From Buxus sempervirens (taxonomy: Eukaryota; Streptophyta; Magnoliopsida; Buxales; Buxaceae), in NCBI GenBank assembly GCA_947561395.2, contig OX387190.1, positions 8,240,858 to 8,304,857 on the forward strand: a stretch of 64,000 nucleotides of DNA, given 5' to 3'. Below, piece after piece: positions 1 to 64,000 of the stretch. Position 1 is the first letter of the stretch; every line of letters starts with the position of its first letter. The notes beneath the pieces were generated by a model, which worked only from the letters and a program-made list of their open reading frames with translations, searched no databases and had not been told where the DNA came from. The position numbers and the translations under genes were made by a program.

Positions 1-379
1 AGGGAAGAATAGATAATAAACAAGGTTTATAAGAAAAGATCAAATTTAATGCATATGAACTGTCATGTTACCAAATAGGCTTCCTTGCCATTACCTTTTC
101 TTTAGTATGTTGATTCTCCGAGGATTCCGGCAGCGCTTCCGCGTCCCTGTCAGTTTTCCAAGTTGGTTCTGAAAGGGGTTTGTTGGGGTTCTTGCATTAA
201 GGGGAATGAGAGGGAAGGGTGAGACAGAGTTTCATGGCAGCACAAGGGTATTTCGGGTATTTTGGGGCTTGGTATTAGGAGTGGCAGGATTGGGGCAAAG
301 GTTGGACGTGCAAACAGCAAGGAAGGAGGGGGAGAAAGGCCTTGGGCGTTGCCTCCCCAAATGGAGGGGGCTGGCCCCC

Positions 380-387
380 TATTTATA
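380..387 (-). promoter_or_regulatory. TATA box of the minus-strand Tat LTR
   Basis: TATAAATA on the minus strand, 14 bp downstream of the nearest 21-bp dyad (402-422) in the direction of transcription. The position relative to the LTR start, about 0.8 kb, matches the TATA boxes of the other Tat-type LTRs in the window. Confidence 0.6.
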
Positions 388-401
388 GCCAAAATTTTCG
401 T

Positions 402-616
402 GCCCATATTTGAAGTACGGGCATGCCTTTCCCGTACTTCAAATACGGGCGTGCCTTACCCGTAATTCAAATACGGGCGAAAAACGTACATTTTCAAATC
501 TTGCAAAATCGGCCGTATAGGACGCGTGTCCCGCCGTACAGTGACACGCGTCCCCTTCTAGAAGCTCGCCCGTATTTGAAATATGGGCATGCCTCGCCCG
601 TACTTCAAATACGGGA
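402..616 (-). repeat. Array of 21-bp dyads upstream of TATA
   Basis: Five 21-bp imperfect palindromes at 402-422, 430-450, 458-478, 568-588 and 596-616. The consensus arm is GCCCGTAYTT around one central base, so each word has CCG-N11-CGG. Starts are exactly 28 bp apart within each cluster, with a 7-bp spacer of the form RTGCCTY. Between the clusters is another inverted repeat, GGACGCGTGTC with GACACGCGTCC. All lie just upstream of the TATA box on the minus strand. Confidence 0.85.
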
Positions 617-1193
617 GCGCACGTTTTTAAAATGCCGAATTTCAAATGCTTTATTAAATCTGATTTATTTAAAGATTTTTATCCAATTTTTTGATTATTT
701 TATTATAAAAACGAGATTCTTTTATTAAAATATTATTAAAAAATAAAGATATTTCTATTAAATGATTATTTAATTCGTTTATTTTGCTTTTTGCTGCTGT
801 TTTGCCACTTGGGCAGCTTTCTTGAAACTTCAACTGCCCATAACTTCTTCATTCGGTGTCCGATTTTAGCAAATTTGGTGTTGTTGGAATCGGCTCGGAA
901 CCCACTATCCACTGGGATCAAATTGGGCAGTTGAATTTGGGGTCGACCAAAAAGTCAACTTTCGCTCTCCCAAAAGTTGACCAGCTCATAACTTCCTCAT
1001 TCGGACTCAAATTCTGGCAAACTCGGTTGCGTTAGAACCGTGTCGAAATGCTCTTTTCAATGAGAGGAAGTTTGATGGCCAATTTTCTTTGGATCAAAAA
1101 GTCAAATTTTGGCCTCCTCAAGGTTTGACTTTTTAATTGAAATTTTCATTTTCTTCATTTGTTTTTTGGAGTGCAAAAATTAGGTGCTAACAC

Positions 1194-1281
1194 CAGCGAT
1201 CATAATTCTTTAAGATCCTTACCTAACACTTCGTGAGACATGTTATAACTTTATTGAACAACACGGATCCGGGGCATTACA
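1194..1281 (+). mobile_element. Tail of a Tekay-type LTR
   Basis: The last bases, CGGATCCGGGGCATTACA, match the end of the solo LTR at 29128-31675 almost exactly, and the preceding 60 bp align with it. The rest of this LTR would lie left of the window, on the far side of the minus-strand Tat LTR. The fragment borders the tandem array of element A, so it probably inserted into the leader of A. Family is inferred from the LTR ends only. Confidence 0.6.
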
Positions 1282-2250
1282 GACACCAAAGCCGCCAATG
1301 GTTGAATCGGATATTGGCTACGAAGCGTCCAGGTATTACTAGCCGAAATCCTAGGACACCGAAACGACCGACGGATGAGTTGGAGATTGGTGGAGGAGTG
1401 TCTTGGCATAGCCTACCCCAGTTAGTGACACCAAAGCCGCCGATGGTTGAATCGGATATTGGCTGCGGAGCGTCCGGGTATTACTAGCCGAAATCCTAGG
1501 GCACCGAAACCGCCGACGGATGAGTCGGAGATTGGTGGAGGAGCGTCCTGGCATAGCCTACCCCAGTTAATGACACCAAAGCCACCAATAGTTGAATTGG
1601 ATATTGGCCGCGGAGCATCCGGGTACTACTAGCCGAAATCTTAGGGCACTGAAACCACCAACGGATGAGTCAGAGTTTGGTGGAGGAGCATCCTGCCATA
1701 GCCTACCCCAGTTAGTGACACCAAAGCCACCGATGGTTGAATCGGATATTTGTTGTGGAGCGTCCGGGTATTACTAGCCGAAATCTTAGGGCACCTAAAC
1801 CGCCGAAGGATGAGTCGGAGTTCCTGGCATAGCCTACCCCAGTTAGTGACACCAAAGCTGCCGTTGAATCGGATATTGGTTGCGGAGCGTCCGGGTACTA
1901 TTAGCCAAAATCTCAGGGCACTGAAACCGCCGACGGATGAGTCGGAGATTGGTGGAGGAGCGTCCTGGCATAGCCTACCCTAGTTAGTGACACCAAAGCC
2001 GCCGATGGTTGAATCGGATATTGGCTGCGGAGCGTCCAGGTACTACTAGCCGAAATCTTAGGGCACCGAAACCGCTGACAGATGAGTTTGAGATTGGTGA
2101 AGGAGCGTCCTAGCATAGCCTACCCCAGATAGCGACACTAAGGCTGCCGATGGTTGAATTGGATATTGGTTGCGGAGCGTCCGGGTACTACTAGCCGAAT
2201 CCTTGTATCGCCAAGACCGCCGGCGGTTGAGTTGGAAATTGGTTAAGGCA
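1282..2250 (+). repeat. 145-bp tandem array in the leader of A
   Basis: About 6.7 head-to-tail copies start at 1282, 1427, 1572, 1717, 1848, 1988 and 2134. The unit begins GACACCAAAGCCGCC and includes GTTGAATCGGATATTGG and TAGCCTACCCCAGTTAGTG. Most units are 145 bp; the fourth and fifth are about 131 and 140 bp. The array opens directly at the Tekay-type LTR tail and leads into a second, shorter-period array. Tandem repeats are common in the untranslated parts of Tat elements. Confidence 0.9.
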
Positions 2251-2334
2251 ACCTCGTGTGTTGTTCTTCAGCTCCATTTGTGACCATGAGTGGTCCAACC
2301 TTGTGATACTGAGTTTAGGAAAATCCCCCTGAAT

Positions 2335-2707
2335 TAAAGGTTCTCTTCCCTTGCCAAGACGGCTAAAATAGATTAGTGATTTAGGGTTCTCTTCCCCAGT
2401 TGCTCGAAAGCGACTAAAATAGACCAGTTAAATCGGGTTTTGTTTCCCAGTCATTCTCAGGAGACTAAAACATATCAGCTTTCAGAAAAATAGGGTTCTC
2501 TCTCCCTGTTACTTGCGGGTAGCTAAAATAGATTCGGCCTTTAGGATTCTCTTCCCCGGTCATCTTAGGACAGCCAAAATAGATCAGTCTCCAAAACTCA
2601 TTAGGGTTCTCTCTCCCAGTTGCCTACGAGTAATTAAAATAGATCAGCTTTCAGAAATTAGGTTCTCTTCCCTTGTTGCCTCTTGGCAGTTAAAATAGGT
2701 CAGTTAG
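2335..2707 (+). repeat. About 60-bp degenerate tandem repeats before gag of A
   Basis: Six or so copies of a unit built from TAGGGTTCTCTTCCC, a variable middle, and CTAAAATAGATCAG. Copies differ by small substitutions and length changes. They fill most of the space between the 145-bp array and the start of gag. Confidence 0.75.
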
Positions 2708-2899
2708 TCAAATCATATCAGAAAAGAAGAATAAGCAAATGAAAAAGTTCAATAAAATAAAGTTGCATGACCAATTTGTGTGAAATTGCACTAATGCCTG
2801 TCAATTGTCTAAACATGTACCAAAATTGCTTCCAGAAGTCCGTACCTACTAAGATCGAGGAAAATACTCAATATAGACCAACAAGGAGAGCAGACACCG

Positions 2900-4300
2900 C
2901 CGGGACAGCATCCAGCAGAATTCAATCATGCACAAGTAGTCAATGACATGCAACAGAAAATTGACAGCATGGGGTCAGTCATCCAGGAACTAATGACTGA
3001 GTTAAGGGAATTAAAACAAGTTCCCCCAGCAGTGCCAACCACCCATCAGCCACGGCTGCAATTCTCGCCCTAGCCAGAGATGGTGCCACCACCGTATCTA
3101 GTGCATCCTCCCCCCGTGGCACCACCACCGCCACCACCAGTGGCACCTTTTCACATTCCACAGTGGGATCATTTTGTACCTGCCCAGCTGGGGCAAGACG
3201 ACGAGGACTGGTATAGAACCCAGGAGGCTCAGTTTGAAGAGAAGCTTATGGTAGTGCGAGAAGAGAACAAGGTAGAAATGGCCACCATGAGAGAGCTACT
3301 CAAACAGCTCCAACCCAGCACAGTACAGAGCGAGGCCACCCTGGAAAGCCTTTGCTTCTTTTCTGACATTCAGCTCCCGACTAAGTTCAAATGCCCCGAG
3401 TTGCACCAGTTTGACGGCACGGGTTGACCACTAAACCACCTGAGATCGTATTCTAGCGACATGCGCCAGTATGCCAAGGAGGAACGAGTCATGGTGCAGT
3501 TCTTTCAGAAGTCATTGACTGGGGCAACCTACTCTTGGTTCTTGAGTCTGGATAAATCCAAGATCAAGACATGGAACGATCTGGCCGCTATCATCATTCA
3601 GCAGTACCGCCTAAACAGTCAGATTGTGCAGACAAGGGCAGAGTTACAGAGGCTAGCTAAGAAGAGCCAAGAGCCAGTAAGGGAATATGCCAAACGCTGG
3701 AAAGAGTTGGCAACACTGGTACAGCCGCCACTGCTAGAACAAGAGATGACGTCTTTGTTCATTGCATCACTGGGACAGCCTTTCTTCACATTGCTGCTGG
3801 GGCAAAGTACGCCCAATTTTAACGACTTAATCCTAACAGCGGATAGGATTGAGGACGCAGTAAGAGCTGGCAAGATAGATGGCAGTGGGCAGAGCGCCGC
3901 ACCAAGGAGGCCAGTGACTGGGCAGGCCAATAGAAATCAGGGACAAGAGCCTAGGAGGCAAGAGCCGCAAGCAGTGAACTATGTGCACCTGGCACAACCC
4001 TACCATTTCTCTCAAGGGCCATAGGCAGTGGCGCCTCAAGGAACCGGGCAGGTAGCATATCAAGGAGTGAGAAGGACTAAAGAAGAGATGGAAGCCAAAA
4101 TGAGGCGAGTGTTCACGCCTCTCCTGTATGTGCCAGTAGAATTGCTACCAACCTTGCTGAAGAAGGGATACGTGTAGATCAAGCCACCTAACCCTCGGTT
4201 GGTCAACTCAAGAAGTTACAATGCCGCAGAACGTTGCAAATACCACTCCGGTGCTCCAGGGCATCACACCAATCGGTGTTGGGACCTAAGGCACGATATC
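2900..4300 (+). pseudogene. gag region of element A
   Basis: The N-terminal part has a short heptad-like stretch (MQQKIDSMGSVIQELMTEL) and a proline-rich segment. The central part (about 3461-3900) is a Retrotrans_gag-type capsid domain, recognisable by a WFLSLDKSKIKTWNDL stretch followed by an EYAKRWKELA stretch. A knuckle-like CKYHSGAPGHHTNRCW lies near 4235-4285. Gag forms the virus-like particle that packages element RNA. The region is a fossil with a few breaks. The start is approximate because no clear initiation codon context is preserved. Confidence 0.8.
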
Positions 4301-4306
4301 TAAGAC

Positions 4307-5030
4307 TTGATTGATGGCAAGCGCATCACAATCGACCCCCCGGCACCCCCTGCTCAGACTCCCGCAGCTGGCGTAACTACAAACCCTCTTCTCGATCACT
4401 CTAAGGCCTCCACCAGCAAGTCAACAAATCAAGTGAGTTGTGATCGTGGCACTGGGAAATTGGACCCGTTAGTATTGATTGGGCAACCAGGGCAAGTAGT
4501 GAGGTTGCAGCCCCAAGAAGAAGATGAACAACAAGTGGCGAACGTCATTGAAGAGGGTGACGAAGCCTCCCTTGTTGGCTTCCCTCTGATGCACTTCCAC
4601 CCATTTAAAGACCAGGAATTATTCTACCCCACTCCCATTTCTAACCCCAACCCGCCAACCCTCAGCATTTATGACATCATAGGCTTTCCCCCGCAAGACC
4701 CTTTTTCCCTCTCATTTGAACCACCTACCCTCAACCTCTCTAAGCTCCACCTTGAATCGCCTTCCTACAATACGGTACCCCACCTTATGCAACCCAACCC
4801 TTCTACCATCAAGCCCCTACCACCACCACTGAGGCAGAAATCAATTGAATCACTCGATCCGGTCGATATGCAAACATAGACCCCCGCCCACACCAGAGGA
4901 GGGAGCAGAAGCAAAAGCAAAGAGAAAGGAAAAAGGGAAGGAAGTGGCTACAGAATTGCCACAGACCCTTAAGAGAAAAGGGAAAGCCACAGAGGAGGAA
5001 GTCATAGATTTGCACCACAGTGTGTATATG
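4307..5030 (+). pseudogene. gag-protease linker of element A, left part
   Basis: Low-complexity, proline- and serine-rich sequence (for example PPTLSIYDIIGFPPQDPFSL) followed by a basic stretch KAKRKEKGKEVATE. The same order occurs in element B at about 39230-39900, which confirms it belongs to the polyprotein. It has no recognised domain. It is cut off from the protease by the solo LTR that starts at 5036. Confidence 0.7.
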
Positions 5031-5500
5031 ACCTCTGTACGCATCTCATTTTTGTACCCCCCTAAAAAGCCCGAAAGTAAAATCCTAAAAGACAGGTCTA
5101 AACCCCTAAGAGCAAAAGATGACTTTCCCTCTGAGTCTAAATTGATTGCTATACCCTATCCCAATGGATAGAGCATCCCGACACAGTTCCAACGCAATTA
5201 AGTTTGCAGAAATCGGAGCCCGGATGAAAAAGATATGAGGAAAACAGTTCCAAGGGCAAATCGGTAAAAACTTAAAACATCTTAATTAAGTTAATCAAAA
5301 CAAATAAAAAATAATAAATTTGGAAGAGCCTGATTCGACCAAGTGGGCGGCTGAGTCACCTCAGCCGTCAACTCAACCAAAAAATGGGGAGAAAAAGGGC
5401 AAATCTGAAAAGTATCCGCACTTATAGTACGGTTGCATGGTGCTTCAGACTGCGTCTGACCAATTTGTCCCCCTATTAAATGCTAAAAAGACGGGGCCAA

Positions 5501-5588
5501 AACCGCACATACCCTATGGTTTCAACCAAACCGCATGGTATGTGCGGTTACTGCTCATTTTTGGTCAAACCGCACTGAGTATGCGGTT
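5501..5588 (+). repeat. 21-bp dyads upstream of TATA in solo LTR
   Basis: Three 21-bp words at 5501-5521, 5529-5549 and 5568-5588. Typical arms are AACCGCAT and ATGCGGTT, giving the CCG-N11-CGG core in the last two. Starts are 28 and 39 bp apart. The array ends 14 bp before the TATA box. Confidence 0.85.
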
Positions 5589-5602
5589 TTGTCCCAGTGT
5601 TC

Positions 5603-5608
5603 TATAAA
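5603..5608 (+). promoter_or_regulatory. TATA box of the solo LTR
   Basis: CTATAAAAGG context, about 570 bp into the LTR and directly after the dyad array. Confidence 0.65.
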
Positions 5609-7453
5609 AGGCAATTTCAGACATGGGACAAAGGATGGCTGGTCTTAGCTATTCCTTCTCCATCTCCCCTTCACCCTGAAGCTCCGAACCCCCCTCTCCC
5701 ATCTCCTTTGCCTCCCACTCCTCCCAAATCCATTCTCAAGACCTCCCAAGCTCTCCACTTCTCTTCTCCACCCCTACCAAACTTGAAGAAGCTAGCTTTG
5801 CTGCTGTTGGTGCAAGAAAAAGGGAGCTCCAACACCTGTGTTACTTCAAGGAAATGTTTACACTCCACCGAAAGGTTGTAAAACCACTAGGTATCATTCC
5901 TTGTCACCTTTCAGTCCATATATATGAAATTGGACTTGTTTCATGAAGCTAAAGAGTACTTTGCCTATAGCTACTTAGATCTGCCATCTATTATAACCTT
6001 TGCATGTTCTCTTACCATTTATATCATCTGGAGGATCCCAAAAGGTAAAGGGGAAGTGCTCGTTTTGTTCTAGGGAGAGGAAGAGAGACTTGTCTACACA
6101 TTTTGAATCATTTGAGCTACTATTTTGGGTATTTTCCTTTTGATTGCTTGTGGGGGAGCATGTTCCCCTTGGATGATGGTCCTAGGTACTTCTACATAAC
6201 CCCCATTTCTCTCCCCTTCTTACTAATTTGATTCTTTTACTTAATGAGGTGATGTTTGTGGGTGTTTATCTATTGTTTAGCTATTGTGAAGAATGCATGT
6301 AAGTTGCCTTTTGCTTGCTACTACTTGGATTGATTAATATGCCCCCTGTTGGTCACTTAGCTTATTGCTTTTTTTTCCTATTATTATCATGCTCTACACC
6401 AAAGGCTGTAAAACCACCAGCCACGGCCTTGTTACTTGCGGCAACCCCCCTTGGGCATGCTCACATAGCTTCCCCCCTGCATCACTTGCTGTTTTGTGAT
6501 CAACAAACATGTTCCCCTCACCCCAGTCGACCACTGTTAGGCCACCCCAGACCTGCTGTTTGAAGTCATTTGCATGACCCCTTCCCCCCTATTAACCTAC
6601 TGTTTTTAGCTGGGAATGCATGCTCCCTCCCCCCTTGTAACTTGTTGTTTCTGTGTATATAAGCATGTTCCTTTACCCCCTATGCAATTGCCATCCCAGC
6701 ATGTTTAAAACCCCTAGGACAGAGGCTGTTTCCAGCATTCACAGTAGGTCTTTTTTATGATGTAATCTACCTAGCATGTTTAGCCTTCAAACCTATTGGA
6801 TGCATGTGTAAACCCCCAAGACCAATCCACTAGCACCAGGCATGAGGGATGGTGTTCCCTACTGTTTTCTTCATTGTTCCCAGCCCCTTTGGTGTGATTC
6901 TTCCCCTTCAAATAGCTGTTGTCTTTGTCCATCTACAGCATGTCTTTCTTTGTGTGTTTGCATGATAGGTTTTCTCACTTGCACAACTTGAATGCATGCA
7001 CACATCCCCCACCTTAGGTAGCATTTTAGGCCGTATTTTCACTTGTGCAAGTATCTCTTCATGGCATAATTTTAGGCTTAAGCCTTGCTGCCCCTGTATG
7101 TAGTGTACTCTAATCATGAATTGCATAGTTTAGAATTAAGGCATGAGTTGAGTTCTTGATTAGGAGACTTATTAAACTTGCTTACTTGCTTGTGATGTGT
7201 TGAGAAACCAAGACAGGGACTCCATGGTCCTTGTTAAGCATTGTGCATAACCGAAAAATGGGGAAAGGCAACCCCAAGGCTCCCCCTTCTTTCTTTGATT
7301 AAGAAACTCCAAAAAAGAGACCAAAAGGAGGTTTAATCCTCCCCTGAACCACTGTGGGCCCACGCAGGGGCCCACACAATTGTTAAGACACCGCAAAGGG
7401 CCTAGGAAGCCAAAGCCCCAAAGAAAATTGCTTTTTGGGTTTTTTGGGGCCGA

Positions 7454-7530
7454 AACCGCATACACAGAGCGGTTTGGCTCAAATCGCACCATATGTGCAA
7501 TTCAAGCCAAATCACACCTGTTCTACAGTT
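7454..7530 (+). repeat. Second dyad array downstream in the same solo LTR
   Basis: Three 21-bp words at 7454-7474, 7482-7502 and 7510-7530, exactly 28 bp apart. The first has the AACCGCA arm and CGGTT end of the upstream array; the next two are decayed versions (AATCGCACC, AATCACACC). The copy lies about 1.85 kb beyond the TATA box, in the probable U5 part. Confidence 0.8.
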
Positions 7531-8084
7531 ATACCCAATAAACCCACAAATTTCATGTAAATAAGCAACCCCCAAACCAAATAACCAAATCCAATAAGCT
7601 GGGTTATCCGACATTACCCTGAATGGGAATTGGGCTTGACCTAAGCCCTCTTTCGTATCCAATGGGCCTTCCAACGGGGCCCACATCAGACCAACATAAC
7701 TTGGATAAAAAGATAAAAATCAATTAAAATAAAAGGGACCCATGCCTTTGAAGGTCCCATTCAGACTTAATAAAGTGAGCATGCTGGTGTAGGACATAAG
7801 GGTGAGTTGAACCAAAGTTGACTCGAACTAGGGAGACACATGGGACCCGTCAACCGACGGGGCGGACCGAGGTGTCTACGGACTTCCCCGGACCGTAATC
7901 GAGACCTTAACTAGAATCTCAAACCGTAGACCAAAGTAGACATCCTTAGGGCACCCAGGTGTCTGCCTGCACCCCATCAGGCAGTGGCGACTCCTTATAC
8001 CCCCATTCCCTCGCACCTTTTCATCGCGTGCCCCCTCGCCCTCGCGTTGCGTATCTCTCATGACGTGCACACAACCTCCTCCAG

Positions 8085-8700
8085 CAGTTAAACAAGGTGC
8101 CCGCCCAGATTTCCATAATGCGACTTCTGATTGATTCAGAGAAACACAGGGCAACCTTGATGAAAGTTTTGGGTGATGCACATGTGCCAGCCAATATTGA
8201 CCCTGTGCAACTGGAGGCAGTTGTGTCAATCATCATGGTACCACAGGCCATCTCTTTCTCTATGGCAGATTTGCCACCTGAGGGTTGCAACCATACTGAG
8301 CCGCTTTACATAACAGTGAAGTGCTCCGATCTCATCGTAAAGCAGGCAATGATTGACAATTGGTCGGCCTTGAACATATGTCCGATAAGGACGTTCCATA
8401 GCTTGCAATTAAGTCCCTTGATGATCAAGCCAAGTGTGCATAATGTCAAAGGTTTTGACAATGGCAGGAGAGATTCGCTAGACGAGGTCACCTTGGTGAT
8501 CATAATTGCAGATAGGCCCTTCACCATGGATTTTGAGCTCATGGACATCAACGCCTCCTTTAATTTGCTGATTGGGAGGCCTTGGCTGCATCAGGCGGGA
8601 GCGGTGTCTTCCTCACTGCACAGGATGGTTCGATTCATATCGGGTAATGAGCTGATAACAGTACATGTTGAGGATCACCGGGAGTTCAAAAGGGTCGGAG
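8085..8700 (+). pseudogene. Aspartic protease region of element A
   Basis: A retropepsin-like domain that would process the polyprotein. The active-site neighbourhood is at about 8341-8385 (ALNICP follows it), and the flap and C-terminal part include FELMDINASFNLLIGRPWLH. It follows the right-hand target duplication of the solo LTR directly, and the same domain occurs in B at 39950-40590. This is a fossil; it should not be taken for a host protease gene. Confidence 0.85.
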
Positions 8701-8832
8701 TACCCTATGTGGATTATGAACTACCCACCACACTCAACTTTCAGGCCATGGAGATGGTGCAGGTGAATCATATCCCAAAATCTGAAAGGGGGCAAAGACT
8801 CTCGAAGAAGAAAAGAAGAAATATGTTTGGCG

Positions 8833-8957
8833 CGGTTGAATGCGCTAACTGGGGCCTCAGAGCCGGTGAAGGACTGGGCAAATACAAGCAAAGAATCAAG
8901 GTAGCCATCCAACCCTATGAGCAGACCATTGGATTTGGACTGGGGTTCAAGCCACAA
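8833..8957 (+). pseudogene. G-patch domain of element A
   Basis: Glycine-rich stretch with WGLRAGEGLGKYKQ and FGLGFKPQ, the spacing expected of a G-patch RNA-binding domain. It sits between protease and RT, as in element B (about 40676-40796). A G-patch next to a retroelement protease is known from betaretroviruses, and Tat-like plant polyproteins often carry a similar segment. Its likely role is RNA or RT binding. Confidence 0.75.
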
Positions 8958-9125
8958 CCAGAAGACTACTCCCGACTCCTCGGAAACCGTGCCAAAAGGA
9001 AAAGAGCCAGAACTAAAGGAAGAGACCCCCATTGGCCCATATGCATGCACGGGAACTTATACCACCACTTCACTAACATGGAGCGTGAAGCAACCTAGGC
9101 CATCGAGAACATAGTCCCCCCAAGG

Positions 9126-10540
9126 GTGGGGAGACGATTTTTGAACTCCTCCGCCTCAAAAGGAGACTACCTGCAAGGCCTAGCTCAGATGCTCTGGGAG
9201 GAGCCACCGTCTCTAGAAATGATCAGAAATGCAGTGGAAGTAGACCTGCTGGCTGCGGAAGGGCCACCAGACGACCTATTAGCATTGTTTGCCCTGGAAT
9301 CTGCCGACGAGGTCACCATGGCCTTTGCCCTGCCAGATGAATTGGTTATCCCCGAAGGGATATCGATCCACCCCGTGATTGTGGTGGAAGTGCCGCCGTC
9401 TGCTCCTGTTGAAGAATCCAAAGAAGAAGAGAACCCAGCTATGTATGTCTGCATGATGGAAGGACGAGACAGCTCAGGAGCACCAAGCCACCGGCCCAGG
9501 TATCCTCCTCCACCTCCATATATCCCACACCCCGGAACTCGCGACGAATTGAACCGGATGTTCCATAGCATGCCCCAAGTGCTAGGACCAGTACCCGAAG
9601 AGGTGTACCATGTAGCTTATGGCAAATGGGTGCCCGTGGCTTACTCCTCTACTGTGCCTGGGATACCGACCGGAATCCCCATAGCGTTTGCACCACCCAG
9701 AGTAGACCCGACCAACAAAGTCACCATCGCCTATATGCCCCCTGAGGACGAGATATCGATGGCAATTCCCCTTAGTAGATCATGGGTGAGGGTATCATCA
9801 GACAGTACTCCCCGATCAGAGAGAAGTCAGAACAAGCCGGCGGCAGGTGCTGCACACGATCCCATCTGCATTTCATCTGATGACAGCGCCAACATGGTAC
9901 TAGTTGGAGAACTGGAGGTGACGGCTGTTATCAACCAGAAAGACAAGGCACCACTGAAGAACTGGAGCGCCGTGCCTTTTGCTATTAGAAAAGCTACTAT
10001 TCCAAAGGGGGTTTCGGCTACCTCTGAAATTTCTGTTTAGCTACTAATAAGATTTTTAATGAATATTTGAATGCTTCCTACTATCTGCATTTGTTTAAAA
10101 ACAAAAATAAGCAACTTGAGCATCGCAATCTTAGTGTCAATCCCAACGCACACCTGGAAGATCCGGGGCACGAGATAGACAATAAGGTTGCCATAATTGA
10201 ACAAAGAGAGCAAAAACAAATTGAAATGCTAATTCAGATGGCAATGATAAGTGAAATGCATGAGCCAGTGTCCAATCTTGAAAATGAGCAAGAACTCGAC
10301 AACTCATGTTGGGGCATTTGCCCATCGCAGCAAGGAGATTCAAACATCGTCCTCTATGAGTCTCTCGAGCATGAGGACGATGATGAATCATGGGAAACCC
10401 TGCTTGAAATCCAACTTGCATTGGAAAGGCATGAAAAGGGTCCCTAGGCCAACATTGAGGAAGCTGAGTCAATCGACATAGGTGAAATAGCACAACCAAG
10501 GATACTCCAAATTGGTAAAAAGTTGTCACATTTACAGAGA
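9126..10540 (+). pseudogene. Protease-RT linker of element A
   Basis: Acidic and proline-rich sequence (RPRYPPPPPYIPHPGTRDEL, EEVYHVAYGKWVPV), followed by an Asn/Gln/Glu-rich part and then the entry to the RT region (FLKSYSDVFAWSYKDMPGLD). The counterpart in B is split by LTR1. No known domain is visible in the first 900 bp. It was probably part of the polyprotein because B retains the same order. Confidence 0.65.
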
Positions 10541-10559
10541 AAACAGATGATTGTTTTTC

Positions 10560-11400
10560 TTAAATCTTATTCTGACGTGTTTGCATGGTCATACAAGGAT
10601 ATGCCCGGGTTAGACACGAACGTGGTTGTGCATTGGTTACCAACAAAGTCTGAGGCCATACCTATGAAACAGAAGCTCAGGCGCACAAAGCCAGAATGGG
10701 CCCTAAAGATCAAAGAAGAGGTCACCAAGCAGTTGGATGCCGGATTCTTGCAAGTAATTCACTATCCAGAATGGTTGGCCAACATCGTACCAGTTCCCAA
10801 GAAAGACGGAAAAGTCAGGATGTGTGTCGACTACAGAGATTTGAATAGGGCAAGTCCGAAGGATGACTTCCCATTGCCTCATATTGATGTACTGGTGGAC
10901 AATATAGCAACGCATTCGATGTTCTCTTTCATGGATAGCTTCTTTGGTTACAACCAAATAAGGATGGCACCTGAAGATATGGAGAAGACATCCTTTATCA
11001 CGCACTGGGGCACTTACTGCTACCGCGTGATGCCGTTCGGACTGAAAAATGCGGGTGCTCCATACCAACGTGCAATGACCCTGTTATTCCACGACATGAT
11101 GCACAAATAGATGGAAGTGTATGTGGATGACATAATAGCGAAGTCAAAAGAGGAAGAAGATCATTTGGTGAACCTTGGAAAGATGTTCGACAAACTCAGA
11201 GAGCACAAGCTCCGGCTCAACCCAAACAAGTGCCTGTTTGGAGTTACTTCAGGAAAGCTACTCGGATTCATAGTAGGCAAGCGAGGCATTGAGGTTGACC
11301 CCATCAAAGCAAAGGCAATTCTGGAGATGCCTCCTCCGTCAACAGAGAAGGAAGTGAGAGGGTTCCTAGGCAAGCTACAGTACATTAGTTGATTCATCGC
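10560..11400 (+). pseudogene. Reverse transcriptase region of element A
   Basis: Ty3/gypsy RT motifs in order: MCVDYRDLNRASPKDDFPLP, MFSFMDSFFGYNQIRMAPED, YRVMPFGLKNAGAPYQRAM and the catalytic box YVDDIIAKS near 11120. The closest relative in this window is element B (about 59180-59830). It would copy element RNA into cDNA. The region is a fossil with breaks. Confidence 0.88.
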
Positions 11401-11529
11401 GTAGATGACTCCTGTGTGCGAGCCCATATTCAAACTGGTAAAGAAAGATAACCCTGTGGTTTGGAACGAGGACTTCCAAGTAGCGTTTGATAAGATCAAA
11501 GCCTATCTAATGAGTTCGCCAACATTGGT

Positions 11530-11930
11530 CCCACCGGTCCCAGGATGACCCTTGATTATGTATCTGACAGTCTCTGAGACGGCTATAGGATGTGTGTTAG
11601 GGCAACATGATGAGCAAGGAAGGAAAGAACAAGCGATTTACTACCTGAGCAAGAAATTTACCAACTTTGAAGTCAGGTACACCGTGCTTGAAAAGACGTG
11701 TTGTGCCTTGGTCTGGGCAGCTCAGGAGCTTCGGCACTATTTGCTTAGCTACATACTCTTGCTGATCTCAAACCTCGATCCGCTGAAGTATATCTTCGAG
11801 AAGCCAATCTCCACTGGAAGGGTAGCTCGGTGGCAAGTCCTTTTGTCGAAGTACGACATTGTCTACACAACTAGAAAGGCGATAAAAGGACAAGCTGTGG
11901 CAGACCACTTGGCAGAGCATCCCCTATCGG
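11530..11930 (+). pseudogene. First RNase H region of element A
   Basis: The gypsy-type RNase H joined to RT: MYLTVSETAIGCVLGQHDEQ, then AIYYLSKKFTNFEVRYTVLE and KTCCALVWAAQELRHYLLS, ending in KGQAVADHLAEHPL. It would degrade the RNA strand of RNA-DNA hybrids. A second RNase H follows at once. Confidence 0.82.
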
Positions 11931-11989
11931 ATTACCAACCACTCCTGACTCACTTCCCAGATGAAGATGTGATGTGTACAGAGTCTATA

Positions 11990-12390
11990 GAAGAAACGAA
12001 GGAAACCAAGTGGCAGATGTTCTTTGATGGGGCAGTTAATGTAAATGGAAAGGGGATCGGAGCAGTGATAATCTCCCCAGATGGTGTTCATCACCTGATA
12101 GCCGCGAAACTCCTGTTTGACTGCACTAGCAACATGGCCGAATACGAAGCATGTGTGCTAGGCCTGCGGGCAGCAATTGAAATGCACATACCAAAGCTGA
12201 AGGTATTCAGTGATTCTAGTCTTATCATCTACCAAGTAATGGGAGACTGGAAACTAGAGACGTGAAGTTAGTACCATACCAAGAACTGGTCAAGGAATTA
12301 GAAAAGCAATTCGAGAGTGTGACGTTCGACTACATGCCACGAGACAGGAATCAATTTGCAGATGCGCTAGCAACACTGGCATCCATGGCC
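11990..12390 (+). pseudogene. Second (plant/archaeal-type) RNase H region of element A
   Basis: WQMFFDGAVNVNGKGIGAVI opens a second RNase H fold, followed by NMAEYEACVLGLRAAIEM, FSDSSLIIYQVMGDW and, near 12335, YMPRDRNQFADALATLASM. These hold the Asp/Glu/Asp pattern of type I RNase H. An extra RNase H between the gypsy RNase H and integrase is a hallmark of the Tat clade, and element B has the same arrangement. Confidence 0.85.
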
Positions 12391-12479
12391 ACCATCACGG
12401 ATAACGCTTGGGTGCAACCTTTGGAGATAGAAATTCGGCGATACCCTGTCTACTGTTTCAGCGTTAAGAAAAGCATGCC

Positions 12480-13740
12480 CGAGGGAGAGCCCTGGTACGC
12501 AGACATTGAGAGATACATAAAGGACAGAATCCTACCAGAAGGTGCCTCAGTTGCAGAGAAGCGAACTATTCAGAGGTTGGCAGGGCAATACTTCCACAGT
12601 GGGCGTAGGCTGTATAAGAAGTCCTACAATGATTCTCAATTGCTATGTGTCAAAGAAGATGATGCATGGAAGCTGATTGAGGAAGTCCACGGAGGGTTGT
12701 GCGGCACACACATGAATGGGCATATGTTAGCAAGGAAGATTTTAAGAATGGACTATTACTGGATGACTATGGAAGCAGACTGTTACGCCCATGTCAGGAA
12801 ATTCCAGTTGTGCCAGATTTATGCCGACAACATCCATGCGCCGCCGAATGTGCTATATTCCATGATGTCACCTTGGCCATTCGCCATCTGGGGGATCGAC
12901 ATGATAGGCCAGGTTCATCCCAAGGCTTCAAATGGGGATTAGTTCATTTTGGTTGCAATCGATTACTTTACCAAGCGGGTAGAGGCCATGTCCTTTGTAG
13001 ATGTGAAGAAATCTCATGTGCTCAAGTTTGTCAGAAACAATATAGTCTGTCGTTATGGCGTCCCAGAAGCAATCATCACAGACAATGCAAAGAATCTGAA
13101 TAATAAGGACATGGAAAAGATGTGTGAAGATCTGAAGATCAGACATCTGAACTCTACGGCATACCGGCCCAAGATGAACGGGGTAGTAGAGGCCGCCAAC
13201 AAGAATCTGAAAAAGATACTGGCAAAAATGGTAGTCACCTACAGAGATTGGCACGAGAAATTGCCATATGCGTTGCACGCCTATCAGACATCAATCAGAA
13301 CATCGACCGGGGCAACCCCTTTCTCCTTGGTATACGGAATGGAAGCAGTCCTCCCCGTGGAAGTACAGATTCTGTCACTCATAATTCTAAAGGAAGCAGA
13401 GATTAGTGACGTAAAATGGGAAGAATCCAGATTTGACCAGTTGCAGTTGCTTGATGAGAAAAGGATCAAGGATTTGTGTCATTGCCAACTCTATCAACAG
13501 AGAGTGGCACGGGCCTATAACAAGAAAGTAAAGCCGCGACATTTCAAGGTGGGAGATCTAGTACTGAAGAGAATCTTCCCCCATCAAGAAGACAACAGAG
13601 GGAAATTCAAGCCGAACTATGAAGGGCCATTCGTAGTCCACAAAGTTTTGTCAAGAGGAGCACTCATCCTACAAGAAATGGACGGGGCAATTTTTCCTGA
13701 GTCGATAAATGCAGACGCAGTTAAGCTGTACTACGCCTAA
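12480..13740 (+). pseudogene. Integrase region of element A
   Basis: HHCC zinc finger at about 12690-12830 (HGGLCGTHMNGHML then CQLCQIYADN). The catalytic core carries the DDE triad: WGIDMIG near 12895, IITDNAKNLNNKDMEKM near 13075 and NGVVEAANKNLKKIL near 13185. The C-terminal part includes KVGDLVLKRIFPHQEDNRGK and FKPNYEGPFVVHKVLSRGAL. Integrase inserts the cDNA. The end at 13740 corresponds to the end in element B (62168). Confidence 0.88.
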
Positions 13741-15072
13741 GAGCATTCTGATTGGGAAATGAAGAGAGGCCATCCTTGACTCTCCTTTAGACCATAAATC
13801 CCTCCAAGCACCTTAAGTTCTCCCCTAGTTAGACAATTTTGAGCCTTAAAAATTCTTTCAACCCATTGCAAGTGTTCTACACATCAAAAAGGGCATTCCT
13901 GGCAAAGCAAAAAAGAGACAGGGCATTATTGGCAAGAAAAAACCTCAAAAAGAGAAGAAAATGCAATAGAAAAAGAAAGAAAAAAGAAAGAAACAGAGAA
14001 AATGGGGAAATGTTTACCCAACAAAAATAGATATACAAATAAGCCAAGATGTAAGTCCCACCAACAATAAAAGTAGCACGCTTTGCAAACACCGATAAAT
14101 AAGCCTTTTGAGCCATTTATCCTTTCTTTCATAACCAAGACCAAGCCTACATTTCGTCCTATCTCTAAGACCTCTCGGATCCCAAAAGGAATGATCATGG
14201 CAAACAGTTAAGTTTGCGTTCATCAGCAATGACGGAATTCAAAGTTTCCTAGAAAGGCTACACACGGCGAAAACCCAAAAAAAGGGCGTTGTGTGGTCAG
14301 TCATGTTGAAGAAAAAAAAACTGGTCACACCTGGATTGAGCCAAGCAAGATACAGAAGGGAGCAATGACAGTGGCAGACAGTAAGCAAAGAAAAATGAAC
14401 AGATCTGAGGGGTCCAAACCGGCAGGGTGTGCCCAAGTCGAAAATTCCACAGTGGCCTATGATGACAATGCTACTGAAAATACCAAGCACTCCAAGTCCC
14501 GTTTGACCTTGGAAATTTCCTTGATATTGCAAACACAGGCACACACTAACACACCTGTTTTCTCTGAAATTATTCTGCTTAACTATTTTTTGCTCCACAT
14601 TGTGCTACTAACCGGAGTTGATAATCTCTTAACCTAGGCAGAGGCCGCTTCTGGCTGCAATGGGCAAAAGGCTCAGAGCAAGAAGAGAATAAGAAGAATG
14701 TTTTGCATTCCCCAGCTAGTCCACAACTAACCTGCTGTGCCGTTCCCGCCTTTACAGGTATGGCAAAAGTGAGATGACGGACATCCTCTCCAAAATCCCC
14801 AGTGGAATTCTTTCAACAAATGGAGGACGAGACGCTTTCATCCCCAGTGGAGCCCTGTCCAACAATAAGAGAGTGGTACCTGACGATGTAATCTTTCCAA
14901 GCCTCGCTCAGTCTGAAGAGGACGGCTTTGCGAAGAAGAGCGGAAAGAAGACAAAGCAAGCTCACTCCAATCCCCGGTGGAGTTTTCTCGTATTCGACAG
15001 AAGCTCGGGCGAACATGAGGAACTCGTGCCCAAGCATAAGGGAAAATGCCTTACAAAGGAAAAAATGACAAC
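13741..15072 (+). other. 3' noncoding part of element A, left half
   Basis: The first 60 bp (CATTCTGATTGGGAAATGAAG onward) match element B after its integrase. Beyond that is noncoding sequence with a purine-rich stretch (13900-14020). A short word of the form TCCCC(A/G)GTGGA recurs near 14799, 14841 and 14968. No gene is supported. The right half is at 18165-18968, after the solo LTR. Confidence 0.7.
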
Positions 15073-15077
15073 GTGAG

Positions 15078-18000
15078 TGTAACGCCCCGGTTCCGGGTCC
15101 AATTCCCAAAACCCAAGGTGTTATGGTAAACAACAAACACAACTAAAATATGGAATAATTTAAAACTTTTTCTAACTTTATAATCAGAGTAAAAGCGGAA
15201 ACTGGAATTCAAATTCTCTTTATTAATCAACAATTATAATATAAAAGGATTTCAATTATATGAGCAATCCTACATCTATATAGACTACCCAGCTACAACT
15301 AGCCCACAACTTGACGTCCTCACCAAGAGTACTTGAAAAATGGGAGAAACCGGAGTGAGAATAAATCTCAACAAGTAGCAAGTTGCATGCATGAAATCAG
15401 TCCATGTTTATATAAAATAAGTCATGAGGTGTACGATTAAACCAACAACCACATCAACGAGGATAATTCCAAAGTTTAAATTCAATCCCATTAATACTAT
15501 CAAAACATATCTCAATAACAATACCGATAAAACATCAAATGGTCAATGTCATGACTATTGTTTGAATTGATTAATTGACATGCCAAGTAGATACTCCACA
15601 CCTCCATGTACACAGTTCCAGCCTACTCAGGGTTTCGTCATCCAATGCAGGCCTACTCCCCGGGTTTCTGCATTGACAACCAGGCCTACTCAGGGTTTCT
15701 GGCTGCTCTACACCGGTCGTGGCAACACACAAGGCCATGCAATTACATCAATAAATAATACCATCACATTACTAAGCTTAGACATGGATCCAGTACAAGC
15801 TAAACCAAAACAGTAAATCATCGTATGATCTCAATTCCAACATCAAAATAAAACCATACATGCCACATCATGTATAACTCAACATAGTTCACCACATGTC
15901 CCTCTGGACCAGACGGTACCTCAAGTACTTTCAGTATTTCTCCAAATTCGTAACACATGCCAATTTGAAATAAAACTCAGTTACGCACACCAAGAAAATA
16001 TTTACCATACATTCAAAATTTTCCAACAAGTAAAACCAAGATTTTATAATTTCTCAACCAAGTACAGTGTATAAAAACAAAGAGGAAACTGACTAGGAAC
16101 TCCTAGTGTTAGGTACCCAGTTCATCACCTACAAATAACCTAAAATTTTGCCTTGGGAGCCTCTAAGAATTTCCACTAAATTTTCTCCCAGTAATTGAAT
16201 AGGTAATATTGGTTCTAAAGTCCCAAACAAGTGATTGGTTAAGTGTTTGAACCCTCAATTCATCAAAACCCAGTTTGGTTTAGTCAAAAATGCTCTTTGG
16301 CAAGGTATTTGTACCATGCGCTAGGCACGAGGTCGGCGGATAGGTCGATGGTCGAAATTGGAGTATGCGCCTACTTAATATCAAGTGAGCGCGAGCTAGG
16401 CGCGAAGTGGGCGTGAGCTTAGCGCGAGGTTCGCGCGAAATGCGCGCATAGTTTTTAAGTGCGCGCGAGCTGAGCGTGAAGTGGGCGCCAGCTCGGCGGA
16501 TGGGAAGAATATACCTTGTGCCCACTACCCGAAGTAGGAGCAAGTGAGCGGATAGTCACTGTAAATTTCGACTCTCTGTTATTTCGAGATCTACATCTCT
16601 GGCCGAACGTTTTCGGTCTGTAACACTTCCTTTAGTTTCCTAATATTGCCAGAACACATTCAAACCAGTTTTGAAATTAATCTAAATACATTTTTATTCA
16701 TGATCATTCCATTCTAAATAACTCATGTTCGGACGAAGTTATTCCAGAAATCAATCAGAAAACACTCATGCATCAGAATAAACTCACAAATAAACACAAA
16801 ACCTCAGTTTTAAAACGATGCTACTCACATCTTGGTAATTAAAATTTAACTAAGGTTTCTTTCTATTTCAACCCACCCATGAACAACACTTTTCTTGATT
16901 CTAAAAAAAAAGATTCAAATCACCAAATCAAAACTTTATAAACATCTAACTTTTCCAATGAAATCCAACTTAAAAATCAATACGATCAATCATAAAAAAA
17001 CACAAGAAAATATACAGTTCCTCCAGTTTCAAGTGTTTGCTACTTGCCTTTTTGATGAACCCAGATTTTTCATAACTTCATCTGTGTCCGTTTTTGGAGC
17101 TCGACCGGACCCCTCTAAACTTCTCACATTTAGATCTTCACCGTTCAGTTTGACGTCCTCCATGAGTGGAACAAAACCTTAAAATTGCAGCCCATTCCAA
17201 CGGTTGGATCTTTCTATCTCACCGTTCGAAGTTGGCTAGTCGGCCATCTCTGCAACTCCTTTTTCTTCAAAAATATGATTTTCCATCAACTTCTGGGTTA
17301 CTTCGCACCACCTTAGACTCATACAAATCCAATCTTCACCGTTCAGATTAAAGTTTCTCGTGTATAGCACATAACCTCCAAATTTCATGACGATCCAACG
17401 ACTAGATCTCCGGGGATCGTCACTCAAAGTCTGCTGGTCGGATCTCTGCAGCACCTCCATTTTTCCTTTCTTCCATCTCTTTTCTCTCCTCTCTTCTTTT
17501 CTTTATTTTTCTCCCAAGCTCAAGCACAAATTTTTCCTTCTTTCCTCCTTTTTTTTGGACTTGCTAAAAACCCTAAACCTTTCCTAGACCTCCCCTTTTA
17601 TAAACTCTCTTAATTAGAAGTCCTACTAAGTTTAGAAGACCTTCTAAATAGACTTCTCACTTTTAATTGGAAACCTCCCCATCTTAACCCTCCTTCTAAT
17701 TCCTCTTTTAAGTATTATATATAAGAGAAGGATTTATTTTAATTTATTTTTGTGCTAATTAAATTTCTTATTTTAAAATATTACTAAAACACCCTAAAGC
17801 TACCTCTTATCCTCAAACTTAAGGCTTCTCATCAACCATAATCACCAATATACCATTTTTCCTACTTTTAAGCAATAATTTGCTATTTAAATGCAAACCT
17901 AACCCAAATTAAGTCTAGTTAAATATTTCAAGTCTAATAATTATTTACTTACTCAATATCTTAATTTGGCTAATTGGAAAAAGACTAAAATACCCTTTCC

Positions 18001-18159
18001 TTGGAATTCCATACTTAACCTTTGAATCTTTTTCCAAAAATTCTCCTATTTATTCTTCACATCAATCTTAACCTTAAAATGTACTTTGATTAATACCTAT
18101 CTTCTCAATATTTAGGCTTATTTAATTTACTTTATTTTAGGAGAATCCGGGGTTTTACA
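15078..18159 (-). mobile_element. Solo Tekay-type LTR (3082 bp)
   Basis: On the minus strand it starts TGTAAAACCCCGGATTCTCC and ends GAACCGGGGCGTTACA. The target duplication GTGAG is at 15073-15077 and 18160-18164. It is the same family as the LTR at 35783-39228: the 15340-15450 segment is the reverse complement of 38850-38960 with few changes. A minus-strand TATA lies near 17597-17603. No internal part is present. Assignment to Tekay/Del rests on the LTR ends and the sister LTR's adjacent chromovirus-like 3' end. Confidence 0.88.
16310..16560 (-). repeat. GCGC-rich word block in the solo Tekay-type LTR
   Basis: An island of high GC in an AT-rich LTR, made of reshuffled words such as AGTGAGCGCGAGCT, GGCGCGAAGTGGGCG and GTGCGCGCGAGCTGAGCG. 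It lies about 1.1 kb downstream of the TATA box. Very similar words occur in the unrelated Tat-type LTR2 at 54460-54660. Confidence 0.75.
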
Positions 18160-18164
18160 GTGAG

Positions 18165-18968
18165 GAATCACATTTATCCCCAACAGAGCACCCTTCCCAG
18201 GGGAACTCCCACGCTTGTCAAAAACAAGGCCCGACCCAAGAGAAAGGGCACTGACAAAGAGATCCTGGCTGATCCCCAGCAATAGTTACTCCAAACTAGG
18301 AGGTCTTTACCACACCCAAAAAAGGAAATCCAACCCGAAGGAGCGCTGCAAATGGTGAGACATGAAGAAGAACAAGCAGAGATGAAGATATCATCGGGCA
18401 AGATGGCCCTGTTGTAATTTTTAATTTCACACTTTTGTACATAGAATAGGGTAGGTGTGTGAGCTCTCTTGAGGCACCGGACAACACTGGAAGCACTTCC
18501 TCACCAACAGCACCTCCTCCTTCGCACTTCCTTCCCCCGTTCCTCATCCCTTCCACCTTTAACAAACTCCTGGCCATCGATCCAAAAAAAAAAAAACTAA
18601 GCTTCAAGTAAAAGACACCAAAGAGAATCAAAAGTCCGAAATCACCTAAAAACTTTAATGGAACAAACAAGAAGAAAAGAGTGTTGTTAAGTGCCTGGCA
18701 TCAACGCCAAAACAGGTTGGCGAGATCAAGTCCAATATAATCTCTTTCAAACATAAATTAAATGCTGAAGAGTTGCCCTACAAAAACCCGAAAAGCAAAG
18801 GGTAAGAAAACTCTGAAGCCAGGAAGTGACTCCACATCATTTGGACGCTTCCCTTTTTAATGAAAACTTCAAAGGACTAAGCTCGTCGACCATATCGACA
18901 GAAATGCCAGGCGCAAAAAACGAGATTCTTTTTTCTCTTTGTCGTTCATCCGCAAGGTGACTTCGGCA
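18165..18968 (+). other. 3' noncoding part of element A, right half
   Basis: Continues the noncoding tail of A after the solo LTR and leads to the purine tract. It contains another CCCC-rich copy of the dispersed word (near 18176). No coding sequence is supported. Confidence 0.6.
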
Positions 18969-18980
18969 AAGAGGGGCAGC
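18969..18980 (+). other. Polypurine tract of element A
   Basis: AAAGAGGGGCAGC-type purine run ending directly at the 3' LTR start TGTAAACACC. It would prime plus-strand DNA synthesis. Confidence 0.7.
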
Positions 18981-19564
18981 TGTAAACACCTCATTTTTGC
19001 GCTCCAAGAAGTGCCGAAAATGCTAACCCTAGCTGAAAAGTCAAACCCTATGGGGGCAAAATTTGACTTTTTCAGCAAGTGATAATTGGCAACCTTGCTT
19101 TATCTCAATGGATAGAGAATCCCGACACGGTTCCAACGCAACTAAGTTTGCAGGAATCGGAACCTGGATGAAGGATTTTACAGGCCGGTCAAACTTGAGG
19201 GGAGCAGAAATTGACTTTCTGCTAAACCCCAAATCAGCTACTTAACCCTACCCCAATGAATAGAGGACTCCGATATGGTTCTAACGCAACTAATTTTGCT
19301 CAAATCGGAGTCCAGACGGGGAAGATATGATCAGTTGAAGTTTCCAGGAAGCAACGCCAGAAACTGCACACGTGGCAAAGAAACTGCACACGTGGCTAGA
19401 AACGCAGATAAATATCTCGAGGGGCAATCCATAAATATCCAAAACCTGCAAAATATCTCAGGGATTAAACCAAAATTGCCCAAGGGGCAATCTGCAGTTA
19501 TCTCAAGTGTCAAATCGATCAAATCCAGGGGGCAATCTGTAAATATAAAAAATATTGGTAGAAT

Positions 19565-19764
19565 AACCGGAAATAAATTCCGGTTATACACAAATTGTGT
19601 ACAACCAAAATTCAATTCCGGTTCATAAAGCAAAATCAAAAATCGCCCGACAGATTCTCTGATTCCGTACCTGACAAGCCTTAATTACTAATCAAGTGCA
19701 AAAGTAACCGAAATTCAATTTCGGTTACCAAAAAAAATGGTATAACCGAAATTCAATTTCGGTT
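19565..19764 (+). repeat. 21-bp dyads upstream of TATA in 3' LTR of A
   Basis: Four 21-bp words at 19565-19585, 19603-19623, 19706-19726 and 19744-19764. The last two are perfect palindromes with arm AACCGAAATT around a single C. Starts within each pair are 38 bp apart, about one helical turn more than the 28-bp step seen in other LTRs. Confidence 0.88.
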
Positions 19765-19799
19765 ATACTGAAAAAGCGGTGTAATACCTTTTTTCTGTC

Positions 19800-19807
19800 T
19801 ATAAATA
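19800..19807 (+). promoter_or_regulatory. TATA box of the 3' LTR of A
   Basis: TATAAATA followed by GGG, 35 bp after the last dyad and about 820 bp into the LTR. Confidence 0.65.
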
Positions 19808-21170
19808 GGGACCCCGACCATTTGGCTTCGGGTTGGCTGCTTTTCGAATTTTTCCCCCACCCCACCCTGCTCGCACCTCCCTCATCTACCCTCTCCAACC
19901 TCTCTTAGCACACAAAACCCCACCCTAATCATTCTAAACCCTTTCCCACCTTCTCCTTCTTCATTCCTACTACTTGAAAGAAGCCTTGGAGGACTTGGTG
20001 CTTGGAGGAGAGGAGCTAAACCTGCTGTGGAAGCTTCAAGTGGAGTCCAACACCACCCTAGGAGGTTTTCAACTTCAAGGTATGCCTTCCCATTGAACTT
20101 TGTTTAACATATGTAAATATAAGGTTGTTTGGAGCATGTTGATGTCTTTCTATACTACAACCTAGCATTCTTGGGTGTTGCCTTGGTTCATCCCTCCTCT
20201 TTCTCCTTCTCCTAAGTTTTCTCTTCACAAGGTGGATCTCCCATGGTAAGGAGATGAGTTTTGGTTGGTAAAATAGAGTAGGGAGAGCCGTTTGTTTGGT
20301 TCAAGGAGGCCTTGTAACCACCGTTTGGCTACTATTTTTTTGCTTTTATCATGGAAGGCTATTCTTCAAAGAGTGGAGCATGCTCCATTCGTGTGTGCCA
20401 TCCAAATGTAACCCTGGCATATGCCCCCTCCTCTTCCCTTCTTTAACTGCTATTTCGTTAGGATTTGTGGGATGATCTTGACATGATTAAATACATGAAG
20501 AGTATGGCTAGTTGCTACCACGTGAATGCATAAAATCCCTTCGTTAATCACTAGGATTTAAAGCATGCCTGCCATGATTTTAGACTTGCATAATGACATT
20601 CTTTTTCAACTGTTTTCATGCATTTTCATTGAGGCTTTTATCATTTTTTTAGCCACTATTTGTGACCATACGAAGCCGATCCCTTTGCATGCGTTTCCAT
20701 GTGCTAAAGACATGCTTTAGGAGACTGTTTTCAATGAGTTATGAGTGCCTAAAGTGTTTTCCGAATCTTAGTAGTGCTTAATCATGTATCATCTTGTTCA
20801 TTGCTGTTTTGACTTGAAGCATGCCTAGGTCAGTTATGTTACTTGATTTTTTATCCATGTGTAAGCATACTGATTTGTTTTGGAGCAAAAGAAACCAAAC
20901 CAGGGATACCTAGATCCCTGGTTGGTCCATGTGTTGATTTGAAGAAGGGAAGGGAGCCCCCACCCATTCCCTTGACGTTTGGTTTTGAAAATCCCGAAAA
21001 AGGAGGAGCCAAATAGCTCAATTCGAACCACTGTGGGCCCACACAGGGGCCCACAGGGACCCTATACATGCCCACAAACACTTTGGATTGATGTTCTGTT
21101 GAAAAAGTGAAAAAACCAACTTCGGCAGGTTTCCCGGAAACTCAGGTCGGTCAAGGGTGTTCTTTGGTGT

Positions 21171-21230
21171 AACCGAAGTTGAATTTCGGTTAAACCAGAA
21201 TTACAATATAACAGAAATCCAATTTCAGTT
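21171..21230 (+). repeat. Second dyad pair in the 3' LTR of A
   Basis: Two 21-bp words at 21171-21191 and 21210-21230, starts 39 bp apart. The first is AACCGAAGTT, a central base and AATTTCGGTT; the second is a decayed copy. They are the same private word as the U3 copies, about 1.4 kb further down the LTR. Confidence 0.82.
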
Positions 21231-22288
21231 ATACTGTCTTTCAGTTTCCAAAAAACCAGATTTTTTATGTTTGTTGATTTGTTGTGTTGTGTAAGCCGAA
21301 CCAGATGAACCAACAGGGTTTCCGGGTCAACCGGAAACCCAAAATGGCACATGGGCTTCCAAGCCCAATTGGATCCTTTGGTGGGCCCTCCAACAGGGCC
21401 CACCTAGCCCAAGATCATTCTTTGAAGATAAAACAAGATAATTAAAATAAACTAAATGGGCCAAACCCTACGAGGCCCACCAAAGCCCAATGAATATGAA
21501 GCATGCAGGCTTAGCATAGGAATGGTTTGGCCGTGACCGAGAGTGCGGGCCTATCGGGCCCACTAAGCCCAACAACCCAACTGGGTAGGGTCCAATACCC
21601 TGACCCATTGAACCATGGACCCCTGGTCCAAGTCTAGACTAATGTGGAAACTTAAAGAAGATAAATTCAAATAAATCACTTGGCTGCCACTGTGGGCCTG
21701 CCCAATGGACCCACACACCAATCCCGACCCACTTTACATGAAAAATCACTTAATTTCCAACTTTAACACTAAAGCAAGAAAACAATCAAACTAACCAAAG
21801 CTTAAAGGGCCTCCCAGGCTTAGATGGAGGCCCACCAGGGGCATGTGGGCCGAACCCGGCCCACCAAGGAAACCATGGGCCTTCCAACGGGCCCACCCAA
21901 TCAGACTTAGACCACTTAATTAAACAAGATAAAATCTATTAAAGGGATCCACACCACTACTCAGGCGGTCTCGCCAGACTCAACCGAGTTGCATGCTGGA
22001 TTAGGAATTGGGTGAGAAATCAGTGAGTTGATTCAAACCAGGAGAAACCTATGGGACCCGTCAACCGGCGGGGCAGACCGGGGTGTCTACGGACGTCCCC
22101 AAACCGTAAACGAGACCCTGCCTAGAATCTCAAGCCGCAAACCTGCCCAATAGACAAACTTAGGCACCCCGGTGTCCGCCTGCACCCCATCAGGCGGTAC
22201 CGACTCCAACTTCCCATTTTACCCTCCCGAAGGCACGCATGAGAATCCGTGCGCCCCGTGGTGCGGCGTTCATTCTGACACACGCACA

Positions 22289-23817
22289 CCACCATGCGGC
22301 TTATGGGCGACATTACTAATGATACTCAAACCCGTGAACATCACCTTAGATAAGAGCCGTAGTCATCAACTTATTGCACATGACGCAACCGAGTTGGCAT
22401 GATCCACTAGCATGCAGCACCAAAATCAATACATGGAGATGGTCGCATATCCACATGTACAAGGAATCACTAGCGGAGCACCGGGGTGTCCCTCCAGACA
22501 TAGGACCCTCCAGAGCAAACCAACTTGCAAAGGAAGCGCGTTTGCACTAGGAAGTAACTCAACCCAAATGAAATATCCCTTAGCTATCTAGCCAAAACTA
22601 TGGATCCATAACCAGCTATGCCCACTAGACACCAAAAATCCCTAAGGACTAATATTTCTGTATGTAATAGTGCCTAGCGGCATATAATGGTTAAATCTGA
22701 AATTTCTTTCATTATCAGGTTAACTGGGTTCAAAATCTGATATGGAAATCCTATATATCATATTCTAGTTATCAATATAAATTTACATGTCTCTTAGTTA
22801 ATTATTTCAAATTTATAAGTTTGGTTCTCACAAAACTTAGGTTTTCCTATTATTTGTTAAACTCGGCAACTCATACCTTAAATGCCACCCTATTTTTATT
22901 TCTTTGAAAATCAGGTATTTGGTAAGTTAATTTGGTCTTAAAACATCTTACTTAATGATTAAAATTGGTTAAAAATAGTTTAAAATTGAATCAGGGGTTA
23001 AATTTGGTAAATTTTGTATTTTCTGCACTGAGCACTCAGGATCGCCTAAGATGGCTTAGGCGGTCTAAGGTAGGCGGTAGTTATAAATTGATCGCCTACT
23101 ATCTGTCAGTAAGTGGTCTTGGGTGGTCAAACTATTTCAACGAGCGCCTAGGAGCGCCGAGGATCACTGAGCACAGTAAGCTCGGTGGTCTCCCAAAAAC
23201 GTCAAACCAATCGCCACAAATCCGATTTTTCATGTTCAAACCGTTTCTAAGATACATATAATGTTGATATCAAGCTAAATGCATATTTCTACAACACAAA
23301 AAATGCATATAGATTAAACAAGTCAAGAACACCAAATCGTTCGTGGAAAACAGTGTTACCTATCTATATGAATAGCAACAAACGCAGACGCCAAGAAATG
23401 TTCAGGAGTCGAGAACTCAAGATTCTCTCTCTCCCCTCCTTCTCCTTCTTCTTCCTTCGCTGGTCGCGCACAGTCTCTTTCGGTCGTTCTCTCTTGCGGC
23501 TGACAAATATGAGCCAAATACGTTTAGGAATTTCCCTTGTATTCCATTAGGGTATTTAACATGTACATATATACCCTCTGATCCCATGCAACTCACACAC
23601 AATAATTTCCATGCACATCGCCCAATTAAAATATATCTAAATAAAAGTATCGATCTTACCGCGATATCCCACGATCAGACGGTCGGATCTGCGCCCAACT
23701 CTAGATCTCCACTAATTACGATATCACCTACAACCATAAATTATTTCCATCGATTAAAACCCTCAATAATATTAATTATTAATTTACTTTTATATTTAGG
23801 AAAATTCGGGGTCTTAA
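22289..23817 (-). mobile_element. Degenerate Tekay-like LTR piece
   Basis: On the minus strand the right end reads TTTAAGACCCCGAATTTTCC, resembling the TGTAAAACCCTGGATTTTCC start of the LTR at 35783. A GCGC-like word block (about 23020-23190) lies inside, as in the other Tekay-type LTRs. The other LTR end is missing because the piece abuts the 3' LTR of A, so A may have inserted into it. No gene is seen in this stretch. Family call is tentative. Confidence 0.5.
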
Positions 23818-23840
23818 ATTTGAGATATTTGGTGATGTTA

Positions 23841-23851
23841 TCAACATGTGT
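23841..23851 (+). repeat. Left target-site duplication of the LINE
   Basis: TCAACATGTGT, identical to 32338-32348 directly after the LINE poly(A) tail. This fixes both ends of the LINE insertion. Confidence 0.88.
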
Positions 23852-23883
23852 GTAGGCGATTAGGGCTTTGTAGATTTGTGTTA

Positions 23884-24815
23884 ATGGCTATCAATATTCA
23901 AGGTGGATCTTCTTCTCTTCCCCCAGATAAGCCAAGATCCTTTGCTGCTATTGTTTTTGGATGTCAAACTGGCTTAGCCGTGGAAGATATCAATGTTTCT
24001 AGGAAAAGTGTAACCAGTTTTCATGGTTTTCCGGCAGTGGAGTTTACAAATGGTGAAATAAACAAATCGATTAATCCTTTTTGCTTCACTTTGGTTCCAA
24101 AGTTTATCAGTGGAAGGCCATCAGTGGACGTTTTTCGTGAAACTCTTCAAAATCTTGGGGTATCCATGGAAGTTTTCATGTTGGTGTTCTTGATACTCGA
24201 CATCTTCTTCTTCGTTTCAAAGATGAGAAAGATTTTATTAAAATATGGACGAGAGAGAGCCTATCAATCAAAGCATTTGCATTTAGATTATTCCAATGGA
24301 ACATGCGTTTTGATCCTTCCAAAGAATCTTCACTAGTGCCGGTTTGGATTTCTTTTCCTAATCTCCCAATCAATTTATTTCTAGAATCTCTTTTATTTTC
24401 TATTGCAGGAGCAGTTGGTAAACCCCTCGCTCTAGACGCTCCCAAAAAAAATCTTACAAGGCCAAGCTTGGCAAGGGTTTGTGTTCTTCTGGATCTGCTC
24501 AAGGTTCATCATGAAAAAATCTGGATACGCATGGGTACTGAATATGGAAGATGGCAGCGAATTATCTATGAGAAAATCCCTCCTTATTGCACAACATGTT
24601 TTCATCATGGGCATGAGGCATTTGCCTGTCGTGTGGCATTGAAGAAGAAAAATCCAGAAGTGCCTAAACAACAATACAAATGTGTTGGATTATTTGAGAC
24701 TTATCCATCTCTTCAAGATTCTGTCGAGATTATTCAATCTGAGAAGGAAGAATCTCACGATCAAGACAAGGCCAAAGGCAAGAATCAAACTCAACCAATA
24801 ATGGAAGAATTGTAG
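23884..24815 (+). pseudogene. LINE ORF1 (DUF4283-like, CCHC knuckle)
   Basis: The first ATG of the LINE opens MAINIQGGSSSLPPDKPRSF. The middle has NLGV, then HLLLRFKDEKDFIKIWTRES and FDPSKESSLVPVWISFPNLP, the pattern of the DUF4283 RNA-binding domain. A zinc knuckle CTTCFHHGHEAFAC (C-x2-C-x4-H-x4-C) lies at 24588-24629. A frameshift near 24165 separates the first part from the rest. ORF1 proteins of plant L1 elements bind the LINE RNA. The choice of start rests on its position 32 bp from the element's 5' end. Confidence 0.85.
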
Positions 24816-25013
24816 TTTCGAGATCAGACGCATGATAATATTCAGCAACAATCGTTATTTTATGTGGGGGATGGTACTCCTACTAATCAGAAGCACTCTC
24901 AAAATAAAGCTTGTCCAGAATATGATCATGTTATTCAAAAACTTGTTCTCCAGCAAAGTTCTGAGCATCAATCTCAAGGGAATGAAGAAGAAATATTAGA
25001 AGAAAGGAACGTT

Positions 25014-25110
25014 GATGGGAAAGAATTTTATTTAGAAGCTGCCGTAGAGGGGAAATAAGATGGGAAAGAATTTTATTTAGAAGCTGCTGTAGAGGGGAAA
25101 GAGGATGGGA
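25014..25110 (+). repeat. 45-bp in-frame direct duplication in the LINE
   Basis: A unit beginning GATGGGAAAGAATTTTATTT starts at 25014 and again at 25059, with a partial third copy at 25104. The unit is 45 bp (15 codons), with an acidic and charged translation (DGKEFYLEAAVEGK). It lies in the linker between ORF1 and the endonuclease. Confidence 0.85.
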
Positions 25111-25514
25111 AAGAAGTTTTCGTTAAAAGAAGAAAGCATCAAGAACTTTCTAAATCTCAAGTTCTTTCTCAAAACAATTTGGAAACAAATAAGATTGCTG
25201 GGTTAAACCAATCGGATTCCATAATTCAGGTCTTGTCGCTGGGTTTGGTTAAAGCTGATCAGTTGCATCAGTATTCTTCATTGAATTTAGCCAAGGCACA
25301 TCTTGTTAAAGATCAAGGTATTTTATCAAAAAGAATAGAGTCTACTTTTATTAATCTTTATAAGCAGCTCTACAATTCTCAAAGTGATGTTTCTTAGTTG
25401 ACCTCATCAAATCAAATTTCCAAGAAGAAAAGTAGTAGAATTGTCTCAAGCATCGCCACAAGGTCAAAGGGTAAGACCTCTTCCAAATCCAAATAATTGT
25501 TTAATCATGATATC

Positions 25515-26640
25515 TACAATGATATGGAATATTAGAGGTGTGGCAAATTCTGATTCAATTAATATGCTAAAGTCACATGTTGCTTCTCAAAAATTCAATT
25601 ACTTGCTGTACTTGAGCTTATGTGTAACATGGAAAAAAGAAAAAAGGTTGCCAAGAGAATTAAAATGAAGAATTCTTTTTGTAACCAAGAACAAGGCAAT
25701 TAGATTTGGGTTTTCTGGACTTATCTGGTTAGATTGGATATTATTGCTATCTCTGCTCAATATGTTACAGCTCTTGTTAATCCAAGGGATAATGTCTCTT
25801 TTACTCCTTATCTGATATCATTCATTTATGCTAAGTGTGATGTTTTGGAGAGACATCAGTTATGGCAGGATTTGCTGGGTTTTTCTTCTTCTGTCAACCA
25901 TCCTTGGATCATAGGAGGAGACTTTAATGCTATTCTTGCTATTGATGAAAAATATGGGGGCAAAATCCTGATAATAGATCCATGCATGATTTCCAAGACT
26001 TTATTCAGTGTGCAGGCCTAAAAGACTTGAGATTCATTGGAGACAAATTCACTTGGTGTAATGAGCAAATTGGTCAGCGAAGAATTTGGGCAAGATTGGA
26101 TAGGTTTCTGATAAACTATGAGTGATTGCATCTGGTTGCTTCTCTCAAGGTCTTGCATCTATCTCGAGTTTGCTCTTATCACAGTCCTATTATTTTATCA
26201 TTGGTGCAGCCTTCAGGGTCTCCTATTTTCTCTAGCTTTAAATTTCAGAAGATGTGGACAATACATCATAATTTCTTAGATGTGGTGAAGGACACTTGGA
26301 ATGCTAATATGATGGGCACTCCAATGATTGTTTTCTCAAGAAAACTAAAGAAACTTTGAGCTGTTCTTCGAAATTGGAATTGGGTTGTTTTCGGGGATGT
26401 TCACTGTTGAATTGAGACTCTCTCTTCTAAAATTTCAGATCTGGAAATCAGTCTTCAACTTCAATGGAATCAACAAAATGCTGATCTTATTCATCTCTCC
26501 AAACAAGAGCTAATCAAAAGTATATCTCAACAAGAAACCTTATATAGACAGTAATCTAGAATCAAGAGGCTTCAAGAAGGGGATAGAAATTCTAAGTTTT
26601 TCCATGCTTCTTTACAGATTAGAAAATAGAAACAAATGAT
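25515..26640 (+). pseudogene. LINE endonuclease (APE-type) region
   Basis: Opens with MIWNIRGVANSDSINMLKSH, typical of the plant L1 endonuclease start. HPWIIGGDFNAIL near 25900-25941 holds the GDFN motif. The terminal S-D-H motif appears as SYHSPI near 26170, so the Asp is replaced by Tyr. Several stops and frameshifts break the region. The enzyme would nick target DNA for target-primed reverse transcription. The end at about 26640 is set by the following RT frame. Confidence 0.8.
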
Positions 26641-28171
26641 GCAGGGAAATGAGTGGTTTACTGGAAATCCTAACATAAATGATGAAGCGGTATCATTCTT
26701 TTCTAATTGTTTCTCATCTACTCCTCATTCCATAAACAATTGTGTGGATGCCATTCCAATAATTCTGAATGATAACATTAATGAGAAGCTGGTTTCTATT
26801 CCTTCCATTGACGAAATTAAAAATGAAGTATTTGATCTTTGTCCAGATAGTGCCCCGGGACCTAATGGATTCACAGGTTGGTTCTTCCAGAGTTGTTGGG
26901 ATATAATTGCTGAGGATTTAATGGCTGCTATCACTGAATTTTTTAATGGAGGTATGCTTCCTACTTCATTCACTGCATCTCACATAGCTCTTATTCTTAA
27001 AGTGGATCAGCCTGGTTCCTTTTCTGATTTCCGGCCTATTAGTCTCTGTAATTTCTCTTACAAGATAATTGCGAAGATTCTTGCTTCAAGGCTCTCGGAA
27101 ATTCTCCCTCTCATCATTAGCAGAGAGCAAAATGCTTTCATAAAAGGGAGATGCATATCTGAGATTATATCGTTAGCTCATGAGATGTGCCAAGATATCA
27201 ACAGGAAATGTTTGGGGAGTAATATTATTTTTAAGCTTGACATGGCAAAGGCTTTTGACAGAATGGAATGGGATTTTCTCATAGAAGTTTGCAGAAGATT
27301 TGGTTTCTCGGAATCTTGGTGTAACATCATCATGCGGTGCTTAAATAATTTTTGGTTCAGTATTCCCTTGAAAGGTACAGCTTGTGGCTTCTTCAAATCC
27401 TCTCAGGGTCTTAGACAAGGTGACCCTTTATCTCCTTTGTTATTCATAATAGCAGAAGAAGTTTTAAGCAGAGGGTTGCTTTCCTTGGTTCACTGTGGTT
27501 CCCTTGGATACAACCATACAGGAAGAATATCTGTGAAAGTGTCTCATCTCCTTTTTGCGGATGACATTCTTATCTTCTCAAATGGTAAGAGATCTTCCAT
27601 GGTCAATCTTTTGAATTTTATTAAAGCATACGAGGATGCTTTGGGTCAACAATTGAACAAGTCAAAAAGCTGTTTAATTGCATCTTCTAGAATTTCTTCT
27701 TCTCGTTTGGATATGCTCCAATCTTTGTCTAGATTCAGAAAAGTTAACTTGCCAATCAAATATCTTGGAGTTCCATTGTTTCATGGTCAATCTTCTATGC
27801 CCATGTTTACTGAAATTTTAGAGAAGATTCCTAAGCATATTAGTGGTTGGAAATTTAAGTTTCTATCTCTTGGAGGTAAAGTAACTCTCATTCAAAGTGT
27901 CCTTAATAGTATCCCTATTCAGTCTCTTTCAGCTATTCCTTTTCCAAAGGCTGTATTGAAAAGAATTGAAGTTCTTTTTGCAAATTTTTTTTGGGGTGAG
28001 AGCTCTGATCATGGCTCCAAGAAACATTGGCTAAGATGGGACAAAATATCTCTTCCCAAATCTGAAGGGGGGCTTGATATTAAGTCTGTTGGAGATGTTA
28101 TGAAAAGCCTTCACATCAAGATGGGCTGGAGAGCACTATATGGGGACAGTTTATGGTCTGATTTCATGTGA
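26636..28171 (+). CDS. LINE reverse transcriptase core
   Basis: A 511-residue open frame with non-LTR RT motifs in order: PGPNGFTGWFFQ, FRPISLCNFSYKIIAKILA, IKGRCISEIISLAHE, KLDMAKAFDRMEWDFL, SSQGLRQGDPLSPLLF and the catalytic box LLFADDILIFSNG. The C-terminal part has PIKYLGVPLFHG and the thumb-like WKFKFLSLGGKVTLIQSVL. It is the catalytic core that copies LINE RNA at the nicked target. The true protein would start upstream in the endonuclease; the ATG at 26636 is only where this frame opens. Confidence 0.9.
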   Translation: MMQGNEWFTGNPNINDEAVSFFSNCFSSTPHSINNCVDAIPIILNDNINEKLVSIPSIDEIKNEVFDLCPDSAPGPNGFTGWFFQSCWDIIAEDLMAAITEFFNGGMLPTSFTASHIALILKVDQPGSFSDFRPISLCNFSYKIIAKILASRLSEILPLIISREQNAFIKGRCISEIISLAHEMCQDINRKCLGSNIIFKLDMAKAFDRMEWDFLIEVCRRFGFSESWCNIIMRCLNNFWFSIPLKGTACGFFKSSQGLRQGDPLSPLLFIIAEEVLSRGLLSLVHCGSLGYNHTGRISVKVSHLLFADDILIFSNGKRSSMVNLLNFIKAYEDALGQQLNKSKSCLIASSRISSSRLDMLQSLSRFRKVNLPIKYLGVPLFHGQSSMPMFTEILEKIPKHISGWKFKFLSLGGKVTLIQSVLNSIPIQSLSAIPFPKAVLKRIEVLFANFFWGESSDHGSKKHWLRWDKISLPKSEGGLDIKSVGDVMKSLHIKMGWRALYGDSLWSDFM

Positions 28172-28339
28172 GCAAAGTACTGTGCTATAGGGCATTACCA
28201 TTACTTACAAGATAGGAGTGGAAGCTCTAAAATTTGGAAAGCAATTCTCAAAATCAAAGACATCATTTTAGATAACACAGGCTGGGCTATTGAAGAAGGC
28301 AAAGTCAGTTTTTGGTTTGATCAATGGTCTCATTTAGGC

Positions 28340-29127
28340 AAGCTGGTGGAATACGTCCAAGGTGAGAATATTCAGATCCCTGACTCTCATGTGATAGATT
28401 TTATTAGTCCCAATGGTTCCTGGAATATAGATCTTCTAAAGGAGGTCCTCCCTCAAGAGATTGTTTATCAGATTGTTGATATCCGGTTTCAGCCATCTCA
28501 CCTTAAGGATAAGCCGTTTTGGACGGCATCTTCTTCAAGTATTTTCTCTACTTCTTCAGCTTGGAAAATAATCAGAAAAAGTGGTAATACATATGCATGG
28601 AGTAAAAGCATTTGGGTAAATTTCATACCAAACAAAATAGCTGTTTTTTCTGGAAATTATTGAAGGGGGCTGTTCCAACTGATGATCGTGTGCAATTCTG
28701 TGGTATTCAACTTTGTTCTCAATGTAATTGCTACTCCAACAACAAAACAGAGACGTTTAATCACCTTTTCTCTTTTGGTGATATTGCTCATTCAGTTTGG
28801 GAATCTCATTTTGGTTTAATGAGAATTCGAATGATCAATATGGTTTATTATTTAAAGCCACTCCTCTTTTAATTTGCTGGGAAATATGGATATCAAGATG
28901 TTGCAGCAGATTTGATGAAGTCCCTATGTCTGCATCCCAAATTATCAGCAATGTTCATCATTGGCTGCAGGAACTTGCTTATCTCACTAAGCCTCCTAGG
29001 AATTGTAAGCTTGAAGGGGCTCTGATTCTTGATCAATTGAATTTGTTCTCTTCATATATTAAACCCCCAAAAGCTTTCTTTGTTCGCTGGTTAAGACAAA
29101 GAAATGCCCCAACAGTCTTGAATGTAG
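28340..29127 (+). pseudogene. LINE zf-RVT region
   Basis: Downstream of RT, with WTASSSSIFSTSSAWKIIRK, KGAVPTDDRVQFCGI, then CSQCNCYSNNKTETFNHLF. This is the Cys/His zf-RVT segment of plant LINE pol proteins. Frame changes occur near 28650 and 28860. It continues into the RNase H, but the solo LTR enters at 29128 directly after the duplication TGTAG (29123-29127). Confidence 0.75.
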
Positions 29128-29460
29128 TGTAAGATCCTGGATTTTTAGGGAATTTTAATTAAGAGTGAATATTTTAATTAAGGGTAAACAGAGGGTTGAA
29201 GGATGTAATGAGATTAATTACATCCAATTTTTAAAAGACTTAATGGGTTTGGTCTGGCTTGGGTTGGTTTATTTTAATTGAATAGGTTAAATCGATTTGG
29301 GTTGGTTTGGTTTATTGGTTCAGTGAACCGGTTTAAATGATGGAGCTTAGTTCCATTGGTTTAGGTGTAGATTGGTTTAATTGGTCCGGGTTAGTTGGGT
29401 TTAGTATAGTGGGGGTTTAGTTCATTGCAAATTGGTTTAAGTGGTTTATTTATAAACCTT

Positions 29461-29468
29461 TATATAAA
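29461..29468 (+). promoter_or_regulatory. TATA-like box of the solo LTR
   Basis: TATATAAA about 330 bp into the LTR, followed some 50 bp on by a GA-rich leader (29515-29580). Confidence 0.5.
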
Positions 29469-30029
29469 TTGAAGTGAGAACCCCAAGGGTTCTTATGTTC
29501 GTTCATGAGGGTTAGAGAAAAAGGGAGAAACCACAAAGCAAAGAAGGAGAGGAAGGAGAAGAAGAAGAAGAAAAGGGGAAGGCTTGCCTTTGGATTGCAA
29601 ACTACCAAGTAAGTAGCACCCTTCTTACTCGCTGTTTATAAGGAATCGCTGTTTAGACGAAAGATATGATTTCATTGGATTCATGTGACTTTGGAGTTTT
29701 GTTGTTTGATTTTTGAGAATCGAGTTGTAAATGGTTAGGTTGTATTTCTTGAGTGTTCATTGATGATTTTCAAGCTTAAAGTTGCTGTAAATTTGAAATC
29801 TGGTGGTTTGGTTTCCATATTTGGGAATTTTGGGGTTATTTGGATAACACAATTGATCTATCATGATTTGTAAGTTAAATTGTTATAGAATCGTTTAAAA
29901 ATTATTCCCTAATGTTTATGAAGCTATTCCCAAAGTTTTAGAGTCATTGGATGAAGATTTGGTAGTGAAATCTCAGAGAAAAACCTCAAAAATCACGTCT
30001 TTTCCATAACCTGTAGAAACCCTGATTTT

Positions 30030-30220
30030 TGGCCTAGCGCCTGAAGTATGGCTCGAGCAACCTATCAAGTGCCCAGCCAATTTTAACACCAAAAACAGAG
30101 TGCCTGAAGTTCCGCTCAAGCAACCTATCAAGCGCCTGGCCTGAGTTTTCTGAACCCGAGAACTAAATTTTGCCGCCTGAAGCAAGCTCGAGTGCCCATT
30201 CAAGCGCCTAAGTCAAAAAA
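30030..30220 (+). repeat. Word block in the solo LTR
   Basis: Reshuffled words such as GCGCCTGAAGTATGGCTCGA, CAACCTATCAAGTGCCC and GCTCGAGTGCCC. It stands in the same place, downstream of TATA, as the blocks in the LTRs at 15078 and 35783, but with different words. Confidence 0.7.
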
Positions 30221-30968
30221 ATCATATTTTTCCAATTTAGGTTGTTTTCCACTACAGAATTATTTGTATCCAAATCTAACCTATGTTTAAGTAAGTTTTA
30301 GGCATTTAGGAGGTGCTTGCACAGGAATTTCATTAAAATTCAATTTTATAAAGATTTTGTGCACGTTTTACTAGACTATTCTTTTGAGGGTACTTTTGGT
30401 TCCATACTCCTTTGGAGCAAGGTTATTATGATTCCACCAACTAGAACACTCCTCTGAGATCTTTTCTAAGGTACTCAAAGGCCAATTAGCATTTTTTATG
30501 ATGAATGAACAATACTAGGGGTTTAGAGACTCCTTCCCCTTGGTTTATCTTGGGATTGGGATAAATTGCTTTAAGTTTGAGCTATACTTAGATAGGTTTC
30601 GAGGTGTTATGTAAAGATATGATGTCTAGGGTAGAAAATCTTCGGGTATGTAAGGCATGTGGAGATGTATGCATTGAGAATGAAGCCGAGGTTTCTTGTG
30701 AACTTGAAAAGGGGGTTGAGAGCCAATGGTAGCCCAAAAGGACAGTGAGGCCTAAGGATTTAAAGGAAAGTGAACAAGAGGTTCTCTCAATATGGTTTTG
30801 ACCTTTAGGCGAGCGGTGCCTTTATGAGATCGGTTTTACATAAACTGCTAAAAAGATCAACTTTGGGTTGTATGGAGACTAGTGGGCGGAGAGGTGGAAA
30901 TGGATCCATAGTCAATCTAGATAGTGTCTTAGCGTTGACTCGCCAAGTTAACATCCCGAGTTACCTCT

Positions 30969-31182
30969 GCGTTTCCTCCATGAGGGAGAGCCCTTCCATG
31001 AGGGAAGTGCTACAATCTCTTTAATGCGTTTCCTCCATGATGGAGAGGCCTTCCATGAGGAAAGTGCTTCAATCTCTTTAATGAGTTTCCTCCATGAGGG
31101 AGAGGCCTTCCATGAGGGAAGTGCTGTAATCTCCTTAATGCGTTTCCTCCATGATGGAGAGGCCTTCCATAAGGCAAGTGCT
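30969..31182 (+). repeat. 57-bp tandem repeat, four copies
   Basis: Copies start at 30969, 31026, 31083 and 31140. The unit contains GTTTCCTCCATGAGGGAGAG, then CCTTCCATGAGGGAAGTGCT. Within each unit the CCTCCATGAGG core is partly self-complementary. It lies in the 3' third of the solo LTR. Confidence 0.9.
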
Positions 31183-31680
31183 GGGGCAAAGTAGTCAAAT
31201 TTCCACGAGTCCTACTATGATTTGTTAATTATGATTGATACTCAGATTTGATTGGCATGTAGATTTATTCTAGTTGTCTTGTATCTATTGATATATTAGA
31301 GTGGGATTATCCGGTTTATCTGCGTTATTGTTTCCGATGCATATTTTAATCTGGAGCATGTTTTAGAACTGTGAAAAAAATGTTTATGAGCATGCATGTG
31401 CTACTTACTGAGATATTCGTATCTCACGTGTGTTTTGTTTTGTTTTGTTTTTCAAATATTGGCGAGGACGATATTGGCAGGTAAATGTTTATGTCATGTG
31501 AATATCTGAGATAGATTTGGTATTTCCTTTGTATTTGATTTAGTTGACTCTGATTATGTATTCATTGATTAATTCATGTTCTCCTTCACTCTGATATATC
31601 TATCTTGGATGAAAAGTTAACCCTTCGATGACAAGTTACGGTTTAGTTCACGTAACCCGGATCCGGGGCGTTACATGTAG

Positions 31681-32143
31681 ATAGTGCCTCGAAAGGTAAT
31701 CTAGGAATTTCTGGAGGGGGTGGAGTCATTCGATCCTCTACAGGTGTGTTCATTATTGCTTTCTCAGCTAATTATGGATTCCAATCTAATATGTTGGCTG
31801 AGTTTCTTGCTTTAAGGGATGTCTTTGAATGGCAGATAACTATGGCATACAGGATCTGGTTATTGAATCTGATTCTAAGACCCTAGTTGATATCATAAAT
31901 GGTTTGGCTTCAGTACCATGGAAATTTTTGTTTTGGTGGAAAGAACTCAAAGAAAGGTTCAACATCAACAATCGGATTGTGCAGCACATTTACAGGGAAG
32001 CTAATTTTGTAGTGGACACCTTAGCCAATGCAGGTTTTGAGCATCCTTCTAATATTCTTTATGAGTCTGTCTCTAGTATTCCTTTTCAAGTCAAAAACTG
32101 TTTGTTTCATGATAGAACTGGATTTTATGCCTTCAGGCAATAG
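31681..32143 (+). pseudogene. LINE C-terminal RNase H
   Basis: RNase H fold of plant L1 pol: GNLGISGGGGVIRSSTGVFI, then MLAEFLALRDVF, VIESDSKTLVDIINGL and HIYREANFVVDTLANAGFEH. These carry Glu, Asp and the terminal Asp expected of the active site. A frameshift near 31826 separates the halves. The frame closes at 32143, about 190 bp before the poly(A) tail. The region is displaced from the zf-RVT part by the solo LTR. Confidence 0.85.
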
Positions 32144-32327
32144 TTGGTTTTCAATTTTATTTTGCAGGGTAAGGCTCAATGTCCCCCCCCCCCCCCCTCC
32201 CCCCTCCCCTCTCCCATGCTGGTGTATTTTGCTTATTGGAATTAATATACAAGTCAGGGTTTGCCTCAACCCTCCTCCCACCATTGGAGTGCCACTAAGG
32301 TTTTTCCTACTTTAGTGGCTTTCTTTT

Positions 32328-32337
32328 AAAAAAAAAA
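32328..32337 (+). other. Poly(A) tail of the LINE
   Basis: Ten A residues directly followed by the right copy of the 11-bp target duplication (32338-32348). Confidence 0.85.
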
Positions 32338-32348
32338 TCAACATGTGT

Positions 32349-32662
32349 AATTGGAATATGATGATATGATGAGTATGGAGAAGACTATTAGAAGTACTTA
32401 ATATGAATTGATTTACTTTACAGTGAATATTAATGATTGATCAAGATGATGATTAAACGATAGGTAGTAGAATTTAGGAGATGTTAGAGGTATGTTCCCT
32501 TCTTTACCCATATCTTTTTCAAAGATGTTTGAGCCTTGTTTGTTTATTGAGTTTTGTTTGAATTAGGAAAAATTTGATGTGTAGAATTTAGGTTATGCAT
32601 AAAAATATATATTATTTATTGATCACAATCTAGTATGTAAATTGGGATGGATGATTAATTAT
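32349..32662. other. Unassigned AT-rich DNA
   Basis: This continues the sequence that stood left of the LINE (23818-23840) before insertion. I see no gene, repeat or element end in it. Confidence 0.5.
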
Positions 32663-34042
32663 GTAGTTGTGAGACATGGGAAAAAATCAATCTAATGATT
32701 TCCTCTATCATCACACGGGATTAAATTAAACAAAGAGTCGCCACCATTCAATTTAGGTGTGAATGGACACCAAAATATTAAATAAGCACAAAAGGCAAAT
32801 TTTAGGGCAAAATATCCCTCCTAAAAAAAACAACCAGAGATGGGAAAGGGGATTAGGTTATGAACAGGGGAAGGTGTTAGGCACCCCTATTCATCCACAC
32901 AAGGTGGTTGCCAGGCATTGTTCATGTTAAATTAAAAGAAAAAGCTTGCTATAAAAATCAGGAAAAATCACAAAAAAGGCAAAAATATATGGTTTTTTTC
33001 ATATGAATAGTCTGATTGATCCAGAACTTTCAAATATGATCATACCATTCCTAGGGTTTCATGATCAAAACAAAATTGAGATAAAATCAATTTAAAGTGA
33101 AAAATCCAAAATCTGGCTTCAAGTCAAATTCTAGCAGTCTAGAAAAATATGATTTTTATAAAATATTTCAAAATTGAACTTGAATAGTCCAAGACATAGA
33201 TAAATCCCAAATTTCACGTTAAATCAGAAAATAAAAACCAAAAATACCCACGTTGATGAAAAACACCAAAAGGGGAGAATTTAGACCGTAGGGTCTTCTC
33301 TCAATAATGAAAAACAATTTAAAATCCATATCATGAAACCCTAGAATTTACTTTCAGGCTTCTGGATTCAGATCTATCATATTGATCATGATAAATCCAG
33401 TATCTTAGCCTAAAATCACAAAAATCATGAAAACAGTGCTGTAGGTGCAAAAGTGGCAAAAATCCAAATTTTGTCAAAAAGTGAGGATCTCATGCTATAA
33501 ACATCATAGATTCATGTAATTCATTCAGATATATCATAAAAAGCATTAAAACATGATCAGGATATTCAAAACAGCCACATCTCACAAATTAGAGCACATG
33601 GGGGTCTACCCTACGGATCCACCTGTTCTCTTTTTCCCTAGTTCTCTCTTCACGTTTTACGGTTAGAGAGACTCTTGAGGTACTTGGAGATAGGTTTGAT
33701 TACACAAACACAATCACAGGCTTTATTCTAAAAAAAAACAGATATGGGGTTCTATTCTAGGGATCCACCTGTTCCCCTTTCCCCTAGTTCTCTCTTCACG
33801 TTTTACGGCTAGAGAGACCCTTGAGGTACTTAGAGACAAGTTTAGGAATACAAAAACAGATATGGCCTTATTCTACAGCAATAGAGATGATCCTATTACT
33901 TCTAGAATTGAAGACAGAAAATAAAAAAGGATAGGGGACTTACCTGGATTGAGCAGGCAGGCAGCAGGGATTCTTCTCTTGGAGTTCCTTGGACTTCTTT
34001 GACTTCAAAATTTCGTGGCCTTTTGCTTGAGGAAAAGCCCTC

Positions 34043-34050
34043 TATTTATA
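34043..34050 (-). promoter_or_regulatory. TATA box of the solo LTR
   Basis: TATAAATA on the minus strand, in a GCCTATAAATAGAGGGC context, about 420 bp into the LTR. Confidence 0.6.
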
Positions 34051-34259
34051 GGCAAACCCCAGGGGTATGGTTGGTCTAAGGTTTGGCAAGATAGAGTTTC
34101 AGTTTGAGTTAAACACAAGATCATGCCAATCCTTTATCCACAAGGATAAATGAGATAATTCGAACAAATAAATAAGAGAATTCGCTTATCCAAGAGAGAT
34201 ATTTGGGTGCAGATAAGGCTCAAAAATTAAAAAGGTAAAATTCGCAGAAAGACCCCCGT

Positions 34260-34364
34260 GACCGTATATATATTACGGTCGCGCCCTGCCCGTATTATTA
34301 ATACGGGCACGTCGTGACCGTATATCAACTGCAGGTATGACCAGTCCGTAAACAAAATATGGTC
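34260..34364 (-). repeat. Four 21-bp dyads at exact 28-bp steps
   Basis: Words start at 34260, 34288, 34316 and 34344. The second is a perfect palindrome with arm GCCCGTATTA around one base; the first has arms GACCGTA and TACGGTC; the third and fourth are partly decayed. The core is CCG-N11-CGG in the first two. They lie about 210 bp upstream of the TATA box. Confidence 0.88.
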
Positions 34365-34471
34365 ATGACCAGTTTGGCCAGATTTTACACTTTTTTGACT
34401 TGTTTCAAATCCCAATTAATATTTTCAATTATTTTCTCATTTTTAGTGCAATTTGGGGTGTCTACAGTAGT

Positions 34472-35737
34472 ATGATATTGTGTGCTTCATAATGAGCCAG
34501 TTGTATTAACACATGCCTAAAGTGGTGTAAAGCATCTGATCAATGCTAAGCATTTACTTGGGTATTGAACTAGTACAATATGGGTTACTGCAGTTATAAA
34601 GCATTTGATCAATGCCTAACATTTAGGTGTAGTATTATGTATGTGATGCGTTATTTTGGCATAAGTTAAATCAAAAAAGAATTACATGATTTTCACATCA
34701 ACTTACATATAGTCATGAATATATGCAAGGGACGGATGATAGAAAAGTTATGAAACTCTTTTCTAAGATATTTTAAATTTATATAATTTTGATTTATAGT
34801 TGGTATGATAGGGTTATTGCTATGTCCTTAAACTATGAATGAAAAAAAATCAGATTTTTGCATATAAATTCAATTAAAATGGAATTTTTACACACTCTTA
34901 GAGGAAGATTTAGGTCAAGTGCTCTATATGAAAGTTGTTGGATTCTAAATCTAGTTTGGCTTAAAAATAAAATTTTACTGATAATCTGCTGTTTAGTATT
35001 TCTAATATAATGTTTATTAGTTACTAGTATACACAGGTTTTTAATAAAAGTTAAATTTAAAATACAATACTTAATTAACCACATAGAATATCGAAAATCT
35101 GCTATAGGTTATTTTAGTACCATGAGTCAAGATTCCAATGAGCCAAATTTTAGGTGATTTGGTTAAGAAATGACCAAGTTATTAGATTTAGGGCATTACT
35201 TGTTCCCAAGTTCCAGATTTGATATATACATGATTAAAATTCTTAATTAATTTATTAAAATCTATTTTATGTTTTGATATGATAGTTTAAATACCCTAAT
35301 AGATTCTAAAAGTCCTTAAAAGATATTTTGAAGAGGTTTTACTAGAAATATATATATATATAATTCAAGAATTATGCAAAAAGAGTTACTTAGATTGACA
35401 TCTCTTCTAAAGTACATAAACTAAAACATCTTTTGTCTCCTTTGATAAAAGCTTTTAAATCCTTCTTATTTCTTTTCCTTAAACTAGTTAATTTAATACT
35501 ATGAAAAAGGGTTAGGACCTAAGAATAACTCTTTACCATTCAATCTCTCTATCTAATTTAAATTTCCAAAACTCCAAGGAAATACCCAACCCTTATGACC
35601 ACATGAGGTGAGTGACATGCTTTCTTCCATTTCTTTCTATAAAACGTCATATCTTTTCTATCCTATAAACTTCCTCTTTCTATAAATCAGGGATTGCGCA
35701 GTGGAAGCATGAGTGGAGTAATTCTAGAATAGAAGTT
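34472..35737. other. Unassigned AT-rich DNA
   Basis: No open frame with a recognisable domain, no element end and no tandem repeat apart from a short (AT)n run near 35349-35362. It may be old decayed repeat DNA or the worn internal part of the Tekay-type element whose 3' end follows. Confidence 0.4.
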
Positions 35738-37419
35738 ATGATTTAAATTTCGAGGACGAAATTTTTTGTTAAGTGGGTAGATTGTAAAACCCTGGATTTT
35801 CCTAAAAATAAAATAAGTTAAATAAGCCTAAATATATAGAGAAGTTAAGATTTAATTTAAGTATCGGAGGAATAATATTATGATCGAAAGAGATATTAGT
35901 AACCAAATAAATAAACAATAATTTTGAGCAATTAGGAATTTAAATAGTGGCTTCATTTAAATAGGAAAGAGTAAGGTTGATTTAGATAAATTGGGAGAGT
36001 GACTTAAATATAAAGGATTGGAGAAGATATGTATTAATCTAAGTGCATTATATGGTTAAGATTGATGTGAGGAATAAAGAGGATAATTTTTGGGAAAAGA
36101 TCCAAAGGTTAAATATGGAATTTCAAGGAAAGGGTATTTTAGTCATTTTCCAATTAGCCAAATTAATATATTGAGTAAGTAAATAATTATTAGACTTGAA
36201 ATATTTAACTAGACTTAATTTGGGGTTAAGTTTGAATTTAAATAGCAAATTATGGCTTAAAAGTAGGAAAAATGGTATATTGGTGATTATGGTTGATAAA
36301 AAGCCTTAAACTTGAGAATAAGAGGAGTTTTGGGGTGTTTTAGTAATATTTTAAAATAAGAAATTAAATTAGCACGAAAATAAATTAAATTAAATCCTTC
36401 TTTTGTATGAGATTCTTTAAAAATGAATTAGAAGGAGGGGTAAGATAAAAAGCTTTCAAATTAAGAATGGAAACCTATTTAGAAGGACTCCTAAACCTAT
36501 TAGGACTTCTAATAAGCTTATCAAAAGGGAAAGTCTAGGGAAGGTTTAGGGTTTATAGAAAATCAAAAATAAGGAGAAAGAGAGGGGGATTTGTGCTAGG
36601 GCTGGAGAAAAATAAGGGGAAGAAGAGAATGAGAAAAAAAAGAGGGAAGAAAAGAAAAAGGAGGTGCTGCAGAGGTCTAACCAGTAGACTTTGAATGGCG
36701 ATCTCCGGAGCTCCAACCATTGGAATGAGTTGAAATTTGGAGGTTATGATCTACGCATGAGATTCTTCAATCTGAACGGTGGAGATTGGATTTGGAGAAG
36801 TCTAAGCTGGTGGTACGAACTAACCCAGAAACGTGGTGGAACATCATATTTAGGAAGAAATAGGGGTTGTAGAGATGGTCGACTAGCCAACTTCGAACGA
36901 CGAGATAGGAAGATTCAACTGTTGGAATGGGCTAAAATTTTAGGTTTTTGATCTACTCATGGAGGACTTCAAACTAAACGGTGCAGATCTGAAGTGAAGA
37001 AGTCTAGAAGGGTGTTATTGAGGTCATAAAATGGGCACAGAAGGAGTTTTCGACAAATCTGGGTTCATCAAAAAGGCAAGTAGCAAACCCTTGAAATTGA
37101 AGGAACTGCATGTTTTCTTGTGATTTTGATGTTTGATCGTATTGGTTTTTAAGTTGGATTTCATTAGAAAAGTTGGATGAGTATAAAGTTTTGATTTGGT
37201 TATTTAAATCTCTCTTTAAGAATCAAGAAAAGTAATGAATATAGGGGATTAAATTAGTGGGGAAAAACTTAGATAAATTATAATCACTAAGATTTGATTA
37301 GTTTTGTCTTAGAAGAATTTTAGAATGAAATTTAGATGTTTAGAAACAATTTAAAATCATAGAAATTTGAGAAGTTTCGGAAATTCTGAAAAACCTAGAA
37401 AAACTGAGTTTTGGGCAGA

Positions 37420-37615
37420 GTGCCCGAAAGGCAGCTCAAGCGCCCTATCTGTATACCTTAAAACAGAACCTGAAACTCAGTTGCTAGAAAAACCACTCGA
37501 GCGCAACCACGGGCAACCTGCCTGTGTATCTAAAACAGAACCTGAAATTATAGCTGCTAAAACAGTTGCTCGAGCACCTTTTCGAGTGACCCATGCAGAA
37601 AATCCAGATTTTGGG
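37420..37615 (+). repeat. Word block in the Tekay-type LTR
   Basis: Words such as GTGCCCGAAAGGCAGCTCAA, CACTCGAGCGCAACC and GTTGCTCGAGCACC, separated by a repeated AAAACAGAACCTGAAA. Its place in the LTR matches the blocks at 16310-16560 and 30030-30220. Confidence 0.65.
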
Positions 37616-38226
37616 ATTTGTGCCCAGATTTAAATTTTTAATGATTTTTTTGTAAATCCTAAAGTTGTAACACCTGTAACTAGGAAAATTTGAGATGTAG
37701 GAAGTGGTGGAATTAAATTTGAATTAAAGAATAGTAATTTGGGATGATGATTGTAAAGATGAAACTTTTGGAGATATTTTAAGTAGAAAGAGGTCACAAC
37801 CTATTTAGTTCTGAATTTGTGTAACCTAACCTATTCTTAAACTTCAATATAGACTGAAGATACCTTCTGGAAGTACTAAATAACATAGTTAATAAGTTTT
37901 GACACCTTAGGTTCTTTAAAGGGTAACTTTGGGTATTCTTTGGCAAATATCTAGAATAAAAACCAATTAGGGCATGAATCTTTGTAAATCATAAAATACT
38001 GATTTGGAAAATTATCTAACACTTTCACATGGGTAAATTAAGCGTGTTCCTATTAGTAAATTAATGTTTAGAAAACTAATGAGTGATTTGGGCATGATTA
38101 ACTATAATATTGTGTTTTCAAGGCTTGGATTGTGTTTTCTATTTATTTTCAGATGTGGTCCATTTCTTACATTTGATGTCATATATCTGGACATTTGCAT
38201 ATGGTTTCATTAATGAATTGGAAGAA

Positions 38227-38333
38227 GTATTGAAGACCTTCGTGTACCTCGGGGATGCCCTATGTATCTTGGGATGAAGTATTGAAGACATCCGTGTACC
38301 TCGGGGATGCCCCATGTATCTTGGGAAGATATG
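38227..38333 (+). repeat. About 52-bp direct duplication in the Tekay-type LTR
   Basis: A unit with GTATTGAAGAC, GTGTACCTCGGGGATGCCC and ATGTATCTTGGGA occurs twice in tandem. A second local repeat, GAATAGCCA followed by AGGGCGGCTGGT, occurs near 38625 and 38692. Confidence 0.7.
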
Positions 38334-39228
38334 ATTTTGGTTAATTTTCTTCTCTTATGTATCTTGAGATGAGTTGTTTATTAAGGATTTTAGAACTTAT
38401 AGTATTATTAAGTTATTATGAGTTTTTGGTTGTGAGCTGTGTCTAGCAGGCTTTGCTCTTACATGGATCCATTAGCGTAGCTAATAAATGAAATTATTTT
38501 CTGGAGTTTCCTATTATGTGTCATAGGCATTCCATCATCTCAAGGATGGTATTGCTCCTGGATTGGTCAGTCGCTACGTTACCCACTCCTGGATTGGTTG
38601 GGCCGTGCATGATAACCCATTTGGAATAGCCAGACTGTAGGGCGGCTGGTTATTGGTTATTGGTTGTTGGTGGGTTCTTCCATCGATGTTGAATAGCCAA
38701 ACTGCAGGGCGGCTGGTCCATTTGTAATTCGGAAGGTAGCATACTGCCACATGTCTGTAGGACTCTGTTTACGATTCCATTAGTCCTGTGATGTCACAGA
38801 TGTGGTATGCTGTTTGCCGTGATTTATCTATATTATCATTTTTCTTGTTGATGTTGTTGTTGGTTTAATCGTACACCTCATGACTTATTTTATATAAACA
38901 TGGACTGATTTCATGCATGCACCTTGTTACTTGTTGAGATTTATTCTCACTCCGGTTTCTCTCATTTTTCAGGTATTCTTGGAGAGGACGACAGCATTGG
39001 ACTAGTATGTAAAGGGCTTGTCAGTTTAGTTGTAGATTAGCTTCCTGAGATTAAAAACATTGTAACGGTTTAAAGTTTATTTGTTAATGGATATTATTTC
39101 AAGTTTCTGCATATAACTCTGATGATGAAATTAATTGAAGGTTTAAATTGATCAGATTTTTAGTTGCTTTTGTTAGTTACCATAACACCTGGGGTTTTGG
39201 GAAATGGACTTGGAACCGGGGTGTTACA

Positions 39229-39920
39229 CCAACTCTTGCTACTGCTACCTCCACCAATCCTCTTCTAGACCATTCTAAGGCATTTACCAGTAGGTCTGCC
39301 AATCAGATAAGCAATGGGCAAGGCAGTGAAAAGCAGATCAACCTGTCTACATTGATTGGCCGGCCGGGACAGATTGTCAGGGTGTACATTTGGGAAGAAG
39401 CAGATTACCGGACAGCGAATCATTGGGGCGGATGACGAGGATGCCCCCTAGACCTCCCTTTGGTGCACTTCTCCCCAATCAAAGAACTCGAGTTTTTCTA
39501 CCCCACACCTATCCCAGATCCATCTCCTGTAAATATCTTCGACATGATAGATAGCCCACCACACGACCTCACAACTCTCTCATTTGAACCACCATCTTAA
39601 ACTTATCACAACTCCGCCTTGAACCACCATCCTACCACACTGTACCTCCACCCTATCCAATCCAACCCCTCTACCACCAATCCACCATCACCACCACTGA
39701 AGTAGAAATTGATCGGATCACCCGATCCTGCCAATACGTAAATACTGACCCTCCACCCACACTAAAGGAAGAGACAAAAGAAGAAAAGAAAATAAAAGAG
39801 AAAGGGAAGGAAGTGGCCACGGAATTGCCACCAACCTACAAAAGAAAAGGGAAAGCTACAGAGGAGGATATTATTGATCTCCACAATAGTATACAGGTGC
39901 CAGAATATGATCTCTTCCAG
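39229..39920 (+). pseudogene. gag-protease linker of element B
   Basis: Matches element A from about 4356 to 5030: NPLLDHSKAFTSRSANQIS, then the acidic and proline-rich part, then a basic KEEKKIKEKGKEVATELP stretch. In B this sequence runs without interruption into the protease, which shows that the LTR at 5036 in A is an insertion. No known domain is present. Confidence 0.7.
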
Positions 39921-39949
39921 CAACTATAGAAAGTACCTGCTCAAATCTC

Positions 39950-40590
39950 CATCATGCACCTATTAATCGATTTAGAGAAACATAGAACGGCAATAATGAA
40001 GGTCTTAGATGATGCTTATGTGCCGGATAGCATTAGTCCTGACCAACTAGAGGCAGTTGTGTCTGTGATCATGGCACCAAAAGCTATCTTCTTCTCTGCC
40101 ACAGATTTGCCACCAGAAGGGTGTGAGCACACTGAACCATTGTACATTACGGTGAAGTGCTTTGACCATGTTGTAAAGCGAGTAATGATTGATAATGGGT
40201 CAGCCTTGAACATCTGCCCTAAGAGGACTTTCCACAGTCTACAATTGAGCTCTGAATTAATCAAGCCAAGTTCCCATAATGTCCATGGATTTGATAATGC
40301 TAGAAGGGAATCCTTAGGAAAGGTCACCTTGGACATGGTAATTGCAGAAAGGACGTTCACCATGTCCTTTGAACTTATGGACATTAATGCCTCTTTCAAC
40401 TTACTGATTGGGAGGCCATGGTTGCACCAAGCTGGGGCAGTATCGTCCACTCTACACCGGATGGTCAGGTACATATCTGGAAACGAGTTAATCACTGTCC
40501 ATGCTGAAGACCATAGGGAGTTTGAAAAGTTTGGAGTACCATATGTTGATTACAAGCTACCCACGTCACTGAACTTCCAGACAATAGAGA
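39950..40590 (+). pseudogene. Aspartic protease region of element B
   Basis: Retropepsin-like domain with VMIDNGSALNICPKRTF around 40183-40225 and FELMDINASFNLLIGRPWLH near 40370-40430. It is collinear with the protease of A (8085-8700). It is one open stretch and could be mistaken for a host gene. Confidence 0.87.
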
Positions 40591-40675
40591 TGGTACAAGT
40601 GAACCACATCCCTTTGGCTGACCGGGTACGACGATCCCCAAAGAGAAAGAGAGGCAGTATGTTTAGTGCCACTGA

Positions 40676-40796
40676 GTGTGCCGATTGGGGGCTTAGAGCG
40701 GGAGACGGATTGGGAAAATACAAGCAGGGAATCAAAAAGGCTGTCCAAACTTATGAGAAGGCCACCGGATTTGGACTAGGATATAACCCACAGCCC
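40676..40796 (+). pseudogene. G-patch domain of element B
   Basis: WGLRAGDGLGKYKQ and FGLGYNPQP, the same G-patch as in A at 8833-8957. Its position directly after the protease is conserved in both copies. Confidence 0.75.
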
Positions 40797-40879
40797 TAGA
40801 ATTATGCTAGACTCTATGGGATGCAAGCTGAAAGGAAAAGAGCTCGGATTGAAGGAACGGACCCATACTAGCCCATCTG

Positions 40880-41275
40880 TATGCATGGGGAATTATACCA
40901 CCGCTTCACCAACATGGAACAGGAAGCTGCCATGTCATTGGAGAATATTGTCCCCCAGGGGTGGGGTGATGAATTCCAAAATTCCCCGGTACAGGAAGGG
41001 GATTATCTACAAGGTTTATCTCAGATGCTCCTGGAAGAGCGGCTGCCCATGGAGATGATTGGTGGTGCAGTGGAGATTGATCCCCTAGCCTCTGATTAGT
41101 TACCAGATAATCTGCCATCACTACTGGCATTGGACTCCACCAATGATGTGACAATTGCTGTTGCGCCATCAGATGCACCGTTCATCCTGGAAGGGATACC
41201 GGTTGATCCCCCAGTCATGATTGATGCGCCGCCGTTAGCTCCCATCCAAGAATCTGAAGAAGAAGAAGACCCAGC
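40880..41275 (+). pseudogene. Protease-RT linker of element B, left part
   Basis: Corresponds to 9050-9440 of A (for example GDYLQGLSQMLLEERLPMEM). It ends at the target duplication CCAGC (41271-41275) of LTR1 and resumes at 57873 in the same reading context (MYIYMMES-like). Confidence 0.75.
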
Positions 41276-43616
41276 TGTGTGCGGTGAAAATCGCATGGCG
41301 GGGCACACGTGAGATGCGTGCCTCCTAAAGGGTAAAACGGGAAAGTTGGAATCGCCACTGCCTGATGGGGGTGCAGGTAGACACCTAGGTGCCTAAGTTT
41401 TTCTAGTAGGCTGGTCTGCGGCTTGAGATTTTAAGCAAGGTCTCGGTTATAGTCCGTTGAAGTTTGTAGACACCCTGGTTCGCCCCGTCGGGTGACGGGT
41501 CCCATGGGTTTCCTGGTTATGAGTCAATTCAACCTAAACTCAACCAATTCCTAATCTAGCATGCACATTTTATTGGGTCTGGTGGGGACCACCTGAATGG
41601 CGTGGGTCCACTTTATTTTGATTTTATCTTAGATTTATTAAAGTGATTTGAGTTTGATTGGGTGGGCCCGTTGGAAGGAAGGCTCACGAATCCCCTGGTG
41701 GGCTAAGTCTAGCTCACATGTCCCTTGGTGGGCCTCAGTCTAAGCCTGAGAGGCCCTTTGGGCTTTGGTTAAGTGTATTGATTTTATTTACAGTTCAAGT
41801 GTAAATTTAGGTTAAGTTTTATTCAAAGTGAGCCTGGATGATTTGTGGGCCCCTTAGATGGACCTCACAATGGTGGCCATGTGGTTTGATTTATCTTAAT
41901 TCAATTTGATCCCAGAATGGGCTAGGAATTGGGCTTGGGGCCCGCAGCCTAGGCTTGAGGCCTGGAGGCCCAAGACTTAGGAAATTGGGGTTTTGAACCC
42001 TTCCTTATTTGGTTAATGGGCTTGACGGGCCCGATAGGTCTTGGCCTGTGGTCTCAGCCAAACCAAACTTAAACTAATCCAGCATGCTTCAAAATTGGAC
42101 TTTGGGTGGGCCTCAAACGGTGTGGCCCAGTCAATTGACTTAATCATCTTGTTTACCTCCAAGTGGTTTGTTTGGGCTTGGTGGGCCCTGTTGGAAGGCC
42201 CACTATGTATCAAATTGGACCGGGAGGTCCAAGTCCCACTTTGGGTTTTACGGGTGGTTCACTTGGTTTAATTAAGAGAGCAAGAAAATTACACAAAACC
42301 AAGAAAAATAAGAAAATGAAATTTCTGCAGTATAGCCAACCTAAGTTGTCAGCTACACACAAAGGCACATGTAGTTTAACCCACTAAGTATAAGATACAT
42401 GCTCTAAAACCATAATGCATTTACATGTACCGAATGCATGTAAGGTGAGATGTGTGCTCCTTTGATGTGTACAAAAGTGGAGGGGTTGAATTCATGCCAG
42501 TGAATGTGAGCATGCTTATGGCATTTCATAAAGTATGCATACATGTGTGCGCGCGTCGGAAACGCGACACGGGGGAATTCGGAGTCGCCACCGCCTGATG
42601 GGGTGCAGGCGGACACCTGGGTGCCTAATCTTGTCTATTAGGGCTTTTGGTCTGCGGCTTGAGATTCTAAGTCTGTTCTCGGTTGCCGTCTGGAGAAGTC
42701 CGTAGACACCCTAGTCCGCCCCGTCAGATGATGGGTCCCGTGGGTTCCCTGGTTTGAGTCAGCTTACATTGGTCTCACCCGATTCCTAATCCGATATGCA
42801 GTTTGGTTAAGTCTGGCGGGACCACCTGAGTGGTGTGGGTCCTATTAATTGCTTTTATCTTGATTACTTAAGTGATCTGCGTCTGGTTGGGCGGGCCTCG
42901 TTGGAAGGCCCACAGTATCCTTGGTGGGCTTAGTCAAGCTCGTGTGCCCTTGTGGGCCTCGGCCTATCCTAGGAGGCCCTTTGGGCTTTGGTTGGTGCAT
43001 TGATTTTACTTTAGGTTCAGATTTGAAGATTAAGTGTTTTTCATGCACAAGTGGGCCGGACTGGTTTGTGGGCCCCTTAGGTAGGCCCATATGGTGGCCA
43101 AGTAATTTTTATTGGATTTATCTTTTTAATTTGCCAAAGTGAGTTGGACACTGGGCTTGGGGCCCGCAGTCCAAATCTGGGCTTGTAAGCCCAAGTTACC
43201 AGAAGTTAGGGTTTGCACCCTTCCTTGGTTCGGTTGGTGGGCTTTGGCGGGCCCGGTAGGCCCTTGCCCTTGGTCTCAGCCAAACCACGCATTTCATGCA
43301 TCAATTCACTAATCTGGTTCGGGTGGACCGCCTTAGGTTTGGCCCGCCCGGTTTGATCAATTAATTTTACTTATCTTGATTAAGTTGCACGCATACCTTT
43401 CATTGTGTTTATTGGGCCGGGTGGGCCCCGTTGGAAGGCCCACTGGAAATCAAGTTGGACCGGGGGTCCAAGTCCCATATTGGGTTTCCGGGTCACACGG
43501 AAACCCTTTTTGGCTCATTTGGCTTGATTTAGGAATGCCACCCATGTCTAGCAAAAGTTACAGATCACAGAAACATATCAAAATTGACATTTATCAAGGA
43601 GAGACTGGCTCATTAT

Positions 43617-45273
43617 TGATAAGTGCATATTTTTATACATTTATTAGTCTTGAATTTGGTCTTTTGGAATTGTTTAGGCCTTGTTATGTTAATTTATACT
43701 TGTTTTTGTAGTTAAGGAATTTTTGGAAGGATTAGAGTAAATTGTGGTTATAATTGGAAAAACTCAGGCTTTTTAGTAGTTTGACCTTCTGGACTTCTTG
43801 CAGGATTTTGATCACATTAGAGTTCCAGAATGTGAAAGTGATCTTCAGAGCTTTTGTAGAAGACGTCCTGAGCTTTCCAGAATGGTATGGTTTGGAAAAA
43901 TCTGAGTTCATTTAAGCCTCCAAATGTTGTTTCAAAGTCAGATCAAGGAACCTGATTCTAATTCTGGTCGGACTGGAATTTCTGTTCGCGAATTGAAGCT
44001 TTAAAAGTGCATAACTTGAGCGTCAGATGTCCAAATTGAGTGATTCAAAAGCCTAAATTCATCTACACATCCAGAGCTACAATTTCTATGAAGGGATCTA
44101 TGTCCATAAATGAAGATTTCCTATCCAAAAAGTGTCCGCAAGTTCCAGAAGACTGAGTTGGTGTTTGAATTGAGTTTTTAATTAAAGACTTATTTGGAAG
44201 TCTATTTTAATTGTTTGGTTGGGTCCCACAAGAAGAAGATTTACATTAGAAGAGATCGTGAGTTGCTGGAGAGGCATAGAGGATTTGATTTGAAGATTTA
44301 TTCCATTGTGATAGGAGAAAAAGAGAGTTAGTTTCCAAGAAATAAGGAGGAGAATTTTGAAATAAACCCAGCAGCAGCTTTTGAAAGGAAGAGGACGAAA
44401 AAGGTCAGAAAGGATTTTTTCTGGACGTGGAGGAGAAGGGAAAAAGAGAGAAGAAGAAGCAGAACTCGTTTTCTTCTCTTGAAGATGCAAGGCTAAATTC
44501 CTCATTCGGTTCAAGAGAGCATACTTCGAAGGATCAGCCGTGAGACCTTTGTTTTGATTGTTCATAAATACTGATTATGTTTGCTATCTTTTGTTCTTCT
44601 TTGTCGATTGAAAGACATTCTTGTTCTTAGTTGCATAGGAGGTCCTCTCTGTAATTAAGATCAGTGAATGAAAGCCAGATTAAACTTTCTAATACGTATA
44701 TATTATGAAGTTTTATCATGAGTGGCAATTAGGGTTATTGATTTCTAATATTGATATCATATTAATCCTAAGAAGAATAAAGTGCAGATTAAACCAATCG
44801 AGCTTATGAATTGATTATTTGTTTCGGTCACTCTCTAATTCGTTAATGCTATTATTGAATTACACGTAGAGAGCTTGTTCTAGGTGGTTCAATAATAAGG
44901 AATCAAATATCGTGCTTATTATGTTTGATGATCAAGGAGAACAGGGTTAATCTATACTTTAGATTAACTTAGACTGAATGGCAATTATTGATTGGTGTAC
45001 TTTTAAGTGTTGTCAATGATCGGCTGGCAATTCGAAGGTAATGTTTGCTCTTGACCGGATTCTTTCTCACTGATTACTTCTATAGATTTTATTTATTTTT
45101 TGTCTTTTTGGCTTGAGTTAACTAATCTGAAAATTTCCTTCTCCTTTAAATCTATTTGACTATAATCTTGTGACGAGTTAATTGACACTAGTCTCTGTGG
45201 GATCGACCTCATTCATCACTAGCTATTTAGTTGTGAAAAGAGTAATTTATTTTGTTGCATTCGGCACGCATCA
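43617..45273 (+). mobile_element. 5' LTR of element C
   Basis: Starts TGATAAGTGCATATTTTTAT and ends GGCACGCATCA. It is collinear with the 3' LTR without length change. Dinucleotide ends TG and CA are present. Confidence 0.95.
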
Positions 45274-45278
45274 AAATT

Positions 45279-45296
45279 TGGCGCCGTTGCCGGGGA
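45279..45296 (+). other. Primer-binding site of element C (tRNA-Asp)
   Basis: TGGCGCCGTTGCCGGGGA, 5 nt after the 5' LTR. It is complementary to the 3' end of plant tRNA-Asp(GTC), the primer used by Athila elements. Confidence 0.92.
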
Positions 45297-45375
45297 CTAG
45301 TTGTTTTATTGATTCGTCTTTTTTATTATTTTCTCATTAGTTTATTGTTACTTTTTATTTGGTAAAAATAGGTGT

Positions 45376-47150
45376 ATGCAACGCTTGGGCAAATTTGAAA
45401 TCTTTCCACTTGATCCAGAGATTGAACGGACCATTAGAAGGTTAAAAAGAGAGAAAACCGAAGAAGCGGGTCAACAGAGTTTAAGCATTACATCAAATAT
45501 CTCCTCTTCATTAAGTGATTCCTCAAGCGAATCAGAATCAGAACCCATGGCAGCAAATGCAAACAGAACCCTTAAGGAGTTGGCGGCTCCAAATTTGAAC
45601 CAACAACCTCTTTGCATTGAATACCCTAATTTGGATGTAGATTTTGAGTTGAAATCTGGACTAATCCATCTTTTGCCTTCTTTTCGTGGTTTTGCAGGTG
45701 AAGATCCTCATAAACACTTGAAGGAGTTTCATGTGGTGTGTGCAACTATGAAGCCCGCAGGCATAACCGAGGAGCAAATTAAATTAAGAGCTTTTCCATT
45801 CTCTTTGGCGGAAGTAGCTAAGGATTGGCTTTATTATTTACCTTCTGGATCCATAAATACATGGATGGAGATGAAAAGGTTGTTTTTGGAGAAGTACTTC
45901 CCCGCCTCTAAAGCTGCAAACATCCGAAAAGAGATATGTGGAATCAGACAGTACAATGGAGAGACATTATATGAGTATTGGGAGCGCTTCAAGAAATTGT
46001 GTGCCAGTTGTCCTCATCATCAGATTTGTGAGCAGCTTCTAATCCAATACTTTTATGAGGGACTCTTCCCACAAGACAGGAGCATGATAGATGCAGCAAG
46101 CGGTGGTGCCTTAGTAGATAAAACACCAGAAGCAGCTAGAAATTTGATCTCCAACATGGCTGCCAATACCCAGCAGTTTGGCACAAGACATGATCCTCCA
46201 CCAAGGAAAGTTAATGAAGTCAATAACTCCACTCTTGAGCAACAAATAGCTGGATTAACCTCTTTGGTGAGACAAATGGCTGCAGGTGGTATTCAACAAG
46301 TGAAAGCATGTGGTATTTGTTCAGTTATGGGACATGCCACGGATATGTGTCCCACTTTACAAGAAGAGTCTACAGAGCAAGCTAATGCAGTTGGTGGTTT
46401 CCCAGGTCAGCCACAAAGAAAGTATGATCCCTATTCCAATACATACAATTCTGGATGGAGGGATCATCCAAATTTAAGCTATGGGAATCAAGGAGTGCTA
46501 CAACAGCAAAGGCCCTACCAGCCATCATTCCAAAGGCAACAACAAGCTCAACCTTCAAATTCTAATTCTTCGTTGGAAGACATGGTCAAGACATTAGTTC
46601 AAAATACTGCTCAACTTCAGAATAACAACATGCAGTTCCAACAACAAACAAGAACTAGTATTCAGAACTTGGAAAATCAAATGAGCCAACTTGCTACCAC
46701 TGTTAATAGAATGGAAGCTCAAAGTTCTGGTAAACTTCCATCTCAAACGATTGTGAACCCAAGAGAGAATGCAAGTGCAATCACTTTGAGGAGTGGAAAA
46801 GAAGTGGAAACACAACTTAAGGCCCCTCTCTGTGTGGATGATGAAGAAGTTGAAAAGGAGCTTGAAGTACCTCTAAAGAATTCTAAATTGGCAACCAAGG
46901 TAAATTCTCAAACTCCTTTGAATAAAAATATTTCTAATGCTTTGCCTCCTTTTCCTAGTAGGTTTGCTAAATCTAAGAAAGAGGAGCAAGAGAAGGAGAT
47001 ATTGGACCTGTTCAAAAGAGTAGAAGTGAACATACCTCTAATTGATGCCATCAAACAAGTCCCAAGGTATGCCAAATTTCTCAAGGAATTGTGCACTTCC
47101 AAAAGGAAGTTGAGAGGAGATGAGAAAGTAAGTGTGGGGGAGAATGTGTC
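45376..47150 (+). CDS. gag region of element C
   Basis: Starts MQRLGKFEIFPLDPEIERTI, 80 bp after the primer-binding site. A Retrotrans_gag capsid domain occupies about residues 85-270 (for example LKEFHVVCATMKPAGITEEQ and WYFPASK-like EKYFPASKAANIRKEI). A CCHC knuckle CGICSVMGHATDMC is near residue 313. A Gln-rich and coiled-coil stretch follows (residues about 385-455), then NPRENASAITLRSGKEVE, a signature of Athila-like gag. It forms the particle that packages element RNA. The start is supported by its position after the leader. Confidence 0.9.
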
Positions 47151-47189
47151 TGCAGTCATTCAAAGGAAACTTCCACAAAAATGCAAGGA

Positions 47190-47570
47190 TCCAGGTACGT
47201 TTACAATTCCATGTGTGATAGGTGGCACCAGATTTGAAAAAGCCATGCTAGATTTAGGAGCTTCAATTAACGTCATGCCATATTCTATTTATGCTTCTTT
47301 AAATTTGGGGCCTTTGAAAGAAACTGGTGTTATAATTCAGTTAGCTGACAGATCTAATGCCTATCCCGAAGGGGTTGTAGAGGATGTTTTGGTGCAGGTC
47401 AATGAGTTAGTTTTCCCAGCAGATTTCTACATATTACATATGGAGGGGGAACCTTCGTCCAAGTCAACACCAATTCTGTTGGGCCGACCCTTTTTAAGGA
47501 CAGCAAGGACCAAGATTGATGTGCATGAGGGAACATTGACTATGGAATTTGATAGTGAAATGGTACGCTT
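47190..47570 (+). CDS. Aspartic protease region of element C
   Basis: Active-site box MLDLGASINVMPYSIY near 47247, flap and C-terminal region with ILLGRPFLRTARTKIDVHEG near 47476. The D-L-G-A-S form is usual in the Athila lineage. It lies in the same frame as gag. It would cut the polyprotein. Confidence 0.88.
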
Positions 47571-48209
47571 CAATATCTTTGAAGCAATGAGGTATCCTAG
47601 TGATGTTCATTCTGTGTTATCTGTTGATATTATTGATTGCCTGTCTCAAAAGGTTTTTGATTTTTGTATCAAGGATAAGTTAGAGGTTGCTCTTACCAGG
47701 AGTTTAGAGCAAGATGAATTACAAACCTTTAACTTGATGGTTGATGATGGACTAGAAGATATGGTATTGGTGTTGCATGCATTACCTCCAATTCCCAAAA
47801 GGTATGCAGTTTCTAAAATTGACTTGCCTATATCTCATTCGAAATTGCTACCTTCTGTTGTGCAGGCACCAACCATTGAATTGAAGCCATTACCGGAACA
47901 TTTGAAATATGCCTTCTTGGGTGAAAAGGAGACACTTCCGGTAATCATTGCAAAGAACTTGACCAAGATGCAAGAAGAGAAGCTGATTCGGGTCCTCAAA
48001 GACAATAAGATGGCTATAGGATGGACTATAGCTGACATTAGGGGAATTAGTCCTTCAATGTGCATGCATCGGATTTTATTAGAAGAAGGTTCCAAACCAA
48101 CGAGGGATGCACAAAGGAGATTAAATCCTCCTATGATGGAAGTGGTCATGAAAGAGATCATCAAACTTCTTGATGTTGGAGTCATTTACCCGATCTCAGA
48201 CAGCAAATG

Positions 48210-48830
48210 GGTTAGTCCGATTCAATTGGTGCCAAAGAAGACTGGGATTACAGTGGTTGAGAATTAGAATAATGAATTAGTCCCTACAAGAGTTCAAAAT
48301 GGGTGGCGTGTATGCATTGATTACCGTAAGCTTAATGCTACTACACGAAAAGATCATTTCCCGCTCTCATTTATTGATCAAATGCTAGAAAGGGTGGCTG
48401 GACGATCTCACTACTGCTTCCTTGATGGGTATTCTGGCTACAACCAGATTGTGATAGCTCCAGAAGATCAGGAGAAAACAACCTTCACGTGTCCATTCGG
48501 TACGTTTGCTTATAGGCGAATGCCTTTCGGTCTTTGCAATGCACCAGCCACTTTTCAGCGATGTATGGTAAGTATTTTCTCTGATTATATTGAGCATATC
48601 ATTGAAGTCTTTATGGATGATTTTACTGTTTATGGGGACTCATTTGATGCATGCTTAGATAATTTGAACTCTGTGCTTGAAAGATGCATTGAAACTAATC
48701 TTGTTCTAAATTCTGAAAAATGTCATTTTATGGTAGAACAAGGGATAGTTTTGGGACATGTAGTTTCATCTAGAGGGATTGAAGTTGATAAAGCTAAGAT
48801 TGACCTTGTGCAATGCTTACCCTACCCTGC
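48210..48830 (+). pseudogene. Reverse transcriptase region of element C
   Basis: Motifs in order: [59 protein letters not shown] and the catalytic box [11 protein letters not shown] near 48610. These are typical of Athila RT. The element's coding part has about one break overall. Confidence 0.9.
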
Positions 48831-49009
48831 AAGTGTACGGGATGTTCGCTCCTTTCTTGGGCATGCAGGTTTTTATCGGAGATTTATCAAGGATTTCTCA
48901 AAAATTTCATTGCCCTTATGCCGATTGTTGCAAAAGGATGTGCCATTCGAATTCGATGAAGGTTGCAAAGAAGCTTTTGACAAGTTGAAGGGACTTTTGA
49001 CTTCAGCAC

Positions 49010-49410
49010 CTATAATTCAACCACCTGATTGGAGTCTACCCTTCGAGATTATGTGTGATGCAAGCAACTTTGCTTTGGGAGCAGTTCTTGGACAAAGAAT
49101 TGGCAAGATGGCCCATGCCATCTATTATGCTTCTAGAACATTAAACCCAGCTCAATGCAATTATTCCACTACAGAAAAAGAGCTATTGGCTATTGTATTT
49201 GCTTTGGATAAATTTAGATCTTACTTGCTTGGTTCTAAAGTTATTGTGTATTCTGATCATGCAGCATTAAAGTACCTGTTATCGAAAAAGGAAGCTAAAC
49301 CGAGGCTCATTAGGTGGATTCTCCTACTACAAGAGTTTGATTTGGAGATCAAGGACAAGAAGGGCATGGAGAACTTAGTTGCTGACCACCTAAGTCGGGT
49401 TGTGAAGGAG
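49010..49410 (+). CDS. RNase H region of element C
   Basis: [20 protein letters not shown], then [40 protein letters not shown] and [10 protein letters not shown]. It is the gypsy-type RNase H fused to RT. Unlike A and B there is no second RNase H, which fits Athila rather than Tat. Confidence 0.88.
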
Positions 49411-49639
49411 GAGGATGCCTTGCCATTGCAAGAGTTGTTTCCAGATGAGCAATTATTAGCACTTCAAGGTAAGGTACCATGGTATGCTGATATTGTGAAC
49501 TATCTAGTGCAACATGAGATACCTTCTAGTTTGAGTAGAGCTTGTAGAGATAAAATAAAGAGTGATGCTAAATATTATATTTGGGATGATCCTTATCTGT
49601 GGAAGCATTGCTCTGATCAAGTGATTAGGAGATGTGTGC

Positions 49640-50775
49640 CTGAGTTTGAGTTTGAGTCTATTTTGACCTTTTGCCATTCTTATGCTTGTGGTGGTCATTT
49701 TGGGCCTAATAGAACTGCTAGGAAAGTGCTTGAATGTGGCTTTTATTGGCCAACCTTATTTCGTGATTCCTATATGTTCTGTAAGGCTTGTGAACAATGT
49801 CAAAAAACAGGTAATCTATCCCATAGAGATCAAATGCCTTTATCTCCTATACTTGTTTGTGATATTTTTGATGTGTGGGGCATTGACTTTATGGGACCCT
49901 TTCCTTCTTCTTTTGGCTTTAATTACATTCTACTTGCTGTGGATTATGTTTCCAAATGGGTGGAAGCCAAAGCCACCAGAACTGATGATTCTAAAGTTGT
50001 TGCAGATTTTGTCAAGTCTAACATTTTTGCAAGGTTTGGGACACCAAGAGCTTTGATTAGTGACAGGGGCACACATTTTTGCAATCGTTTGGTTGAGGCA
50101 CTCTTGAAGAAATACTATGTTATTCACAAGGTCTCAACAGCCTATCACCCACAAACAAGTGGGCAAGCAGAGGTGACAAATAGAGAGATCAAGTCAGTCT
50201 TGGAGAAAACGGTGAATCCCAACCGCAAGGATTGGAGCCAGCGACTTGATGATGCTCTTTGGGCATATAGAACTGCATACAAGACACCTATTGGCATGTC
50301 TCCATATAGGTTGGTCTATGGCAAACCTTGTCATCTTCCAGTGGAAATTGAACACAGGGCTTTTTGGGCAATCAAGCAATGCAATATGAAGATGGATGAG
50401 GTGGGGGAGCAAAGGAAATTGCAATTGCAAGAACTTGAGGAGCTCCGACTCGATGCCTATGAGAATACCAGAATTTATAAAGCAAAGACCAAGGTTTTTC
50501 ATGATAAGATGATTGCGAGGAAGACTTTTGTTGTAGGACAAAAAGTTCTTCTTTATCATTCACGACTTAAGCTTTTCCCGGGTAAGTTACGTTCCCGTTG
50601 GATTGGACCTTTTTCTGTTACTGATGTGTTTCCTCATGGTGCAGTGGAGATTAAGAGCTTGCAGACAAACAAGGTATTCAAGGTTAATGGCCACCGATTA
50701 AAACCATTCTATGAAGGATTTCAAGTGCAAAATGTGGAGGTCATGAAGTTGGAAAATCCTATCTATGAGGATTGA
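49640..50775 (+). CDS. Integrase region of element C
   Basis: Zinc finger: [20 protein letters not shown] and [11 protein letters not shown]. Catalytic core: [27 protein letters not shown] and [17 protein letters not shown] hold the D, D and [21 protein letters not shown] is a strong Athila marker. The C-terminal part has [20 protein letters not shown]. The frame closes at 50775. Confidence 0.92.
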
Positions 50776-51657
50776 ACTTAAGGGAGTCGGGCGAGCGACA
50801 TTAAACACACGCGCTTCTTGGGAGGCAACCCAAGAGTGGCAAGCATGCCACTACTAGATTTGTTTTCTTTTTCCCTTTCCTTTGTCATCTCCTATGTTTT
50901 GTGTTTATTCATCTTTCCTTTTGCATTTGGGTTACATTGAGGGCAATGCAAAGTTTAAGTGTGGGGGAAGGATTAGGAATTATTTATTATTATAAAAAAT
51001 AAAAAAATTTTTTTTTTTGGTTGTCTTTAGGATGTTTCCCCAATAATTTTCAAAGATGAATATGCCATAAACTTACCAATTTGAAAATGAAGTAGCATAA
51101 CATGATTGAACTGATCTATTGGCACTCTTGACTTCAAATTGACTTGAGTTTTGAGTTTGATGGGTAATTTAATTTGTATGGTGAACCATAAACCTTGTGG
51201 GTGAGCTTTTGAGCCTGATTTGGATTGAAGCATTATATGTCAATCTTATTTTTCATTGAGAGTGTTCAATCATGTTTAAGTTACTCTAGAACTTGCTTGT
51301 GAATGTTAGTCAAAAACACATGGATCACATGCATGCTTAAAAATGATAATGGCAAATAGGGAGTTAACCACTTAACTTAAAAAGCCTACCTTGCATGATT
51401 AACTTTAGTGAACCTTGTTTGAGCCTTTAAGCCTCTTCTTTGTTTAAAACCATTGAAGACGAGCCTACATTTTGATTATCCTCTTGTTTTACCTACCTTA
51501 GGGCTAATAGAGCATTTGGATATGACTCATGGGTTTTGAAAAAAAAAAAAAGAAAAGGGTATGCATGAATTGAGTGTGGAGGAGTTGATGTTGAATGTTT
51601 GGTTATATCATTGAAATGGAATAAATGGGGAGATAAGTATTGTGTTATGTACTAATT

Positions 51658-51740
51658 GAAAAAAAAAAAAAAAAAAAAAAAAAAGAAAAAAAAAACAGAA
51701 AAAAAAAAAAGAAAAAAAAGAAAGAAAGAAAAGAAAAAAG
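51658..51740 (+). repeat. Long A-rich tract in element C
   Basis: Over 80 bp of A interrupted only by scattered G and one C, in the post-integrase region. It generates spurious minus-strand poly-Phe frames. Confidence 0.85.
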
Positions 51741-52311
51741 TACATAGACAACTCTTGAACCATTGGTTTGAATAAAAGGAATGAATGTATACGAAAGAAA
51801 CAAAGGAGTGCTGCAATATGATTGAAGTTCTCAGGTCCTTCAATTTTATAAACCCAATTTTGTCCTAAATGCTCTATTAGTTTCTTTGGTTTTGAAACTT
51901 TAATCCCTTATTATTCCTACCTTCACCTCAGCCCCATTACAACCATAACAAGACCATTTGATTTATGTATGACATGTGATGTGAGTGCTGGAGATTAAAT
52001 GAGCAAGCAAGCTTATGGTAGTACTTTTGCATTGATTGAAATTGAGTGAATTCTACCAATTCTTTATACACATGAGTGAAGTGGAGAGATGTGTGAAGGT
52101 TTATCATTCTTGTTGATTATTTGTTGAACAAAATTCTCTTGTTTCTTTTGGTTTAAGTTTGTTAGATATGATTATTCATGATATGTTATGATAATTGAAT
52201 TTTGAGATTGTGTTCAGATTTGTGGACTGTGAACTCTTTTGAATTATTGGGGGAATTAGTTGTTTTGTTTTGTATAGTGTCTAGGTAGCTTGTCCGAGGA
52301 CGTTCAAGAAC

Positions 52312-52327
52312 TAAGTGTGGGGGAATT
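52312..52327 (+). other. Polypurine tract of element C
   Basis: TAAGTGTGGGGGAATT directly before the 3' LTR start TGATAAGTGC. It would prime plus-strand synthesis. Confidence 0.85.
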
Positions 52328-53984
52328 TGATAAGTGCATATTTTTATACATTTATTAGTCTTGAATTTGGTCTTTTGGAATTGTTTAGGCCTTGTTATGT
52401 TAATTTATACTTGTTTTTGTAGTTAAGGAATTTTTGGAAGGATTAGAGTAAATTGTGGTTATAATTGGAAAAACTCAGGCTTTTTAGTAGTTTGACCTTC
52501 TGGACTTCTTGCAGGATTTTGATCACATTAGAGTTCCAGAATGTGAAAGTGATCTTCAGAGCTTTTGTAGAAGACGTCCTGAGCTTTCCAGAATGGTATG
52601 GTTTGGAAAAATCTGAGTTCATTTAAGCCTCCAAATGTTGTTTCAAAGTCAGATCAAGGAACCTGATTCTAATTCTGGTCGGACTGGAATTTCTGTTCGC
52701 GAATTGAAGCTTTAAAAGTGCATAACTTGAGCGTCAGATGTCCAAATTGAGTGATTCAAAAGCCTAAATTCATCTACACATCCAGAGCTACAATTTCTAT
52801 GAAGGGATCGATGTCCATAAATGAAGATTTCCTATCCAAAAAGTGTCCGCAAGTTCCAGAAGACTGAGTTGGTGTTTGAATTGAGTTTTTAATTAAAGAC
52901 TTATTTGGAAGTCTATTTTAATTGTTTGGTTGGGTCCCACAAGAAGAAGATTTACATTAGAAGAGATCGTGAGTTGCTGGAGAGGCATAGAGGATTTGAT
53001 TTGAAGATTTATTCCATTGTGATAGGAGAAAAAGAGAGTTAGTTTCCAAGAAATAAGGAGGAGAATTTTGAAATAAACCCAGCAGCAGCTTTTGAAAGGA
53101 AGAGGACGAAAAAGGTCAGAAAGGATTTTTTCTGGACGTGGAGGAGAAGGGAAAAAGAGAGAAGAAGAAGCAGAACTCGTTTTCTTCTCTTGAAGATGCA
53201 AGGCTAAATTCCTCATTTGGTTCAAGAGAGCATACTTCGAAGGATCAGCCGTGAGACCTTTGTTTTGATTGTTCATAAATACTGATTATGTTTGCTATCT
53301 TTTGTTCTTCTTTGTCGATTGAAAGACATTCTTGTTCTTAGTTGCATAGGAGGTCCTCTCTGTAATTAAGATCAGTGAATGAAAGCCAGATTAAACTTTC
53401 TAATACGTATATATTATGAAGTTTTATCATGAGTGGCAATTAGGGTTATTGATTTCTAATATTGATATCATATTAATCCTAAGAAGAATAAAGTGCAGAT
53501 TAAACCAATCGAGCTTATGAATTGATTATTTGTTTCGGTCACTCTCTAATTCGTTAATGCTATTATTGAATTACACGTAGAGAGCTTGTTCTAGGTGGTT
53601 CAATAATAAGGAATCAAATATCGTGCTTATTATGTTTGATGATCAAGGAGAACAGGGTTAATCTATACTTTAGATTAACTTAGACTGAATGGCAATTATT
53701 GATTGGTGTACTTTTAAGTGTTGTCAATGATCGGCTGGCAATTCGAAGGTAATGTTTGCTCTTGACCGGATTCTTTCTCACTGATTACTTCTATAGATTT
53801 TATTTATTTTTTGTCTTTTTGGCTTGAGTTAACTAATCTGAAAATTTCCTTCTCCTTTAAATCTATTTGACTATAATCTTGTGACGAGTTAATTGACACT
53901 AGTCTCTGTGGGATCGACCTCATTCATCACTAGCTATTTAGTTGTGAAAAGAGTAATTTATTTTGTTGCATTCGGCACGCATCA
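52328..53984 (+). mobile_element. 3' LTR of element C
   Basis: Same length as the 5' LTR (1657 bp) with two visible mismatches. It is followed directly by the target duplication ATTAT. Confidence 0.95.
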
Positions 53985-54014
53985 ATTATACTGGGTCCAA
54001 GGGGAGGGATTTAT

Positions 54015-54450
54015 CAAGGTAAAGGGCATTTTCGGGATTTTTCAGGGTAAAGGGCATTTTCGGGATTTTTCAAAGTAAAGGGTATTTTCGGGATTTTTTA
54101 AGGTAAAGGGCATTTTCGGGATTTTTCAGGGTAAAGGGCATTTTCGGGATTTTTCAAGGTAAAGGGCATTTTTGGGATTTTTCAAGGTAAAGGGTATTTT
54201 CGGGATTTTTTAAGGCAAAGGGCATTTTCGGGATTTTTTTAAGGCAAAGGGCATTTTTGGGATTTTTCAAGGTAAAGGGCATTTTCGGGATTTTTTTTAA
54301 GGTAAAGGGCATTTTTGGGATTTTTCAAGGTAAAGGGCATTTTCGGGATTTTTTTAAGGTAAAGGGCATTTTCGGGATTTTTTTAAGGCAAAGGGCATTT
54401 TCAGGATTTTTTAAGGCAAAGGGCATTTTCGGGATTTTTCAAGGTAAAGG
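54015..54450 (-). repeat. 28-30 bp minisatellite in LTR2, 15 copies
   Basis: Unit on the plus strand: AAGGTAAAGGGCATTTTCGG then GATTTTTC, with 28-31 bp spacing caused by variable T runs. Fifteen copies of GGGCATTTT or GGGTATTTT are counted. It lies in the part of LTR2 downstream of its TATA box, next to the insertion point of element C. Confidence 0.93.
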
Positions 54451-54454
54451 TGAA

Positions 54455-54660
54455 GTGGGCGCAAAATCAAGTGAGCGCGAGGTGAACGCGAGGTGAGCGC
54501 ATCCAAATTTAAGTGAGCGCGAGGTGAGTGCGAGCTGAGCGCATCCAAATTTAAGTGAGTGCGAGGTGAGCGCATCCAAATTTGAGAAGTGGGCGGATGC
54601 TAAAAAAAATGATCCGCTCACCTTTTTTGGGTGCGCTGACCTCGCAGAGCTCGGCGCATA
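54455..54660 (-). repeat. GCGC-rich word block in LTR2
   Basis: Words GTGAGCGCGAGGTGA, GCGCATCCAAATTTAAGTGA and GCGCGAGGTGAGTGCGAGCT recur several times. The words also match the block at 16310-16560 in a Tekay-type LTR. It is downstream of the LTR2 TATA box on the minus strand. Confidence 0.8.
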
Positions 54661-55410
54661 CCCCTTAAAAAACCCGATATTCTGGTTTTTTTCTCAAACT
54701 CCATTTCTGATTGTTTTTTAAACTCTGTAAGCCATCCCTGGGGATCATTAAAACCCTAGAAGACCTCTAAACACCATTTGAAATTAATCTAACCTAAGTT
54801 GTGAGATCTTTACAAACCTACAAATCCGAACACCAAACACTACATAACATGAATAAACTTCCGAAATCAAAACCCTAACTAACAGAACATGATTATGAAG
54901 AAGGGAACAGGGGGGTTTTATGGGGTTACAACAACAGAGATGGAAAAATCATGGGGAACATGCTCCCGTTTCGAATCAAACAAACAAGTAATAGCAGTGA
55001 AGAACAAAAATGCTAGAAAGCAAGATATCTCAATGAACTTATTTATTTTGGACAAGAGTTCGTCGGGAACATTACCTGGGTGTTTCAACACCTCTCCGAA
55101 GTGGGTGGAGCCTCCTTGGAGCGTGCGAGCAGCCACCGGAGCAACACCTCTCCCCACCAACGGCACGATCTCCTCCGGGTTTGACAAGGAAGAAGAGGAA
55201 GAGAGGGAGTGGGGTCAGAGGGGCTTCTGTCAGAGGGTTTGTTTGTGGAGGCCAGGAGAGGTAAGCCGAGAGGGTTTTGAGCAAGGGGGAATGAGGAAGA
55301 AGGCTCGAGCCAGGGGAGCCGACACCCAGAAATCCCAAACCCGAGAACTACCAAACAAAAAATGCCGAACCAAAAACTCTCCAACCCCTCTGCCCGACTT
55401 CTCGCGCAAC

Positions 55411-55417
55411 TTTTATA
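55411..55417 (-). promoter_or_regulatory. TATA box of LTR2
   Basis: TATAAAA on the minus strand, about 690 bp from the LTR start, directly downstream of the long palindrome at 55436-55463. Confidence 0.6.
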
Positions 55418-55435
55418 GGAGAGGAAAAAAGGGGG

Positions 55436-55463
55436 TATGCGCTCAGCTTGCGCTGAGCGCATA
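55436..55463 (-). repeat. 28-bp palindrome upstream of the LTR2 TATA box
   Basis: Twelve-base arms TATGCGCTCAGC and GCTGAGCGCATA around TTGC. The GCGCTCA word belongs to the same vocabulary as the block at 54455-54660. Its place matches the 21-bp dyads of the other Tat LTRs, but the geometry differs. Confidence 0.85.
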
Positions 55464-57872
55464 CTCGCTTGCCACGTCGCCGTGAGCGGCAATATGATGA
55501 CAAAACAATAAATGCCGCCGCTCGTTTGTTTAAAAAATCCGAAAATTAGGATATGGTCCCTGGGATATTTGGATTTAATATTATTTTATTCAGATATTTT
55601 CAAATATTTTCAGATTAGTCCCTGGGATCTTTTGAATGTTTGGATATTTACGGATTTGATCCCCGAGATATTTTCCTGCCCAACTCGCCATGTGTGCAGC
55701 TCTTTGCCACATGCGCAGTTTGCCGGTTTTGCTGCTCGGGAATTTTGTCAGCTCATATTTTCTTCATCCGGGCTCCGATCTGGGCAAACTCAGTTGCGTT
55801 AGAATCGTATCGGAGCCCTCTATCCCATGACCCAGGGGTAGGCCTCTGGATCGGATTTTAGCAGAAAGTCAACTTTTGGCTCTGCTCAAGTTTGACCGCC
55901 CGCAGAACCCTCATCCGGACTCCAATTCCAGCAAACTCAGTTGCGTTGGAACCGTGTCGGGATTCTCTATCCAATGATATAAAGCAAGGTGGCCAAATTT
56001 CTCTTGATCAAAAAGTCAACTTTTTGTCCCCTCGGGGTTTGACTTTCTGCCAGGGTTTTCATTTTCAGCAATTCCAGGGGTGCAAAAATAAGGTGCTTAC
56101 AACTTGATCTAACTTAAACAAGCATTCCATATTGCTAACTTCATGCTCAAAGTAAACATAAAATGGATAAACATAAAGTGTGTGTGTGTACATGAGTGGA
56201 CACTAACAAAGCCAATCAAGGGGACCAATGATGATCTCCCTACATGATGATTATGGGCTGAACATGGGGTTTTTGGGGTGTGGGAGCATGCTGTAACAGT
56301 AGGTATTGTAGGGAAAAGAGACCTACTAAACACTCATGATAGTAGCTAACCAAAGGGGAAAAAATGGAGGTGCAACATGGGGCTTCATATGTAGATGCAT
56401 GCATACTTTATAAACTTTTAAAACATAGTAAGACCAAACTTTCAAGCATGCTAAAACCAGCTCACATGGGAGCAAATGAAACACAGAAAGAAAGGGTAAG
56501 GGGGTTAGGTTAGGGATACATCGGATAAGCAACAAAGGGGGGAACATGCTCCCCCATACGAATGAATCATAACACTACCAAAACAGAAATTCTGTAGACT
56601 TAGAAAGTATACGAAAATAGCCTATCAACCTCTCTTAGAACCACTCGTCAGGCCCCCTCTTGTACCAGGAGGTTAGTCCACCTTGTGGGGACATGGATAA
56701 GTAGAAAGAAGAGAAAAGATAGGGTAAAATGTGCTTAGACAGCAAGTAGACCTCCATGGGTACACAATAACTTAAGAAAAAGCTCCAAATGCATTCATCT
56801 CCATGTTAAACAAGATGCCGTAGAGGACATTACCTTGGGGTTTAAAACCCTTTGTGATGAGTGTTGAGCCTTCTTGAAACAAGGAAAGTGGCTGGAGCAG
56901 CCTCTTCCCCACACCAGCAGCACCTCCTTGACTTCTCTCTTGGGTGAAGATGAAGAAGGAAGGAAGAAAAGGGGTGTAGAGTAGTCTTCAAGGTGAGTTT
57001 GGGGTGTGTTAAGAAAGGGTTGAGAGTGTTGGATAGGTGGGATTAGCTTAGGAGATGGGAGAGATGGGGGAGAGAGGTGGGAGAGATGAGTTGGGAGAGA
57101 GGGGAGCAAAAAGTGAGCTCCTCTATACGTACGGGGTTTTATAGGGCTTTTAAATGAGGAAAGATGGGATGTATATGCATGGAGGGATGCACATGGGGGA
57201 CATGAATCATAAGAGAGAGAGAGCACATGGGGATAATTGCAGATTCACCCCCAACTAATTACAAATCTTCCCCTAGATATTTCCAGATCTTTTGATATTT
57301 ACAGATCCACCCCTTGCTAATTACATATCTTCCCCTAGATATTTTTAGATCTCTTGATATTTACATATTTTCCACCAAGCAATTACAGTATGCCCCAAGA
57401 TATTTTTGAATCTTCTGATATTTACGGATTTGCCCCCAGATACTTTTATCTGCTTTGTTTCTGCTCTTTTTGCCACGTGGGCAGATTTCTACACATTTGC
57501 CTAAGATCTTGAACTGCTCATAACTTTCTCATCCGAGCTCCGATTCTGGCAAACTCAGTTGCGTTGGAACTGGGTCGGCCTCCTCTGTCTACTGGGATAG
57601 GGTTAAGCAGCTAATCTGGGGTTTAGCAAAAAGTCAATTTCTACTCCCCCTCAAGTTTGATCGACTCATAATTTATTCATCCGGACCCCGATCTGAGCAA
57701 ACTCTGTTGTGTTAGAATCGTGTCGGAATTTCCTAATCATAAGGAAGAAGTATGGTGGTGGACTTGCACCTAATAAAAAAGTCAACTTTTGCCCCCTCAG
57801 GGTTTGACTTTTCAGTTAGGGATTTCATTTTTGGCACTTTCGGGGGTGCAAAAATGAGGTGCTTACACCAGC

Positions 57873-58900
57873 TATGTACATATACATGATGGAGAGCAAG
57901 GGTAGTTTAGGTGTGCTCACTTGAAGACCCAGGTGACCACCCCCTCCTCCACGGCCTCAACATCCTGGGACTAGTGAAGGGTTAAACTTGATGTTCCAAG
58001 GCATGCCCGAAGTGCTAGGGTCTATTCCAGAAGATATGTACCATGAGATATATTGCTAGTGGGCACCAGAGAAGCACTCAACCAATAAATCAAAGACACC
58101 ATCTGGGGCACCCCTATCAATTGCACCGTTGGGGACGGAGCTGGCAAATACAGTTACCATTGCCTATATGCCATCTAGCACATCGGGGGTATGGACTGCA
58201 CTTCCCCTTAGATCTTGTTCATGGGTAAGAAGATTGGCTGGGTATGATCCCAAGTCAGAGAAGAGCCAGAACAAGCCCGTTGGGATAGCTAATAATCCTA
58301 TCCATATACCATTAAATGATAGCACCAACATGGTCATAGTCGGGGAATCGGAGGAGATAGCGGCCATCCACACAGGAGATAGCCCATCACTATTGAACAA
58401 GAGTTCCAGGCCTTTTGCCACCTGCAAGGCTGATGTCAAAAAGGGGGTTTTCAACACTTATGAAACTTCTGTTGTAGATATAACTAAACTTTTCAATAAA
58501 TGCATGAAGTCTTTTGAGTATTCGTTTGTGTCTGATAATAAATGTACAAATGCACAACTCAAATCCTGTAACCTTAGTATCAATCCCAGCGCACACCCAG
58601 AGGGTCTGGGGTACGGGATAGATAATCAGGTTGCCCAAAATGAACAAAAACAACAAAAAGAGCAAATAGAAATTGAAGAGATAACAAAAGAAAAGCATGA
58701 GCAAGTGCGCAGTACTGAACAGGAATCTCACAAATCAGATTGTGGCACTTGCCCATCATAGCCAGAAGATTTAGAACTTGTCCCCGATCAACCTTTCGAG
58801 ACCAAGGACAATGACAGATCATGGGAGACTCCGTCTGAAATCCAATTTGCTTTGGAAAGGTATGAAAAGGGTCTCCAGGCTAACATTGAGAAAGCTGAAC
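57873..58900 (+). pseudogene. Protease-RT linker of element B, right part
   Basis: Continues directly from 41275 after LTR1 and matches 9440-10500 of A: MFQGMPEVLGSIPEDMY-like and NTVTIAYMPSSTSGVWTALP, then a Gln/Glu-rich stretch. No known domain is visible. Confidence 0.75.
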
Positions 58901-58939
58901 CCATTAACACAAGTGAAACAGCACAACCAAGGATTCTCC

Positions 58940-59830
58940 AAATTGGTAAAAAGCTGTCACAATTACTGAAAGCACAGATGTTTGATTTTCTAAAATCTTA
59001 CACTGACGTGTTTGCATGGTCATACGAGGATATGCCTAGGCTAGACATGGAATTGGTTGTGCACCGGTTACTACTAAAGTCTGAGGCCACACCAGTGAAG
59101 CAAAAACTTAGGTGCATAAAGCCAGAATGGGCCCTGAAGATCAAGGAAGAGGTCACCAAATAGTTAAATGCTGGATTCTTGCAAGTAATAGACTATCCAA
59201 AATGGTTAGCAAATATTGTGCCGGTTCCTAAGAAAGACGGAAGGGCCAAGATGTGTGTTGACTACAGAGACTTGAACAAAGCAAGTTAGAAAGATGACTT
59301 TCCATTGCCACATATTGACGTATTGGTTGACAATACAACGACACATTTATGTTCTCGTTCATGGACGGATTCTCTTGTTATAACCGAATAAGGATGGCAC
59401 CTGGAGACATGGAGAAAATGTCCTTTATCACACATTGGGGGAAGTATTGCTATCGTGTGATGCCGTTTGGATTGAAGAATGTGAGCGCTACATATCAACG
59501 AGCAATGACTTTGTTATTCCATGACATGATGCACAAGGAGATGGAAGTGTACATGGATGACATGATTGCAAAGTTCAAAAAAGAGGAAAGTCATTTGGTG
59601 AACCTTGGTAAGATGTTTGACAGGCTCAGAGAATGCAAACTCAGGCTCAACCTGAACAAATGTGTGTTCGGAGTTACCTTGGGGAAGCTGCTCAGATTTA
59701 TTGTTGGGAAGCGGGGGATTAAAGTGGACCCCGTCAAAGTCAAGGCAATTCTAGAAATGCCTCTCCCATCAACGGAAAAAGAAGTAAGAGGTTTCCTCGG
59801 TAAATTACTGTACATTAGCTGGTTCATAGC
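58940..59830 (+). pseudogene. Reverse transcriptase region of element B
   Basis: FLKSYTDVFAWSYEDMPRLD leads in. RT motifs include RIRMAPGDMEKMSFITHWG, YRVMPFGLKNVSATYQRAM and the catalytic box YMDDMIAKF near 59550. It is collinear with the RT of A. Fossil, with breaks. Confidence 0.87.
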
Positions 59831-59984
59831 ACAAATGACTCCTGTGTGCAAACCGATATTCAAGTTACTAAAGAAGGACAACCCAGTGGTCTGGAATGAA
59901 GACTACCAGAAAGCATTTGACAAAATCAAGGCATATCTTATGAGTCCACCAACTTTGGTTCCCCCAGTGCCAGGAATGCCCTTG

Positions 59985-60370
59985 ATCATGTACTTGACAG
60001 TCTCAGAGACAACAGTGGGATGTGTCTTGGGGCAACATGATGAAACAAGAAGGAAGGAACAAGCAATTTACTACTTGAGCAAGAAGTTCACTAATTATGA
60101 AGTAAGATACACATTGCTCGAGAAGACATGTTGCACCTTGGTGTGGGCAGTTCAGAAGCTTCGGCACTATCTACTCAGCCACACCGTCTTTTTGATTTCA
60201 AGTATGGTTCCGTTGAAGTACATCTTTGAGAAGACGATCTCTACCGGAAGGGTAGCAAAGTTGCAAGTCCTATCTCAGTACGACATTGTCTATACTACAA
60301 GGAAGGCAATAAAGGGACAGGCAGTAGTAGATCACCTGGCAAAACATCCTTTACCAGACTACCAGCCACT
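59985..60370 (+). pseudogene. First RNase H region of element B
   Basis: MYLTVSETTVGCVLGQHDET, AIYYLSKKFTNYEVRYTLLE, KTCCTLVWAVQKLRHYLLS and KGQAVVDHLAKHPLPDYQ. It matches the gypsy RNase H of A and is followed by the second RNase H. Confidence 0.83.
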
Positions 60371-60429
60371 TCTCATGGGTTTTCCAGATGAAGATGTGTT
60401 GAGTACTGAGTTAACAAAAGGTGCAGAGG

Positions 60430-60810
60430 AAACCCAATGGCGAATGTTCTTTGACGGGGCAGTTAATGTTAATGGAAAGGGGATTTGAGCAGTATTGAGA
60501 TCCCCAGAAGGAGTCCATCACCCAATAGCGGTGAAGCTTTTGTTTGATTGCACTAACAACATGGCTGAATATGAACCGTGTGTGTTGGGTTTGCGAGCAG
60601 CAATCGAAATGAACATACAGGAGATAAAGGTGTTTGGTGACTCCAGTCTCATTATCTACCAAGTGATGGGAGATTGGAGAACCAGAGATGTAAAGTTGGT
60701 ATCATACAAAGAACTGATTAAGGAGTTGGAAGAGTAGTTTGAGAGCGTGAAATTTAACTACATGCCACGAGACAAGAATCAGTTCGCAAACGCTCTAGCA
60801 ACGCTGGCGT
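60430..60810 (+). pseudogene. Second RNase H region of element B
   Basis: MFFDGAVNVNGKG, NMAEYEPCVLGLRAAIEMN, FGDSSLIIYQVMGDW and YMPRDKNQFANALATLASM. This is the Tat-clade extra RNase H, as in A. Confidence 0.82.
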
Positions 60811-60869
60811 CTATGGCAACCATCGCTAATGAAAACTGGGTGCAACCGCTGGAGATAGAGGTTCGGCAC

Positions 60870-62168
60870 CACCCCATCTACTACTTCAGCATTGAGAAGA
60901 GTGCACCTGAGGAAGAGCCTTGGTATGCCGACATTGAAAGATACTTGAAAGATAGGGTTCTACTAGAAAGTGCCACAGTGGCCGAAAAACGGACAATTCA
61001 AAGGTTGGCAGGACAGTTTTTCCACAGTGGAGGCAAAGTATACAAGAAGTCATACAACGACTCACTGCTGCTGTGTGTCAAGGAAGATAAAGCACGAAAG
61101 CTGATTGATGAAGTCCATGGAGGTTTGTGCAGTGCCCACATGAACGGGCACATGATAGCAAGGAAGATTTTGAAAATGGGCTATTACTGGATGACAATGG
61201 AGATAGATTGCTGCGCCCATGTCAGGAAGTGCCAATTGTGCCAGATTTATGCAGATAACATCCACGCGCCACCAAACACCTTGTATTCCATGGCATCACC
61301 TTGGCCGTTTGCAATCTGAGGGATTGATATGATCGGCCAGATCCATCGTAAGGCGTCAAACAGACATCGATTCATCCTGGTCACAATTGATTACTTCACC
61401 AAGTGGGGTTGAAGCCATGTCCTTTGCAGATGTGAAGAAATCTCATGTGCTTAAGTTCATCAGGAACAACATCATTTTTCCATTACTGTGTACCCGAGGC
61501 ACTCATCATAGATAATGCCAAGAATCTGAACAACAAGGACATGGAGAAGATGTGTGAGGATCTGAAGATTAAGCACCTGAATTCAACCTCATATCGCCCC
61601 AAGATGAATGGAGCAGTAGAGGCTGCCAACAAGAACCTAAAGAAGATACTAGAAAAGATGGTAGTCACCTACAAAGACTCGCATGAGAAGTTACCTTATG
61701 CACTGCACACATATCGGACGTCGATCAGGACATCAACTGGGGACCCCCTTCTCCCTTGCGTATGGAATGGAGGCAGTGCTCCTTGTGGAAGTACAGATTC
61801 CCTCACTCAGAATTATGAAAGAAGCAGAGATTGATGATATCGAGTGGGAACAATCGAGATTTGACCAGCTACAGTTGCTTGACGAGAAGCAAATCAAGGC
61901 TTTATGCCATGACCAACTCTACCAGCAGAGAATGGCACGAGCTTATAATAAGAAAGTAATGCCACGATGTTTCAAGGTGGGAGATTTGATCCTAAAGAGG
62001 ATATTCCCCCACCAAGAAGACAATAGAGGGAAATTCAAGCCAAACTATGAAGGACCATTCGTGGTTCACAAAGTCTTGTCCAGAGGAGCACTCATCCTAC
62101 AAGAGATGGATAGAGCTATTTTTCCTGAACCAATAAATGCAGATGCAATCAAGCTGTATTACGCCTGA
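60870..62168 (+). pseudogene. Integrase region of element B
   Basis: Zinc finger part HGGLCSAHMNGHMIARKIL and CQLCQIYADNIHAPPN; core motifs IIDNAKNLNNKDMEKMCED and NGAVEAANKNLKKILEKM; C-terminal KVGDLILKRIFPHQEDNRGK and FKPNYEGPFVVHKVLSRGAL. The end is collinear with the integrase of A. Fossil, with breaks. Confidence 0.86.
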
Positions 62169-62929
62169 GATCATTCTGATTGGGAAATGAAGAGAGGCCA
62201 TCTTTGACTCTCCCTTAAACCCTATGTCTCTCCAATCACCCTAAAGTTCTCCCCTAGTTAGACACTTTTGAGCTTTTAACAATCCTTTTTAACCTAGCAC
62301 ATGTGTTCCACACATCAAACTGGGCATTCCTGGCCCCCAAAAAGCTTTGAAAAAAGAAAAAAGAAAAGAAAGGAAAGGAAAATTGCCAAGAGGAATCATA
62401 ACAAAAAAAAAAGAGAACAAAAAGGCAAAAGAAAAATAGGAAGCATGAGACCTGCAAAAGAAAGGTAATACAAGAATAAGCCAGGATGTAAGTCCCAATA
62501 GCAATAAAAGGGTGGAACACGGTGCAGACCCAGAATGATAAAGCCTTTCGAGCCCCTTTACTTTCTTTTCGTAACCTAAATCAGGCCTATATTTCGTCCC
62601 ACTCCCAAGACCTTTCAGATCCCAAAAAGAATGATCTTGAGCAAAATGGTCAAATCTACGCTTGTTGGTGATGACGGAATTCGACATTCCCGGAAAGGCT
62701 AGACACAGTGAAAACTCGAAAAAAGGGCGCTATGTGCAAAAAGGGTCAGTCGTGGTTCAAAAAAGAGAAAGAGAGAGAGAAGAGAGGAGGGGAGTTGGTC
62801 GTATCTCGATTAAGCGGAAGGAGGGATGTAGAGTGAACAAAAACAGAATGAGAAATACAAGAGAAAGAACAACGATCCAAAAGAGCCCCAAATTGGTAGA
62901 CTGCATCTGAGTCGGAACTTCACAGCAGC
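62169..62929 (+). other. 3' noncoding part of element B
   Basis: Begins like the tail of A (CATTCTGATTGGGAAATGAAG) but is only 0.76 kb long against about 2.1 kb of own sequence in A. It has purine-rich stretches (62348-62460 and 62755-62800) and no gene. The last bases before the LTR, CACAGCAGC, form a poorer purine tract than that of A. Confidence 0.7.
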
Positions 62930-62989
62930 TGTAAGCACCTCATTTTTGCGCTCCCAAAAAAAAAAAACCAAAAATGCAAACCCTGGACA

Positions 62990-63800
62990 GAAAGTCAAAC
63001 CCTAAGGGGTGAAAAGTTGACTTTTTGATCAAGTGAAAATTGGCCACCTCGCTTTATGCCATTGGATAGAGAATCTCGACACGGTTCCAACGCAACTGAG
63101 TTTGCAGGAATCGGGGTTCGGATGAAGGTTCTGCGGGCGGTCAAACCTGAGCAGAGCCAAAAGTTGACTTTCTGCTAAAATCCGATCCCGAGGCCTACCC
63201 CTAGGTCATTGGATAGAGAATCTCAACACGACCCCAACGCAACTGAGTTTGCAGGAATCGGGGTCCGGATGAAGGTTCTGCGGGCGGTCAAACCTGAGCA
63301 GAGCCAAAAGTTGACTTTCTGTTAAAATCCAATCTAGAGGCCTACCCCTAGGTCATTGGATAGAGAATCTCGACACGATTCCAACGCAACTGAGTTTGCA
63401 GGAATCGGGGTCCGGATGAAGGTTCTGCGGGCGGTCAAACCTGAGCAGAGCCAAAAGTTGACTTTCTGCTAAAATCCGATCCAGAGGCCTACCCCTAGGT
63501 CATTGGATAGAGAATCTCGACACGACCCCAACGCAACTGAGTTTGCAGGAATCGGGGTCCGGATGAAGGTTCTGCGGGCGGTCAAACCTGAGCAGAGCCA
63601 AAAGTTGACTTTCTGCTAAAATCCAATCCAGAGACCTACCCCTAGGTCATTGGATAGAGAATCTCGACACGGTTCCAACGCAACCGAGTTTGCAGGAATC
63701 GGGGTCCGGATGAAGGTTCTGCGGGCGGTCAAACCTGAGCAGAGCCAAAAGTTGACTTTCTGCTAAAATCAGATCCGGAGGCCTACCCCTAGGTCATGGG
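62990..63800 (+). repeat. 147-bp tandem array in U3 of element B
   Basis: The marker GTTGACTTT occurs at 63163, 63310, 63457, 63604 and 63751, exactly 147 bp apart, with a divergent first unit near 63014. Each unit has TTGGATAGAGAATCTCGACA, a CAACGCAACTGAGTTTGC core, GGTCAAACC and GTTGACTTT. Other Tat LTRs in the window have only one or two such units. Confidence 0.93.
63139..63759 (+). promoter_or_regulatory. Paired inverted W-box cores, repeated
   Basis: Each 147-bp unit holds GGTCAAA (W-box TTGACC on the minus strand) and, 24 bp on, TTGACTT (W-box on the plus strand): 63139/63163, 63286/63310, 63433/63457, 63580/63604 and 63727/63751. WRKY binding is an inference from the core TTGACY only. 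Confidence 0.55.
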
Positions 63801-64000
63801 ATGGAGGGCTCCGATACGATTCTAATGAAACTAAGTTTGCCCAGATCGGAGTCCGGATGAAGAAAATATGAGCTGATGAAATTTCCGAGCAGCAAAACCG
63901 GCAATCTGCGCACGTGGCAAAAAGCTGCACACGTGGCGAGTTGCGCAGGAAAATATCTCGGGGATCAAATCCGTAAATATCCGAACATTCGAAATATCCC

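Follow-up and report, generated by a model that had tools for sequence, protein, structure and literature searches.

LTR retrotransposons in the window

The window, a 64-kb stretch of plant DNA, is densely packed with LTR retrotransposons, and four of its LTRs carry arrays of short palindromic words. LTR1 (1-1192, minus strand) is cut at its left end by the window start and has a TATA-like site at 388 (minus strand). LTR2 (5036-8073, plus strand; TATA-like site at 5602) is a solo LTR bounded by a 5-bp target duplication (ACCTC, 5031-5035 and 8074-8078). It sits inside an older element, whose flanks at 4709-4999 and 8076-9204 match 39577-39868 and 39912-41040, respectively. LTR3 (18981-22288, plus strand; TATA-like site at 19799), whose end was taken from an earlier, sequence-only reading of this DNA, is immediately preceded by a purine-rich stretch. 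LTR4 (32668-34466, minus strand; TATA-like site at 34051, minus strand) is again a solo LTR, flanked by the 5-bp target duplication GTAGT (32663-32667 and 34467-34471).

LTR3 is probably the 3′ LTR of an element with a pol region at 10127-14295, in which Pfam recognized reverse transcriptase (RT), RNase H, a second RNase H-like domain and then integrase; in the ORF at 11549-12265, PF17917 is followed by PF13456, and PF17921 and PF00665 come after. This domain order is that of Ty3/gypsy elements, and a second RNase H placed ahead of integrase, as found here, is the hallmark of the Tat/Ogre lineage. On this hallmark, the region is read as belonging to a Tat-type Ty3/gypsy element. Among the best 120 relatives listed for the integrase ORF (12943-13740), identity was about 56-65%, and those that carry an organism name come from plants, for example Trifolium, Hevea, Theobroma and Solanum. 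Searches for relatives outside the window gave 0 matches in viral contigs, or 2 and 63 stretches without any relative; genome contigs gave 44 stretches without a relative and 2 further matches, to bacterial records, which were taken as chance.

The sequence-only reading had described the four LTRs as different in sequence, which proved incorrect. A 5′ block is common to LTR1, LTR2, LTR3, LTR5 and LTR6, and among LTR1-LTR3 it is 63-71% identical over about 190-380 bp in blastn comparisons. LTR4 matched LTR1 in the array region only and LTR5 by one weak inverted match outside the array, with no blastn match to LTR2, LTR3, LTR6 or LTR10. The common block holds a unit of about 147 bp, which is present in two copies in some LTRs (829-1065, 55744-55979, 57509-57745) and about 5.5 times in tandem at 63060-63862 in the LTR at 62930, as copy-number growth inside U3.

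A further solo LTR at 15078-18159 (TGTAACGCC...TTTTACA; target duplication GTGAG) also lies in the older element; compared with an inverted relative at 36017-39229, both flanks match and the middle (15467-16821) does not. An LTR pair at 43616-45274 and 52327-53985 is 99.88% identical and encloses two ORFs (984 and 835 aa) in which gag and pol domains were recognized. This element is young and Athila-like; its LTRs are without dyad arrays and would serve as a negative control. Rfam returned only one match over the window and none in the LTR arrays. That match, to the plant snoRNA snoR71 (45919-46025, minus strand; 50.3 bits, gathering threshold 40), falls within the gag-bearing ORF of the Athila-like element and is either a chance match or a captured snoRNA. 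A tRNA search of the window gave 0 matches.

Arrays of 21-bp words in four LTRs

The array of LTR4 (34260-34364, minus strand) consists of units at 34260, 34288, 34316 and 34344, at a step of 28 bp. LTR1 has two arrays on the minus strand, one with units at 402, 430 and 458 (402-478) and one with units at 568 and 596 (568-616), the latter identical to 402-450 at 43 of 49 bases. On the plus strand, LTR2 carries an upstream array (5414-5588) with units at 5414, 5501, 5529 and 5568 (steps of 87, 28 and 39 bp) and a downstream array (7454-7530) with units at 7454, 7482 and 7510, 28 bp apart. LTR3, also on the plus strand, has units at 19565, 19603, 19706 and 19744 upstream (19565-19764; steps of 38, 103 and 38 bp) and at 21171 and 21210 downstream (21171-21230; step of 39 bp). 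The starts that the sequence-only reading had listed for LTR1, LTR2 and LTR4, the 28-bp steps between them and the 38-39-bp steps in LTR3 were thereby confirmed.

In total, LTR1, which is cut by the window, contributes 5 units, LTR2 4 + 3, LTR3 4 + 2 and LTR4 4, as counts for the LTRs and not for full elements. The 16 successive intervals among these 22 units are 28 bp nine times and 38-39 bp four times, and three are long (87, 103 and 110 bp). Units 34316, 34344 and 7510, with just 4, 5 and 3 of 10 arm positions paired, were retained for register, so that three of the nine 28-bp intervals are partly a matter of construction. No such array was seen in LTR5, LTR6 and LTR9 or upstream in LTR8.

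LTR5 has a single 30-bp dyad (55435-55464, minus strand; 13-base arms, 4-base centre), 16 bp from a TATA-like site at 55418; it is not of the CCG-N11-CGG type, and its word differs from those of LTR1-LTR4. The downstream part of LTR5 (54456-54665, minus strand) contains direct GCG words at steps of 11 and 20 bp. TGAGCGCAT is common to this part and the 55435 dyad, and all 5 of its occurrences in the window are in LTR5. Direct GC-rich words, among them TGAGCGCGA, TAGGCGCGA, TGGGCGTGA and TTAGCGCGA, are found at 16386-16500 in LTR8 and at 54456-54598 in LTR5, following each other at 11-bp steps, with 19-20 bp at breaks, in apparently different lineages; AGTGAGCGCGAG is present in both (16384, 54470, 54512). 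These words would constitute a second grammar, again with helical-turn phasing and changing words.

Words and spacings exceed chance expectation

The core that the sequence-only reading had assigned to the words, CCG-N11-CGG, was counted 18 times across the window, compared to a mean of 1.7 and a maximum of 8 in 100 dinucleotide shuffles. Among the 41 spacings of CCG-Nk-CGG with k from 0 to 40, k = 11 ranked highest, with k = 13 (13 occurrences) and k = 26 (12) next. The arrays of the four LTRs hold 13 of the 18, and the others are at 18950, 21134, 22065, 55723 and 63885. The reverse arrangement, CGG-N11-CCG, was found 10 times versus 2.0 in shuffles. In addition, when the 47 total dyad lengths from 14 to 60 were compared in the four upstream regions, 21 bp was the commonest under either threshold, with 8 perfect dyads versus 0.10 and 19 versus 1.43 when one mismatch was allowed (outer arms of 7; 40 shuffles). 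Thus, the proposed word length was borne out; the proposed ten-base arms were not, being complete in only 3 of the 22 units, and the common arm spans 7 bp around a 7-bp centre.

In the comparison with shuffled LTRs that the sequence-only reading had called for, we counted dyads whose outer arms of 7 had 6 or more positions paired, 3 or more of these as G/C pairs, against 400 shuffles per LTR region. Upstream of TATA, LTR1 had 9 dyads versus 0.34, a count that takes in overlapping in-between dyads and one beyond the array (1022), and LTR4 had 4 versus 0.13; 0 of 400 shuffles reached the count in either case. LTR3 had 4 versus 0.40 (1 of 400 shuffles), one of them (19203) beyond the array, and the excess was weak in LTR2, with only 2 versus 0.31 (15 of 400). 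Pairs of dyads exactly 28 bp apart, of which LTR1 has 4 and LTR4 has 2, had a shuffle mean of 0.000. The downstream arrays were not significant by dyad count alone, as 119 of 400 shuffles reached the count in LTR2 and 35 of 400 in LTR3; their case therefore rests on word identity (see below). A control pol stretch (58000-62700) also showed an excess of 21-bp near-dyads, 11 versus 3.2 (0 of 100 shuffles), and no dyad pairs at 28, 38 or 39 bp. We conclude that the dyad arrays are real and beyond chance.

Half-sites alternate at a 14-bp step

The 44 half-sites of the 22 units gave the consensus RMCCGNA, with A at position 7 in 43 and the core CCG in 32. Facing CCG and CGG stand 14 bp apart, centre to centre, and in the 28-bp arrays the next CCG again comes 14 bp on, so that half-sites alternate at one constant step. 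In LTR4, orientation flips each 14 bp (34263, 34277, 34291, 34305, 34319), and in the 402-478 array of LTR1 half-sites follow each 14 bp from 419 to 475; runs of five at this step are found in both LTRs. All 12 facing pairs 14 bp apart that are formed by the 219 strict half-sites of the window lie within arrays, with 0 among the 186 half-sites outside them, while 2000 random placements gave a mean of 0.16 and a maximum of 3. The next commonest facing distance, 16 bp, had 5 pairs, and opposed pairs (CGG..CCG) at 14 bp numbered 4 inside and 2 outside arrays. When units within each of the five 28-bp arrays are compared, 154 of 196 arm positions (79%) are identical, compared to 83 of 196 (42%) in centre plus spacer. 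As units and half-site model were drawn from the same sequence, these 14-bp and arm-versus-centre figures are descriptive and lean to the model; the CCG-Nk-CGG spacing scan and the dyad-length scan are the less biased tests.

The words differ between LTRs, most clearly at position 6, which is T in 10 of 10 half-sites of LTR1 and 7 of 8 of LTR4, C in 6 of 8 upstream and 5 of 6 downstream half-sites of LTR2, and A or G in all 8 upstream and A in all 4 downstream half-sites of LTR3. The idea that geometry is kept while sequence changes holds in a refined form, in which CCG, the 14-bp step and A at position 7 persist and positions 1, 2 and 6 vary between LTRs.

Eleven of the 12 altered cores are explained by C>T/G>A changes alone, the signature of methylated-cytosine decay. 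Moreover, the upstream arrays of LTR1-LTR4, in stretches of less than about 230 bp, have CpG observed/expected ratios of 1.64, 0.86, 1.69 and 1.65, compared to 0.89, 0.12, 0.32 and 0.28 in the remainder of these LTRs and 0.50 in the window. Both observations would suit arrays that are platforms for host silencing, in which CCG-rich words are methylation targets (CG, CHG) and the repeats attract RNA-directed DNA methylation with no specific activator involved. However, the CpG excess is partly a consequence of the words themselves, the survival of CpGs in an otherwise CpG-poor LTR suggests that the sites were once under selection, and methylation targeting gives no reason for N11, for A at position 7 or for the 14-bp step. 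We consider this explanation very unlikely.

Alternatively, the arrays might be a neutral by-product: tandem and inverted duplications of short stretches, tidied when reverse transcription copied them from hairpin templates, would have made them, and the common 28 bp would reflect a single ancestral array inherited by LTR1-LTR3 (and LTR4). Tandem Repeats Finder reported 28-bp periods at 416-479 (91% matches) and 34256-34323 (75%), and unit 402 is closer to the reverse complement of unit 430 (19 of 21) than to unit 430 itself (16 of 21). The near-identity of the two LTR1 arrays and the 5′ block common to LTR1-LTR3 likewise agree with duplication and descent. On the other hand, arms are kept at constant spacing while centre and spacer are not, the spacing changes by about one helical turn even between two alignable arrays of one LTR (see below), and LTR4 lacks any other match to LTR1. 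A neutral origin is thus rather improbable in our estimate.

Helical geometry and position relative to TATA

At 10.5 bp per turn, 28 bp correspond to 2.67 turns, 38.5 bp to 3.67 turns and three 28-bp steps to 8 turns. Adjacent words at 28 bp consequently lie on different faces of the helix and do not allow a simple same-face contact, in contrast to what the sequence-only reading had proposed. Its observation that the two spacings differ by one turn did stand up: 28 bp and 38-39 bp impose an equal relative rotation and differ by about one helical turn. In LTR2, the downstream array can be aligned to the upstream one once 11 bp are gapped between the last two words (39 versus 28 bp), and corresponding steps in LTR3 are 38 bp upstream and 39 bp downstream. 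A non-palindromic 28-bp tandem repeat, in 15.7 copies at 54006-54450, adjoins the 3′ LTR of the Athila-like element; that it has its period in common with the dyad arrays is perhaps a coincidence.

Except in LTR4, an array is found a short way upstream of TATA, the word nearest the TATA-like site being 13 bp away in LTR1, 13 bp in LTR2, 34 bp in LTR3 and 208 bp in LTR4. The 34 bp could be read as 13 bp plus two turns (21 bp), but four values prove little.

Second arrays downstream of TATA

The claim that all arrays lie upstream of TATA had to be given up, as the arrays at 7454-7530 in LTR2 and 21171-21230 in LTR3 lie 1.85 and 1.37 kb downstream, respectively. They stand 78 bp (LTR2) and 116 bp (LTR3) past a block that matches between both LTRs (65% identity); in LTR4, no downstream array was seen. 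Outside its upstream array, the word of LTR2 is matched best by the LTR's own downstream array (7454, 13 of 14), and the same holds for LTR3 (21171, 14 of 14), with the other LTR's words scoring lower (12 of 14). Word and array pair have therefore changed together. In LTR2, 8 of 42 half-site bases are changed downstream versus 2 of 42 in the three main upstream units; the downstream copies thus look more decayed and may be less constrained.

A proposed promoter array read by a dimeric protein

The best explanation, and in our judgement a fairly probable one, is that the arrays are promoter cis-arrays recognized by a DNA-binding protein in dimeric or oligomeric form. We infer this protein, its dimerisation, its cooperation and its effect on transcription from what was observed in the DNA itself, namely sequence, spacing, position, enrichment, decay pattern, word-specific drift, kept CpGs and the conservation of arms over centres. 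The operator array for a dimeric factor proposed by the sequence-only reading accordingly remains the best reading by virtue of the half-site, the N11, the odd-length dyads and the spacing of 28 bp or 28 bp plus about one turn, and no longer by the same-face and upstream-only arguments.

We suggest that the arrays would be read as double-stranded DNA by a sequence-specific dimer, probably assembling cooperatively, with a half-site of about RMCCGNA. One 21-bp word would consist of two such half-sites facing each other, with their centres 14 bp apart. Words at 28 bp would form an unbroken lattice, with half-sites alternating each 14 bp, while words at 38-39 bp would be placed one helical turn further, preserving the rotation between adjacent dimers. 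The complex beside TATA would set transcription of the LTR, as an activator or as a silencing target. Between families, words would drift at positions 1, 2 and 6 while core and spacing stay, and the second array 1.4-1.9 kb downstream in the long LTRs, with the same word, may be bound too.

Several observations count against reading by a protein: the LTR4 array is 208 bp from TATA, upstream LTR2 is weak alone, pol 58000-62700 has its own dyad excess, LTR5, LTR6, LTR9 and the upstream part of LTR8 are without an array, opposed 14-bp pairs occur outside arrays, and folding is far above shuffles. The last point bears on a structural RNA role, which the sequence-only reading had named as the alternative. 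RNA (or cruciform) hairpins, with the U3 palindromes near the transcript 3′ end and the downstream ones near its 5′ part, could serve processing, dimerisation or packaging, or, in line with a proposal made for Sirevirus palindromes, be diced by the host to small RNAs. All nine folded stretches were more stable than shuffles (z of -2.8 to -9.1), arms at times exceed 21 bp (19740-19768, 14-base arms), and some arm changes are compensated (GACC/GGTC in 34260 versus GCCC/GGGC in 34288). Furthermore, Sirevirus palindrome clusters have been reported as small-RNA hotspots (PMC10760457, PMC5311732). However, any inverted repeat folds, so the z-scores do not separate an RNA from a DNA reading. A hairpin could form without the CCG core, without A at position 7 and without a 14-bp step carried on from one word to the next, and an array upstream of TATA is outside the transcript starting there except via the 3′ LTR. 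A structural RNA role fits the folding scores and is, on balance, unlikely.

For the protein reading, one candidate reader is an LBD/LOB-domain factor, whose half-site may resemble RMCCGNA and whose dimer might fit the N11. The 28-bp lattice also holds a Gal4-type CGG-N11-CCG, but this option was set aside because LTR3 retains the inner CCG-N11-CGG only. VOZ, NAC, ARF, SPL, MYB, DREB/ERF and NLP factors were set aside as their sites misfit in core or spacing. The literature searched on LBD factors yielded no binding consensus; as described there, these plant-specific zinc-finger dimers discriminate palindromic DNA as 'molecular calipers' and have the G/C-rich core GCGGCG (PMC10118128).

A bolder and distinctly doubtful extension is that Tat-type LTR retrotransposons might run a sequence-specific operator code. 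Its reader would be a dimeric protein, encoded by or adapted to the element, that binds the TATA-side lattice and the downstream array, bridging or coating the LTR and switching it on against silencing; each family's word and protein would change together while the helical geometry remains fixed. If true, each family would have a private control channel, like VANC/VANDAL but based on dyads. Among the 18 larger ORFs of the window that were scanned, none showed a DNA-binding domain, and LTR2 and LTR4 are solo LTRs.

Ty3/gypsy elements fill much of many plant genomes and, to our knowledge, what switches them on is largely unknown. The present sequence evidence comes from one 64-kb window with four array LTRs, three of which (LTR1-LTR3) have the 5′ block in common. 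With half-site, step and helical-turn rule all specified, the lattice provides a concrete query for any plant genome, and could be compared with published binding data to name the factor.

Comparison with known systems

Heat-shock elements consist of nGAAn units at a 5-bp step in alternating orientation, read by an oligomer. The present half-sites likewise alternate at a fixed step, but the step is 14 bp and the unit RMCCGNA. The VANDAL motifs bound by VANC anti-silencing proteins (Hosaka et al. 2017, PMC5735166) are similar in being short motifs arrayed in tandem in noncoding transposon parts and changing together between related families. As described there, VANC21 recognizes a directional 9-mer, YAGTATTAY, in one orientation in DNA transposons and is encoded by the element, whereas the words here are dyads in LTRs.

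The closest known system is the RM (repeated motif) boxes of Sireviruses, described as palindromic, element-specific and CpG-rich, with a CGG-CCG core, upstream of TATA, and called Sirevirus-specific within a Ty1/copia comparison (Bousios et al. 2010, PMC2829016). As in those boxes, a palindromic motif is repeated upstream of TATA in LTR1-LTR4, the CGG/CCG core is constant while flanking bases change between elements, and the clusters, which form CpG islands in Sireviruses, may here too be CpG-rich stretches in CpG-poor LTRs. In contrast, Sireviruses are Ty1/copia elements, while the element of LTR3 is of Ty3/gypsy type, as LTR1, LTR2, LTR5 and LTR6 would be by their common 5′ block. Sirevirus words of 10-20 bp have CGG and CCG close together, whereas the core here is CCG-N11-CGG; no compact CGG-CCG word recurs in the 22 units, and CGG-N11-CCG is present in the 28-bp lattices. 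Sirevirus elements have at least 8 copies each, compared to 2-5 words per upstream array here, and their extra clusters lie upstream of env, whereas here the second array is part of the LTR and follows TATA. The 14-bp alternating lattice is a feature of the present arrays. In searches of open-licence full texts, we found no report of CCG-N11-CGG or a 28-bp dyad lattice in Ty3/gypsy LTRs.

The arrays thus appear to be known in kind, with Sirevirus RM boxes as the closest relatives, and to differ in superfamily, core geometry and copy number; their spacing is unusually strict and ruler-like. If RM boxes and the lattice serve the same end, two superfamilies would have reached CCG/CGG dyad arrays beside TATA, and such arrays would then be a general feature of plant retrotransposons meeting host control.
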